Below are positions 1 through 45,715 of a stretch of DNA of 45,715 bases, one piece after another. The stretch comes from Chloroflexota bacterium. Its GTDB lineage: Bacteria > Chloroflexota > Anaerolineae > UBA4142 > SHND01. How positions within the stretch are numbered: position 1 is the stretch's first letter; every line of letters begins with the position of its first letter. A program made the translations under genes and the position numbers. The notes under the pieces are model-generated. The model did no database searches. It was not told where the DNA came from and saw only the letters and a program-made list of their open reading frames with translations. Location: contig JAKOPZ010000154.1 of NCBI GenBank assembly GCA_029778615.1, forward strand, positions 1 to 45,715. The letters are read 5' to 3'.

Positions 1-103
1 CGTGAAACGTGAAACGTGAACGTCAAACGTGAAACGTGAAACGTGAAACGTCAATCGTCAATCGCAAAGCGCCCCTGCTACTTACTACCTACTACCTACT
101 ACA
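1..103. repeat. Heptamer tandem repeats upstream of VOC gene
   Basis: Positions 1-60 are degenerate copies of ACGTGAA/ACGTCAA. Positions 76-103 are copies of TACTACC. Both have a 7-bp period. The array ends 6-7 bases before the ATG at 110 and leaves no Shine-Dalgarno sequence. The same two-step arrangement recurs upstream of other genes in the window. Confidence 0.85.
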
Positions 104-109
104 TTTCCT

Positions 110-571
110 ATGATACGCGGTTTTTGGCACGTCTCGTTCACTGTGCGCGATTTGGATGCGGCGGTGAAATGGTACACAGAGGTTTTGGGACTCGAATTTG
201 TGCGCGGGCAAGTGCAGCAGAATGAATACACGAGCAAGCTCGTCGCGTTTCCCGAAGCGCATTTAAAAGTCGCGCAGCTGCGCGTGCCGGGACAAACGAT
301 TCCGCTGTCGCGCCATCACATCGAACTCGTCGAGTACGTGCATCCGCGCGGCGAGGACATTCCGCTCGATACAAATCGCAACGGTGTCGGACATTGGGCA
401 TTTATGGTGGACGACATTCACGCGGAATTTGAACGTATGAAAAAACTCGGCGTGCAATTCAAAGCCGACGCGCCGATTCCGATTGAGCAGGGCGTAAACA
501 AGGGCGGCTATGCGATTTATTTTTCAGACCCCGATGGAATTACTTTGGAGTTGTTACAGCCACCGCCATAG
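110..571 (+). CDS. VOC (glyoxalase/dioxygenase fold) family protein
   Basis: A 153-residue single-domain protein of the vicinal-oxygen-chelate superfamily, probably a cytosolic metal-dependent lyase, isomerase or dioxygenase. It has two beta-alpha-beta-beta-beta modules. The first opens with GFWHVSFTVRDLDAAVKWY and the second with GHWAFMVDDI, and it ends with the typical SDPDG.TLELLQ. Likely metal ligands are H7, E72, H95 and E147. The substrate cannot be read from sequence. It precedes a sugar ABC-transporter cluster in the same orientation, so a role in that catabolic module is possible but inferred. No clear ribosome-binding site lies before the ATG, which follows heptamer repeats. Confidence 0.85.
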   Translation: MIRGFWHVSFTVRDLDAAVKWYTEVLGLEFVRGQVQQNEYTSKLVAFPEAHLKVAQLRVPGQTIPLSRHHIELVEYVHPRGEDIPLDTNRNGVGHWAFMVDDIHAEFERMKKLGVQFKADAPIPIEQGVNKGGYAIYFSDPDGITLELLQPPP

Positions 572-671
572 GTTCGGTTTTTGGATAGCGACGAGGAGGT
601 GACGCGAAACAAGATTTATTCAATCACCCAACGTTTATCAACCAACCCCAGTATCAAAGAGGAGGACTGGA

Positions 672-2321
672 ATGAAGAGCATTCCTTTGAAAGGCACGTT
701 CGCAGTCGTCGTGGTGGCGACGCTCGCAATTTCTCTTTTGCTTCTCGCTGCGTGCGGCACACCTGCCACGCCCCCGCCGCCGCAAGTGGTCAAAGAAACC
801 GTCGTCGTACCCCAAACCGTCGTAGCACAGCAAACGGTCCAAGTTCCCGTACAACAAACAGTTGTTGCCCAACAAACCGTCGTCGTACAACAAACCGTCG
901 TCGCGCAGCCCACCGAAGCGGCGCTGCCGTACGCGGGACAAACGGTCAACATCTTGACCTTTACCGGTCCGCAAATCGCCGAACCGCTCCAACGACGCGG
1001 ACCCGATTTTGAAAAATTGACGGGCGCACACATCAACGTTATCACTGTGCCGTTTGCCGACTTGTACCAAAAAGTTTTGACCGACGCGACGACGGGGACT
1101 AATTCGTATGATGCGTGGGTTTTCAATCCGCAATGGTTCAGCGATTTTGTCGCTGCCGGTTTCGTCCAAGACATTAGCGACCGCGTCAAGAACGACAAGG
1201 CGCTCGAATGGGATGACGTTGCGCCGTTCTTTCGCGATTTCTCCGCCACCTATGATGGCAAAGTGTACGCCATTCCGCTCGACGGCGATTTCCACATGCT
1301 GTATTACCGCTCTGACCTTTTGGAAAAAGATGGTCTGAAAGCGCCTGAAACGTGGGACGACTATCTTGCCATCGCGGCAAAATACAATGGCAAAGACTTG
1401 AACGGCGATGGACAGCCCGATTACGGTTCGTGTCTGTTCAAGAAAAAAGCCGCGCAGTCGTACTGGACGATTTTGGACATTGCCGCTCCAATGATTCAAA
1501 GTCAAGGCACGGGGCAAGGCACTTTCTTTAACACCGAAAATATGCAGCCGCTCGTAAACAACGCAGCGTTCAAGAAAGCGCTCGAAATCTACAAAGAGAC
1601 CGGCAAGTACGGTCCGCCCGATGAATTGAATCTTGACGTGGGCAACACGCGCGGTCTGTTTGTTTCCGGACGCTGCGCGCTCGCGATTGACTGGGGTGAT
1701 ATCGGCTCGCTCGCCATTGACCCGACACAGTCCCAAGTCCAAGACAAAGTGGGTGCGGCAGTTTTGCCCGGCTCGAAAGAGGTTCTGGATTGGGCAACCG
1801 GCAAGCTCGTGCCCTGTGACGCGAAAACCTGTCCGTATGCGGTGAATGGCGTCAACCACGCGCCGCTCGCCGCCTTTGGCGGTTGGTCGGGCGCAATCAA
1901 TACCAACAGCAAAGTCAAAGATGCCGCGTACGCGTTCCTTTCGTACATGAGCCAACCCGCGCAAGCGAACGTGGACGTAACCATCGGCAAGACCGGTTTC
2001 AATCCGTATCGCACTTCGCAGTTCCTCAATCGCGAAGAATGGGTGAAGGCGGGCATGAGCCCGAAAGCGGCGAGTGATTATTTGGGCGCGATTGAAGATT
2101 CGCTCAACAGCCCGAACATGGTGCTCGACCTCCGCATTCCGCAAAATCAGTACTATGAACAGGTCGTGCTCGACCAAGCGGTGTCGCAGTTCCTCGCGGG
2201 TGAAATCACAGCAGACCAGGCGATGAAGCAAATTGAAGACGCATGGAATGCCAAGACCGATGAACTCGGACGCGACGCGCAGCTCGCGGCGTACAAAGCG
2301 TCGCTCGGCGTCGCGCGGTAA
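672..2321 (+). CDS. Extracellular sugar-binding lipoprotein (ABC family 1), module 1
   Basis: Solute-binding component of a carbohydrate ABC importer, 549 residues. Residues 1-27 are a lipoprotein signal peptide with lipobox LLAAC and lipidated C28. Residues 29-85 are a low-complexity linker of Pro then repeated VVxQQTV units. The family 1 binding domain follows from about residue 90 (TVNILTFTGPQ onward), rich in surface aromatics typical of sugar binding. A strong GAGGAGG lies about 8 bases before the ATG. It heads an apparent operon with two permeases at 2492 and 3649. The leader and linker are nearly identical to those of the binding protein at 17725, although the mature domains differ. 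Substrate unknown; neighbours suggest a deoxysugar or L-galactose-type sugar. Confidence 0.92.
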   Translation: MKSIPLKGTFAVVVVATLAISLLLLAACGTPATPPPPQVVKETVVVPQTVVAQQTVQVPVQQTVVAQQTVVVQQTVVAQPTEAALPYAGQTVNILTFTGPQIAEPLQRRGPDFEKLTGAHINVITVPFADLYQKVLTDATTGTNSYDAWVFNPQWFSDFVAAGFVQDISDRVKNDKALEWDDVAPFFRDFSATYDGKVYAIPLDGDFHMLYYRSDLLEKDGLKAPETWDDYLAIAAKYNGKDLNGDGQPDYGSCLFKKKAAQSYWTILDIAAPMIQSQGTGQGTFFNTENMQPLVNNAAFKKALEIYKETGKYGPPDELNLDVGNTRGLFVSGRCALAIDWGDIGSLAIDPTQSQVQDKVGAAVLPGSKEVLDWATGKLVPCDAKTCPYAVNGVNHAPLAAFGGWSGAINTNSKVKDAAYAFLSYMSQPAQANVDVTIGKTGFNPYRTSQFLNREEWVKAGMSPKAASDYLGAIEDSLNSPNMVLDLRIPQNQYYEQVVLDQAVSQFLAGEITADQAMKQIEDAWNAKTDELGRDAQLAAYKASLGVAR

Positions 2322-2337
2322 CGTAGAGTACGGCTTT

Positions 2338-2427
2338 CATTTCGATCCAGACAAAGTGCGATAGAGTTCGTCGCCGAAATCTCACTCGTCACAAACGGCT
2401 GAGATTTCTCGCTCCGCTCGAAATGAC
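2338..2427. repeat. Interspersed palindromic repeat (family A), two copies head to head
   Basis: The left copy (about 2338-2384) runs TCATTTCGA...GCGATAGAGTTCGTCGCCGAAATCTC. The right copy (2401-2427) is inverted: GAGATTTCTCGCTCCGC then TCGAAATGAC. Related copies lie at 5743-5769 and 22866-22892 and inside purL at 44810-44854. It sits between a binding-protein gene and its permease gene, the place where REP elements lie in the E. coli malE-malF gap. Confidence 0.8.
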
Positions 2428-2437
2428 AAAATCAATT

Positions 2438-2478
2438 TTGTCGTGCGCTGTCGCCAGAGACGCGGCAGCGCACGACAA
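2438..2478. repeat. 13-bp perfect inverted repeat (mRNA hairpin)
   Basis: TTGTCGTGCGCTG at 2438-2450 is exactly complementary to CAGCGCACGACAA at 2466-2478, with a 15-base loop. There is no T-run, so it is more likely an mRNA-stabilising or processing hairpin than a terminator. It separates the highly expressed binding protein from the permeases. Confidence 0.75.
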
Positions 2479-2491
2479 TCCCGCTTTAACG

Positions 2492-3649
2492 ATGGACATG
2501 ATTCAAACTCAGGATGTAGCGCAGTCGCAGGTGGCAAGCGCTCCGCTGCAGGTCACCCGCACCGCGTCGCTGCGCGAACGCGTGAGCGTCGCTTCGTTCA
2601 TCCTCCCTGCGGTTTTTATCATCCTCTTTCTCTCCATCTTTCCGCTCATCGTCTCACTCTACATCTCTTTGTCGCGCATGCAATTTGTGCGCGGCGGCGT
2701 ACAGCTCACGTTCATCGGTTTTAATAATTATGCAAAACTCCTTTTTGGGCTTGACCAAACGCGCTTTCTCGGAAAATTCGGTGAGCCGAATATTATCGGC
2801 TGGCTTGTTATCGCGCTCGTGATTTTCAGTCAGGTGTACGGGTTCGTGCGCTATTTCCGCGACAGCCGCGTGAGCGTGATTGGTGTTATCGGGCGAAGTA
2901 TTCTGGCGTTGACGGTGGTGGGCTTGGCAGCGTTGACCGTGTTCACGTTATCCGAAAACGGACGTCCGGGAACACTCTGGGTGACGCTGTTTTATGTATA
3001 CGTGGGAATTGCGGTGCAGTACGGCATCGGTTTGTTGATGGCGTACTTGTGCGCGCAGCATATTCCGGGGCGGCGCTTTTTCCGCGTGGTGTTTTTGCTC
3101 CCGATGATGATTACGCCCGTCGGCGTCGCATACATGTTCCGCATGATGGTGGACACTTCGGTCGGACCGCTCGCACCGCTCTGGCTGGCGATGGGGCTGC
3201 GCGACGTGTCGTGGGTGAACAATCCGTGGACGGCACGCGCGGCGATTCTCGTCAGCGACATTTGGGAATGGACGCCGTTCATGTTCATCGTGCTGCTCGC
3301 GGCGTTGGAAAGTATGCCGACCGAGCCGGTGGAAGCGGCAGTGGTAGACGGCGCGAGCAAGTGGGATATTTTTCGCCATATCACCCTGCCCGCGCTCTTG
3401 CCCGTTTCGACGACGCTGCTCTTGATTCGGATGATTGAGGCGTTCAAGATTATTGATTTGCCCAATATCTTGACGAGCGGCGGACCCGGTACGGCGACGG
3501 AATCCATGACGTTGGAATCGTACTTTGTGTGGCGCGCGTTAGATATCGGCGGCTCGGCGGCGGTCGCGTATCTGCTCCTCATCGTCGTCACGATTTTTGC
3601 TACCGCCTATGGCGCGTTGATTCGGCGGCACGTGGAGGTGGAATACTAA
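2492..3649 (+). CDS. Sugar ABC transporter permease (MalF-like) with extra hydrophobic segment
   Basis: Inner-membrane subunit of the module 1 importer, 385 residues from this start. An upstream in-frame ATG at 2423 would translate repeat sequence, so ATG 2492 (or 2498) is preferred. The first membrane helix is SFILPAVFIILFLSIFPL. The BPD_transp_1 region carries the EAA loop EPVEAAVVDGASKWDIFRH, which docks on the ATPase. MalF-like sugar permeases usually have about 290-310 residues. Here about 80 residues holding two additional hydrophobic stretches (GWLVIALVIFSQVYGFV and the segment around SILALTVVGLAALTVF) are inserted after FIGFNNYAKLL. The partner permease also has an extra hydrophobic pair. 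The stop overlaps the next ATG (TAATG). Confidence 0.9.
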   Translation: MDMIQTQDVAQSQVASAPLQVTRTASLRERVSVASFILPAVFIILFLSIFPLIVSLYISLSRMQFVRGGVQLTFIGFNNYAKLLFGLDQTRFLGKFGEPNIIGWLVIALVIFSQVYGFVRYFRDSRVSVIGVIGRSILALTVVGLAALTVFTLSENGRPGTLWVTLFYVYVGIAVQYGIGLLMAYLCAQHIPGRRFFRVVFLLPMMITPVGVAYMFRMMVDTSVGPLAPLWLAMGLRDVSWVNNPWTARAAILVSDIWEWTPFMFIVLLAALESMPTEPVEAAVVDGASKWDIFRHITLPALLPVSTTLLLIRMIEAFKIIDLPNILTSGGPGTATESMTLESYFVWRALDIGGSAAVAYLLLIVVTIFATAYGALIRRHVEVEY

Positions 3650-4677
3650 TGCGACGTTTTCAACCAACCTTTTCCATTTACACCCCGCGCGCGCTGGGCA
3701 TGGTCCTCACGTACCTCGTTTTGATTCTTTGGACAATTATTGTTTTGTTTCCGCTGTACTGGATGGTGGTCACGTCGTTCAAACTGCCGATTCAAGTAAA
3801 CAGCGGACCCGTGTATTTGCCCTTTGTAGATTTTCAACCGTCGCTCCACGCGTGGCAATATATTTTGTTCGGCGATTTGGCGAATGATACGCGGCGGCAG
3901 TACATCAACACCGCCGTCGTCGCGACGACCAGCACAATTTTGGTGATGGGCATTGGTTCAATGGCAGCATACGGCTTGACGCGCTTTCAATACCAGCCGC
4001 GTCTGGGCATGATTGTGTCTTTTATTTTGTGTGTGGTGCTCGCGATTATTTTGGCGCTGCTGCGCGTGCCCATCGCCTTGGCAATTGTGGTCGCGGTCGC
4101 GTTGTTTGTGATTGTGATGCTGACGATTGCGAAACGGTTTCGTCGTTCACTCGGTAACAACGACATTGCGTTTTGGATGGTGTCGCAGCGCGTGCTTCCG
4201 CCCGTCGCGGTCGTCATTCCCATCTATGTCATGTATCAACAGCTGGGGCTTTTGGACACGTGGGCGGCGCTCATCATCACGTACATTGCCGCGAATCTGC
4301 CAATTGTGGTTTGGCTGATGCGCGATTATTTCGCGACGATTCCGCTCGAGCTGGAAGAATGCGCGGCGATTGACGGCGCGTCGCGCTATCGCACTTTTTG
4401 GTCCATTGTGCTGCCGCTTTCGGTGCCGGGCTTTGTCGCGACGTTTTTGTTTGTGCTCGTGTTTGCGTGGAACGAATACTTGTTCGCGCTGTTTCTCACC
4501 AACGCGAACGCGCAGACATTGCCTGTGAGCATCGCCGCGCAAAATGCGACGCGCGGTCCGCAGTGGTGGTACATGTCGGTGTTGGTGTTGATAATGATTG
4601 CGCCGGTGATTGTGATGGCGTTGCTGCTGGAACGCTACATGGCAAAAGGGTTGTTGGTGGGAGCCGTAAAGGGCTAA
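3649..4677 (+). CDS. Sugar ABC transporter permease (MalG-like) with extra membrane hairpin
   Basis: Second inner-membrane subunit of the module 1 importer, 342 residues. The ATG at 3649 overlaps the stop of the preceding permease by one base and follows GGAGGTG, so translation is probably coupled. The EAA loop is LEECAAIDGASRYRTFW and the end is the family-typical MAKGLLVGAVKG. Between the usual AAYGLTRFQY and GNNDIAFWMVSQRVLPP an extra segment of about 50 residues carries two strongly hydrophobic stretches (IVSFILCVVLAIILALL and IALAIVVAVALFVIVML). This may form an additional helical hairpin. Substrate not determinable. Confidence 0.9.
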   Translation: MRRFQPTFSIYTPRALGMVLTYLVLILWTIIVLFPLYWMVVTSFKLPIQVNSGPVYLPFVDFQPSLHAWQYILFGDLANDTRRQYINTAVVATTSTILVMGIGSMAAYGLTRFQYQPRLGMIVSFILCVVLAIILALLRVPIALAIVVAVALFVIVMLTIAKRFRRSLGNNDIAFWMVSQRVLPPVAVVIPIYVMYQQLGLLDTWAALIITYIAANLPIVVWLMRDYFATIPLELEECAAIDGASRYRTFWSIVLPLSVPGFVATFLFVLVFAWNEYLFALFLTNANAQTLPVSIAAQNATRGPQWWYMSVLVLIMIAPVIVMALLLERYMAKGLLVGAVKG

Positions 4678-4695
4678 GGTTCCGCCCGGGAGGAG

Positions 4696-4872
4696 GTGAA
4701 CACCTTCCGCACGGAGACCCGTTTGCCCGTGCATAATGGTGTTACACTGGTCGAAAATATCTTTGTCGAAAAGCTTGCCGCAGAAAAAGCGTACGAATTT
4801 CTCTTGGTCATTGCGCCGCTGCGGATTTATGGCGCAACGGGATCTTGGGTGAATCCGATTGCGATTACTTGA
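4696..4872 (+). pseudogene. C-terminal remnant of a cyclase (kynurenine-formamidase-like) family protein
   Basis: A 58-codon open frame from GTG 4696 to TGA 4870-4872. Its translation (LPVHNGVTLVENIFVEKL, then AYEFLLVIAPLRIYGATGS and NPIAI) looks like the last ~50 residues of the cyclase superfamily, where GTLVEN-L and PL+I.G.TGSPVRPIAI are typical. The catalytic N-terminal part with the HxGTHxDxPxH motif is absent upstream; the permease ends at 4677 instead. It is best read as a decayed gene fragment left by a deletion. AGGAG directly abuts the GTG, too close for normal initiation. Family assignment is from memory of the motif. Confidence 0.6.
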
Positions 4873-4896
4873 TGCCAAGTTCCTTTGCAATCAATC

Positions 4897-5736
4897 ATGA
4901 ACATTATTGACTCCCACGTTCATTTTTGGGATCCGCAAAAATTGCGTTACGCGTGGTTGGATGATCAGCCGCGTTTGAATCGCGCGTTTGTGACAGACCA
5001 TGTGCCCGCGCAAGTGAACGGCGCGCGCGTGGAGGGAATTGTTTTCGTCCAAGCCGATTGCGCGGCGGAACAAGGATTGGCAGAAGTGGATTGGGTCACA
5101 GCGCTCGCTCAAGACGATGCGCGGGTTCGCGGCATTGTCGCGTTTGCGCCGCTTGAGGACCCGGTAAATTTGCGCGCGCAGTTGGACGAATTAAAGAAAC
5201 GTCCGTTGGTGCGCGGGGTGCGCCGTTTGATTCAGGATGAAGAGGCGGGTTTTTGCTTGCGCCCCGATTTTGTCGCAGGCGTTCAATCGCTTGCCGCATA
5301 CGATTTCTCATTCGACGTTTGCATTCGACATTGGCAGCTTGGTGATGCGATTGAATTGGTACGCGCGTGTCCGCGTATCAATTTTGTTTTGGACCACTGC
5401 GGCAAACCCGACATTCGAAATCAAATTCGCAAACCGTGGCGCAATCAAATCTCAGAGTTAGCCGCGCTTTCGAATGTATCATGCAAACTTTCGGGTTTGG
5501 TGACCGAAGCGGATTGGACAACTTGGACGCCCGCCGATTTGCAGCCGTACATTCAACACGTGCTTGCCGCGTTCGGCACAGACCGCGTACTGTTTGGCAG
5601 TGACGCGCCGGTGGCGTATCTGGCATCCACCTACGAGCGCTGGGTGGAAACATTGCACGCGGCGACGGAACAATTGGACGACGTGGCGAAAGAAAAGTTG
5701 TGGCGCGCGAACGCGAAAAATTTTTATCGGCTCTAG
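4897..5736 (+). CDS. Amidohydrolase family lactonase, L-fuconolactonase-like
   Basis: A 279-residue metal-dependent TIM-barrel hydrolase of the COG3618 type, whose characterised members open L-fucono-, L-rhamnono- or L-galactonolactones. Visible motifs are the N-terminal metal site DSHVHFWDP, RGVRRLIQDE, the LDHCGKPDI strand end and the late GSDAPVAY with the metal-binding Asp. ATG 4897 is chosen because IIDSHVHFWDP at the very N-terminus is typical; a TTG four codons upstream is possible. It lies directly before an aldo/keto reductase of the L-galactose dehydrogenase type. The two would catalyse consecutive steps: sugar to lactone, lactone to aldonate. Specificity is inferred from context. 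Confidence 0.82.
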   Translation: MNIIDSHVHFWDPQKLRYAWLDDQPRLNRAFVTDHVPAQVNGARVEGIVFVQADCAAEQGLAEVDWVTALAQDDARVRGIVAFAPLEDPVNLRAQLDELKKRPLVRGVRRLIQDEEAGFCLRPDFVAGVQSLAAYDFSFDVCIRHWQLGDAIELVRACPRINFVLDHCGKPDIRNQIRKPWRNQISELAALSNVSCKLSGLVTEADWTTWTPADLQPYIQHVLAAFGTDRVLFGSDAPVAYLASTYERWVETLHAATEQLDDVAKEKLWRANAKNFYRL

Positions 5737-5742
5737 TACCAT

Positions 5743-5769
5743 GTCATTCCGAACGGAGTGAGGAATCTC
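5743..5769 (+). repeat. Family A palindromic repeat supplying the start region of the reductase
   Basis: GTCATTCCGAACGGAGTGAG followed by GAATCTC, one base before the ATG at 5771. The internal GGAGTGAGG lies seven bases upstream of the start codon and can serve as a Shine-Dalgarno sequence. The same relationship to a start codon is seen at 22866-22892. Confidence 0.75.
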
Positions 5770-5770
5770 A

Positions 5771-6700
5771 ATGCAATATCGTCCTCTCGGCAATACCGGC
5801 ATGAACGTTTCGATTCTCGGTCTCGGCTGCGCGCCGCTCGGCGGCGCGTACGGCGCGTTTGAGCAAGCAGAGGCAATCCGCGCGGTGCATCTCGCGCTCG
5901 ACAACGGCATCAACATTCTCGATACGTCGCCGTACTATGGCGCGACCAAATCCGAAACGGTCTTGGGCAAAGCGCTGCAAGGCATTCCGCGCGAGCGATA
6001 TTTTCTTTCCACCAAACTCGGACGCTATGGTTTGGACGATTTCGATTTTTCGGCAGAGCGCGTGCGGCGCAGTGTGGACGAAAGCTTGGCGCGGCTCGGC
6101 GTCGAGTACGTGGACATTCTCTTGTGTCATGACATTGAATTTGTTTCGCTCGACCAAATTGTGAATGAAACACTGCCCGCCGTGTACGAAATTCAAGCGC
6201 AAGGCAAGGCGCGTTTTGTCGGCGTGAGCGGACTGCCGCTCAAAATTTATCCTGCGATTTTGGACCGCGCGCGGCTCGACGTAATTCTTTCGTACTGTCA
6301 CTATTCTTTAAACGACAGTTCTCTCGAACTGCTCGTTCCCTATCTGCAATCCAAGCAGGTGGGGATTATGAACGCGGCGGCGACGAGTATGGGTTTGCTC
6401 ACCGAAAGCGGACCGCCCGCGTGGCATCCCGCGTCGCAGGAAATCAAAGCGGCGTGCGCGCAAGCCGCGCAGTACTGTCGCGCGCGCGATGTGAACATTG
6501 TGCAACTCGCCGTTCAATACGCGTTGGCGAATCCCAATTTCGCGACGACGTTCGTGGGCACCGCGCATCCTGAAGAAGTGCTCAACAACATCCGTTGGGC
6601 AGAGGAGCCGCTGGACGAACAGCTGCTGGCGGAGGTGCAAGAAATCCTCGCGCCGATTCACAATCTCTCATGGGCGAGCGGGCGAGCAGAGAATAATTAA
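5771..6700 (+). CDS. Aldo/keto reductase, L-galactose/L-fucose dehydrogenase type
   Basis: A 309-residue (alpha/beta)8 NAD(P)-dependent oxidoreductase. The catalytic tetrad of the family is visible: D51 in ILDTSPYYG, Y56, K82 in LSTKLGRYG and H120 in LLCHDIEF. The overall pattern (RPLGNTGMNVSILGLGCAPLGG, LARLGVEYVDILLCHD) resembles plant L-galactose dehydrogenase and bacterial L-fucose dehydrogenases, which oxidise the sugar at C1 to the lactone. With the lactonase just upstream it would give a two-step sugar-to-aldonate conversion. It is the last gene of module 1, followed at once by an intrinsic terminator. Its start region is formed by a family A repeat. Confidence 0.87.
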   Translation: MQYRPLGNTGMNVSILGLGCAPLGGAYGAFEQAEAIRAVHLALDNGINILDTSPYYGATKSETVLGKALQGIPRERYFLSTKLGRYGLDDFDFSAERVRRSVDESLARLGVEYVDILLCHDIEFVSLDQIVNETLPAVYEIQAQGKARFVGVSGLPLKIYPAILDRARLDVILSYCHYSLNDSSLELLVPYLQSKQVGIMNAAATSMGLLTESGPPAWHPASQEIKAACAQAAQYCRARDVNIVQLAVQYALANPNFATTFVGTAHPEEVLNNIRWAEEPLDEQLLAEVQEILAPIHNLSWASGRAENN

Positions 6701-6713
6701 AGCCAAACGCTAT

Positions 6714-6745
6714 GGGCGATGCCAAAAGCATCGCCCGTTTTTTTT
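6714..6745 (+). terminator. Rho-independent terminator after module 1
   Basis: GGGCGATGC (6714-6722) pairs with GCATCGCCC (6728-6736) around a CAAAA loop, followed by a run of eight T. It lies 14 bases after the reductase stop codon. Confidence 0.93.
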
Positions 6746-6757
6746 CAAAAAAAGTGC

Positions 6758-6813
6758 TTGACAACTGCCCAAAGCGCGTGTATAGTATGAAAGCGCTTCT
6801 GCAAGCGCTTTCA
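6758..6813 (+). promoter_or_regulatory. Sigma70-type promoter with double LacI-family operator
   Basis: The -35 is TTGACA (6758-6763), the spacer 17 bases, the -10 TATAGT (6781-6786). Right behind it, over the expected start point, lies a 26-bp palindrome: TGAAAGCGCTT (6788-6798), CTGC, AAGCGCTTTCA (6803-6813). Each arm contains AAGCGCTT, itself a self-complementary LacI/CcpA-type core, so two operator sites are placed 12 bp apart. A second -10-like TATAAT occurs at 6818-6823, eleven bases before the ATG. The layout predicts autorepression by the LacI protein encoded at 6834. Confidence 0.85.
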
Positions 6814-6833
6814 TAGTTATAATTCTCCTATCT

Positions 6834-7853
6834 ATGATAAACCGAAATTCACCTGCCACGATTGACGACGTTGCCCGCCACGCGGGCGTTTCCATTTCCA
6901 CAGTCAGCCGCGTGCTGAACCGCAATGTTCCCGTTTCCGAAGAGGTGGTCGCCAAAGTGGAAGAGGCAATGCGCGCGCTCCGCTACACTCCGCGTGCAGC
7001 CGCGCGCAACCTCGCCACCTCACGCACCAACACGCTCGGTCTCTTGCTCGCCGAAATCGTCGGCGATTTTTTTAGTCCCCTCTTGAGCGGCATTGAAAGC
7101 GTCGCCGCACAGCACGGCTATGACCTTTTGATTTCCACCGCAGGGCGGCGTGGTCCACAGAATCAACTGCCCGGACCGTTTCACAAACACAACGCAGACG
7201 GACTTTTGATTTTCGCGGGAAGTCTCAGCGACGACGGCGTGCGCGATACGCATTCGCTCGGCGTGCCGATGGTGCTGCTGCATCAAACGCCCCCCGATGG
7301 ATTGCCCGTGCCGTGCGTGACGATTGAGAACAAAGCCGCGACGCGCGCAATCGTCGAACACTTGATTGTTTCCCACAAACGGCGGCGCATTGTATTTCTG
7401 ACGGGCGAACCAAATAACGAAGACGGCTCTTGGCGCGAGATGGGGTACCGCGAAGCATTGACCCATCACAACATTCCGATTGAACCCGCACTGATTGCGC
7501 CCGGGCATTTTGACCGCCACATCGCGCAAACGAGCATCGAGCAACTGCTGCGTGACGGAATTGAATTTGACGGCGTGTTCGCGGGTGACGACGAAGCTGC
7601 CGTCGGCGTTTATGCTGCTCTTCGCAACGCGCATTTGAAAATTCCCGATGATGTTTCCGTCGTCGGTTTCGACGACCAGAGTTTGGCGCGCGTACTCCAG
7701 CCCGCGTTGACGACAGTGCACGTGCCGATTGACCAAGTGGGCATCGAAGCAACGCGCCGCTTGATGCAATTGATTCAAAACGAACCGACGGAAGTGTTGA
7801 CGCTGCTGCCGACGACATTGGTCATCCGCGCGTCGTGCGGATGTCCCGAATAG
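6834..7853 (+). CDS. LacI family transcriptional regulator
   Basis: A 339-residue sugar-responsive repressor. The N-terminal helix-turn-helix (residues 9-28, ATIDDVARHAGVSISTVSRV) is followed by the hinge helix (about 52-64, PRAAARNLATSRT) and a periplasmic-binding-protein-like effector domain starting TNTLGLLLAEIVGDFF. The C-terminus carries the dimer region VPIDQVGIEATRRLMQLI. It is divided from module 1 by a terminator, has its own promoter with two operators, and directly precedes the chitooligosaccharide transport genes. It is therefore the likely specific regulator of module 2. The effector (for example a phosphorylated amino sugar) is inference. Confidence 0.93.
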   Translation: MINRNSPATIDDVARHAGVSISTVSRVLNRNVPVSEEVVAKVEEAMRALRYTPRAAARNLATSRTNTLGLLLAEIVGDFFSPLLSGIESVAAQHGYDLLISTAGRRGPQNQLPGPFHKHNADGLLIFAGSLSDDGVRDTHSLGVPMVLLHQTPPDGLPVPCVTIENKAATRAIVEHLIVSHKRRRIVFLTGEPNNEDGSWREMGYREALTHHNIPIEPALIAPGHFDRHIAQTSIEQLLRDGIEFDGVFAGDDEAAVGVYAALRNAHLKIPDDVSVVGFDDQSLARVLQPALTTVHVPIDQVGIEATRRLMQLIQNEPTEVLTLLPTTLVIRASCGCPE

Positions 7854-7998
7854 AAAATTCTTTTTGCGCGTGAATCGAATTATCCCGCTTTGCGCGCGGC
7901 GCCGACGACAGACGCGTTTTGTTTTGGTCGTCGCCGCCATTGGAAAGGAGTTGCCGCGCGCGCGAGTCCCCAAAAAATTTTCCCATTCCCATTCCTGT

Positions 7999-8059
7999 GA
8001 CCCATGATGCCCGCGAGAGTTACATGAAAATTTTTTTTGATGTAACTGCGTCATGGGTC
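7999..8059. promoter_or_regulatory. Nested inverted repeat upstream of the binding-protein gene
   Basis: GACCCATGA (7999-8007) pairs with TCATGGGTC (8051-8059). Inside, GTTACAT (8019-8025) pairs with ATGTAAC (8040-8046). The GC dinucleotides just inside the outer arms could extend pairing across a small interruption. The structure lies 33 bases before the binding-protein ATG, in the 239-base gap after lacI. It could be an operator, an mRNA hairpin or an attenuator; the internal T-run lies in the loop, so it is not a simple terminator. No LacI-type AAGCGCTT core is present in this gap. Confidence 0.6.
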
Positions 8060-8092
8060 CATTGAAAAACCCAAATCAGGAGGAGAGTTTTC

Positions 8093-9646
8093 ATGAAGAG
8101 CCGAATCGTTTCCCTTTCGATTCTGGTCGCCGCTTTACTGTTCGTCATCGCGGCGTGCGCGCCGGCGGCAACCCCCGCGCCCGCGCCGACCCCCGCGCCG
8201 CAGCCCACCGCCGTTCCCGCACAACCAACGACAGTTGCGCAACCAACCACCGCGCCTGCCGAACCGACGAGCGCGCCCGAAGCAACGACTGCTGCCGAAC
8301 CGACCGCCGTGCCGACTGTTGGCATCATCGCCACGCCGCCGCCGCCCGAAGCAGGCAAAGTCCAAATTCGTTGGTTCATCGGACTGGGCACGGGCAACGA
8401 CCCCGAACAAGTCAAAGTGGAACAAGAGGTCGCGGACAAATTCAATGCGTCGCAAGACAAAATTCAACTCGTGCTCGAAGTGGTTTCGTACGACGCGTCG
8501 CGCGACACGCTCGCGACCGAATTGGCTTCGGGCAATCCGCCGGATATCGTCGGACCCGTCGGCGTTTCGGGCGCGGAAGCATTTCACGGACAATGGCTCG
8601 ACCTCGCGCCGTACATTGCGAAAAACAATTATGACCTTTCGCAGTTTGACGAGAGCGCGGTGGACTTTTACAAAGTCGGCGGTGAAGGCCAAGTCGGTTT
8701 GCCGTTCGCGATTTATCCGTCCGCGCTGTTTTATCAACGCGACATGTTTGACGAAGCGGATTTGAATTATCCGCCGCACCAGTACGGCGCAAAGTACAAG
8801 TGGAAAGACGGCACAGAAGAAGAATGGAATTACGACACGCTGCGTAAACTTGCGTTGATGCTCACGGTGGACAAGAATAACAAAGACGCGACGGACAGCG
8901 CGTTCGATACGAAAAATATCGTCCAGTACGGTTACGAGCCGCAGTATCAAGACTTGCGCGCGGTGGGTTCGTACTTTGGCGCGGACACGTTCGTCGCGCC
9001 CGACGGCAAGACCGCGCAGATTCCGCCGCAGTGGGCAGCCGCGTGGAAATGGGTCTATGACGGTATTTGGAAAGACCACTTTATCCCGAACGGTCCAACG
9101 CGCGAAAGTCAAGAGTACGGACAGGGCAATCCGTTCAATTCCGGCAAAGTGGCGATGGCGTTAACGCATCTCTGGTACACCTGCTGCCTCACCGACGCGG
9201 GCGGCAATTGGGATGTCGCAGTCGTTCCTTCGTACAACGGCAAGACCACCTCGAACTTTAATGCCGACACATTCCGCATCTTGAAGGCGTCGAAACATCC
9301 CGACGAAGCGTTCACCGTGTTGACGTACTTGCTCGGTCCCGCGTCGTTGGAACTTTTGAAAACGTACGGCGGCATGCCCGGACGCACGGCAGACCAAGCC
9401 GCGTTCTTTGATTCGCTGAATCAAGAGTGGAAACAAAAAGTGGACTGGCAAGTGTTCGTCGAAGGGATCCAGTTCGCGGACAATCCTTCGTTCGAAGGAT
9501 ACATGCCGAATTACAACGAGGCGTTCGACCTTTCCAACGTATTCTTGAACAAGTTGTACACCACCGATGGTCTCGACGTGGACAAAGAAATCGCCCAGTT
9601 CCAAAAAGATTTGCAAGCGGTGTTTGACAAAAAGCCCGCGCCGTAG
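8093..9646 (+). CDS. Extracellular sugar-binding lipoprotein (ABC family 1), module 2
   Basis: A 517-residue solute-binding protein. The signal peptide ends in the lipobox VIAAC with lipidated C22. Residues 23-90 form a Pro/Ala/Thr-rich linker (PAPTPAPQPT, TTVAQPTTAP). The binding domain starts around KVQIRWFIGLGTGNDPE. AGGAGGAG lies about nine bases before the ATG. It is followed by two permeases and then GH4, ChbG, kinase and GH18 genes. The probable ligand is therefore a chitooligosaccharide or other N-acetylglucosaminide. That assignment comes from neighbours, not from binding-site residues. Confidence 0.9.
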   Translation: MKSRIVSLSILVAALLFVIAACAPAATPAPAPTPAPQPTAVPAQPTTVAQPTTAPAEPTSAPEATTAAEPTAVPTVGIIATPPPPEAGKVQIRWFIGLGTGNDPEQVKVEQEVADKFNASQDKIQLVLEVVSYDASRDTLATELASGNPPDIVGPVGVSGAEAFHGQWLDLAPYIAKNNYDLSQFDESAVDFYKVGGEGQVGLPFAIYPSALFYQRDMFDEADLNYPPHQYGAKYKWKDGTEEEWNYDTLRKLALMLTVDKNNKDATDSAFDTKNIVQYGYEPQYQDLRAVGSYFGADTFVAPDGKTAQIPPQWAAAWKWVYDGIWKDHFIPNGPTRESQEYGQGNPFNSGKVAMALTHLWYTCCLTDAGGNWDVAVVPSYNGKTTSNFNADTFRILKASKHPDEAFTVLTYLLGPASLELLKTYGGMPGRTADQAAFFDSLNQEWKQKVDWQVFVEGIQFADNPSFEGYMPNYNEAFDLSNVFLNKLYTTDGLDVDKEIAQFQKDLQAVFDKKPAP

Positions 9647-9733
9647 GTCGCAACCGCGCGGCGTTCTGCTCCCTCCCTGTTCCCCCTGTTCACGCGCAAC
9701 GTGGCGGGGGGAAGCAGGCGGGACAAATGTGAT

Positions 9734-10675
9734 ATGAATTCGTTCACTGAACTGTTTTCCATTTTTCGTCTCCGCGGCAACGCACGGCGCGAAGCGCTGA
9801 CGGGACTCGCGTTCATTTCGATTTGGATTGTCGGCTTTGTCATTTTTACGGTGACGCCAATGATTGCGACGCTCGGGTTTTCGTTCAGCAATATCAATCT
9901 CGCGCAAGAACAACCGCTCAAATTCGTCGGCTTGCAAAATTATCAGGCGATGGTGAGCGATTCGCAGCTGCAAAACGCGCTCGGCGTGACGCTCAAGTAT
10001 GCGCTTCTCGCGTTACCCATCGGACTCGCGCTGCCGCTCGGCGTGGCGATGCTGCTCAACAACAAATATCTGCGCGCCAAAGGATTTTTCCGCGTCATGT
10101 TTTACATGCCGTACGTGATTCCTTTCGTCGCCGGAATTTTTGCGTGGGGCAGTTTGTTGAATCCCGAACAGGGCTGGATTAATCAGGGACTGGAAGCGTT
10201 GGGCGTGCAAAATCCGCCGGGCTGGTTGAATGACCCGACGTGGGTGTATCCGAGTCTGGTGATTCTCGGTTTATGGGGCATCGGCAGCGCGGTGATTATC
10301 AATCTCGCCGGACTGCAAGGCATTCCAACAGAATTGTACGACGCGGCAAAAGTGGACGGCGCGGGTTGGTGGGCGACGTTGTGGAATGTGACGCTGCCAA
10401 TGATGTCGCCTGTGATTTTTTATTCGCTCGTGCTCGGCATCGTCGGCGTGTTTCAATATTTTCTCGTGCCGCTCGTGTTGACGCAAGGCACCGGGCGTCC
10501 CGGCGGCGCGACAATGTTTTTCAATCTCTATTTGTACAAAACGTTTTTCACATTTCAAAACATGTCCTACGGCGCGGCGCAAGCGTGGGTGTTGTTCCTC
10601 GTCATTCTCGCGTTCACGGTCTTTTTGTTTTGGAGCAGCAAGTACTGGGTGCATTACGCGGGAGAGAATCGGTGA
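9734..10675 (+). CDS. Sugar ABC transporter permease (MalF-like), module 2
   Basis: A 313-residue inner-membrane protein with the usual six hydrophobic stretches and the EAA loop IPTELYDAAKVDGAGWWATLW. The first helix is FISIWIVGFVIFTVTPMIATL and the periplasmic motif is FVGLQNYQAM. Start ATG 9734 (MNSFTELF) is preferred to a GTG 11 codons upstream, whose product would translate the hairpin region after the binding-protein gene. The gap before it (9647-9733) holds an imperfect G/C-rich stem, CCTGTTCCCCC with GGGGGGAAGCAGG. It is partnered with the permease at 10975. Confidence 0.9.
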   Translation: MNSFTELFSIFRLRGNARREALTGLAFISIWIVGFVIFTVTPMIATLGFSFSNINLAQEQPLKFVGLQNYQAMVSDSQLQNALGVTLKYALLALPIGLALPLGVAMLLNNKYLRAKGFFRVMFYMPYVIPFVAGIFAWGSLLNPEQGWINQGLEALGVQNPPGWLNDPTWVYPSLVILGLWGIGSAVIINLAGLQGIPTELYDAAKVDGAGWWATLWNVTLPMMSPVIFYSLVLGIVGVFQYFLVPLVLTQGTGRPGGATMFFNLYLYKTFFTFQNMSYGAAQAWVLFLVILAFTVFLFWSSKYWVHYAGENR

Positions 10676-10680
10676 TGTGC

Positions 10681-10920
10681 GGGCGAATCGAATTCGCAAC
10701 AACGCATCGCGAAATCAACCTTCGTTGATTGAGTCTGTGCGGGCGAATCGAATTCGCAGCAACGCATCGCGAAATCAACCTTCGTTGATTGAGTCTGTGC
10801 GGGCGAATCGAATTCGCAGCAACGCATCGCGAAATCAACCTTCGTTGATTGAGTCTGTGCGGGCGAATCGAATTCGCGGCAACGTATCGCGAAATCAGCC
10901 TGCGCTGATTGAGTCCGCGT
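10681..10920. repeat. Four tandem copies of a 60-bp hairpin unit (family B)
   Basis: Four head-to-tail units of exactly 60 bp. Each contains stem 1, GCGAAT/ATTCGC, and stem 2, AATCAAC-CTTC-GTTGATT. Unit 4 has AATCAGC-CTGC-GCTGATT, a compensatory A-T to G-C change. Units 2 and 3 are identical; unit 1 differs at one base. The array fills the gap between the two permease genes. Single related copies lie at 17095, 28077 and 43503. The unit is open in several frames only because 60 is divisible by three; I do not regard it as coding. Confidence 0.95.
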
Positions 10921-10974
10921 AGGCGGACTTGGCGATGAGTTGATGCGGTTTCCAACCGCCCCAAATGAAAAACT

Positions 10975-12066
10975 ATGCAAGTCAAAACTGCAAACGAAAC
11001 AATCACTGCCCAGCCGCTCGCCGTTCCCGCGCGTTGGGCGCGGCGTTTGCGCGACGCGAGCAAATCGTTCACTGTCACGTTCATCATTGTCGTCTTGCTC
11101 GCCGCGTTTCTTTCGCCGCTGCTTCGCATCACGACCAACTCGTTCAAGACCGCCGACCAGGTGGCGGAATTGGGCACACCGCTCTATCCTGCGAAACCGC
11201 GCACGTTGACGTACAATGGCGTCGAGTACGATATTTATAAAGTGCCGCTCGCGGATGGGATTCACGAACTCGCGCTGTACAAAAAAGGGCGCGCGACGAG
11301 CGAGTTTCTCGACCCCGCGAATCCCTCTGCGCCGCCGCTCGTGTGGGAGGGCGCGTGGCGTTCGCTCGACCGCGCGTGGGAATTTGCGCCGACGCTTTCC
11401 AATTATCAAAAAGTGTGGGAACTGCTCGATTATCCGCGCTTGATGTTCAATACAATCGCGCTCGCGATTTTGAGTACCATCGGCGTACTCTTTTCCAACA
11501 CGCTCGTCGCGTACGGCTTTGCGCGCTTTCGCATTCCGGGCAAACAATTTTTATTTACGATTGTGATTGCGACCATCTTTTTGCCCGAAGCCGTGACGCT
11601 CATCCCGACGTACACGTTCTATGTAAAACTCGGTTGGGTCGGCACGTGGCTGCCGTTACTCGTGCCCACATTTTTTGCGAACGCGTACGATATATTTCTT
11701 TTGCGCCAATTTTTTCTGACGATTCCGCGCGAGATGGACGAAGCGGCGATGATGGACGGCGCGGGACCTTTTCAAATTTTGCGTTCGGTGATTTTGCCGC
11801 AAGCGTGGCCCGCAATCATCGCCGTCGGCATTTTTCATTTCGTCTATGCGTGGAATGATTATTTCGGTCCGCTCATTTATCTTTCCACCCATCCCGAATT
11901 GCAACCGATTGCGGTAGGGCTCGCGCGTTTCAACAGCATCTATGGCAACAAACCCGAACTTACGCAAGCGGGAACGATTATGACACTGATTGTGCCGGTG
12001 ATTATTTTTATTTTCACGCAAAAGTTTTTCATGCAGGGCGTCGTGATTACGGGGGTTGAAAAGTAG
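10975..12066 (+). CDS. Sugar ABC transporter permease (MalG-like), module 2, with periplasmic insertion
   Basis: A 363-residue inner-membrane protein. After the first helix (FIIVVLLAAFLSPLLRITTNSFK) about 80 extra residues (PRTLTYNGVEYDIYKVPLAD and on to APPLVWEGAWRSLDRAW) form a soluble, probably extracytoplasmic, insertion before the normal LSNYQKVWELLDYPRLMFNT. The rest is standard: EAA loop IPREMDEAAMMDGAGPFQIL and C-terminus KFFMQGVVITGVEK. MalG-type permeases usually have about 270-290 residues. It works with the permease at 9734 and the binding protein at 8093. Confidence 0.9.
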   Translation: MQVKTANETITAQPLAVPARWARRLRDASKSFTVTFIIVVLLAAFLSPLLRITTNSFKTADQVAELGTPLYPAKPRTLTYNGVEYDIYKVPLADGIHELALYKKGRATSEFLDPANPSAPPLVWEGAWRSLDRAWEFAPTLSNYQKVWELLDYPRLMFNTIALAILSTIGVLFSNTLVAYGFARFRIPGKQFLFTIVIATIFLPEAVTLIPTYTFYVKLGWVGTWLPLLVPTFFANAYDIFLLRQFFLTIPREMDEAAMMDGAGPFQILRSVILPQAWPAIIAVGIFHFVYAWNDYFGPLIYLSTHPELQPIAVGLARFNSIYGNKPELTQAGTIMTLIVPVIIFIFTQKFFMQGVVITGVEK

Positions 12067-12068
12067 GT

Positions 12069-12130
12069 GTCAAGTAGTAGGTAGCGGGTAGTAGGGCGAC
12101 TTGATACCTGCTACTTGCTACTTGCTGCAT
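12069..12130. repeat. Heptamer repeats before the GH4 gene, inverted halves
   Basis: Left half is built from GTAGTAG/GTAGCGG-like heptamers, right half from CTGCTAC/TTGCTAC heptamers on the same strand. The two halves are near-complementary and can fold into one hairpin. The array ends eight bases before the GH4 ATG. Confidence 0.8.
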
Positions 12131-12137
12131 TCCAAAT

Positions 12138-13430
12138 ATGAAAGTTGCTGTCATTGGCGGTGGTTCAACTTATACGCCTGAACTCGTCAACGGCTTTTTG
12201 CAGCGCACCGCGAGTTTTCCGCTGACGGAATTGTGGCTCGTGGATATTGACGCGGAACGTTTGCGCGTCGTCGGTGGATTCGCGCAGCGCATGGTCGAAT
12301 CGAAAAACGCGGCGTTCAAAATTTTTCTTACCACAAATCGGCGTGAGGCATTGCAAGGCGCCAGTTATGTCACAACGCAATTGCGCGTCGGGATGATGCC
12401 CGCGCGGCGCAATGACGAATATCTCGGCAAACGTCACGGGCTCATCGGTCAAGAAACGACGGGCGTCGGCGGCACGGCAAAAGCGCTGCGTACCATTCCC
12501 GTCATTCTCGACATTGCGAACGATATGCGCGAACTCGCGCCGAATGCGCTGCTCGCAAATTTTACAAATCCCGCTGGACTTGTGACGCAAGCATTATCAC
12601 AATACGCGCCCGATATTCTCGCCGTCGGCGTTTGCAATGTGCCCATCAATACCAAAATGCGAATGCTCACGCGTTTGGAAAAAATTTTGGGCACGCAGAT
12701 TGACCCGGCGCGCGGCGATTTGAAAACGCTCGGACTGAATCATTTGTCGTGGCATCGCGGCTTTACGCTCGACGGCGAAGATGTGTGGAACACAATTTTG
12801 CAAGACACGCTCGCGGAATTGAAAACACAGGAGCATCCCGAATGGAGTCCGCGTTTGGTCGAATCCTTGCGCGCGATTCCGAATTATTATTTGCAGTACT
12901 TTTATTACACCGCAAAAAAATTGGCGGAACAAGAACACTGGCCCCCCTCGCGCGCGGAACAAGTGCAGGAAATTGAAAAAGGATTGTTGCAGCAGTACGC
13001 CGACCCCGCGTTGACCGAAATGCCCGCCGATTTGATGAAACGCGGCGGCGCGTATTATTCCACCGTCGCGACGCAACTCTTGAACGCGCATTACAACGAT
13101 TTGAACGAAACGCACGTCGTCAACATCGCGCACAACGGCGCGGTATCGTCGTACCCCGCGCATTGGGTTTTGGAAATGCCCGCGCGGGTGAATCGGCAAG
13201 GCGTGCATCCTATTCCCACCGACCCGCTGCCCGACGCTTGCTTTGGTTTGCTCGCCCAAGTAAAATCGTACGAACTGCTCACCGTCCAAGCCGCCGTTCA
13301 TGGCGACCGCGAAGCCGCGTATCAAGCGCTTATCACGAATCCGCTCGGACCCAAACCCGACCAAGCGCAAGCGGTGTTGGATGATTTGTTGGAAACGAAC
13401 AGAGAATATTTACCGCGATTTTGGGGTTGA
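12138..13430 (+). CDS. GH4 family 6-phospho-beta-glucosidase-like glycosidase (ChbF type)
   Basis: A 430-residue NAD- and metal-dependent glycosidase. The N-terminal nucleotide-binding segment is VIGGGSTYTPELVNGF. The ANFTNPAG motif is present, and the metal ligands are probably C166 (VGVCNVP) and H202 (GLNHLSW). The sequence matches the phospho-beta-glucosidase/ChbF branch rather than alpha-galactosidases. Characterised ChbF cleaves chitobiose 6-phosphate after PTS uptake. Here uptake is by ABC transporter and no PTS gene is visible, so the 6-phosphate would have to come from a cytosolic kinase such as the BadF-type protein at 14561. ChbG at 13571 completes the parallel with the chb operon. 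Confidence 0.9.
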   Translation: MKVAVIGGGSTYTPELVNGFLQRTASFPLTELWLVDIDAERLRVVGGFAQRMVESKNAAFKIFLTTNRREALQGASYVTTQLRVGMMPARRNDEYLGKRHGLIGQETTGVGGTAKALRTIPVILDIANDMRELAPNALLANFTNPAGLVTQALSQYAPDILAVGVCNVPINTKMRMLTRLEKILGTQIDPARGDLKTLGLNHLSWHRGFTLDGEDVWNTILQDTLAELKTQEHPEWSPRLVESLRAIPNYYLQYFYYTAKKLAEQEHWPPSRAEQVQEIEKGLLQQYADPALTEMPADLMKRGGAYYSTVATQLLNAHYNDLNETHVVNIAHNGAVSSYPAHWVLEMPARVNRQGVHPIPTDPLPDACFGLLAQVKSYELLTVQAAVHGDREAAYQALITNPLGPKPDQAQAVLDDLLETNREYLPRFWG

Positions 13431-13437
13431 GAAGCGA

Positions 13438-13566
13438 GAAACGTGAAACGTCAAATGTAATAACGAATTTATTCGTTCCATAGCTGATGGTTGATGGCAG
13501 GCGGCAAATCACAAATCACAAATCACAAATCACAAATCACCCAATCTCTAATCTCCAGTCTCCATT
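13438..13566. repeat. Ordered heptamer arrays before the chbG-like gene
   Basis: In order: ACGTGAA/ACGTCAA copies (13438-13457), a small hairpin AACGAAT-TT-ATTCGTT, AATCACA copies (about 13503-13540) and CCAATCT/CCAGTCT copies up to 13563. The ATG at 13571 follows directly, with no Shine-Dalgarno sequence. The order ACGTNAA, AATCACA, CCAATCT, ATG matches other loci in this window. Confidence 0.85.
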
Positions 13567-13570
13567 CCCC

Positions 13571-14452
13571 ATGAATCCCATTCTTTCCAAACTCGGTTAC
13601 GACGAAAACGCGCGCGTTGTCATTCTCCACGCGGACGATATTGGCATGTGTCAGGCGTCGGTGGACGCGTACGCGGAGCTTTTAGAATTTGGCATCATGT
13701 CCTCTGCTGCGACGATGGTGCCGTGTCCGTGGTTTCCCTACGCGGCGGAAAAATTCCACGCGTTGCAAAACAATCCGCGTATTGACATTGGCGTACATTG
13801 CACGCTCAACAGCGAATGGAAAAATTTCCGTTGGGGCGCGGTCTCGACACGCGACGCCGCGAGTGGTTTCTTGGACGCCGACGGCTATTTTTATTCTCGC
13901 AGTGAACCAACCCAAGAAAACGCGCAGCCCGATGCGGTAGAAATTGAATTGACCGCGCAAGTGAAACGCGCGCTCGCGGCAGGAATTGACGTAACGCATT
14001 TGGATACGCACATGCTCACGGTGTTTCATCCGCAACTCTTGCCGCCGTATTTGCGCGTCGCGAAAAAATTTCGTTTGCCCGCGTTCGTCTTGCGTCCCGA
14101 ACACGAATGGCTGCGCGAAATGCCGCGCAGCGTCAAGGCACACTTGCGCGCGGCGGAGAAACGCGGGATGCCGCTCTTTGACCATTTCGACGCGTTGGAT
14201 TTGTCGAATCACAAAAATCGTTTGCAAAAAGCGCAACGCGCGTTGGACGCATTGCCTGCGGGTTTGAGCGCGCTCGTGTTTCATCCCGTGCGCGACAGCG
14301 CCGAAGTGCGCGCGATGGCGCCCGATTGGAAATGTCGCGTCGCCGATTACAAATTATTTTTGAACGAACAATTCCGCGCGATGATTGCGGAATCCGGCGT
14401 ACACGTCATCGGTTATCGCAAACTGCGCGACGCGATGCGGAATCACGTTTGA
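13571..14452 (+). CDS. YdjC/ChbG family carbohydrate deacetylase
   Basis: A 293-residue cytosolic deacetylase. In E. coli, ChbG removes one acetyl group from chitobiose 6-phosphate, which is needed for ChbF action and ChbR induction. Motifs are VILHADDIGMCQAS (metal Asp pair D22/D23), GVHCTLNSEW (H76), THLDTHM and VFHPV. ATG 13571 is chosen because upstream in-frame codons only translate heptamer repeats (ITNHKSQITNHP). It lies between GH4 and kinase genes. The stop codon falls inside the first unit of the next heptamer array, so the last residues (NHV) are repeat-encoded. Confidence 0.88.
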   Translation: MNPILSKLGYDENARVVILHADDIGMCQASVDAYAELLEFGIMSSAATMVPCPWFPYAAEKFHALQNNPRIDIGVHCTLNSEWKNFRWGAVSTRDAASGFLDADGYFYSRSEPTQENAQPDAVEIELTAQVKRALAAGIDVTHLDTHMLTVFHPQLLPPYLRVAKKFRLPAFVLRPEHEWLREMPRSVKAHLRAAEKRGMPLFDHFDALDLSNHKNRLQKAQRALDALPAGLSALVFHPVRDSAEVRAMAPDWKCRVADYKLFLNEQFRAMIAESGVHVIGYRKLRDAMRNHV

Positions 14453-14557
14453 CGTTTGACGTTTGACGTTTTACGTTTGACGTTTGACGTTTCACGCTTT
14501 ATATCATTCGTCATCCGTCAAATCTCCAGTCTCCAATCTCTATTTTCCAATCTCCAA
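14446..14557. repeat. Ordered heptamer arrays before the BadF-type kinase gene
   Basis: ACGTTTG units (14446-14500, reverse complement of the ACGTCAA type) are followed by CATCCGTC-like sequence and CCAGTCT/CCAATCT units to 14557. ATG 14561 follows after AATTT. There is no Shine-Dalgarno sequence. The array begins inside the end of the preceding coding sequence. Confidence 0.85.
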
Positions 14558-14560
14558 TTT

Positions 14561-15559
14561 ATGCCTCACTATTTTCTTGGCGTTGACATTGGCAGTTCCA
14601 AAAGCCACGCGTGCGTTGCGGACGAAACGGGGCAAGTCCTCGGTTTCGGCAGCGCGGGCGCGGGCAATCACGAATCGGTGGGTTACGAAGGATTGATTCG
14701 CGCGCTCGACGAATCCACACAGCGCGCGTTGGCGCAGGCGAACGTTTCCAAACGCGACATCGCGGGCGCGGGGTTCGGCATCGCGGGTTTTGATTGGCAA
14801 ACCGAACGCGCGGCGATGCTCGACGCGATTTCGACATTGAAACTCGATGCGCCCGTCGAAATTGTGAATGATGCAATGCTCGGCGTGATTGCGGGCGCGC
14901 GTGACGGCTGGGGTGTCGCCGTCGTTTCGGGAACGGGCTGCACCGCGCGCGGACGCACGCGTGACCGCCAACGCGAAGGCATGGTTACGGGCGCGGGGCA
15001 GTGGATGGGCGAAGCAGCGGGCGCGGGCGAATTGGTGCGCTGGGCAATTCACGCGGCGGCGCACATGTGGACACGGCGCGGACCCGCGACCAAACTCGCG
15101 GACGCGTTGATTCAACGCGCGGGCGCGCGCGATTTGCAAGATTTGCTCGAAGGCATTATCAATTTTCGATACGAACTCGACGCGTCCGCCGCGCCGCTCA
15201 TTTTTGAAATCGCCGCGCAAGGTGATGTTGTCGCGCAGTCTTTGATTCAACGTGCGGGACGTGAACTCGGCGAATTGGCGAACGCGGTGATTCGGCAATT
15301 AAATTTTGAAAAGGAAAATTTCGATGTGGTGTTGGTGGGCAGCATGTGGAATTCGGGCGAGCCGCTCATTCGCCCGTTCCGCGAAACCGTGCTGCCGCTC
15401 GCGCCGCGCGCACAATTTGTAAAACTGTCCGTGCCGCCCGTTGTCGGCGCGGTGCTTTTGGGAATGGAACAAGCGGACCTCGCGCCCACACCATCTCTTC
15501 GCGAACGACTCGACGCGACGATTCATCAAGCACGCAGCGCGCCTGTGTTTGCTGCTTGA
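14561..15559 (+). CDS. BadF/BadG/BcrA/BcrD ATPase family protein, N-acetylglucosamine kinase-like
   Basis: A 332-residue member of the acetate-and-sugar-kinase/Hsp70 superfamily. The phosphate-1 motif is FLGVDIGSSKSHACVAD, the connect/phosphate-2 region VSGTGCTARGR, and adenosine-binding motifs follow (GAGQWMGEAAGAGELVRWAI, VVLVGSMWNSG). Characterised relatives include N-acetylglucosamine kinase; others are benzoyl-CoA reductase subunits, excluded here by context. It could phosphorylate GlcNAc or an imported chitooligosaccharide, supplying substrate for the GH4 enzyme. ATG 14561 is preferred because the 35 codons upstream of it in frame translate heptamer repeats. Confidence 0.82.
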   Translation: MPHYFLGVDIGSSKSHACVADETGQVLGFGSAGAGNHESVGYEGLIRALDESTQRALAQANVSKRDIAGAGFGIAGFDWQTERAAMLDAISTLKLDAPVEIVNDAMLGVIAGARDGWGVAVVSGTGCTARGRTRDRQREGMVTGAGQWMGEAAGAGELVRWAIHAAAHMWTRRGPATKLADALIQRAGARDLQDLLEGIINFRYELDASAAPLIFEIAAQGDVVAQSLIQRAGRELGELANAVIRQLNFEKENFDVVLVGSMWNSGEPLIRPFRETVLPLAPRAQFVKLSVPPVVGAVLLGMEQADLAPTPSLRERLDATIHQARSAPVFAA

Positions 15560-15599
15560 CTTGTTCGCATGGGTGTTGCTTTTTGGAGTGTCGTGGAAA

Positions 15600-15691
15600 C
15601 GCGAATCTACGCGAATCAAAACGAATTCGCGCGAATAAAAAACAATTTTTTTTTCTTTGTGTAGATTCGTAACAATTCGCGTAGATTCGCG
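15600..15691. repeat. Inverted-repeat element (family C), 17-bp perfect arms
   Basis: CGCGAATCTACGCGAAT at 15600-15616 is the exact reverse complement of ATTCGCGTAGATTCGCG at 15675-15691. The interior is A+T-rich with poly-A and poly-T. A diverged relative lies at 39180-39236. The size and structure are those of a small non-coding mobile element. A T-run in the interior might also act as a terminator for module 2. Confidence 0.85.
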
Positions 15692-15713
15692 TTCAGGTGC
15701 ATGACTCTATAAT
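15686..15713 (+). promoter_or_regulatory. Candidate promoter for the chitinase gene, possibly leaderless
   Basis: A consensus -10 TATAAT lies at 15708-15713, only eight bases before the ATG at 15722. A weak -35 (TTCGCG, 15686-15691) is formed by the end of the inverted repeat. Transcription would begin at or next to the start codon. Confidence 0.5.
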
Positions 15714-15721
15714 TCTCTCAC

Positions 15722-16813
15722 ATGAAGCAATTCATTCTGCACGGGTTCAAAATTTTCGCTCCTGCTATTTTTCTCTCACTCATCGCCGCGTGCAATACAA
15801 CATCTCCAACACCGAACCCAACACCCCCCACCGTGTTACCGACCGTTTCACCGGACGGAACGCTGCGGCGAGCGTTCCCTACCCCAACGCCGTACGGAAC
15901 GCTCGCCGCAGCGTTCCCTACGCCCGCACCGCAGGGAATCCTCCCCGCAGCGCTCCCCGCGTTTCGCATTGTCGGTTACATCACCGATTGGGGCGTTCCT
16001 GTCGCGCCCGCGCAAATCGAAAAACTCACGCACGTGAATTACGCGTTTGCCTTGCCGAAAAAAGATGGCGCGATTGATTTTCCGCCGAACGGTTGGAGGT
16101 TAAAGCAAATCGTCGAAACCGCGCACGCGAAAAATATCCGCGTGTTGATTTCGGTTGGCGGTTGGGGTCTTGACAAGCAATTTGAAGCGTTCGCCGCGTC
16201 GCCCGAACTGCGCGCGAAATTTGTGAAAAGTTTGATGCAGTACATTGACGAAAATAATTTGGATGGCGCGGATCTAGATTGGGAATACCCGCTCGGCGGC
16301 GCGTCGTCGGAAAATTTTTTGGCGTTGATGAAGGAATTGCGCGTGCAACTCGACGCGCGCAAAAAATTGTTGACCGCCGCCGTCGCCGCGTATGGTGACA
16401 ACGCGGAAGGCATTCCGAGCGAAACCTTTGCGCTTGTAGATTTTTTAAATCTCATGGCATACGCAGAAAGCGGCGCGCATCACTCGACGTACGCGCTGGC
16501 AGAAAAATCGCTGGACTATTGGAACGCGCGCGGATTGGTACAAGAGAAAACCGTGTTGGGCATTCCGTTTTACGCGTCGCCCGGTGATGTGTCGTTTGCG
16601 AAATTGGTGAAAAGTGATGCGAACGCGGCGCAAACGGATTTTTTCAATTATCACGGAACGAACGTCGCATACAACGGTCTGCCGATGATGCGCTCGAAAA
16701 CGCAATTGGCGATGGAGCGCGCGAACGGCGTGATGATTTGGTCTATCAATGATGATGCAACAGGTGATTTTTCTTTACTGAACGCAATTGTTGAAACGAC
16801 GCAAGGCAAGTAA
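15722..16813 (+). CDS. GH18 family chitinase-like lipoprotein
   Basis: A 363-residue surface-anchored glycoside hydrolase. The signal peptide ends in LIAAC (C24 lipidated). Residues 25-80 form a Pro/Thr linker partly built from repeated DNA (GTLRRAFPTP, GTLAAAFPTP, GILPAALPA). The TIM barrel starts FRIVGYITDWG. The GH18 signature DGADLDWEYP gives D181, D184, D186 and catalytic acid E188; SVGGWG and NLMAYAE are also typical. It would release soluble chitooligosaccharides outside the cell for the module 2 importer. The barrel is compact; the usual MxYD motif reads LMAYAE, so the Asp next to the conserved Tyr is replaced. Confidence 0.88.
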   Translation: MKQFILHGFKIFAPAIFLSLIAACNTTSPTPNPTPPTVLPTVSPDGTLRRAFPTPTPYGTLAAAFPTPAPQGILPAALPAFRIVGYITDWGVPVAPAQIEKLTHVNYAFALPKKDGAIDFPPNGWRLKQIVETAHAKNIRVLISVGGWGLDKQFEAFAASPELRAKFVKSLMQYIDENNLDGADLDWEYPLGGASSENFLALMKELRVQLDARKKLLTAAVAAYGDNAEGIPSETFALVDFLNLMAYAESGAHHSTYALAEKSLDYWNARGLVQEKTVLGIPFYASPGDVSFAKLVKSDANAAQTDFFNYHGTNVAYNGLPMMRSKTQLAMERANGVMIWSINDDATGDFSLLNAIVETTQGK

Positions 16814-17079
16814 TTACTCCACCCGCGTCATCACCGCATCATACGCGTTTTCCTCTGAACTCGCCTCTCCTTGATTCGGTCTCCATCCTCCCCAAAGCGT
16901 TTTGCCCTCCTCGCGCAAAGTTCCTTCCCAATGCGTCACGGTATTTCCTTCCACGTTCCAATGATATGACGCGGGTTCTCCCGACAAATTGGAATACACC
17001 ATCGAGGGAATGTGTCTGTCGCCGGGTCATACCGAATCATTTCCCCACTTTCGCCCGAGCGCGGTGTGGGAATTTGCAT
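16814..17079 (-). pseudogene. Frameshifted remnant of a DUF1579-like conserved protein
   Basis: On the minus strand, residues from MQIPTPRSGESGEMIRYDP onward (17079 to about 17005) continue, after a one-base shift near 17003, into MVYSNLSGEPASYHWNVEGN and ending YDAVMTRVE at 16814. The joined sequence reads like the C-terminal part of DUF1579-type proteins, whose GTL.EDGKTL.GGWRPN and AVMTRV are typical. The 5' part is missing; a family B palindrome (17095-17111) stands where it should continue. Its stop codon abuts the chitinase stop. The rest of the 461-base gap up to 17274 holds that repeat, a terminator and three TGGACG direct repeats. The family name is tentative. Confidence 0.6.
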
Positions 17080-17094
17080 GATGGTTGCCTCCCT

Positions 17095-17111
17095 GGCGAT
17101 TGGAAATCGCC
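17095..17111. repeat. Family B palindrome
   Basis: GGCGATT-GGA-AATCGCC. This is the same stem theme as stem 1 of the 60-bp repeat at 10681 and the element at 28077. Confidence 0.75.
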
Positions 17112-17180
17112 CTCTCAAAAAAAGTTCAAATGCTTTTCATCACACAGCATTTCTAGTGCCAAGCAGTTTATCTTTTTTTT

Positions 17181-17213
17181 GCCGTGAAATTCAATTTCAC
17201 GGCATTTTTTTTT
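17181..17213 (+). terminator. Bidirectional intrinsic terminator
   Basis: GCCGTGAAATT (17181-17191) pairs with AATTTCACGGC (17193-17203). It is followed by nine T and preceded by a run of eight T, though on the opposite strand the latter reads as A. The clear T-run is on the plus strand. It closes transcription entering from module 2. Confidence 0.85.
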
Positions 17214-17274
17214 ATGGACGTTTCATGGACGTTCTCTGGACGATTTTTTTGTAACGTGCGCGTGGAAAACTCTT

Positions 17275-17490
17275 ATGAGCGAATCGGCGCATGTCGAAGG
17301 GTTGGTCTCTCGCCCGCCGCACTATTACTCGTACCTGCTGCGCTTTTGGGAAGAGCGCGGAGACACGGATACCGAACGCATCTGGCGATTCATGCTCCAA
17401 GACCCCCAAACGCAAGAACGATTTGGTTTCGCCGATTGGGACACATTGACCTTATGGATTCGTGAAAAAATTTTGCACAGCGAGGTGTAG
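17275..17490 (+). CDS. Small conserved hypothetical protein (71 aa)
   Basis: An acidic, soluble 71-residue protein: SRPPHYYSYLLRFWEERG, then IWRFMLQDPQTQERFGFAD and WIREKILHSEV. The pattern W-R-F/S-L-x-D-P-x-T-G-E-R-x-G-F followed by a short helix is, from memory, common in small Chloroflexota proteins of unknown function. No catalytic motif or membrane segment. It precedes the module 3 binding protein. Its last ~25 codons and the 24 bases after its stop are partly duplicated downstream at 17517-17599. Function unknown. Confidence 0.65.
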   Translation: MSESAHVEGLVSRPPHYYSYLLRFWEERGDTDTERIWRFMLQDPQTQERFGFADWDTLTLWIREKILHSEV

Positions 17491-17599
17491 AACAAATTTC
17501 AAATTTGTTCGACCTCCCAAATTGGGATGCGTTGACGATATGGATTCGTGAAAAAATTTTACACAGCGATAGCGTACAACAAATTTCAAAGTTGTTCGA
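17435..17599 (+). repeat. Diverged tandem duplication of a gene 3' end (about 80 bp)
   Basis: Copy 1 (17435-17514) and copy 2 (17517-17599) share GATTGGGA..CGTTGAC/CATTGACC, ATGGATTCGTGAAAAAATTT and ACAAATTTCAAA.TTGTTCGACC. Copy 2 has lost the coding role and leads into the binding-protein gene. Each copy ends in a small ACAAATTTCAAATTTGT hairpin. Confidence 0.85.
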
Positions 17600-17724
17600 C
17601 CAGCAAAGGAGGAAGCCCAAGCAAAACATTCCACCGAAGTTTTTCCCCACTCGACCCATCACTACTTGTGACGCGTAAATTCCGCGAGGCGTCGCAAGGC
17701 GTTCAACCATTCAGGAGGAGAGTA

Positions 17725-19239
17725 ATGAAATCCCAAAAGTTCGCGGGCGGAATTTTTTCCGCCGTTATGATTGTCGCACTTGCCGCAATGATTCTTGTCG
17801 CGTGCGGCACTCCGGCAACTCCGCCGCCCCCGCAAGTTGTTAAAGAAACTGTTGTCGTACCGCAAACCGTTGTCGCACAACAGACCGTCGTCAACACCGT
17901 CAAAGAAACGGTGGCTGTCCCGCAAACCGTTGTGGCGCAGCAAACCGTCGTCGTCGAACCGACCGCCGCGCCCAACCCCGAAGCATTGATTCAGGGCGTC
18001 GAGCCGAATGCGGAAATCACCCTTTGGACATTTTGGCTTTCTCCCACCTTTGACGATTACATCAAGAGCACCATCGCGCGTTTCAATCAAGCATACCCCG
18101 GCGTCAAGGTCAATTGGCAAGACCATCAAGGCACATTTCAGGATGACCTGCGCAACGCGTTCGCCGCAGGCAACGCGCCCGATGTCATCAACCTTTCCGT
18201 CAGCGAAGGTTGGGTCAGCGATTACGCGTCGAAAGGTTTGCTGCTGCCGCTGGACGACAAGGTCCCGCAGAGCGTCAAGGATTTGTATTTCAAAGGTTTG
18301 TGGCAGGAACAGCTGATTAACGGCGTGAATTATCAATTCCCGTGGTATCAGGGCATCAACGTCGAACTCATCAACACCAAAATTTATCAGGGCGACGCCG
18401 TGCGCGATGCCGATGGCAACATCACCGGCTATACCGGCGGCGCCGGATTGAAACTGGAAGATTTCCCCAAGACGATTGACGGACTGCCCGCGCTCTGCAA
18501 AACCATCAAAGAAAAAACCGGCACGCTCTGCGACATTCGCCTGACTGTCAACGACCTCTTGGCGCAAATGGTGTACGAAGGCGGCGTCAAAGTTTTGAGC
18601 GATGACGGGAAATCGTGCACGTTCGATTCCGCCGATGGCGTCGCATGGCTCGACATGTACGTTGGAATGGTCAAAGACGGCACCGTTGACAAATCCGTTT
18701 TGGTCACCGACCAGGACCGCGTAGGTCTCGACCTCTTTACTTCCGGCAAAGCTGCGTTCTATCAGACCGGTCCGAATCTGATTCGTGAAGTGCGCGCAAA
18801 CAATCCCGCATTGTACGGGTATCTCGCTGCCGTGCCCGCGCCTGTTGGCAAATCCGGTGTGCTCGGCAAAGGACTGATGAGCATTTCGGTTAAAAAAGAT
18901 ACCAAATATCCGAACGCGTCCATCGCCCTCGCGCAGTTCTTTACCAATCCGCAGAGCATGTTGGAATTTTCGAAAGTTGTGGCGATTTATCCTTCGACGC
19001 CGAAATCGTACGATGACCCGTTCTTTTCCGCGAAACCCGTCGCCGTCGAAGACAGCGCGAAACCGATTGCCAAAGATGTGGTAAGCAAGTACGCGGACAT
19101 TGTGCCGACGATTCCAAACAAAGCCGATGTGAACGAAGCCGTACTCCAAGCCGTTCAATCCGCGTTGTTCAACAACGTTCCCGCGCAAACCGCGTTGACC
19201 GAAGCCGCGACGAAATGCACGTCGCTGCTTGCGAAATAA
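17725..19239 (+). CDS. Extracellular sugar-binding lipoprotein (ABC family 1), module 3
   Basis: A 504-residue solute-binding protein. The signal peptide ends in the lipobox ILVAC with C27 lipidated. The linker CGTPATPPPPQVVKETVVV and repeated VPQTVVAQQTVV units (to about residue 75) nearly copies the linker of the protein at 672. The mature domain starts EITLWTFWLSPTFDDYIKST and differs from the other two binding proteins. A strong AGGAGGAG precedes ATG 17725; longer in-frame extensions upstream have no such site. It heads an operon with permeases at 19308 and 20192. GH3 and ROK neighbours suggest an N-acetylhexosaminide ligand. Confidence 0.92.
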   Translation: MKSQKFAGGIFSAVMIVALAAMILVACGTPATPPPPQVVKETVVVPQTVVAQQTVVNTVKETVAVPQTVVAQQTVVVEPTAAPNPEALIQGVEPNAEITLWTFWLSPTFDDYIKSTIARFNQAYPGVKVNWQDHQGTFQDDLRNAFAAGNAPDVINLSVSEGWVSDYASKGLLLPLDDKVPQSVKDLYFKGLWQEQLINGVNYQFPWYQGINVELINTKIYQGDAVRDADGNITGYTGGAGLKLEDFPKTIDGLPALCKTIKEKTGTLCDIRLTVNDLLAQMVYEGGVKVLSDDGKSCTFDSADGVAWLDMYVGMVKDGTVDKSVLVTDQDRVGLDLFTSGKAAFYQTGPNLIREVRANNPALYGYLAAVPAPVGKSGVLGKGLMSISVKKDTKYPNASIALAQFFTNPQSMLEFSKVVAIYPSTPKSYDDPFFSAKPVAVEDSAKPIAKDVVSKYADIVPTIPNKADVNEAVLQAVQSALFNNVPAQTALTEAATKCTSLLAK

Positions 19240-19253
19240 TAGCTGGTAGTAAT

Positions 19254-19298
19254 ACCTTCGAGGTCTCGTGCGTTGTAACCAACGCCGACCTCGAAGGT
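19254..19298. repeat. Strong two-part hairpin between binding-protein and permease genes
   Basis: ACCTTCGAGGTC (19254-19265) pairs perfectly with GACCTCGAAGGT (19287-19298), and an inner GCGTT/AACGC stem extends it. It follows the binding-protein stop by about 14 bases. It is suited to protecting the upstream mRNA from 3' decay. The right arm ends in GAAGG, nine bases before ATG 19308, and may double as a weak ribosome-binding site. Confidence 0.75.
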
Positions 19299-19307
19299 TT
19301 TACGCGG

Positions 19308-20195
19308 ATGTTTATGACCAAAAAATTTTCGTTCACGCCGTACTTGTTTCTCGCCCCCGCGTTGCTCATCATCGCAGTCTTTATTCTTTATCCCACCGTC
19401 GCGGTGGTCTATTACAGTTTCACCGATTACAACATTGTCCAGCCGCCCGTGTGGGTTGGTTTGCAAAATTACCAGCAGCTTGTTCAAGACCCCATTTTTT
19501 GGAAAGCGTTGACCAATTCCTTTTTATATTTGATTGTCACGCCCACGTTGATTTTTCTTTCGATTCTGCTCGCCATCGTCGTCAATCGCCCGCTGCCGGG
19601 CATCAATGTTTTTCGCGCGTTGTATTACGTTCCCGTCATCAGCGGCACCATCGCGGTGGGCATCGCGTGGCGGTGGTTGTTTGATTACAACGGCGGTCTC
19701 ATCAACGGCATTTTGATTGGCGTCGGTATTTTGCAACAGCCCGTGCAGTGGCTCGCCGAACCCGCGTTCACCTTGCCGATTGCGATGCTGCTCACCATTT
19801 GGATTGGACTGGGTTATTACATGATGGTATTCCTCGCGGGCTTGCAAAACATTCCCGAAGATTTGTACGACGCGGCGGTGATTGACGGCTGCAACGGTTG
19901 GCAAAAACATTGGTACGTTAGTTTTCCCGGTTTGCGTCCGCAAATCACATTCGTCGCCGTCATTTCGTCGCTCGCGGCGATTGAAGTGTTTAACGAAATT
20001 TTTGTGACGACGGGCGGACTGGGCGGAATTTTGAACAGCGGCGTGACGCTCGTGTTTTATTTGTGGCGGCAGGCATTTCGTTTGCAGCACGCGGGCTATG
20101 CGTCCGCGATTGCGATTGTGTTACTCGTCATCACGCTCGGTTTTTCCATCATCAACATTCGTCTGCTCGAACGCTCGGAGCAAGAAGCATCATGA
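19308..20195 (+). CDS. Sugar ABC transporter permease (MalF-like), module 3
   Basis: A 295-residue inner-membrane protein of normal family length with six hydrophobic stretches, first helix YLFLAPALLIIAVFILYPTV, WVGLQNYQQLV after it, and the EAA loop IPEDLYDAAVIDGCNGWQKHW. The start is ATG 19308 or, two codons on, 19314; upstream in-frame codons translate the hairpin. Its stop overlaps the next start by four bases (ATGA), so translation is coupled. Confidence 0.92.
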   Translation: MFMTKKFSFTPYLFLAPALLIIAVFILYPTVAVVYYSFTDYNIVQPPVWVGLQNYQQLVQDPIFWKALTNSFLYLIVTPTLIFLSILLAIVVNRPLPGINVFRALYYVPVISGTIAVGIAWRWLFDYNGGLINGILIGVGILQQPVQWLAEPAFTLPIAMLLTIWIGLGYYMMVFLAGLQNIPEDLYDAAVIDGCNGWQKHWYVSFPGLRPQITFVAVISSLAAIEVFNEIFVTTGGLGGILNSGVTLVFYLWRQAFRLQHAGYASAIAIVLLVITLGFSIINIRLLERSEQEAS

Positions 20196-21070
20196 CGAAC
20201 GCGCAAACGCTTACGCTCGCGCGCGCCACTCATGCGCGCCGCGTCCGTAATCAAATCCTCGAAAACATTGTTTGGTACATGATTTTGTTTTTGATGGCGG
20301 TCATCACCGTCTTGCCGTTCCTCTGGATTTTGCTCACTTCTTTCAAAGGACCGCACGACCAAATTGTTTCGATTCCTTTGCAATTCATTCCGAACGACCC
20401 GACGGTTGCGAACTATGTGCGCGTATGGAATCAATTGCCCATCGGCAAATTTTTTCTCAACAGCATTTTCGTCGGCGTCACGACAACCTTGTTGAATGTT
20501 TTCATTACTGCGCTCGCCGCGTATCCGTTGGCGAAAATGAAATTTCGCGGACGCGACGCGATTTTTTATTTGCTGCTCGCGACGTTCATCATTCCCGCGC
20601 AGCTCACGTACATTCCCAGTTTTGTTCTCGCGGTCAATGTATTCAAATACTACGACACCTTGCTCGCGCTCGTTTTTCCTTCGCTCGCGACGGTGTTTAA
20701 CATTTTTCTCTTGCGTCAGGCATTTCTCTCGGTGCCGAATGATTTGCTCGACGCGGCGCGGATGGATGGCGCGAGCGAATTTCGTATCTGGTGGCAAATT
20801 CTCTTGCCCATCATTCGCCCCACGCTCGCGACGGTTGCGATATTCACATTCGTCAATTCGTGGAACGATTTTCTCTGGCCCTCGCTCATGCTCCACACGC
20901 GCGACAACATGACATTGCCTGTTGGACTCATCGCGCTGCAAGGGATGTTCGCGTCCGATTTTCGCGGCGTCGCGGCGGGTGTGGTGATGACCGTCGTGCC
21001 CATTTTGATTTTTTTCGTCGCGCTCCAACGCCAATTTGTGCGCGGCTTGAGCGGCGCGGTCAAAGGGTGA
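20192..21070 (+). CDS. Sugar ABC transporter permease (MalG-like), module 3
   Basis: A 292-residue inner-membrane protein with the EAA loop VPNDLLDAARMDGASEFRIWW and the family-typical C-terminus RQFVRGLSGAVKG. ATG 20192 lies in the ATGA overlap with the preceding permease. No ATP-binding cassette gene follows, as in the other two importers of this window. A shared ATPase encoded elsewhere is therefore likely. Confidence 0.92.
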   Translation: MTNAQTLTLARATHARRVRNQILENIVWYMILFLMAVITVLPFLWILLTSFKGPHDQIVSIPLQFIPNDPTVANYVRVWNQLPIGKFFLNSIFVGVTTTLLNVFITALAAYPLAKMKFRGRDAIFYLLLATFIIPAQLTYIPSFVLAVNVFKYYDTLLALVFPSLATVFNIFLLRQAFLSVPNDLLDAARMDGASEFRIWWQILLPIIRPTLATVAIFTFVNSWNDFLWPSLMLHTRDNMTLPVGLIALQGMFASDFRGVAAGVVMTVVPILIFFVALQRQFVRGLSGAVKG

Positions 21071-21192
21071 AGGAATTTTTGATCCCTCACGTTCGTTCGG
21101 GACGAGTTTTCGATTTTTGATTTGCGATTTCAACGTTCTCCATCGTAATTGAATCGTCATTTCCAAATTGCCAAGAAACCGCTATACTCTCG

Positions 21193-21267
21193 CGAAATCA
21201 CGCATCACAAATCACCCCATCACCCCATCACCCAATCACCCAATCTCCAATCTCCAATCTCCAATTC
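21193..21267. repeat. Heptamer/octamer arrays before the GH3 gene
   Basis: Copies of ATCACAA, then CATCACCC octamers, then CCAATCT heptamers, ending three bases before ATG 21270. The order matches the arrays before 13571 and 14561. There is no Shine-Dalgarno sequence. Confidence 0.85.
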
Positions 21268-21269
21268 CT

Positions 21270-22847
21270 ATGAACCTCGCCCAAGCCGTCGGTCACAAAT
21301 GGATGTTGAGTTTTGGCGGCACGGAAATTCCGGCTGACGTCCAAGAAACCATCGCGCAGCAAACCATCGCGGGCGTGACGCTCTATCGCGCGCTCAATGT
21401 AAAAAATCCCGCGCAAGTGCGCGAACTCATCGCGTCGTTGCAGCGCGCCGCGCGCGAATCGAACCAGCCGCCGTTACTTGTCGCGGTTGACCAAGAAACG
21501 GGAACTTTGTTTGCAATTCCGCACACCACGCCGTTTCCGGGAAATCTCGCGCTCGCCGCGACGCGCGATGCCTCACTCGCCGAACGCATGGCGTATGCGG
21601 TGGGGCGCGAACTCGCGGCAATGGGCGTCAACATCAATCTCGCGCCCGTGTGCGATGTGATTGTAAATCCACAAAATTCTGCCGTCGGCGCGCGTTCGTT
21701 CGGTGAGGATGTGAATGTCGTCTCCCGAATGGTGAGTGCGTATGTCAAAGGTTTGCAGCGCGCAGGCGTTGCCGCAACCGCAAAACATTTTCCCGGTCAC
21801 GGTGATACCGACCTCGATTCGCATTACGGTGTGCCGATTGTGAATCACGACGCCGCGCGGTTGCGCGCAATCGAATTTCCACCCTTCCGCGCGGCGATTG
21901 AAGCGGGCGCGCGTTTGGTCTTGACCGCGCATCTCGCGCTGCCGCGTCTCGACTCGCAAGCCGATTTGCCCGCAACGCTTTCGCCGTACATTCTTAAAGA
22001 CATCTTGCGCGGCGAATTGGGTTTTCGCGGCGTCATCATCACCGACGCGATGGACATGCAAGCCATTTCGCAAGACCGGGGGATGATTGTGGATTCGATT
22101 ACGGCGGCGGCGGCGGGGATTGATGTGATGCTTTCGGGTCCGCGCCAAGCGGGTTCTACGTTGATGTACGATTCGATTTTGCAAGCCGCGCAGCGCAATT
22201 TAATTTCCGCCGCCGAAATGCAAACCTCTGCCGCGCGCATTGTCGAACTCAAAACATGGTGCGCGCAAAATCAAATGCTCGACCTCGCTGTCGTCAATTG
22301 CGCGGAACACAACGCGCTCGCGGATGAAATCGCCGCGCGTTCGATTACGCTCGTGCGCGATGAAACAAAACAATTGCCGCTGCAACTCGCGTCTGGTGCG
22401 CGCGTGTTGGTCATTGTCCCAACGCCGCAAGATTTGACGCCCGCCGACACGTCATCGTACGAACGCGTCGCGCTGGCGGACGCACTCCGCGCGCAGCATC
22501 CGTGCGTGGACGAAATCGTTTTGCCGATTGACCCCTCGGCGTCCGATATTGCCGCGCTGCGCGAAAAATTTTCCGCGTACGAAAAAATTATCATTGGCAC
22601 TCTCAACGCGACACAACACGCGGGGCAGGCGGCATTGGTGCGCGCGGCATTGAATGAAAATTCGGATACAATAATAGTCGCGTTGCGGATGCCGTATGAT
22701 TTACAATGTTTCCCGCACGCGCCGACATTCCTTTGCACATACTCCATTCAATCGCCATCGCTCCGCGCACTCGCACGCGTGCTATTCGGTCACGCGCACG
22801 CACAAGGCAAATTGCCCGTATCCATTCCCGATTTGTATCCTCTCTGA
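21270..22847 (+). CDS. GH3 family beta-N-acetylhexosaminidase (NagZ-like)
   Basis: A 525-residue glycoside hydrolase. The N-terminal TIM barrel carries the N-acetylglucosaminidase signature KHFPGHGDTDLDSH (residues 172-185), whose His/Asp dyad acts as acid/base, and the nucleophile D259 in GVIITDAMDM. A second domain (about 340-525) resembles the GH3 C-terminal domain, as in two-domain NagZ/NagA enzymes. There is no signal peptide, so it works in the cytosol on imported di- or oligosaccharides such as chitobiose or muropeptide-derived sugars. ATG 21270 is chosen because upstream in-frame codons translate the repeats. It follows module 3 permeases and precedes a binding-fold protein and a ROK kinase. 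Confidence 0.88.
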   Translation: MNLAQAVGHKWMLSFGGTEIPADVQETIAQQTIAGVTLYRALNVKNPAQVRELIASLQRAARESNQPPLLVAVDQETGTLFAIPHTTPFPGNLALAATRDASLAERMAYAVGRELAAMGVNINLAPVCDVIVNPQNSAVGARSFGEDVNVVSRMVSAYVKGLQRAGVAATAKHFPGHGDTDLDSHYGVPIVNHDAARLRAIEFPPFRAAIEAGARLVLTAHLALPRLDSQADLPATLSPYILKDILRGELGFRGVIITDAMDMQAISQDRGMIVDSITAAAAGIDVMLSGPRQAGSTLMYDSILQAAQRNLISAAEMQTSAARIVELKTWCAQNQMLDLAVVNCAEHNALADEIAARSITLVRDETKQLPLQLASGARVLVIVPTPQDLTPADTSSYERVALADALRAQHPCVDEIVLPIDPSASDIAALREKFSAYEKIIIGTLNATQHAGQAALVRAALNENSDTIIVALRMPYDLQCFPHAPTFLCTYSIQSPSLRALARVLFGHAHAQGKLPVSIPDLYPL

Positions 22848-22865
22848 TACGGCGCAGCATAAATT

Positions 22866-22892
22866 GTCATTTCGAACGTAGTGAGAAATCTC
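22866..22892 (+). repeat. Family A palindromic repeat abutting the start of the 22894 gene
   Basis: GTCATTTCGAACGTAGTGAG then AAATCTC, one base before ATG 22894. It places TAG and TGA stops in frame immediately upstream, so the next gene cannot extend further 5'. Confidence 0.8.
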
Positions 22893-22893
22893 C

Positions 22894-24078
22894 ATGTCCA
22901 CCGAACTCGAATTTTCCATCATGGCTCCGAACGCGGCGGGAATGCTGCCGTTGATGGAGCAATTTCACGCCGAGACGGGAATCCGAGTACGCTTGCGCTT
23001 GCTCTCATGGGATACGGCGTGGAGCGATTTAATCAAAGTCGCGTTGTACGGCGACGGACCGGACGTTTCCGAAATCGGCAGCACGTGGATCGGCGACCTT
23101 GTGGCAATGGAAGCGGTGCGCGCGTTCAACGCCGAGACCATTGCGGCGCTCGGCGGAATGTCGCATTTTATTCCCGTCTCATGGGGCAACACACATCTCG
23201 CGGGCGATGACGCGGTGTGGGCGATTCCCTGGATGGTCGGCGCGCGCATGATGTTTTATCGCCGCTCGTTATTTGAACGCGCAGAGGCAGACCCCCAACG
23301 CGCGTTTCACGACGCCGCGAGTTTTGATGACGCACTGCGTCAATTGCAGCAAGCGCGCGTTGGCGTACCATGGACTGTGCCGACGGGTTTCACGCACACG
23401 ACTTTTTTGAATATCGCAAGCTGGGTGTGGGGCGCGGGCGGGGATTTTGTCACACCGGATGGCAAGCGAACCTTGTTCGCGCAGCCCGAAGCATTGAACG
23501 GCGTGCGCGCGTATTTTGCACTGGGCAAATATCTCGCGCTCCGCGTGCGGCAGCTCAACGCGTTGGAACCGGATACGCAATTTTTGCGCGACGCGGAAAC
23601 CGCATTGACGATGAGCGGACCGTGGCTCTTTCAAGCCGCGTCCGCGAATTTGTTGGACGATTTGGGCGCGGCGCTGCCGCCCGGTCCTTCGTTCGTCGGC
23701 GGTTCGTATCTGGTCGTGTGGAAACATTCACCGCGCGTGCAAGCGGCACACAAGCTCATTCACTTTCTCACGCGCGCACACGCGCAACTTCAATACCCCC
23801 AAGTCGTCGGACTGGTGCCTGCCGTGACAGCGGTGCATGACGAACCACCGTTTGCGACGAATCCGTTGTGGCAAGCGGCAATTCGCGGTCTGCGCAGCGG
23901 GCGCGCGTTTCCGGTGACGCGGTCGTGGGGTTTGATGGAAGACCGTTTGGCCATTGCGCTCGCGGGGTTGTGGCGCGATGTGTTAAATGACCCGTCGGGT
24001 GTGGATATTGGCGCGGCGATGGAACGGCGGCTTGTGCCTTTGGCAAAGCGGCTCGATTTGGTTTTGGGACAGGCATAA
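22894..24078 (+). CDS. Family 1 solute-binding-fold protein lacking a signal peptide
   Basis: A 394-residue protein with the sequence pattern of a mature sugar-binding protein from its second residue on (LEFSIMAPNAAGMLPLMEQF, DGPDVSEIGSTWIGDL, AIPWMVGARMMFYRR, TALTMSGPWLF). There is no hydrophobic leader and no lipobox. In-frame TAG-TGA at 22879-22884 rule out a longer N-terminus. It is therefore either cytosolic, or a leader was lost when the family A repeat inserted. The stop overlaps the ROK kinase start by one base (TAATG), so the two are translationally coupled. Possible roles: intracellular sugar sensor or carrier, or a decaying binding protein. The otherwise intact frame argues for function. 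Confidence 0.8.
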   Translation: MSTELEFSIMAPNAAGMLPLMEQFHAETGIRVRLRLLSWDTAWSDLIKVALYGDGPDVSEIGSTWIGDLVAMEAVRAFNAETIAALGGMSHFIPVSWGNTHLAGDDAVWAIPWMVGARMMFYRRSLFERAEADPQRAFHDAASFDDALRQLQQARVGVPWTVPTGFTHTTFLNIASWVWGAGGDFVTPDGKRTLFAQPEALNGVRAYFALGKYLALRVRQLNALEPDTQFLRDAETALTMSGPWLFQAASANLLDDLGAALPPGPSFVGGSYLVVWKHSPRVQAAHKLIHFLTRAHAQLQYPQVVGLVPAVTAVHDEPPFATNPLWQAAIRGLRSGRAFPVTRSWGLMEDRLAIALAGLWRDVLNDPSGVDIGAAMERRLVPLAKRLDLVLGQA

Positions 24079-25001
24079 TGGCGTACGCAATCGGTGTGGA
24101 TGTGGGCGCGACGAAAATCGCGGTGGCGTTGGTCACACGCGCGGGACACGCCGTCTCGACGCGGCAAACGGAAACGCGCGTGCAAGACGGAACGGACGCG
24201 GTGATTCGGCGGATGGCGTCTGAAGTGGACGCGCTCGCCGCCGTCGCGGACGAAGCGGTTCTCGGCGTGGGCATTGGCGTGCCCGGCTTGGTGAATCCCG
24301 ATGCGGGCGTGGTGGTGCAGGCGGTGAATATGGGGTGGACGAATGTGCCGCTGCGCGAACGCGTGCGCGCGCAAATTGGTTTGAACGTGCCGGTGCGCGT
24401 GGAAAATGATTTACGCGGCGCGGCGCGCGGCGAATTTTTATTTGGCGCGGCGCGCGGCGTGGACGATTTTATTTTGCTCGCGATTGGTTCCGGTCTCGGC
24501 AGCGCAGCAATGGTGCGCGGGCACGTGGTGCACGGCGCCAATTTTTTCGCGTCCGAGTTGGGGCATTTTGTCATTGACCCGCAAGGACGCGTGTGCACGT
24601 GCGGCTTGCGCGGCTGCGCGGAAACGGTCTTGTCGGGACGCGGTTTGATTGACACGACGCGCGAATTTTTGCAAGCCGATTTTTCGTCGTCGCTGAACGC
24701 GAACGATTTGACGACGAACGCGATTCTCGACGCGGCGCGGCAGAACGACGCGGCGGCGTGCGCGGCGATTGAAAAAATGGGCGAATGGTTGGGGATTGTG
24801 ATGGCAACCGCGTCCGCGTGGCTGAATCCCGCGCGAATGATTATCGGCGGCGGACTCGGGCTCGCGGCATTCGATTTGTTGTACAAACCCGCGCGCGAGT
24901 CGTACTCCCAACGCGTGCTCAAAGCGAGTCAACAGGGCGTTGAGCTCGTGCATTCGCAAGTGGAATCCAGCGCGGTCGGCGCGGCGGCGTTGGTATTATA
25001 A
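24078..25001 (+). CDS. ROK family sugar kinase
   Basis: A 307-residue ROK protein. The ATP phosphate motif is IGVDVGATKIAVAL, the sugar-binding region VGIGVPGLVNP and ENDLRGAARGEF, and the zinc motif LGHFVIDPQGRVCTCGLRGC with conserved H and three Cys. No N-terminal HTH, so it is a kinase (glucokinase or N-acetylglucosamine/mannosamine kinase type) rather than a NagC-like repressor. After the GH3 enzyme releases N-acetylhexosamine, this would phosphorylate it. The last gene of module 3; its stop codon lies inside a 23-bp perfect palindrome. Confidence 0.9.
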   Translation: MAYAIGVDVGATKIAVALVTRAGHAVSTRQTETRVQDGTDAVIRRMASEVDALAAVADEAVLGVGIGVPGLVNPDAGVVVQAVNMGWTNVPLRERVRAQIGLNVPVRVENDLRGAARGEFLFGAARGVDDFILLAIGSGLGSAAMVRGHVVHGANFFASELGHFVIDPQGRVCTCGLRGCAETVLSGRGLIDTTREFLQADFSSSLNANDLTTNAILDAARQNDAAACAAIEKMGEWLGIVMATASAWLNPARMIIGGGLGLAAFDLLYKPARESYSQRVLKASQQGVELVHSQVESSAVGAAALVL

Positions 25002-25043
25002 AAACGTAGAGAGGTTCCGCCGGAACCTCTCTACGTTTTTATA
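24997..25043. terminator. Bidirectional terminator: 23-bp perfect palindrome (family D)
   Basis: Positions 24997-25019 (TATAAAAACGTAGAGAGG and TTCCG) are the exact reverse complement of 25021-25043, with a single central base. Runs of T lie on the 3' side on both strands. The stop codons of the ROK kinase (24999-25001) and of the convergent regulator (25041-25039) both lie inside it. The same GAGAGG-TTCC theme occurs inside purL at 45336-45360. Confidence 0.92.
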
Positions 25044-27018
25044 AACATTCCATAAACAAATTCATCTCGCGCACGCGCCGATGGCTCACTGCCCAACTCC
25101 ACGCGGCGCGCACATTTTCGCGTTCCGCGCCCAATGCGGTCAACGCGCTCCCCACATCTTCGCTCTGCAATTGCGCTTGATGCCGCGTCAACAATTCCGC
25201 GAAATAGCGACAGTGCGCGTCATGCACGCGTTCGTTTTCTTTATCTTGGCTCAATTTTTCATTCGCGTACAAATGCAATAATTCATGAATCGCATAGCGT
25301 CCCGCCGCGCTGCGCCGCAAGAGCGATTTGTCCACGAGTCCTGCCAACACGGGCAACGACGCGCCGACCACTTGCGCCGCCGCGTCGCGGTCAAAGCCAC
25401 CGCGAAACACCGCGAGCGAACGAAAAATTTCCTGCTCGCGCGGCGACAATAAATTCCACGAATACTCGAATACCGCGCGCACACTGCGATGTCGTTCGGG
25501 CGCGTCTTGCGCGGCGGTGACGAGAAAATCCAAACTCGCTTCAATCTCACTCGCGATTTCTTGCGGCGACAACATGCGCAGCCACGATGCCGCGAGCTCG
25601 ATGCCCAACGGCGCGCCTTCGACCAAGCCACAAATGCGCGCGACATCCAACGCGTTCTCTTCCGTCAATTCAAAATTGGAACGCGCGCGCTGCGCGCACT
25701 GGACGAACAAAGAAATGCCGCTGTAATCCAACATCGCGTCGAGCGGCAAGCCGCGCAGCACCGGATATTCCAGCCCGCCGATTTCCAAAAGATATTCGTG
25801 CTTCAAATTCAAACGCACGCGCGTCGTCGCAATTACGCGCACGCGCGGCGCGTAACGCAAAATGTCACTCAACGCGCGCGCTTCGGAAACGAATTGCTCA
25901 AAGTTGTCGAGAATGAGCAGCGCGCTCTTGTCGCGCAAATAATTCAACAATTGGGCTTGCGCGGGCAGTTTGCTTTTGAGTTCGACGCCGAGCGTGTCCG
26001 CAATCGTTTGAAATAACGCGCCGCGCGCATCTTCACTCGCCGCTGCGTCCGAAAGCGGAATTAGAAATACGCCGTCTGCGAACGGCGCGTCGAGATTCAT
26101 TTCGGGATCAATGCTCCGTTCCGCGACATGCAGCGCGAGCCGCGTTTTGCCCATGCCGCCCGCGCCGACGAGCGTAATCAATTGCGCGGCGGGATTGTTC
26201 AAATACGCGGCGATTTGGGCGAGTTCCTGTGCGCGTCCCACAAGCGGCGTCAATTGCGGCGGCAAATTGTGCGGGGGGGGGGCGGCAGTGGAGGCAATGC
26301 GTTCGTACAGCGCGGTGGTTTCGGGCAGCGGCGCGGCGTCGAGTTCTTGACGCAGAACGCGTTTGCAGATTTCGTACTGCGCGAGCGCGGCGCTGCGCTG
26401 CCGACTGCGCGCATACAAGAGCATCAGATGACGATGTGTCTCTTCGCGCCACGGCTCGATGGCGAGCAGTCGGTTCGCGTACTCGATGCCTGCCGCGTAT
26501 TCTTGACGTTCGAGGTGTTTGACCACGAGCGTATGCAGTGCCTGCACCATCAGCGTATTGAGCAGCGAACGTTTGCCGAGCACCCATTCTTCAAAGCCCA
26601 ATGTGTCGCCCGCGTAAAAGCCGTCCAAAAAATCGCCCTGTACCAATTCGACCGCGCGATGCAAATTTTGTGGGTCCTGTTTCGACGCGTCGTCGCCGAG
26701 CGCTTTCAAAAACAATTCCACGTCGAGCCAGTACGGGGCATCTTGAGCGAATGCAACCCGCTCGCGCGAAATGACGAGATGTTCGCCGACGAGCGCGCGC
26801 AGGTTGGACAAAACGTTGCGTAAATTTTTACTGGCCTGCCGCGTGGGCATGTCGCCCCACAACAGCGCGGCGAGGGCTTCACGCGCGTGCGCGCCATCGG
26901 TGACGGCGAGGTAAAACAGGAGCGCTTGCGCTTTGGAGGAAATGAAACCGGTGACCGGCTTGTCGTCCAATTTCACTTCGGGAGTGCCGAGCAAACGCAA
27001 GGTCAATGTTTTGGACAT
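25039..27018 (-). CDS. BTAD/NB-ARC transcriptional regulator (AfsR/SARP-like), C-terminally short
   Basis: A 659-residue multidomain regulator. Residues 1-90 are a winged-helix OmpR-like DNA-binding domain (LTLRLLGTPEVKL, ALLFYLAVTDGAH, ALAALLWGDMPTRQASKNLR). Residues about 95-235 are the BTAD domain of TPR-like helices. Residues about 255-560 are an NB-ARC-type ATPase with Walker A GAGGMGKT (285-292) and Walker B ALLILDNFE. The last ~100 residues are the winged helix after NB-ARC plus a start of helical repeats. Relatives usually continue into a long TPR sensor; here the frame stops inside a palindrome, so truncation is likely. ATG 27018 is chosen; further upstream is octamer repeat. A TACAAT -10-like box lies nine bases before it. 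Confidence 0.85.
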   Translation of the reverse strand: MSKTLTLRLLGTPEVKLDDKPVTGFISSKAQALLFYLAVTDGAHAREALAALLWGDMPTRQASKNLRNVLSNLRALVGEHLVISRERVAFAQDAPYWLDVELFLKALGDDASKQDPQNLHRAVELVQGDFLDGFYAGDTLGFEEWVLGKRSLLNTLMVQALHTLVVKHLERQEYAAGIEYANRLLAIEPWREETHRHLMLLYARSRQRSAALAQYEICKRVLRQELDAAPLPETTALYERIASTAAPPPHNLPPQLTPLVGRAQELAQIAAYLNNPAAQLITLVGAGGMGKTRLALHVAERSIDPEMNLDAPFADGVFLIPLSDAAASEDARGALFQTIADTLGVELKSKLPAQAQLLNYLRDKSALLILDNFEQFVSEARALSDILRYAPRVRVIATTRVRLNLKHEYLLEIGGLEYPVLRGLPLDAMLDYSGISLFVQCAQRARSNFELTEENALDVARICGLVEGAPLGIELAASWLRMLSPQEIASEIEASLDFLVTAAQDAPERHRSVRAVFEYSWNLLSPREQEIFRSLAVFRGGFDRDAAAQVVGASLPVLAGLVDKSLLRRSAAGRYAIHELLHLYANEKLSQDKENERVHDAHCRYFAELLTRHQAQLQSEDVGSALTALGAERENVRAAWSWAVSHRRVREMNLFMECL

Positions 27019-27047
27019 GACGAACGGATTGTAGCATGGAAAATGAG

Positions 27048-27095
27048 AAGGTGAAGGGGTGACAAGGTGACAGGGTGACAAGGTGACGGGGTGAC
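27048..27095. repeat. Octamer repeats upstream of the BTAD regulator
   Basis: Six copies of AAGGTGAC/AGGGTGAC/GGGGTGAC with an 8-bp period. On the coding strand of the regulator they read as pyrimidine-rich GTCACC units, the same polarity as the arrays upstream of plus-strand genes. Confidence 0.85.
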
Positions 27096-27175
27096 AACGC
27101 GACTATTTACGATACGCGATTCGCGGTTCCCGAATTGTGATACACTCGACAAAATTTTGAACAAAAGGAATAGAG

Positions 27176-28036
27176 ATGAAACTCGTGACGTTTCAAGATT
27201 CGCAGGGAATTCACGTTGGCGCGCTGCGCGGCGAATACATCATCGCGCTTGACGAAATCGCGCCGAGTATGTTGGCGCTGATTGGTTTGGGCGCGGAGGG
27301 TTTAGAACGCGCACGCGCGTTGAGCGAACGCGCGGAAAAAACACACGCGTTGAACGCGGTGAAATTGCGCGCGCCGATTCCGCGTCCGCGTCAAAATGTG
27401 ATTTGTGTCGGAATGAATTACGTCGCGCACGCGATTGAATCCGACCGCGCGCGCGGACGCGAACCGAAATTGCCGGAGGTTCCCGTTTTCTTTACGAAAG
27501 CGGCGACGACGGTGTGTGCGCCCGACGATGCGATTCCACTCGATGCGCGCGTGACGCAGCAATTGGATTACGAAGTGGAACTCGCGTTTGTGTTTGCACG
27601 CGCGGCGAAAAACGTCGCAGCGGAGGACGCGCTGAATTATGTTTTTGGTTACACCATCGTCAACGACATTTCCGCGCGCGATTTGCAGAATCGGCATCAA
27701 CAATTTTTCAAAGGCAAGAGTTTGGACAACAGCTGTCCGATGGGTCCGTGTATAGTGACGGCGGATGAAATTTCCGACCCGAGCAAACTGCACATCACCT
27801 TGCGCGTGAACGGCGAAACGCGCCAAGATTCGACGACGGGCGATTTGATTTTCAATATTCCAAAATTGATTGAATCTCTCACGCTCGGTTTCACCGTTGA
27901 AGCGGGAACGATTGTTTCGACGGGCACGCCGAGCGGAGTGGGCATGGGCAAATCGCCGCCCGCGTGGTTGAAAGCGGGAGATGTGATTGAAGCGGAGATT
28001 GAGGGGATTGGGGTGTTGAGAAATTCGGTTGTGTAA
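27176..28036 (+). CDS. Fumarylacetoacetate hydrolase (FAH) family protein
   Basis: A 286-residue metal-dependent hydrolase or isomerase. The N-terminal FAH2-type domain (residues 1-70, MKLVTFQDSQGIHVGALRG) precedes the catalytic fold with CVGMNYVAHA, PVFFTKAATTVC, LDYEVELAFV (metal Asp/Glu), GYTIVNDISARDLQ and ETIVSTGTPSGVGMG-like VSTGTPSGVGMG. Family members cleave 2,4-diketo acids, including 2,4-diketo-3-deoxy-L-fuconate or -rhamnonate in oxidative deoxysugar pathways. That would fit the lactonase and dehydrogenase of module 1, but it is 20 kb away and the link is conjecture. AAAGGAA lies nine bases before the ATG. Confidence 0.88.
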   Translation: MKLVTFQDSQGIHVGALRGEYIIALDEIAPSMLALIGLGAEGLERARALSERAEKTHALNAVKLRAPIPRPRQNVICVGMNYVAHAIESDRARGREPKLPEVPVFFTKAATTVCAPDDAIPLDARVTQQLDYEVELAFVFARAAKNVAAEDALNYVFGYTIVNDISARDLQNRHQQFFKGKSLDNSCPMGPCIVTADEISDPSKLHITLRVNGETRQDSTTGDLIFNIPKLIESLTLGFTVEAGTIVSTGTPSGVGMGKSPPAWLKAGDVIEAEIEGIGVLRNSVV

Positions 28037-28040
28037 CGAG

Positions 28041-28069
28041 ATGTGAGGTGCGTTGTGCCTCACATTTTT
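28041..28069 (+). terminator. Intrinsic terminator after the FAH gene
   Basis: ATGTGAGG (28041-28048) pairs with CCTCACAT (28058-28065), followed by a short T-run. It begins four bases after the stop codon. Confidence 0.8.
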
Positions 28070-28076
28070 GTTGCAT

Positions 28077-28135
28077 GGGCGATTAGAAATCGCAGCAACA
28101 TATCGCGAATTCGACCTGCGTCGAATGGGCGCCCA
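28077..28135. repeat. Single family B element
   Basis: Stem 1 is GCGATT/AATCGC, then GCAGCAACATATCGCG, then stem 2 ATTCGAC-CTGC-GTCGAAT. This is the same two-stem layout as the 60-bp repeats at 10681, with a different but still complementary stem 2. Beyond it, 28136-28170 shows nothing recognisable. Confidence 0.8.
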
Positions 28136-28170
28136 AAAAACGTGACGCACATTCAAACGTGCAAAAATGC

Positions 28171-28199
28171 TTGCGGGTTCGCGGAACAGGCGATATAAT
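28171..28199 (+). promoter_or_regulatory. Sigma70-like promoter ahead of the 35-bp repeat array
   Basis: TTGCGG (28171-28176), 17-base spacer, TATAAT (28194-28199). Transcription would start about 28206, at the first base or two of the tandem array, which places the whole array in the 5' untranslated leader. Confidence 0.7.
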
Positions 28200-28207
28200 T
28201 TCTGCGT

Positions 28208-28415
28208 TTTGTAAATAGCGAGACGTGTTTCCCCCGCATTAGTTTGTAAATAGCGAGACGTGTTTCCCCCGCATTAGTTTGTAAATAGCGAGACGTGTTT
28301 CCCCCGCATTAGTTTGTAAATAGCGAGACGTGTTTCCCCCGCATTAGTTTGTAAATAGCGAGACGTGTTTCCCCGCATTAGTTTGTAAATAGCGAGACGT
28401 GTTCCCCCGCGTCTC
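28208..28415. repeat. Six tandem copies of a 35-bp unit in a 5' leader
   Basis: Units of 35 bp start at 28208, 28243, 28278, 28313 and 28348 (34 bp, one C fewer), and a last variant starts at 28382. Each reads TTTGTAAATAGCGAGACGTG then TTTCCCCCGCATTAG. The final unit departs into CGCGTCTCAAGGAGG, where CGTCTC can pair with the GAGACG of any unit. There are no spacers, so it is not a CRISPR array. Confidence 0.95.
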
Positions 28416-28428
28416 AAGGAGGTCTATC

Positions 28429-28644
28429 TTGGAATCTCTTTCGGAGAAACAAGTCAGAATTGTTCGATTGGTCGTGGAAGGAAAAAGTACGAGAGAGATC
28501 GCCGAAGATATGGGGTATGCTGAACAAACCGTGCGGAATTATTTGTGTGAGATTTATGGCAAGACAGGGACGAACAATCGTGTGGGACTTGCAATGCTCG
28601 CGGTCAAGAGAGGATGGCTTGATCAAGACGCGCAGAAAGAATAG
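28429..28644 (+). CDS. Stand-alone LuxR/GerE-type HTH protein
   Basis: A 71-residue DNA-binding protein: LSEKQVRIVRLVVEGKSTRE, IAEDMGYAEQTVRNYL and KTGTNNRVGLAMLAV, the four-helix GerE fold. There is no receiver or other sensor domain. TTG 28429 is chosen as start because AAGGAGG lies six bases upstream; an in-frame GTG at 28399 would translate the repeat and the ribosome-binding site. A GAGACG/CGTCTC hairpin immediately upstream could mask that site. It heads a small A+T-richer block with two secreted proteins and may regulate it. Transfer from another genome is suggested by codon use. Confidence 0.82.
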   Translation: MESLSEKQVRIVRLVVEGKSTREIAEDMGYAEQTVRNYLCEIYGKTGTNNRVGLAMLAVKRGWLDQDAQKE

Positions 28645-28795
28645 CGAGAGGCGAGAGCGAAAAATACGAGAGTATATTTGTACCCAATTTTGGGCGCTGG
28701 TCGAAAGAGAGTACAGTTGTACCTTGATATTCGTGGGGCGTTCGGCTATTCTGTCTTTGAATGTTCGCATCAAATTGATTTCTGGAGGAAGAATA

Positions 28796-28873
28796 ATGCC
28801 AAACTTGAAAGCGGTAACTTTGAAAATACTTGCGGCATTTGAGAAATTGGTCGTGATAGTAAGGTTCCATTAA
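28796..28873 (+). other. Small frame encoding the likely true N-terminus of the next protein
   Basis: GGAGGAAG precedes ATG 28796, which reads MPNLKAVTLKILAAFEKLVV then IVRFH and stops. In another frame, after a stop at 28840, the sequence reads GRDSKVPLILTIAFSFLLMY, a signal-peptide core that runs on into the protein at 28903. A one-base slip (one missing A) at GAGAAATTGG near 28845 would join them. Thus a frameshift mutation, or less likely a programmed shift, separates the ribosome-binding site from the protein. Confidence 0.6.
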
Positions 28874-28902
28874 TTCTTACAATTGCGTTTTCTTTTCTGC
28901 TG

Positions 28903-29538
28903 ATGTATGGAATCGCGCAAGCGCAAGGAGCCGCTCAAGCCCTTGCGAAAAGAAATATGGGAAACCTTGACGGGGTACGAGCTAATGTTTGGACAGCGCA
29001 ACAAATAGCGGATTCTCCATGGAAAGCAAGCCCAGTTGGAACTTGCACAGCGAATCCGTGTAATATTAATGCTGGTTTTGTAGAGACTGGTTATATTATT
29101 GGGACGGATACCGGCACAGACGATACGGGCGCGTCCTATGATTTGCATCACCTTCAGCAATACGCGGCGTGGGGAAATCCTGGCCAAGCAACTCAAAACC
29201 ACTTTGGACTTGCTAATCTCAACGACAACACCTGGTACAATTTCCAAGTATTCTACAGCAGCTCCCTTGCGAAGTGGCGGGTTGTGCGAGATGGGTATAG
29301 CGTTTGGACGTTCCCTGCACTCAATTTTAATTCCGCGCTAAGCGGCATATGCGGTGCAGAAGCAGCAGTTTCGGGGACAACCATTGCCGTGCAATGCGAC
29401 ACCATGCAACGTCGGCGAATCGGTGGAATCTGGAAAGCATACCAATACAATTATACAAAGACTACTCCGCAATATTGTGTATGGAAACCTTATGATTATG
29501 CGGCAATGGCGGCGGGCCCATTAAACTCTTGTCCTTGA
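28903..29538 (+). CDS. Secreted protein of unknown function (start region frameshifted)
   Basis: 211 residues from ATG 28903; the real N-terminus probably lies at 28796 in another frame. The exported part begins after MYGIAQAQGA. The mature sequence is rich in Asn, Thr, Tyr and Trp (CTANPCNINAGFVETGYIIG, DDTGASYDLHHLQQYAAWGN, TWYNFQVFYSSSLAKWRVVR) with five Cys, giving an all-beta, jelly-roll-like impression. No family recognised. Codon use lacks the GCG-rich bias of flanking genes. With the LuxR-type gene upstream and another exported protein four bases downstream it forms a compact cassette. Confidence 0.7.
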   Translation: MYGIAQAQGAAQALAKRNMGNLDGVRANVWTAQQIADSPWKASPVGTCTANPCNINAGFVETGYIIGTDTGTDDTGASYDLHHLQQYAAWGNPGQATQNHFGLANLNDNTWYNFQVFYSSSLAKWRVVRDGYSVWTFPALNFNSALSGICGAEAAVSGTTIAVQCDTMQRRRIGGIWKAYQYNYTKTTPQYCVWKPYDYAAMAAGPLNSCP

Positions 29539-29541
29539 ACG

Positions 29542-30093
29542 ATGAGCATAATTCGTTACCGAAGATCCAAGATGAAATTCCAACATCTATTCACATTTTC
29601 AATTACGACATTTATTCTCTTAATTCTGATAGTTTTTTATTTCTTTCAAACCACGCAAGTTCGAGCGGTGATGGTTCCTCCCATTCCCACAGCTGCACCC
29701 CCTCCGACAGCCGGGGCACCACTCCCTGAGCCAGACGGAATGTATCCTTCTCTTGCGCAGCCAGTGACTCAAGACCAAGCAGTTGAATATGCGGTTGCAA
29801 TTGATTCACAATGGGCAGTGCGAACCGAACCATTGACGCTCGAAGCGGTCAAATCACAACCGGGACTTGCCACTGTGGTATGGTATTCTGATCGCAGTTA
29901 TGATGGCTTTGAGTATGGTTCAAGCGCCGAGCGCGGTCCAGTTTGGGTCATCACGCTTAAAGGACTAGTACGTGTAAATGTGGTTGGGATGCGTGAAGAT
30001 GGTCCTCCCCTGACTGATGGAGTCACCTATACGATTGCCCAACGGACCGGTCATTTGTTGGCTATCGTCCCGGGGCCCATAATTGCAGAATAG
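29542..30093 (+). CDS. Secreted or membrane-anchored protein of unknown function
   Basis: 183 residues from ATG 29542, or 173 from ATG 29572. One N-terminal hydrophobic segment (LFTFSITTFILLILIVFYFF, about residues 16-36) is followed by a Pro/Ala-rich stretch (VPPIPTAAPPPTAGAPLPEP). A small domain follows, with QDQAVEYAVAIDSQWAVRTE, WVITLKGLVRVNVVG and a C-terminal RTGHLLAIVPG. The last part recalls PepSY-like folds, but I cannot assign a family. It lies four bases after the previous gene and shares its A+T-richer base composition. Confidence 0.7.
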   Translation: MSIIRYRRSKMKFQHLFTFSITTFILLILIVFYFFQTTQVRAVMVPPIPTAAPPPTAGAPLPEPDGMYPSLAQPVTQDQAVEYAVAIDSQWAVRTEPLTLEAVKSQPGLATVVWYSDRSYDGFEYGSSAERGPVWVITLKGLVRVNVVGMREDGPPLTDGVTYTIAQRTGHLLAIVPGPIIAE

Positions 30094-30115
30094 CAAATCC
30101 CTTTATACGAACTGA

Positions 30116-30146
30116 GCGGCGTGAAAATTTTTCACGCCGCCCGTTT
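30116..30146. terminator. Intrinsic terminator between convergent genes
   Basis: GCGGCGTGAAAA (30116-30127) and TTTTCACGCCGC (30129-30140) are complementary, followed by CCGTTTTA. It lies between the secreted-protein gene and the end of the convergent glycosyltransferase gene. Confidence 0.8.
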
Positions 30147-33043
30147 TATTTCACCACCACGCGTTGACTCAACTCTACAAAATCTCCCGCGCCATTTCCA
30201 TTCGCATCAATGACTTGCAACCGCGCGAACGTCGGGTCGCTCGCGTCGTACCAGCCAATCAAAATTTTGTATTCGCCGGGCGGCACGTCAGGTTTGATTT
30301 CGAGCGTGTACGAATCGGTGAGGTATTCGCCTTCCACCCACGTTTGCGTCGGGCGTGCGCCATTCAACGGCTGCGAATCTTTTTGCGCGACGGGGGAGGG
30401 GGCAGTGCCGAGCATTTGCACAAATACCGTGTACGATTTTTCCATCTTGCCTGTCGCTTTCCAATACAAGGTGATTTGTAACGGCTCGCCTGCTTTCGCT
30501 TCTTGCGCGGAGACATCATATCCGACGAGTTCAATCGCGTTGTTGAAATTCGCGTGCTGCGAAACTTGCGGCGACGGCGCGGAAAAAGTGCGGTCCGTTT
30601 TTTCGACGACGAACGGTTGTTGCAGATTCACACTTTGTTTGTTGACTCCATCTCCAATCTCCAGTCTCAAGTCTCCACTCCACGCGTTTCCATCAGGCGG
30701 AATTTGAACTTTGTACTGCCCGCGCACAATTTCGCCCGCGCTCCATTGCGACGTGGGATAATTCGCGTTTGCCAATGGCTGTGGTGCGGAGAGCGAATCG
30801 CCGAATTGAATTTGAAAGGAATAATCCGCGTTCGGTTTTTCATCCGCGCGCCAGAATAATGTCAATGGAACACTGTCGCCGGTGCTCGATTTTTCCGCGC
30901 CGATTTGGTAACCGAGCAAAGTGAACGGCGCGAGCGGCGCAGAAAGTCCGTGTTGAATTTTCAAGTCCACAAACTGCGGCTGTTTTTGCGCGGGCAAAAT
31001 TTTTAGTGGACCGACCTTGACACTTTTTCCCAACGGCGCGCCGTTCGGCGCGAGTACGTCGAGTCCTGTTTCGTTTTGTTTTGTGAATAACGTGACCGTT
31101 GCAAAATATTCGCCCGCCGGCGTGCCGGGCAACAATTCCGCGACGTAATCGCCCGCGACGATTTCGTTTTGCTTCCAGCGCATCGTCGGATAATTGAATC
31201 CCGCCGGACGGCGGTCAATTTTCCCCCAAAACGTTCCGTTCGCGTCCACAATGCGAATCGCGACATTGTAATCGTCGGGAGTTAGTTGCAGCGCTTTCCA
31301 AAATAATCGGAGCGATGCGCCCTCGTTCGCGGGAATCGGATTTGGTTGTTCCCATCCCAACAACTGAAATGTATTTTGAAAATTCGCTTCTTTCGGATTT
31401 GTGATTTCGGGCGTCGTGGGCAATGGCGCGAATCCATTTTCAAATCGCCAGTGGCGCAAACGCACTTGCCAAAACGCCGCGTCTTGTTTTTGTTCCGCGC
31501 CGCGTTCGGACAACAGCATCGGCACCACGCCGTTCGGGTCAGCCACTTCATCTTGCCACAGCACGAGCCACGCGCCGCGTTTGCCGTTCAATGCGCGATT
31601 GATTTCATTCGCCGCGTTGAAATTCAAAACATGGTCCGCGTTCAATGTCGCGTCGTCGGGCAAACGCAGTTCGGGTAATTTCGCATCCCGATAGTAATAA
31701 TCGAACGCGGGAAATAAATGTCCGCTCGTGAGAAGAATTGCTTCGTCGTCCTGCGCGTGTTGTGAAATAAAATTCGCGACGCCGCGAAAATCGGCTTTGG
31801 TGAACGCGGGGTCGAAATACGCGTTGGTGATGGAATAGAGAGAGGTAGCAAGTAGAAAAAGGAAACAGGTAGAAAGGAAAACATAGGACGCGGCACGCGC
31901 AAGAATGTTTTTGGAATGTGCGAGAGACAACAAACTCGCGAGTCCGGCGCCGAGCAAGAGATAAAAGCCCGGGGAGGCGAGCATGAGATAACGCGCATTG
32001 AATTTCGGATTGCGCGAAAAAAGTAGGAGCAAGAGCGCGAGGGGGACGAGGAGATAGAGAGTGGAAAACAAAAGGGGTGAAGAGGTGATGGGGTGAACAG
32101 GTGACAGGGTGACAGGGTGATTGGGTGAACGCCGGTGTGCCAGCAAACTTGCAACGAGCGCGACGGCGAGAATACCAAGCCATCCCAACGCAATCCACAC
32201 CGCGATATTTTCCAACACCGATTCGCCGACGGAAAAGTTGATGAGAATGTGGCGCAGCGCTTCGTCCCATTTCAAGTCCCCGCGAAAATAACTCGCATCT
32301 TCGCCGAGACGATTGAGCATGAACGGCACCCACGGGAGAAACGCGATGAGGATGGCGAGAAACGCGAAAACAAAATTGCGAAGGGCGTGTCGCGGACGAA
32401 CGGCGTATGACGAACGACGAATGATAATGCTGAGCGCGTACAAAAATTGAAACGCGAGCAGCGCGAATGCAAAGTAATGAGTGTACACCGCCGCGATGTT
32501 GGCGGCGACGAAAACAAACCACCAAAGCCGTCCGCGGGTCGTGGTTTTTTCAGCCGCCGATTTGAAATCGGCGGGCAAGGCGCGCAGTAACGCGTAACTC
32601 GACAGCAGTCCCAAAAATGTAATGAGCGTGTACATGCGCGCTTCTTGCGAATACCACACATAGAGCGCGGAAAGTGTGGCAAGCAGCGCGGCGAATAATC
32701 CCGTAGTGGCATTGAATAAACGCCGCGCGGCACTGTACATCAAAGGGATTGTGAGTACCCCAAAAAAGAGGGAAAGAAAACGCACCGCAAATTCCGAATC
32801 GCCCACGAGTGTCAGCCACAGATTCAGCACGTAATAGTACAGAGGCGGTTGAATATCCGCCGCCGTCCGCGCCGTAATCGTCGCGAGGTCAAAGCGCGCG
32901 AGATACACGCTGAACGCTTCGTCGTACCACAAACTTTGTTTGCCGAGTTGAAAAATGCGGAGCGCGAACGCGCTGAGGGTGAAAAAAGAAATGAGGGAAA
33001 GGTTGAATCGCCCGGCGATTCCGGAACTATGCGGCTTGTTCAT
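30146..33043 (-). CDS. GT39/ArnT-like membrane glycosyltransferase with three C-terminal beta domains
   Basis: 965 residues from ATG 33043 (ATG 33055 is possible). The N-terminal ~520 residues are a polytopic GT-C glycosyltransferase with the acidic lipid-sugar motif LWYDEAFSVYLARF in the first external loop, PPLYYYVLNLWL and YVWYSQEARMYTL. Residues ~560-965 hold three related beta-sandwich repeats, each opening with FQLLGWE/FTLLGYQ/IELVGYD and containing LRLFWKA/LTLFWRA/ITLYWKA. It probably transfers polyprenyl-phosphate-linked sugar outside the membrane. Three in-frame repeat insertions are visible: octamers at 32074-32130 (SPNHPVTLSPVHPITSSPLL), heptamers at 30651-30680, and a palindrome at 32554-32574 (LPADFKSAAEK). 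Confidence 0.85.
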   Translation of the reverse strand: MNKPHSSGIAGRFNLSLISFFTLSAFALRIFQLGKQSLWYDEAFSVYLARFDLATITARTAADIQPPLYYYVLNLWLTLVGDSEFAVRFLSLFFGVLTIPLMYSAARRLFNATTGLFAALLATLSALYVWYSQEARMYTLITFLGLLSSYALLRALPADFKSAAEKTTTRGRLWWFVFVAANIAAVYTHYFAFALLAFQFLYALSIIIRRSSYAVRPRHALRNFVFAFLAILIAFLPWVPFMLNRLGEDASYFRGDLKWDEALRHILINFSVGESVLENIAVWIALGWLGILAVALVASLLAHRRSPNHPVTLSPVHPITSSPLLFSTLYLLVPLALLLLLFSRNPKFNARYLMLASPGFYLLLGAGLASLLSLAHSKNILARAASYVFLSTCFLFLLATSLYSITNAYFDPAFTKADFRGVANFISQHAQDDEAILLTSGHLFPAFDYYYRDAKLPELRLPDDATLNADHVLNFNAANEINRALNGKRGAWLVLWQDEVADPNGVVPMLLSERGAEQKQDAAFWQVRLRHWRFENGFAPLPTTPEITNPKEANFQNTFQLLGWEQPNPIPANEGASLRLFWKALQLTPDDYNVAIRIVDANGTFWGKIDRRPAGFNYPTMRWKQNEIVAGDYVAELLPGTPAGEYFATVTLFTKQNETGLDVLAPNGAPLGKSVKVGPLKILPAQKQPQFVDLKIQHGLSAPLAPFTLLGYQIGAEKSSTGDSVPLTLFWRADEKPNADYSFQIQFGDSLSAPQPLANANYPTSQWSAGEIVRGQYKVQIPPDGNAWSGDLRLEIGDGVNKQSVNLQQPFVVEKTDRTFSAPSPQVSQHANFNNAIELVGYDVSAQEAKAGEPLQITLYWKATGKMEKSYTVFVQMLGTAPSPVAQKDSQPLNGARPTQTWVEGEYLTDSYTLEIKPDVPPGEYKILIGWYDASDPTFARLQVIDANGNGAGDFVELSQRVVVK
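30651..30680 (-). repeat. In-frame CCAATCT heptamers inside the GT39-like gene
   Basis: TCTCCAATCT, CCAGTCTCAA, GTCTCC: four degenerate heptamers. They encode DLRLEIGDG in the minus-strand gene, in a loop of the second C-terminal beta domain. Confidence 0.75.
32074..32130 (-). repeat. In-frame octamer array inside the GT39-like gene
   Basis: Seven degenerate octamers (GGGGTGAA, GAGGTGAT, CAGGTGAC, AGGGTGAC). They encode SPNHPVTLSPVHPITSSPL in a loop between two membrane helices. The unit matches the array at 27048-27095. Confidence 0.85.
32554..32574. repeat. In-frame palindrome (family B-like) inside the GT39-like gene
   Basis: CCGCCGATT-TGA-AATCGGCGG. It encodes LPADFKSAA in a cytosolic-looking loop. 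Confidence 0.6.
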
Positions 33044-33104
33044 AGCGCGGGGCATCTTAGCATAATTTCGCGGATTTCCTCTATTTCCTCTCACTCGATA
33101 TACA

Positions 33105-34457
33105 ATGTGTGCGTACATGACGCGGAATGATTCTTGTCTTGCTCCCCCCGTTGCAAATCCAAAACAGGGTTTGAAAATTTTGCGCGCGCTCTTGCGGGAA
33201 CGCTCGCTCTTGACGCCGCTGCGCCTGATGCAGGAAATGGTCGGCGACGTGTTTCAAATTACACTGCCCGCGTTTCAACCGGCGGTGTTGATTGGCGCGC
33301 AGGCAAATCGTTTGCTGCTGGTGCAGGAACGCGAGAAATTTTCGTGGCGCGTGGAAACGGACCCCGTGACCAAACTACTGCGGCGCGGACTTTTGGTCAC
33401 CGATGGCGCGGAACACGACGCCCTCCGCGCTTTGATGGAACCCGCATTGCAGCGCGGACAAAGCGAAACGTACAGCGCGCGCATCTGGCATATTACCAAT
33501 CAACTGACGCGCGACTGGCGCGATGGCCAAGTGCGCGATATGTTGCTCGAAATGCGCCGCCTCGCGCTGGTGATATTGATGGGTTGTCTTTTTCGCGTCG
33601 AGTTCGCGAACGAGATGGAAAGATTGTGGCAGCCCATTCTGCACGTGCTCGAATACATTTCGCCCGGCATGTGGATTTTCTTGCCGCATTTGCCGCGCCC
33701 GAGCTATCGTAACTCCATCCGCGCGCTCGACGCGTATCTCTATCGCATCCTCCGCGAACGTCGCGCGGAATTGGAACGCGATGAATCGGCGCGCGCGCAA
33801 ACGGATTTGTTGACGCGTTTGTGCTTGACCGACTTGAGCGACGATGTGATTCGTGACCAACTGCTCACGATGCTGATTGCGGGACACGACACGAGCACCG
33901 CGCTGCTCGCGTGGACGCTATATCTGTTGGGCGCGCATCCGGAATGGATGGCGCGCGCGCGGGACGAGTGCAACGCGGTCTTGGATGATTTGAGCCATCC
34001 GCCGCGCCCGGAGCAACTGAATCGTTTGGTCCTGCTCGACAGCCTTCTCAAAGAAGCGCTGCGCCTCTGTCCGCCGATTCACATTGGCAATCGCCGCGCG
34101 ACCGAAAAGGTTTGCGTGCTCGATTATGAAATCCCCCAAGAGGCGCGCGTCATGTATTCCATCTATCTCGCACACCGCGACCCCAAGTATTGGCGCGACG
34201 CGAACGAATTTTGTCCCGAACGTTTTCGCGAGGGAACGGGCGTGCCGCCGTTCACGTACGTTCCGTTCGGCGGCGGACCGCGCAACTGCATCGGCGCGGC
34301 GTTTTCGCAAATCGAAGCCAAAGTGGTGTTGGCGCGGCTGCTGCAGGAATTTGATTTGGAATTGTTGAACGCGCAACAAATCAAACCGCACATGGGCGCC
34401 ACGCTCGAACCGCGTCCCGCTGTGAAAATGCGTGTGACGCGGAGAACGCGGCTGTGA
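33105..34457 (+). CDS. Cytochrome P450
   Basis: A 450-residue heme-thiolate monooxygenase without membrane anchor. Motifs are the I-helix AGHDTS (259-264), the K-helix ExxR as EALR (317-320) and the heme loop FGGGPRNCIG with ligand C395. The overall look is that of the CYP110/CYP120-like bacterial-cyanobacterial group. The start may be ATG 33105 or 33117. It is divergent from the GT39-like gene and overlaps the next gene by four bases (GTGA), so it is coupled to a GT2 glycosyltransferase and then a PlsY-like protein. This suggests hydroxylation, then glycosylation, of one lipid. Ferredoxin partners are not in the window. Confidence 0.92.
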   Translation: MCAYMTRNDSCLAPPVANPKQGLKILRALLRERSLLTPLRLMQEMVGDVFQITLPAFQPAVLIGAQANRLLLVQEREKFSWRVETDPVTKLLRRGLLVTDGAEHDALRALMEPALQRGQSETYSARIWHITNQLTRDWRDGQVRDMLLEMRRLALVILMGCLFRVEFANEMERLWQPILHVLEYISPGMWIFLPHLPRPSYRNSIRALDAYLYRILRERRAELERDESARAQTDLLTRLCLTDLSDDVIRDQLLTMLIAGHDTSTALLAWTLYLLGAHPEWMARARDECNAVLDDLSHPPRPEQLNRLVLLDSLLKEALRLCPPIHIGNRRATEKVCVLDYEIPQEARVMYSIYLAHRDPKYWRDANEFCPERFREGTGVPPFTYVPFGGGPRNCIGAAFSQIEAKVVLARLLQEFDLELLNAQQIKPHMGATLEPRPAVKMRVTRRTRL

Positions 34458-35542
34458 AATTTTCACGCGCGCATTTTTCGGTGGGGCTGTCGCTGCTCGC
34501 GTTGTGGTTCGGCATCCGCGCGGAACAAAAATATCGCGCGCTGCCGCCTTTGGGAAACAGGACGCCCGAGCGAGAACGAACGTTGCCTTTGTTGTCTGTT
34601 ATCGTCCCCGCGCGCAATGAAGAAAAAAATTTGCAGCAGTTACTGCCGCGCCTGAAAAATTTGGACTATGCCGGCGCAGTAGAAATTATTGTGGTGGACG
34701 ACCATTCGCGCGATGACACACGCGCGGTGGCGGAACATTTTGGCGCACGCGTTCTGCGCGTCCAAGAATTGCCGGCAGGTTGGCACGGCAAACCGCACGC
34801 GTGTCATATCGGCGCGGGCGCGGCGCGTGGCGAGTGGCTGCTTTTTACCGATGCGGACACGCTTCATACAGCGGACAGCGCGGCGCACGCGGTAATCTTT
34901 GCGCGGCAGCACGCGTTGGACGGCTTGACCTTGTTTCTCCAACAAACGCCGCGAAATGTTTTGCAAGGCGCGGTGTTGAGCACCGCGTTCGCGGGTCTGT
35001 TCGCCGGGGCGCGCGCGGACAAAACGCTGATGAACGGACAATATATTTTGCTGCGGCGCGACGTATATTTTGCGAGCGGCGGATTTGAAGCGGTGCGCGC
35101 CGAGCCGTTGGAAGATTTGGCGCTGGGAAATCGTTTGCGAAAATTGGGCTATGCCTTTCTCGCTCTGCGCGGTGAAAACGCGGCATCGGTCTGCATGTAC
35201 GCCGACACGCGACAAATGTGGCACGGCATGACGCGGCTCGGCGCGGGTTCGTTAAAGTGGTCGGGTAGTGGCGCGCTTGTCACGGCGTTGTTCACCACTG
35301 CGCTCATGTCGCCGCTTTTGGTCTTGGCGGACGTTCTGCGCGGCAAATTGCATTTCGCGTGGCTGCTGCTTGCATGGCTCGCCGCGTCTGCGAGTGTGAT
35401 GCCGTTCGCGCGGCGCTTTGGTTCCCTGTGGTTCGCGCTGCTTGCTCCGGTCGGCGCGCTGTTTGTTTTGCTCGCGGCGTGGTGGGGTCTGCTATTGCGC
35501 GTGCTCGGACGCGGGATTCATTGGCGCGGGCGAAGTGTTTGA
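34454..35542 (+). CDS. GT2 family glycosyltransferase, carotenoid/hopanoid glycosyltransferase-like
   Basis: A 362-residue membrane-bound GT-A glycosyltransferase from GTG 34454, overlapping the P450 stop. Motifs are LLSVIVPARNEEKNLQQLL, VDDHSRDDT, LPAGWHGKPHACHIGA, the DxD motif FTDADT, and a late MWHGMTRLG (QxxRW-like position). An N-terminal anchor and three or four C-terminal membrane helices (FAWLLLAWLAASASVMPFA, LLAPVGALFVLLAAWWGLLL) are visible. The pattern resembles CrtQ/CruC-type enzymes that glycosylate carotenoids. Coupling to the P450 supports glycosylation of a hydroxyl made by it. The acceptor is inferred. Confidence 0.87.
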   Translation: MKFSRAHFSVGLSLLALWFGIRAEQKYRALPPLGNRTPERERTLPLLSVIVPARNEEKNLQQLLPRLKNLDYAGAVEIIVVDDHSRDDTRAVAEHFGARVLRVQELPAGWHGKPHACHIGAGAARGEWLLFTDADTLHTADSAAHAVIFARQHALDGLTLFLQQTPRNVLQGAVLSTAFAGLFAGARADKTLMNGQYILLRRDVYFASGGFEAVRAEPLEDLALGNRLRKLGYAFLALRGENAASVCMYADTRQMWHGMTRLGAGSLKWSGSGALVTALFTTALMSPLLVLADVLRGKLHFAWLLLAWLAASASVMPFARRFGSLWFALLAPVGALFVLLAAWWGLLLRVLGRGIHWRGRSV

Positions 35543-35558
35543 GATTGGAGATTGGTGA
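35541..35558. repeat. Short heptamer array between GT2 and PlsY-like genes
   Basis: GAGATTGGAGATTGG: two to three AGATTGG units, reverse complement of the CCAATCT type, starting at the GT2 stop codon. Confidence 0.6.
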
Positions 35559-35567
35559 CGGTACAGT

Positions 35568-36140
35568 ATGGCTGAAATCGTTTGGATTCTCGTCGCGTAT
35601 TTTTTTGGCACCCTGCCGCTCGCGTATTGGATTGGGCGCGCGGTGATGGGGCGTGACATTCGCGCGGTGGGCGATGGAAATCCGGGCAGTACCAATTTTT
35701 TTAAAACGGGTGGGAAAAAATATTTGGGCTGGGGAATTTTGGCGATGCTGTTGGAAGTGGTCAAAGTGATGCTGCCCGTGATGTTGGGCGCGTGGTACGC
35801 GGACCTTCAAGGAGGGTGGCTTGTCGCGCTCGCCCTCGCGCCGGTTCTGGGCAACGCGTTCACGCCGTTTCTAAAATTTCGCGGCAGTAAATCTATCGCC
35901 GCCATTTTGGGCATGTGGGGCGGACTGACCTTTTTTATCATCCCGTCCATTTTGGGAATTTTATTTTTTGTCTTGACGCGTCTTTTGAAAAGTGATGTGT
36001 GGGGCATCCTCGCCGCGTATCTCGCGGTGTTGGCGGGGTTTCTGCTCTTGAAAAGTGAATGGTACTATTTCTGGATTTGGCTCGGCTCGTTTTTGATTCT
36101 CGTCTACAAATGGCGCGCCGCGCTGGGCATACGCCGCTAG
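35568..36140 (+). CDS. PlsY-like (glycerol-3-phosphate acyltransferase family) membrane protein, divergent
   Basis: A 190-residue polytopic protein of the PlsY family, which transfers an acyl group from acyl phosphate to glycerol 3-phosphate. Motif 1 is recognisable (GDGNPGSTNFFKTGG). Motif 2 reads GNAFTPFLKFRGSKSIA where canonical PlsY has GHxFPxFLxFKGGKGVAT: the His is Asn and the GGKG glycine is Ser. Because these positions are conserved in working PlsY, altered substrate or lost activity is possible. It follows the GT2 gene after 25 bases and may acylate a glycosylated lipid. A second, canonical plsY elsewhere in the genome would be expected. Confidence 0.8.
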   Translation: MAEIVWILVAYFFGTLPLAYWIGRAVMGRDIRAVGDGNPGSTNFFKTGGKKYLGWGILAMLLEVVKVMLPVMLGAWYADLQGGWLVALALAPVLGNAFTPFLKFRGSKSIAAILGMWGGLTFFIIPSILGILFFVLTRLLKSDVWGILAAYLAVLAGFLLLKSEWYYFWIWLGSFLILVYKWRAALGIRR

Positions 36141-36155
36141 GCGTTCGTCTTGTCC

Positions 36156-36206
36156 ATTTAGCATTGTGCATTCTGCATTGTGCATTGTGCATTGTGCATT
36201 CTGCAT
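36156..36206. repeat. Heptamer array between convergent genes
   Basis: Seven copies of TGCATTG/TGCATTC with a 7-bp period, between the ends of the PlsY-like and DUF2079 genes. Confidence 0.85.
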
Positions 36207-36209
36207 TAT

Positions 36210-38195
36210 TTATTTCCGTACATATTCTTTTCCCTCTCTCACAAATTCTCCCAAGTCTATCCACGTATCCTCCACCACGCGCAAGGTTGACGGTTCGACG
36301 CGCGTAATACGCAGGCGCGCAGTGAGATTATTCCAATCGAACCCGTCAACGATGCCGATGCCGATGCGCGCGCGGTCACCCCATTCGAGCGGCAGCGTTT
36401 TTCCGAAGACGATTTCATTTTCCTGCCATGATGCGCTCGGATACCAAAACAAAACGGTCATCGGAAAATTCAAATTGTCGCGCGGCGCGCCGTTTTCGTC
36501 GGCGAGGAACGGAAACAAATAATAATTCTTGTCGAGCGGTTTCAAGCGCTGCCAATACGTTTGCAGAAAGCCGCGCCCGTAAGCGTCCGTGCGAACGTCA
36601 TAGCCGAGAAAACGAATCTTGTTGTCAAAATCAATCTGCGCGGGATATTGCGGCGACGCGTTCGGCGCGCGGAACAATTTATAAAATTCGTCCGGCAGAT
36701 TTTTTCGCGGCGCGCCGCGTTGTAACAAAACATACCCGTCTGCCGCGTCCACAACGCCAAACGTTCCATCGTCCACCAGCTGATTGTAGGCGACGCGGAA
36801 CTCGCTCGGAATTCCCCGGTCGGACTCGTTCACGTCGAGCAGCACATAGTCCGCATCGTTCACAATCGGATAGCGATACAAAAATTCGCGGTGGCTCAAA
36901 TGCGGATGCAGGGAAGGCGTTGTGGAAACTTTGGCGTCGCGCGGAATTTGATTTGCAAAACGTTGAAACAAATCATTCCGCGCGGTGATGGACGGAAACG
37001 CATACGCGCGCGCGAGCGGGGTGTAGCCCGCGTACGCGTGAAACGCGCACGCGACGAAAAACGCCGCCGCCACAACCATTAGTAGTAAACGTTCGCCGTA
37101 ACGTGTCTTTCGCGACATGCGTCGGTACAGCCACGCGGTCCCCCCGATTGCGGCGAGAATAAAATACGGTGCCACCGGCGCCGAGTAATGAAACGTTCCC
37201 GAATACTGCGCGGGATAATTACTGAGCACGTTCGCCAGAATCAATGGCGCGCCGAGCAAGAGCGACACCGGGTCAAGCAATGAAACGAGACCCGACGACG
37301 CGAACAGCTGCCCCAAATAGCCAAGCCGCTCCGGCAAAAACAGACCGCGCGCAATTTCGGTACACTCTTCGCCCACGCCATAACGGCAGGTGTACGGCGA
37401 ATGTCCGAGCGCGTTAAACTGCGGAATAATGACAAAAAACGTCAGCGCGAACCAGACCAAACTGCCCAAGGCAAACCACAGCGGAATGCGCGGCGCATGT
37501 TTCAGATACGAAAAAAAACGCGCGGGCAAGCGCTTGAAATCACAAAACGCAAAGCGAAAATCCGCAATGGCGAAATATCCCGCGAGCATGAAAACGAGCA
37601 GTGAGATTTCTTCTTTGACCATCAACAACAACACCGCAAACACCGCAAAACGTCCCCACTGTTTTTGCGCGCCGTAATAAAACGCAAACAGCGCGAACGC
37701 GGGCACAAACGTCACCGCGTGAAATTCCGCGAGATTCGCCGCCTCCAACGCCGGAAACAGCAAATACATTGCCGCGAACAAAACGCTCGCCAATTCGATT
37801 TGCCAGCGCGTCGCCGCAGGAGGACTTGGTGGTGCGGCGGCGAGTTTGCGTCGCGCAATCCAAAACACCGCGAGTGCGCCGAGCGCAATGACAAAACTTT
37901 GCAGAATGAGCAGCGCTTCCACATTGTCGTACAACCAAAAGATGGGCGCAATCAAAATAAAAAGCGGCTCCACGTGGTCGGTGAGCCGAATGCTTTGTTC
38001 GCCCGTGCGCCGCGTAAACTCCAAAAAACGCCCTTGGGATGAATTCCAAATTGCCTGGTCAATTTGTCCCAAGTCCGACGCGTTCGTCAAAAACGCGCGG
38101 TGGCGTTGAATAGACAGCGCGGAAAAATAAATGCCGTACAGGCACAACATGAGCCAAACGACGGCGAGAGCGAAATAGTGCGCGCGAGGTTTCAT
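36210..38195 (-). CDS. DUF2079 family polytopic membrane protein
   Basis: A 661-residue protein with about ten membrane helices in the first 430 residues. The family signature near the N-terminus is RHRAFLTNASDLGQIDQAIW, followed by LTDHVEPLFILIAPIFWLYD. The C-terminal ~220 residues are soluble (STTPSLHPHLSHREFLYRYP, VLLDVNESD). DUF2079 is thought to be GT-C-like; its substrate is unknown. ATG 38195 shares a base with the stop of the flippase-like gene upstream (TGATG), so the two are translationally coupled. It forms a three-gene minus-strand envelope cluster with the genes ending at 38195 and 39241. Confidence 0.88.
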   Translation of the reverse strand: MKPRAHYFALAVVWLMLCLYGIYFSALSIQRHRAFLTNASDLGQIDQAIWNSSQGRFLEFTRRTGEQSIRLTDHVEPLFILIAPIFWLYDNVEALLILQSFVIALGALAVFWIARRKLAAAPPSPPAATRWQIELASVLFAAMYLLFPALEAANLAEFHAVTFVPAFALFAFYYGAQKQWGRFAVFAVLLLMVKEEISLLVFMLAGYFAIADFRFAFCDFKRLPARFFSYLKHAPRIPLWFALGSLVWFALTFFVIIPQFNALGHSPYTCRYGVGEECTEIARGLFLPERLGYLGQLFASSGLVSLLDPVSLLLGAPLILANVLSNYPAQYSGTFHYSAPVAPYFILAAIGGTAWLYRRMSRKTRYGERLLLMVVAAAFFVACAFHAYAGYTPLARAYAFPSITARNDLFQRFANQIPRDAKVSTTPSLHPHLSHREFLYRYPIVNDADYVLLDVNESDRGIPSEFRVAYNQLVDDGTFGVVDAADGYVLLQRGAPRKNLPDEFYKLFRAPNASPQYPAQIDFDNKIRFLGYDVRTDAYGRGFLQTYWQRLKPLDKNYYLFPFLADENGAPRDNLNFPMTVLFWYPSASWQENEIVFGKTLPLEWGDRARIGIGIVDGFDWNNLTARLRITRVEPSTLRVVEDTWIDLGEFVREGKEYVRK

Positions 38196-39208
38196 CACGA
38201 CGAAGGACGAATGACCGAGGACGACGCTTCATTGCTCGTTCGTCGCTCGTCAGCTTTGGGTCTCCACAACATTGCTACGCCCACGCCCAACAATTCGCCG
38301 GCAATGCTCCACAGCCGCGCGAGAAACGCGATGGCGACCGCGACGGGCGCGGGAAAAAACGCGCCAAGAAAAAACGCGAGCGACGCTTCGCGAAAACCCA
38401 AACCACTCGGCGTGATGAACGACGCATAGCCGATGAAATACGCGGCGGCATTCATCCCGATATACGCGGGCAGCTGTGCGAGTGAAATCGGCGTGATGGA
38501 GCGCACAAACAACCAAAATGCGAACCCGTTGATGGTCCACATCATGACGGAAAAAAGCGGCGGCACCAGATTTTGCCAAAACGTTGTCGTAACGCGCGGC
38601 GTAGTGATTTCCGCACTGCGGCGCACCATGCGAAGCAGCTGTGCTGAAATCCGCAGCATCAACCGAAACATCGCCGGCAGCGCCAACAAAATAATCAACG
38701 CGCCGAACGCGATGCCGATGAGTGAAATAGATTCGGGCGGGAGCGGCAGCAGGGTCAGTCCGTACAGCGCGGCAACGGACAATGCCATCACCGCGTACAC
38801 CGCTTGACTCAATACGATATTGATTTTGGAAACGCCCGCGCGTTCGGTGAGCGCCATCATCGCGGCGAGTTGAAACACATTGCCCGGAATAAAACGCGCG
38901 AGATTCGAGACAAACCACGCGTAAATGGCAAAGCGAAACGGAATGGAATTGCCCAACGCGCGCAAAATTCTGCGCCACGCTTCCACTGCGAAACTGCGCC
39001 CGGGCACCAACAAGAAAACAGAAACGAGCAGCAGCGGCACGTCAAAGTGAAACGTAATGCCGCTTTGCACTACCTGTCCCCAACTCGACCAAAGCGTGCG
39101 GACGAGGAAAAATAAAATTGCGAGCGCGAGCAGCCAACCGATGGCGCGGCGCCAGGTAATTTTTTTCAAATTCAATTCCCGCGCGAATCTATCCGAATGC
39201 CATTGCAA
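38195..39208 (-). CDS. Lysylphosphatidylglycerol synthetase-TM/flippase-like (UPF0104/AglD-type) protein
   Basis: A 337-residue membrane protein with eight or more helices. Typical motifs are ARFIPGNVFQLAAMMALTER, PAYIGMNAAAYFIGYASFITPSGLGFREASLAF and ARLWSIAGELLG. Relatives lie beside glycosyltransferases and are thought to move lipid-linked sugars or phospholipids. The first ~15 codons (MQWHSDRFARELN) overlap a family C repeat, so the true start may be further in. The last ~20 residues (ADERRTSNEASSSVIRPSS) are low-complexity and look repeat-derived. Confidence 0.85.
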   Translation of the reverse strand: MQWHSDRFARELNLKKITWRRAIGWLLALAILFFLVRTLWSSWGQVVQSGITFHFDVPLLLVSVFLLVPGRSFAVEAWRRILRALGNSIPFRFAIYAWFVSNLARFIPGNVFQLAAMMALTERAGVSKINIVLSQAVYAVMALSVAALYGLTLLPLPPESISLIGIAFGALIILLALPAMFRLMLRISAQLLRMVRRSAEITTPRVTTTFWQNLVPPLFSVMMWTINGFAFWLFVRSITPISLAQLPAYIGMNAAAYFIGYASFITPSGLGFREASLAFFLGAFFPAPVAVAIAFLARLWSIAGELLGVGVAMLWRPKADERRTSNEASSSVIRPSS

Positions 39209-39236
39209 ATGGAATGTTCATTCGCGTAAATTCGCG
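39180..39236. repeat. Diverged family C inverted repeat
   Basis: CGCGAATCTATCCGAATG near 39181 faces CATTCGCGTAAATTCGCG near 39219-39236. This matches the arms of the element at 15600-15691, with a shorter middle. Confidence 0.7.
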
Positions 39237-39240
39237 TTTT

Positions 39241-42066
39241 CTATTTTGGGGCAATTTCAAGCGCGCCGAGGGCAAAGGCAACATACGGCTTGGTCACACT
39301 TTTTCCAACCGTTACATTCGCGGGAACCTTGACGCTCAAATCCTCGACGGCTTGCCCGGGCGCGATTCCTTTTACGCCAATGAACGCGTGTCCCGCGCGA
39401 AATTGTCCGCGCAGGTTGGTTGCCACGCCCAATGTTTCCAGCGCCTCGAATGCTTGTTTGGTGAATTTTTGCGATGCATCGTCCACCGCCGCGCCCGCGA
39501 CGATTTCGCCTTGCGGCAGCCCCGCGACAAATTCTGCCAAACGCGCCGCCGCGCCGTCGTCCGCAAACGTATCGAACGTTCCCACCGCGTCCACGTTTCC
39601 GGTCTGCGCGTTGATAGCGACGAGGTGATACCCGCGCGTGTTTGGAATCACATTTTGCCCTGCGACAAAGATTTCGCCAAACTTGCCCGCGTCAAACCCC
39701 GCGCCCGTTACCAAAATATCTACAGGTGAAACAATGCCCGTGCCGCCGATGGTGCGGTCTTCGGGTGCAGCGTCCGCGAGCGCGGTGGTGTCCGTGACAA
39801 AAACCAATTCGTCCAATCCTTCGCGCAAAATGTTTTTTGGAATTTGTGCCGTATATTCATTCCACGCGTCCGATACATTCCATGCGGCAGCCGCTTGTCC
39901 GTTCACTTGCAGTTGAATTGTTTGCTGTGGACGCGCGCCGCGCAATCGCAACGTGATGGTGTAATTCGCGTCGGCGAGGGCAAGCCACATGCGCGCCTTG
40001 CCATCCATCGCCCAGCGCTCCCCCGCGCCCGCGTTGTCCTCTTGCGCGCTGCCCCACGCGTCGTCAAAATTCATCCGCGCCATATCCGACGCGGGGTCGA
40101 GCGATTGCGCCAAAGAGGGGGGGGGGAGCATGACGCGATAGACGCTGCGTTCGGCGTCGGCAAAAACAGGTTCGAGCGGAAAAATGTTTTGAAGGTACGC
40201 GAGCGTTTCGGGCGCAGTCTGTGCGCGATTTACGCTGACGTAGCGCACATCGAAAAATTCCAAAACGGCGTCCCGCGCCGCGCGGTCTTGTTCGATTTGC
40301 GAGGCATCCACCGTGCGTCCTTCTTCGTACGCAATCAAAGTTCGCAGTACGGGAATTTCGCTAAAGTAACGCAATTTGAAATCGGGAAAGCGCGAAGTGA
40401 TGCCGCCCAGACGACGCTTGTGGTCCGTCGTTTGAAAAAATTGCGCTACATCATCCGTTTCGCCTTGCATCACGATACTACCGCGCCAGCCGAGCGGCAC
40501 TTCCAAAACGGTGAAATCGCCCGGTTCGGCGCCCAGCGCGGAAAAAATTTCCGGCGGCGCAATTTTGGTGAGCGGAATCGGCAGCACCAATTGTTCAAAC
40601 ACGCAGAGCAACAACAACAGTACGAGCGCAGCGCGTGCGAACCCGCGCCGCGCGTTCCACAACGCGAGAATGCCCCACGCGAACAGCGGCAACAGCGCAA
40701 GCATCAACATTACGTTGAAACGCGCGGGATAACGATTGGCATTTACGAACGGGATGAGGCGCAAGAGTGCGAACGGCATCGGGAAATTTGTATTTTCGCC
40801 GTTCACGTACAACGTCGAACCGAACATCAACAGCGCAAACAAGAGCGCGCTGACGAACCAAAAACGCGCGGTTGACGTTTGACGCTTGACCCACAGCCCG
40901 AGCAAGGCAAGCGCGACAACCGCCCAACCGATGAATGCATAACTCGTATTCGCGCGTGTGATGCTCTCTGCCCACGCGCCCAAAAGTGGATGTTGTCCCG
41001 AAGGGAGAAAAAATGAAATAGGTTCAGCGGAAAAAATTTGAATGCGTCCGACGCCGGCGGTGAGGTAATAGCCGTAACGTTGAAAATCAAACGCGAGCGC
41101 AAGCACAAGGGGCAGCATTCCAACAGCAGCAATCACCGACGCGGCGATGATTTTTGCAAGCGTTGAAAAAAACGCGGCGCGCTGCGTAAAGAAAAGCAAG
41201 CCCAGATAAAAAAGGGTGAGCAGCGCGAGAAACGGCACAAAGGTCAATTCCGTCCACGCGGTCAGAATGAGAAACAAGCCGAGCATCCGCGCCACATGCC
41301 AATTGCCGCGCGGCAAACGAAAGAGATACAGCGCATAGTACGGCAGCCATTGATTGCTGATGAGCATGAAATGTCCCGCGACGACGTAATTCAAATGCCA
41401 CGCGCCAAATCCGTACAACGCGCCCGCGACAATTGCCGCCAGCTCTGTACGGAACGTTCGCCGTAACGTTCCTGTTCGCCACAACGTTCCTGTTCGCCGT
41501 AACGTTCCTGTTCGCCGTAACGTTCCTGTTCGCCACAACGTTCCTGTTCGCCACAACGTTCCTGTTCGCCACAACGTTCCTGTTCGCCACAACGTTCCTG
41601 TTCGCCGCAGCGTTCCTGTTTGCCGCGGCGTTCCCTCTGCCGCAGATGAGAACGAAACGGTGTTCGCTTCATACATTATTCTTTGCGCGAGGATTTCACG
41701 CGTGAACAAATACGCGCCGAACGCGCCGCTGACGAGCGCGAAAAACACCATGCTGTTTTGTGCGACGATGACGCCAAAATTTTGCTGAAGGGGAATGGAG
41801 AGAATGCCGTTGAGAAAAACCGGCGTATACGCGACCAGATTCAGCCCGAGCGGATAAAATAAATAATCGGTGGTAAAAGGCGTGCGTCCCAAATCGAGCA
41901 GTGCATACCGTGTCCACCACAAACTCCAAGTTTGCGCGGGACCGTCCGTATCGTGACCGGGGATGTGTGTGTTCAGATACAGCGCGAGGGGATACGTCAG
42001 AATGAGCGCGAGGACAAGATACAGCGCGAGAAGGAGCAGATATTTTTTGATGCGTGCGTGAGCCAT
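39241..42066 (-). CDS. Large membrane protein (GT-C-like) with C-terminal ILEI/FAM3-like domain
   Basis: 941 residues. Residues ~10-510 hold about ten to twelve membrane helices with GT-C-like features (GHDTDGPAQTWSLWWTRYAL, DYLFYPLGLNLV, NANRYPARFNVMLML). Residues ~520-780 are soluble. Residues ~783-903 match the ILEI/PANDER pattern: ILVTGAGFDAGKFGEIFVAG, NTRGYHLVAINAQTGNVDAV, FDTFADDGAAARLAEFVAGL and GHAFIGVKGIAPG. An 18-bp minisatellite (41450-41634) adds nine TGTL(W/R)R units between helices, following LFTREILAQRIMYEANTVS. Probable role: transfer of sugars to surface molecules. A promoter GCACAA/ATCATA (42132-42105, minus strand) precedes it. Confidence 0.8.
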   Translation of the reverse strand: MAHARIKKYLLLLALYLVLALILTYPLALYLNTHIPGHDTDGPAQTWSLWWTRYALLDLGRTPFTTDYLFYPLGLNLVAYTPVFLNGILSIPLQQNFGVIVAQNSMVFFALVSGAFGAYLFTREILAQRIMYEANTVSFSSAAEGTPRQTGTLRRTGTLWRTGTLWRTGTLWRTGTLWRTGTLRRTGTLRRTGTLWRTGTLRRTFRTELAAIVAGALYGFGAWHLNYVVAGHFMLISNQWLPYYALYLFRLPRGNWHVARMLGLFLILTAWTELTFVPFLALLTLFYLGLLFFTQRAAFFSTLAKIIAASVIAAVGMLPLVLALAFDFQRYGYYLTAGVGRIQIFSAEPISFFLPSGQHPLLGAWAESITRANTSYAFIGWAVVALALLGLWVKRQTSTARFWFVSALLFALLMFGSTLYVNGENTNFPMPFALLRLIPFVNANRYPARFNVMLMLALLPLFAWGILALWNARRGFARAALVLLLLLCVFEQLVLPIPLTKIAPPEIFSALGAEPGDFTVLEVPLGWRGSIVMQGETDDVAQFFQTTDHKRRLGGITSRFPDFKLRYFSEIPVLRTLIAYEEGRTVDASQIEQDRAARDAVLEFFDVRYVSVNRAQTAPETLAYLQNIFPLEPVFADAERSVYRVMLPPPSLAQSLDPASDMARMNFDDAWGSAQEDNAGAGERWAMDGKARMWLALADANYTITLRLRGARPQQTIQLQVNGQAAAAWNVSDAWNEYTAQIPKNILREGLDELVFVTDTTALADAAPEDRTIGGTGIVSPVDILVTGAGFDAGKFGEIFVAGQNVIPNTRGYHLVAINAQTGNVDAVGTFDTFADDGAAARLAEFVAGLPQGEIVAGAAVDDASQKFTKQAFEALETLGVATNLRGQFRAGHAFIGVKGIAPGQAVEDLSVKVPANVTVGKSVTKPYVAFALGALEIAPK
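41450..41634 (-). repeat. 18-bp minisatellite inside a membrane-protein gene
   Basis: About ten units of CGTTCCTGTTCGCCACAA/CGTTCCTGTTCGCCGTAA. On the coding strand they give nine repeats of TGTLWR or TGTLRR. All six frames stay open over much of the array. On the coding strand the unit reads GGAACGTTGTGGCGAAC, the same vocabulary as the GGAACGCTGCGGCGAGC repeat in the GH18 linker. Confidence 0.92.
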
Positions 42067-42104
42067 GATGAAACGAAACGCGCGCTGGGCGCGCGCGGGC
42101 GCAA

Positions 42105-42132
42105 ATCATAGCACAGGGCGCGGGTTGCACAA
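42105..42132 (-). promoter_or_regulatory. Candidate promoter for the ILEI-domain gene
   Basis: On the minus strand: TTGTGC, 16-base spacer, TATGAT. It lies 39 bases before the start codon and just beyond the terminator of the preceding gene. Confidence 0.5.
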
Positions 42133-42167
42133 AAAAACACGCGGTTTGGAATTTCCAAACCGCGTGT
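42131..42167 (-). terminator. Intrinsic terminator after the CxxCH lipoprotein gene
   Basis: On the minus strand ACACGCGGTTTGGAA pairs with TTCCAAACCGCGTGT (15 bp, one-base centre, 42137-42167), followed by seven T (A at 42131-42137). Confidence 0.92.
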
Positions 42168-42184
42168 CTTGTTCGACGGCGCGC

Positions 42185-43204
42185 TTATTTGACTTTGGTT
42201 TTGCCCTCTTTGTACTCGTCCTTTAAATCATTACAGAATGAGCCGGAATGTTCGCACTTGTCGAATTGGTCCTGTCCGATATTGCCGTGGCAATTGCGGC
42301 ACATGTCACCGGCAGTTTCGCTAAATGCGACTGCATTCAAATTGTACGGCATCGAATGGTCCGTCGTATTGGTGAGGCGAATGGTCCACACGCCTTTGAA
42401 TGCCGAGCGCCCCGTCCACCAAAAATCGAAACCGTTGCCGGGCGTGCCTTTGCCTGCGGGTTTGCTGCTCCACACATCTTTTTGGTCCGGTCCATAGATG
42501 GAAAGGGTGAGACCTTGCTCGTGATTCGCGCTCATCCAAACATTCACGCGCCGCCATCCGTCGTTGATGCGGTACCAGACGGTGGTGTGGGGTTCGATAA
42601 ATGCCCACGTTCCATTGGGCGCGGGCGCGTTGTAGGGATCGGAACTGCCATGGACGACAGGCGCAGGTGCGGGCGCGGGTTGCGGCGCGCGAACAACTTT
42701 CGGCGCGGCTTGCAGCGCAAGCTGGCGGGCGAGTTCAAGCCGGCGGGCTTGGGCGCGGCGGTCGCGTTCTTGCGTGATGCGCGCGAGGCGTCGAATTTGG
42801 TTCAAACTTGCATCGCGGGAGTTTTGCAAAATTTTTGCTTCGGCGCGGTCCAGCTCGACTTCAGTCAATTTGGAGAGAGGCAGAATATCAGGAGTGCGGC
42901 GGAGATTCGTCTGCGGTCGCACGGCGAACGTGTCGAGGTCACTGTCCGCGTCGCCCCAACCGGACTTGGGTTTCAAGCCGGCAAATTCGAGCAGATTGTC
43001 CTGAAGCTCGTCTTGGTTTTGGGTGAGAATCAAAGTAGCGTTGCCCTTGCCGCCGCCGCCCAACAAACCGATTCGCACGCGTGAACGAGTCTGTTCACAT
43101 TTTCCGGAATCGTCCGGCACACAACTGGACACCGACGAGTTGAGAATAACGGCGAGCAGGACAGCAAAAAGAATTGCGCCCGCGACTATATGATTTGGCT
43201 TCAT
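42185..43204 (-). CDS. Lipoprotein with PPC-like domain and a C-terminal CxxCH motif
   Basis: 339 residues from ATG 43204, preceded by GGAGGAGG. The hydrophobic leader (HIVAGAILFAVLLAVILNSS) ends in VSSC, a lipobox-like site with C28. Residues ~95-165 are a charged, probably helical region (RAEAKILQN, RRLARITQERDRRAQARRLE). Residues ~190-300 resemble a pre-peptidase C-terminal beta domain (GTWAFIEPHTTVWYRINDGW, FDFWWTGRSAFKGVWTIRL). At 302-306 the sequence CRNCH matches the heme c attachment motif, followed by three more Cys. It could be a monoheme surface protein or a zinc/disulfide site; one motif alone does not decide. A 240-base leader with a terminator-like hairpin precedes it. Confidence 0.75.
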   Translation of the reverse strand: MKPNHIVAGAILFAVLLAVILNSSVSSCVPDDSGKCEQTRSRVRIGLLGGGGKGNATLILTQNQDELQDNLLEFAGLKPKSGWGDADSDLDTFAVRPQTNLRRTPDILPLSKLTEVELDRAEAKILQNSRDASLNQIRRLARITQERDRRAQARRLELARQLALQAAPKVVRAPQPAPAPAPVVHGSSDPYNAPAPNGTWAFIEPHTTVWYRINDGWRRVNVWMSANHEQGLTLSIYGPDQKDVWSSKPAGKGTPGNGFDFWWTGRSAFKGVWTIRLTNTTDHSMPYNLNAVAFSETAGDMCRNCHGNIGQDQFDKCEHSGSFCNDLKDEYKEGKTKVK

Positions 43205-43341
43205 CGCTCCTCCTCCGAGCTTGCCAGTCAAAAATTAGCCAGCTATGAAAATGATGTTGCTGTGTCTTGGTTTCCGCCGCGCACCGCGACGCGCGCGCGA
43301 TTCTATTTCGTCTCGGAACGCGAGCTTGTAGGGGTAAAAAA

Positions 43342-43382
43342 AAGCGCCTGCGAACCCCATAACGGGCGTAACAGGAACGCTT
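43342..43382 (-). terminator. Terminator-like hairpin in the leader of the CxxCH lipoprotein gene
   Basis: On the minus strand AAGCG-TT-CCTG...CAGG-CGCTT is followed by eight T (A at 43336-43343). It lies between the promoter at 43481-43453 and the gene start, so it could attenuate transcription. The stem is short with a two-base bulge. Confidence 0.4.
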
Positions 43383-43452
43383 GCAAAAGATTTCGCGCGC
43401 CAACTCGCGTCGGCGGCGCGGACGTTAAAGGGCAAAGCGGAAACTGCCCCAC

Positions 43453-43481
43453 ATGATACACAAATCTCGCGCGCTTGACAA
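43453..43481 (-). promoter_or_regulatory. Sigma70-like promoter for the CxxCH lipoprotein gene
   Basis: On the minus strand: TTGTCA (43481-43476), 17-base spacer, TATCAT (43458-43453). It predicts a leader of about 240 bases. Confidence 0.65.
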
Positions 43482-43502
43482 GACCCTCGCGGGCGAAAAG
43501 TC

Positions 43503-43604
43503 GGGCGAATGGAATTCGCGGCAACCAATCCGCAAAACGTCCCTGCGGACGTTTCGATGTTGCTGTCTGCGAAGGGAGACTTTGTTGTTGCCGCGATTTC
43601 GCCC
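43503..43604. repeat. MITE-like element with family B ends
   Basis: The left end has GCGAAT/ATTCGC and GGCAACC, followed by stem AAACGTCC-CTGC-GGACGTTT. The right end (43587-43604, GTTGCCGCGATTTCGCCC) is an inverted copy of the left end. The result is a ~100-bp element with inverted ends, within the 814-base region 43205-44018 that has no protein gene. Confidence 0.7.
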
Positions 43605-43658
43605 TAGCCACGTTTGGGACATCGGTTGTAAAGGTCCAAGACCCGTTGGCGCGCGTTC

Positions 43659-43686
43659 TTGACAATCGAACATTCGCGCATAGAAT
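43659..43686 (+). promoter_or_regulatory. Sigma70 promoter for a leader or small RNA ahead of purL
   Basis: TTGACA (43659-43664), 16-base spacer, TAGAAT (43681-43686). It points toward purL, with an intrinsic terminator in between at 43924-43957. Confidence 0.75.
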
Positions 43687-43692
43687 AACGCG

Positions 43693-43957
43693 CACCTCGA
43701 ACTTTCCCCAGCAAAGACGCTGTACGCGATTTTTTTTGCAAGCAAAGTTTTGCAAGCAAACTCTGGCAAGCAAACATTTGCAGCAACACTGCCGTTGCGC
43801 TCCGACACGTGATATTCTTTCGGACGAACATGCTGCAACGACTTGTGATTCCGTTATTCGAAATGCCCTGCCGCATCTGCGGTGCGGCGCGCATGTCTGC
43901 GATTTCATTACGCATCAATTTCTAGAGAGCCATTCCTGTTGGCTCTCTATTTTTTTT
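43693..43957 (+). ncRNA. Putative leader/attenuator or small RNA upstream of purL
   Basis: A transcript of about 265 nt is predicted between a good promoter (43659-43686) and an intrinsic terminator (43924-43957). It contains three GCAAGCAAA direct repeats (14-bp period, 43738-43786) and several possible stems. A possible 31-codon frame (ATG 43830) ends just before the terminator. No known riboswitch, 6S, SRP, tmRNA or RNase P signature was recognised. As no second promoter is visible before purL, a transcription-attenuating leader is one explanation. Confidence 0.45.
43924..43957 (+). terminator. Intrinsic terminator upstream of purL
   Basis: AGAGAGCCA (43924-43932) pairs with TGGCTCTCT (43940-43948), followed by A and eight T. 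Confidence 0.9.
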
Positions 43958-43971
43958 GCCTTTGGGAATTT

Positions 43972-44004
43972 GGATAGAAACGGAACCCAGTTGCGTTTCT
44001 ATCC
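43972..44004 (+). promoter_or_regulatory. Hairpin just upstream of the purL start codon
   Basis: GGATAGAAACG (43972-43982) pairs perfectly with CGTTTCTATCC (43994-44004), 14 bases before ATG 44019. No Shine-Dalgarno sequence is visible between the hairpin and the start. Confidence 0.6.
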
Positions 44005-44018
44005 GACGACGCTCTCGT

Positions 44019-45715
44019 ATGTCACCTTTGATTCACTGTCTCGTCGTTTCTCCGCGCGTTGCGACCAACGCGCGCGCATTGGTTTCCGACGCGCACGCGC
44101 TCGGTTTGGAACACATCGCGCACATCGAAAAGCACGATTTGTATTTTTTGCAAGGCGCGTTGAGTGAAAATGATTTGGCGCGTTTGGCGAAGGAATTGCT
44201 CACCGATTCTGTCACACAAAAATTTGCATGGCGCAATGGCGCTCAAACACACGACGCGCAAGTTATCGAAGTCGCGTTTCGCCCCGGCGTCACCGATTCC
44301 GTCGCGCACGAGATTGTCCGCGCCGCGCACGCATTGGGCATTACAAATGTGGAACAAGCGGCGACGGGACAACGGTTCACCATTCGCGGCAACACAGAGC
44401 AGCCACTCACGGAAAACGAATTGCATCTCCTCGCACGGCGTCTGCTCGCCAACGACGTGATTCAACATTACGCGCTTGGAGAAATTGAACCGACATTCCC
44501 GCAAGACGCGCATGCATTGGGCATTGTCGAAACGATTGCGCTTACCGAATTGTCCGACGACGAACTCGTACAACTTTCCAACGCACGCCGCGCCGCGCTC
44601 GACCTGAACGAGATGCGCGCGATTCAAAATTACTATCGTTCGATTGGACGTGAAGCAACGGATGTTGAATTTGAAATGCTCGCGCAAACGTGGAGCGAAC
44701 ATTGTGTGCATAAAACGTTCAAGGCGAAGGTAGAGACTAGAGATTGGAGACTGGAGACTGGAGACTGGAGATTAGAGACTGGAGACTGGGGACTAGAGAC
44801 TAGAGAACTGTCATTTCGAGTGGAGCGTCCGATAGCGTTCATCGGCGAAATCTCCAATCCCCAGTCTCCAGTTATTTTCATAGACGGGATTCTCAAAACC
44901 TTCCTCCGCGCCGCGACGGAAAAAATCAATGCGCCGTTTGTGCGTTCGGCGTTTGTGGACAATGCGGGCATCATTGATTTTGACGACGAGTTTGAAGTTT
45001 CGTTCAAAGTGGAAACGCACAATCATCCGTCGGCGATTGAACCGTTCGGCGGCGCGAATACGGGCGTCGGCGGCGTGATACGCGATATTCTTGGCGTGAG
45101 CGCGAAACCAATTGCGGCGACGGATGTGTTGTGTTTTGGTCCGCAAGACGTGGACGCGCAAACTTTACCCGAAGGCGTTTTGCATCCGCGCGTGATTCGT
45201 TCGGGCGTCGTCGCGGGCGTTCAAGATTATGGCAACAAAATTGGGATTCCCACCGTCAGCGGCGCGATTTATTATGATGAAGGGTACACCGCGAATCCGT
45301 TGGTGTTTTGCGGCTGCGTTGGCATTGCGCGCAAGAGAGACGTTCCAACGGAACGTCTCTACAAGGATGACCGCGTAATTGTTTTGGGCGGACGCACGGG
45401 GCGCGATGGTTTGCGCGGCGCGACGTTTTCTTCGATGACGATGGACGCGCAAACGGGCGAGGTTGCGGGCGCGTCGGTGCAAATCGGCGACCCGATTACG
45501 GAAAAAGGTTTGATTGAAGTGATTACGCGCGCGCGCGATGAAAATTTGTATCACGCGATTACGGATTGCGGCGCGGGCGGACTTTCGTCGGCGGTTGGCG
45601 AAATGGCGAGCGATACGGGCGCGGATGTGGAATTGCAAAATGTGCGTTTGAAATATCCGGGACTCGCGCCTTGGGAAATTTGGTTGTCCGAAGCGCAAGA
45701 GCGAATGGTGCTTGC
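44019..45715 (+). CDS. purL: Phosphoribosylformylglycinamidine synthase PurL with N-terminal PurS-like domains (partial, runs off the window)
   Basis: 565 complete codons are present; the 3' end lies outside. The enzyme converts FGAR, glutamine-derived ammonia and ATP to FGAM in purine synthesis. Residues ~1-75 and ~85-165 are two PurS-like domains ([35 protein letters not shown]). The PurL part begins near residue 200, with [16 protein letters not shown] (W225), [20 protein letters not shown] and [17 protein letters not shown], then [16 protein letters not shown]. Two insertions keep the frame: 44730-44879, mostly heptamer and family A repeats ([19 protein letters not shown]), and a palindrome at 45336-45360 ([10 protein letters not shown]). 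No stop occurs to the window end. Confidence 0.9.
44730..44854 (+). repeat. In-frame heptamer array plus family A repeat inside purL
   Basis: About eleven GAGACTG/GAGATTG units (44731-44812) are followed by a family A copy (44810-44854, GTCATTTCGAGTGGAGC... CGAAATCTC) and a few inverted CCAATCC/CCAGTCT units. The reading frame passes through without a stop. Confidence 0.9.
45336..45360 (+). repeat. In-frame palindrome (family D) inside purL
   Basis: AGAGACGTTCC-AAC-GGAACGTCTCT, an 11-bp perfect stem, in the middle of a conserved part of the enzyme. It is related to the terminator palindrome at 24997-25043. Confidence 0.85.

Follow-up and report, generated by a model that had tools for sequence, protein, structure and literature searches.

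Heptanucleotide arrays and palindromes of fixed polarity in operon gaps and reading frames of a Chloroflexota genome

Known heptamer repeats and palindromes, and the DNA analyzed

The STRRs of cyanobacteria combine heptamer periodicity with slippage-like changes in copy number. Among palindromic repeats, REP elements are dispersed between the genes of operons and Rickettsia palindromic elements (RPE) lie in frame within ORFs; REP/RAYT elements and RPE each have a family consensus. In marine Beggiatoaceae, TAACTGA direct repeats (MacGregor, 2015) occur in 2 to 6 intergenic copies a few nucleotides before start codons that lack a Shine-Dalgarno (SD) sequence; they are mostly in one orientation, precede unrelated genes, occur sporadically across phyla, and in some genomes stand alongside related heptamers (PMC4679880). 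Long simple sequence repeats (LSSR) with 7-nt units are also on record (Mrazek et al., 2007, as summarized in PMC4679880). In quasipalindrome template-switch mutation, one arm is copied onto the other (PMC8794818, PMC7202029, PMC3820800); published work derives both hairpin arms and compensatory changes from template switching (PMC8794818), and quasipalindrome mutations in yeast have been linked to transcription (PMC3820800). We found no papers on such heptanucleotide repeats in Chloroflexota, in literature mostly outside subscription journals.

The window (the whole stretch of DNA analyzed) is one entire contig of 45.7 kb from a 6.0-Mb MAG of 372 contigs, whose nearest named relatives are "Anaerolineae bacterium" MAGs; nucleotide identity to the nearest genomes is ~82% across the operon compared. 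Statistics were taken from 58 contigs of the 6.0 Mb (0.95 Mb, 0.92 Mb readable), chosen mostly in contig order, with the rest of some long contigs and one array-holding contig added. Genes were called with a self-written dicodon caller (710 genes, 85% coding), on which gene starts and gap classes depend. With a mononucleotide background, starts were called inside arrays; with a retrained intergenic background, they fell at the ATGs of an initial annotation of the window (110, 12138, 13571, 14561, and 21270 on the plus strand and 27018 on the minus strand). An anti-SD check found no 16S gene in the MAG.

Placement of the arrays

Heptamer arrays precede the five plus-strand ATGs named in the initial annotation (110, 12138, 13571, 14561, and 21270), ending 7, 11, 6, 2, and 4 bp upstream, respectively. 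At the contig edge, CGTGAAA/CGTCAAA arrays (1-64) lie 5' of the CTACCTA array (78-102, within a heptamer-periodic stretch at 74-102) that precedes ATG 110. Directly 3' of the stop of 10975-12066, the inverted-pair scan found a G-skewed arm, CAAGTAGTAGGTAGCGGGTA (12071-12090), whose C-skewed partner, TACCTGCTACTTGCTACTTGCT (12105-12126), precedes ATG 12138; the hairpin of this gap (12067-12137) has a predicted fold of -40.1 kcal/mol, and its C-skewed arm is one of 49 G-first matches (G-skewed arm 5') to GTAG words in its own genome. In the gap at 13431-13570, CGTGAAA/CGTCAAA words past the stop (13438) are followed by (CAAATCA)5 at 13505-13540 and by a CCAATCT-type array at 13541-13564 before ATG 13571. 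An (ACGTTTG)7 array (14445-14496) overlaps the stop of 13571-14452, and a CCAATCT/CCAGTCT-type array (14521-14558) precedes ATG 14561. Before ATG 21270, AATCACCC is followed by (CCAATCT)3.7 (21197-21265, with the array at 21240-21265). Scanning within 150 bp detected no inverted partner for the arrays of 13431-13570, the ACGTTTG array at 14445-14496, or the CCAATCT array at 21240-21265. A further array was described before the minus-strand ATG 27018 of a BTAD/NB-ARC regulator gene (25039-27018); it is present on that strand ~26 bp upstream (27044-27097), but its unit is the octamer GGTGACAA, with a period of 8. Octamer GGTGACAA/GGTGACAG arrays also occur at C5:50170-50230 and C7:4127-4194 of G000, in both cases as near-perfect stop-to-start hairpins.

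The same annotation read a single order (ACGTNAA type, AATCACA type, CCAATCT type, ATG) at 13571, 14561, and 21270. What holds is the succession of AATCA-type words, CCAATCT-type words, and ATG at 13571 and 21270, with counts of 4:0 for this order across the sample and 2:0 among relatives. The AATCACA array is missing at 14561 and the ACGT array at 21270, and the ACGTTTG words before 14561 correspond to the CGTGAAA/CGTCAAA words of 13438 read on the other strand. Two other arrays depart from placement at start codons altogether: a GCATTGT array (36161-36207) occupies a convergent gap with stop codons on both sides, and a heptamer array on the minus strand (30650-30675) lies in frame within the called ORF 30146-33043, where the coding strand yields the peptide RLEIGD. 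A long palindrome at 44731-44872 (GAGACTG-type arm 44731-44806, loop of 42, AATCTCC arm 44849-44872) lies upstream of the minus-strand ORF 44022-44711, at a locus (C264:44731) whose gene call is uncertain.

Across the sample, period-7 arrays occur at 0.52/kb in noncoding and 0.053/kb in called coding DNA and are thus ~10 times denser between genes, an intergenic overrepresentation of 7-nt tandem repeats that recalls STRRs and LSSRs. Other periods in noncoding DNA reach 0.10/kb for period 8 and at most 0.03/kb for periods 5, 6, 9, 10, 11, and 13; the period-7 arrays of the window and sample are far beyond chance. A census of heptamer dimers placed AATCTCC, ACTGGAG, AAACGTC, and AATGCAC among the commonest words, and the TAACTGA necklace was absent from the 50 commonest listed. 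Array density was 1.18/kb in co-directional gaps (n = 55), 0.29/kb in divergent gaps (n = 4), and 0.30/kb in convergent gaps (n = 1); the deficit in divergent gaps is clear at the level of density (p = 3 × 10⁻⁴), while gap-level tests are borderline (p ~ 0.06) on these small counts.

The claim of start-codon placement is partly borne out by these data. Like the TAACTGA heptamers, arrays here often end a few nucleotides 5' of starts without SD sequences: 20 of 52 ends lie within 15 bp of a start, a moderate enrichment over the 11.7 ± 2.7 expected from random placement in the gap, and SD-like 4-mers are found at 5 of 34 array-abutting starts versus 211 of 657 others, in agreement with the reported lack of SD sequences. 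Unlike the TAACTGA repeats, however, the arrays are not mainly at starts and also occur within ORFs; in co-directional gaps, 38 are closer to the upstream stop and 27 to the start. The two groups have opposite base skew, with stop-side arrays G-skewed in 24 cases versus 11 and start-side arrays C-skewed in 22 versus 4 (p = 7 × 10⁻⁵). Heptamer arrays are not a start-codon element. Nor is placement at start codons without precedent, as the initial annotation had supposed: the TAACTGA heptamers of Beggiatoaceae adjoin SD-less starts (PMC4679880).

Inverted pairing, polarity, and change between species

A reverse-complement partner was detected within 150 bp for 38 of 113 arrays and for none of the other 75. 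Many of the gaps printed share one layout, namely, a stop codon, G-skewed heptamers, a loop, the reverse-complement heptamers, and an ATG, and the TAG, TGA, or TAA stop often belongs to the G-skewed heptamer unit. The reverse-complement score of arrays against their own co-directional gap was 11.4, compared to 6.6 against other gaps (p = 3.6 × 10⁻⁶, n = 58), and the direct-orientation control gave no excess (6.3 versus 6.9). For in-ORF arrays taken alone, pairing gave a p value of 0.1. Many start-side arrays are one arm of a hairpin that reaches from the stop of one gene to the ATG of the next. This recalls ribosome termination structures (PMC7518266) in that stable predicted stems begin at the stop between operon genes, and differs from them in heptamer makeup and in the copies within ORFs. 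While the TAACTGA set has one dominant word and a single reported inverted repeat, we find many words and many G-first pairs; this inverted-pair architecture and its polarity also set the arrays apart from STRRs, for which we found neither described.

Hairpins are a general property of gaps in this genome. In array gaps, the folding z-score is below -2.5 in 24 of 45, with stems beginning at -15 to +16 relative to the stop; of the gaps of 40 to 200 nt without arrays, 68 of 194 have z below -3, and their 3' arms end mostly near the ATG. When half-gaps were swapped, own halves gave -24.8 and swapped halves -16.5 kcal/mol, with a similar excess in gaps without arrays. Because MFE z-scores did not separate array gaps from others (mean, -2.43 versus -2.20), we left folding strength out as evidence for the arrays. 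For the arrays at 13505, 14445, and 21240, a hairpin reading could be extended by analogy only, since no partner arm was detected there.

Of the inverted heptamer pairs, 31 in all, 27 have the G-skewed arm 5' and none the C-skewed arm, and four are undecided. The rule holds for four pairs in called ORFs (one of them at C264:44731, with its uncertain gene call) and is independent of gene direction because a palindrome reads alike on both strands. Swapping the order of GGAGATT-type half-patterns in 298 genomes of the class gave 186 G-first and 7 C-first matches, as sums over the table with overlapping registers counted, in 27 and 3 genomes, respectively. Of the three genomes with C-first matches, two are members of a single family, f18, and lack any G-first match. 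Reversed GGAGATT palindromes, with the C-skewed arm first, were seen in G098 and G140 (family f18) and at L191 and L192, where no G-first copies were found. For GTAG-type words in 20 relatives, the count was 90 versus 0, and every one of these matches came from four genomes of the genus.

Paired arrays have their C-skewed arm on the 3' side, toward the next start, and their G-skewed arm toward the stop that precedes. This polarity at ATGs follows from the palindromes being G-first on either strand, including in ORFs, so that it is largely fixed by palindrome geometry. The suggestion that the arrays reflect more than random slippage was correct to the extent that a fixed polarity was found, largely from this geometry. 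Unpaired arrays follow a weaker trend (stop side, 11 G-skewed and 7 C-skewed; start side, 2 and 11; p = 0.025), which may reflect decayed palindromes or a genuine start-side preference. Given the start-side enrichment and the unpaired C-skewed arrays, those of 13571 and 21270 among them, a role in the mRNA leader keeps some plausibility. A hairpin at 9647-9733, 3' of a solute-binding-protein gene, has the opposite polarity, with its pyrimidine arm first and its purine arm near the ATG; with its orthologues in L105 and L126 it is found in three species, and its sequence differs among them.

Palindromes of the words found in gaps also occur in frame in the middle of ORFs, remote from start codons, where they yield peptides. 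In an oxidoreductase, the loop between GWERPNWF and PRGW carries GAGACT/AGTCTC words in G000, G004, and G001, GGGGATTGG/CCCC-type words in G003, and a perfect palindrome of unrelated sequence in G010; two other genomes have short loops without a palindrome. Of 20 loci with GGAGATT palindromes in other genomes of the class, 13 are within ORFs of at least 335 amino acids, called by length only and some possibly spurious; one lies in an acyl-CoA-ligase-like gene, named from its peptide. Simple translation shows a stop within GTAGCAG words in some reading frames, a possible reason for finding the sampled GTAG palindromes in gaps.

We compared ~15 orthologous gaps, as examples that give no rate. 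In gap 12067-12137, a GTAGCAG-type hairpin is found here and in G002 and a CAGACGA-type hairpin in G004; in L127 and L129, relatives of 75% identity, the hairpin is absent and there is only an SD-like leader. Array order in gap 13431-13570 is kept in G004 and G002, with very different copy numbers. The ACGTTTG array (14445) is absent from the orthologous gap of both, and the array at 14521-14558 has a shorter counterpart of its type in G004. At C36:15688, the hairpin has GAGACTG words here and GTAGCAG words in the G004 orthologue. Both arms carry the new word together in these examples at C264:12067 and C36:15688 and in one protein loop. Like the products of quasipalindrome mutation, the arms match beyond expectation and change word together between species; quasipalindromes have been described as mutation events, whereas the heptamer palindromes seen here form a standing population across the genome, fixed in polarity.

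Origin of the palindromes

The observations to be explained are the period, the inverted pairing, the polarity, the in-ORF copies, and the change of word and copy number between species. We propose an element class in which a G-skewed heptamer array is followed, after a loop of ~3 to 40 nt, by its reverse complement as a C-skewed array; many copies have a single arm. The best explanation we can offer, in which our confidence is about evenly balanced, is that 7-nt slippage and fold-back template switching act together where DNA is weakly constrained. Replication slippage in 7-nt steps would make one arm longer; an altered word would then be copied onto the opposite arm by fold-back template switching (quasipalindrome correction), so that the two would switch word jointly. 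The palindromes would persist where constraint is low, chiefly in short co-directional stop-to-start gaps but also in some protein loops that tolerate them. A hairpin filling such a gap would put the end of its C-skewed arm a few bases 5' of the ATG, which would give both the placement at start codons and the polarity. We infer this cause from the patterns above, and by analogy the single-arm arrays at 13571, 14561, and 21270 may come from the same process. Several findings count against it. Template switching by itself predicts neither the G-first rule nor its reversal in two f18 genomes; 75 of 113 arrays, including the main ones at those three starts, are partnerless; the occurrence of the GGAGATT word in 27 genomes of 10 families resembles sequence spread more than independent slippage; and the excess of arrays in co-directional gaps argues against pure neutrality. 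Our guess is that the G-first rule is tied to transcription or R-loops, which would also suit the co-directional preference. More tentatively, we suggest that a patchy, class-wide population of heptamer palindromes, fixed in polarity (G arm 5', reversed in one family), is renewed by directional, perhaps transcription-linked, fold-back copying, filling short operon gaps and writing new peptide loops into proteins.

The main rival to slippage and template switching is selection for intercistronic RNA hairpins, in which the stop-to-ATG stem would set translational coupling or insulation of the downstream gene, or operon mRNA stability, and the heptamers would be easily renewed stem material. The concentration of arrays in co-directional gaps would fit it, as would the frequency of stop-to-start stems in gaps without arrays, the retention of hairpins in orthologous gaps despite changed sequence, and the reportedly widespread structures directly past stop codons (PMC7518266). 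Against this stand the like palindromes deep within ORFs and the gain and loss in conserved operons (the ACGTTTG array relative to G004 and G002; the gap 12067-12137 hairpin relative to L127 and L129), and hairpins are so frequent that their joint presence in the ~15 gaps compared may be chance. We consider such selection rather unlikely as the explanation, and it may act alongside the mutational process. Mobility of REP-type palindromes, moved by a RAYT-like Y1 transposase, would account for words that recur across one genome and across 10 families, some of them containing GTAG, and PF01797 genes are present in 17 of 20 relatives. Yet in the flanks examined a heptamer array was found at only 2 of 16 RAYT-type (PF01797) loci, and gene number does not track palindrome number (4 genes and 0 GTAG palindromes in G001, 2 and 24 in G003, and 0 genes with 3 GGAGATT palindromes in G011). 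Copies also differ in word, and in length by 7-nt steps, unlike REP and RPE with their consensus. We regard this mobility as improbable and rejected it as unsupported. A phage origin was also rejected, as viral contigs hold no palindrome in either arm order. The ordered composite translation-initiation or leader element first proposed for these arrays is, in our judgment, highly improbable. It draws on the enrichment near starts, the AATCA-CCAATCT succession, the scarcity of SD-like motifs, and the C skew of unpaired start-side arrays; but stops hold as many arrays as starts, arrays lie at gene ends and in both orientations throughout the 0.92-Mb sample as well as within ORFs and a convergent gap, words vary from gene to gene and among orthologues, and in paired cases the C-skewed arm would be buried in a stem.

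Heptamers near starts have hitherto been read as translational regulators, and here palindrome geometry accounts for much of their placement and polarity. With arm words changing jointly in sister species, the birth and upkeep of hairpins, by template switching or by compensatory selection, could be studied naturally in these genomes, and protein loops would be rewritten by a repeat process at the DNA level. The one-sided polarity, with its reversal in a single family, is a clean regularity that calls for an explanation and lends itself to study from sequence alone.

The window also holds repeats of other kinds. In the gap upstream of 10975, a 60-bp REP-like unit is repeated four times (10676-10915); the orthologous gap of G004 and G002 lacks it. 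A 35-bp direct repeat, TTTGTAAATAGCGAGACGTGTTTCCCCCGCATTAG, is present in six near-perfect copies at 28208-28410, and nine 18-bp repeats of GTTCGCCACAACGTTCCT, a multiple of three, lie within the called ORF 39241-42066 (41456-41624). A dispersed TCATTTCGAGCGG...GAAATCTC element, possibly a MITE-like repeat, forms intergenic hairpins at 2322-2491 of the window and at C5:44115-44274, C47:14712-14892, and C12:5944-6093 of G000. REP-like CGCGAATCTACGCGAATC palindromes recur in gaps at 15610-15700 of the window and at C7:1842-1969, C27:24972-25080, and C21:2015-2145 of G000.

Follow-up and report, generated by a model that had tools for sequence, protein, structure and literature searches.

The window analysed here, a 45,715-nucleotide stretch of DNA, encodes a family-1 solute-binding protein (SBP) without an export leader. 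It belongs to a clade of such proteins in Anaerolineae for which both the absence of a leader and the retention of the sugar pocket are well supported at the level of sequence. We propose, as an explanation to which we give an even chance, that they are cytosolic oligosaccharide-binding proteins which serve co-encoded intracellular glycan-degrading enzymes instead of delivering to an ABC permease, and whose ancestor was an exported beta-glycoside/cellodextrin-binding protein. By definition, solute-binding proteins of family 1 are regarded as extracytoplasmic, and the Pfam name itself says "extracellular". A search of the open-access literature turned up no description of a cytosolic member.

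The leaderless gene and its operon

The 394 aa protein is encoded at 22894-24078 (+) by an intact ORF with an ATG start. It passes the Pfam cut-off for SBP_bac_8 (1.4e-21) and SBP_bac_1 (1.3e-17), with matches beginning at residue 17-20, and both fold and descent make it a family-1 binding protein. Just 5' of the start, at 22882-22884 (+), lies an in-frame TGA, which leaves only three codons between this stop and the ATG and thus no room for a Sec or lipoprotein leader. The earlier note, which had described a sugar-binding fold of this length lacking a leader, was therefore right, as it was in observing that the stop codon (TAA, 24076-24078) overlaps the ATG at 24078 of a ROK sugar kinase gene (24078-25001, +; Pfam 2.8e-61).

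On the same strand, the genes 5' of the binding protein are, in order, an exported lipoprotein SBP (17725-19239, within the ORF 17548-19239; the start is inferred, and translation from the M at 17725 gives a leader with the lipobox LVAC), ABC permeases 1 (19308-20195) and 2 (20192-21070), both with inferred starts, and a GH3 glycosidase (21270-22847, start inferred within the ORF 21168-22847; Pfam 4.4e-82), for which NCBIfam suggests a NagZ-like type with a score that does not reach the cut-off. The operon hence carries two binding proteins, one of them exported and the other leaderless. In the window, as in the syntenic orthologous operons L017 and L043, it is the lipoprotein SBP that occupies the place of the binding protein of the permease pair. 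Since the leaderless protein lacks an export signal and is not the transport binding protein of its operon, it would be a mistake to class it as part of an ABC importer. Convergent to it lies a BTAD/NB-ARC regulator gene (25039-27081, -), also kept beside the binding protein in L017 and L043; this convergent arrangement was seen in three genomes from two families.

A copy of a dispersed 26-bp repeat at 22866-22891 (+) ends 2 bases before the ATG, and carries the upstream translation-start region of the binding protein gene. The genome contains 104 copies at ≤3 mismatches (51 forward and 53 reverse), while the reversed-pattern control gave 0. The repeat reported earlier at the very start of the gene is thus real. 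The accompanying suggestion that it had replaced an original leader is ruled out by L017 and L043, whose proteins start at the same residue and where the repeat is missing.

Distribution of leaderless proteins

A search of 60 related genomes gave 8 matching genomes at E ≤ 1e-15; scanning a single genome per species yielded 26 loci. Profile A1, built from 19 leaderless proteins, had matches at E ≤ 1e-60 in 30 of the 396 genomes searched in the class; inspection of N-termini revealed a leaderless copy in 24 of them and leader-bearing relatives in six (G023, G051, G454, G501, G562 and G638), G562, with its N-terminus cut by the contig, being classed by tree position. Per-genome copy numbers in this search are lower bounds because four candidates were scored per genome. 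In G040, eight matches were found, two of which are fragments.

Beyond the class, 23 of 400 genomes of the phylum match at 1e-40, and those examined outside the class carry leaders. Searches in two other phyla took their phylum names from loci L032 and L040, which served as search centres. In Bacillota, 19 of 299 genomes match, and all 19 stretches examined (18 genomes, with G1158 excluded) bear hydrophobic leaders. In Actinomycetota, none of 296 genomes matched at E ≤ 1e-50, in a search that had no known positive, so that the empty result by itself shows nothing. A contig labelled Bacteroidetes (L025) carries two copies, one of which is placed beside the Anaerolineales copy L030 in the tree; this contig is probably mislabelled or misbinned.

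Altogether, 48 leaderless copies were found at 46 loci in Anaerolineae. The N-terminus is complete in 43 of the 48 frames, and an upstream stop is visible in 42, of which 22 leave room for ≤12 codons between stop and start and 13 for ≤4. Peak 15-residue N-terminal hydropathy does not exceed 1.53 in leaderless proteins, against 2.29-2.85 in seven leader-bearing relatives and 1.73-3.17 in further ones. A leader hidden in a longer ORF was ruled out, as extensions of the leaderless proteins contain no hydrophobic segment. The single regular-expression lipobox hit, in L043, falls in a 35-residue extension upstream of the conserved start of the family (hydropathy 1.13) and was treated as a chance match, there being no strongly hydrophobic stretch. 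In L119 the frame runs off the contig and the N-terminus was left unscored; the gene begins 5 bp past the stop of a GH161 gene. A cytosolic location of these proteins would follow from the absence of leaders.

Phylogeny and selection

In a tree of 81 proteins, 38 of them leader-bearing, the 43 leaderless ones all fall on one branch (SH-aLRT 100) with a stem of 1.03, nested within the leader-bearing proteins. Frames spanning fewer than 300 profile positions were dropped, and the tree also omits L131 and L109 (on the same contigs as L026 and L024), the split copy L127, and the duplicate loci L053, L056, L096, L098, L099 and L101. A slower tree of 30 proteins (19 leaderless and 11 others) supports the leaderless branch with 100/99. 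One leaderless branch inside leader-bearing diversity suggests that the leader was lost once, anciently, in Anaerolineae, and that the descendants then radiated. That the change was a loss rather than a gain rests on the outgroup used and on leaders being general in the family. In L127 the leaderless SBP is found in two frames (4158-5401, -), between GH43 and GH35/42 genes, and the frameshift may be real or of the assembly.

Orthologues in the same operon are leaderless too, with 77% (L017) and 57% (L043) identity and the same start residue. Comparison of the window gene with L017 gave dN 0.164 and dS 1.658 (NG86), the latter near saturation, which at the sequence level indicates purifying selection and rules out decay of the window copy. 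The earlier note had named leader-bearing orthologues at the locus together with decay of this copy as what would overturn its reading; the syntenic genes and the substitution pattern show the opposite.

Predicted fold and pocket residues

The structure predicted for the window protein (pLDDT 94.4) closely resembles betaGlyBP of Thermus thermophilus (7c6k: Z 49.8, rmsd 1.8, 384 aligned residues) and CbpB of Clostridium thermocellum (7x0i: Z 49.3). It retains the stacking and pocket tryptophans of the betaGlyBP/CbpB clade, namely W39, W65, W177, W179, W244 and W345. Within the leaderless set, W65 and W179 are present in 43/43 proteins, W177 and W345 in 41/43, W39 in 38/43 and W244 in 31/43. W41 and W67, the betaGlyBP residues mutated by the depositors, correspond to W39 and W65. 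The acidic pocket residue (E117 in betaGlyBP) is absent from the window protein, which has G116 instead. This position holds D or E in 30/43 leaderless and 15/15 sister proteins and G in the window subclade, so the ligand of the window protein may differ. With these pocket residues kept, the leaderless proteins are predicted to bind sugar.

Other positions have been released. The glycines of the GPxG loop after residue 263 occur in 29/29 and 27/29 leader-bearing proteins and in 0/43 leaderless ones, and G164 in 29/29 and 1/43, respectively, with other positions released likewise; some release is expected from divergence alone, as the 29 leader-bearing proteins form a shallower set than the leaderless ones. 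Residue 60 is E in 31/43 leaderless proteins and Q in 29/29 leader-bearing ones. The GPxG loop, G164 and the other released positions may be former permease or closure contacts.

Gene neighbourhoods

Neighbours at the 46 leaderless loci were named by Pfam, NCBIfam and PDB sequence matches. These loci cannot be treated as independent, since L019-L022 are closely related and G040, G522, G701 and G461 give several each. By hand count, a sugar-degrading or sugar-modifying gene lies on the same strand, adjacent or one gene off, at 35/46 loci, or at 33/46 when only glycoside hydrolases and phosphorylases are considered. Phosphorylases of GH94 or GH161 are the commonest, GH94 being found within 4 kb at 15/46 loci. 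Other neighbours are GH3, GH1, GH4 with a BadF kinase and GH18, GH13 with PfkB, GH43 with GH35/42, GH5 and GH12-GH6, as well as a GlcNAc 2-epimerase (L046) and a large lectin/pectate-lyase-like protein (L047). No sugar enzyme was found beside the gene at the remaining 11/46 loci (L027, L044, L051, L104, L105, L111, L113, L114, L118, L122 and L125, with L118 and L122 on short contigs). Same-strand neighbours lie within 50 bp for 30/47 leaderless copies, a count that covers 45 loci because the L103 gene is hidden by an ORF extension of GH18.

Permeases lie within 4 kb in 6/8 leader-bearing relatives, while at 38/46 leaderless loci, several of them short contigs, no match to window permease 2 was found within this distance. 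Permeases are present in the operon at eight leaderless loci, and in six of these (window, L017, L043, L103, L106 and L127) there is an ordinary SBP gene as well, recognised in L103 and L106 from its resemblance to window 8093-9646; at L018 and L121 the operon start is off the contig.

A 1101-aa neighbour without a Pfam match was recognised as a GH161 phosphorylase by PDB sequence (889 bits to 9h8v and 888 to 9qqk). GH161-like phosphorylases occur in L116 (9128-12430, -), L024, L119 and L030, the L116 and L024 copies having no Pfam match, and in L024, L119 and L116 the gene is directly upstream of the leaderless SBP. A conserved protein of 284-294 aa (L020:6113-6964, with relatives in L021, L022 and L049) is encoded between GH94 and the leaderless SBP, or between the leaderless SBP and GH1; the 284-aa L020 protein gave no Pfam or PDB match and a poor model (pLDDT 44.6).

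Proposed function and alternatives

From the lack of a leader, the single branch, purifying selection, fold, kept pocket residues and gene context, all read from sequence, we infer the ligand, hand-over as opposed to sensing, and every step after import. The ancestor would have been an exported beta-glycoside/cellodextrin-binding protein that lost its leader; descendants would have kept the pocket and shed the constraints of transport-competent relatives, and their genes would have spread into many glycan-utilisation operons beside cytosolic phosphorylases and glycosidases. Sugar would enter through an ordinary ABC importer with its exported binding protein. Inside the cell, the kept cleft of the leaderless protein would bind oligosaccharide, and by capture, buffering or presentation of substrate the protein would serve the phosphorylase or glycosidase encoded with it. 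No single partner is implied, since neighbouring enzyme families differ between loci. Counting against this explanation are the 11 loci without an adjacent sugar enzyme, the lack of independence among loci, and the L129 neighbourhood, where the genes encode two products of usually secreted types, a GH12-GH6 enzyme and a binding protein of family 5. More tentatively, the proteins may form an undescribed class of cytosolic oligosaccharide carriers, in which a single catabolic route employs one binding protein outside the membrane and one inside, and the inner one passes imported beta-glucans, chito- or other oligosaccharides to phosphorylases or glycosidases as a trans-acting carbohydrate-binding subunit.

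The main rival, already raised in the earlier note and possible but in our view on the unlikely side, is a cytosolic sugar sensor, whose closed, loaded form would dock on a regulator (the BTAD/NB-ARC protein or a nearby LacI-type one) and control expression. The convergent BTAD/NB-ARC gene and LacI-type genes at 8/46 loci would fit, and a precedent is the SBP CuaD, which senses cellobiose for a two-component system (PMC10384115). However, the leaderless protein has no DNA-binding or signalling domain, regulators are neighbours far less often than enzymes, and the BTAD gene, which is not co-transcribed, has been retained in the window subclade alone. We find it harder to credit a sequestration or storage buffer, the sequestration role being another idea of that note: an abundant sponge that holds oligosaccharide and limits futile efflux or competition with no enzyme contact. 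Such a role accords with a pocket kept while the constraints of leader-bearing relatives were lost, and with the Kd of 0.56-1.89 uM for cellodextrins given for the relative CbpB (PMC9601137), but it makes the tight operon coupling needless, and a stoichiometric sponge is costly. Improbable to a further degree is a fold turned enzyme or other non-carrier, with catalysis in the cleft: the long stem and clade-specific changes such as E60 could be so explained, yet the pocket aromatics are those of a binder and no new invariant catalytic pair was identified.

Coupling to the ROK kinase, proposed earlier and in keeping with the stop/start overlap, would have the leaderless protein feed or regulate the adjacent enzyme, and as a general function it is largely refuted and very improbable. 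A ROK gene lies within 4 kb at 1/46 loci, the window; ROK is absent from the L017 and L043 operons, and three genomes of the same genus have its nearest orthologue at another place. Two of these three, G001 and G003, gave no match to the window binding protein. Least credible, and in effect refuted, is the view that the protein is an exported lipoprotein, wrongly annotated or in decay, whose leader disappeared not long ago, with the repeat as a possible cause. The repeat does abut the ATG, but the single old branch, the leaderless syntenic orthologues that lack the repeat, purifying selection and the intact ORF all argue against it.

Comparison with known systems

A binding-protein-like domain used inside the cell is known from SgrR of E. 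coli, a member of another family in which the domain is fused to a DNA-binding domain. If the proposed role in serving cytosolic enzymes is true, the family-1 fold has become a stand-alone binder within the cell, in a radiated clade of single origin tied to cytosolic phosphorylases. Such a clade would be a natural experiment separating residues for transport (lost) from those for sugar binding (kept), and a reason not to annotate leaderless genes as importer parts.

Thermus betaGlyBP (PDB 7c63-7c71) shares with the window protein the fold (Z 48.5-49.8 at 28-29% identity) and the two mutated pocket tryptophans. It was solved and titled as an ABC-transporter binding protein, whereas the window family lacks the leader and the GPxG loop, and the window copy also lacks the acid. 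For CbpB (PDB 7x0i-7x0n) the fold similarity is Z 48.8-49.3 at 25% identity; its stacking tryptophans W90 and W296 (PMC9601137) correspond by alignment offset to W65 and W244. Unlike the window protein, CbpB works with a cellodextrin importer, transporter B, as its binding protein (PMC9601137). CuaD of Ruminiclostridium cellulolyticum is similar in being a second, non-transport sugar-binding protein beside that of the transporter, but it binds the extracellular domains of a histidine kinase and so acts outside (PMC10384115). The window protein, with GH3, ROK and BTAD/NB-ARC genes as neighbours, does not have the arrangement of such an exported three-component sensor next to a histidine kinase.

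The window contains another glycan operon (8093-16813) with genes for an SBP, two permeases, GH4, a YdjC-like protein, a BadF/NagK-like kinase and GH18. It has no leaderless SBP gene and resembles L103, L106 and L018, which have one.
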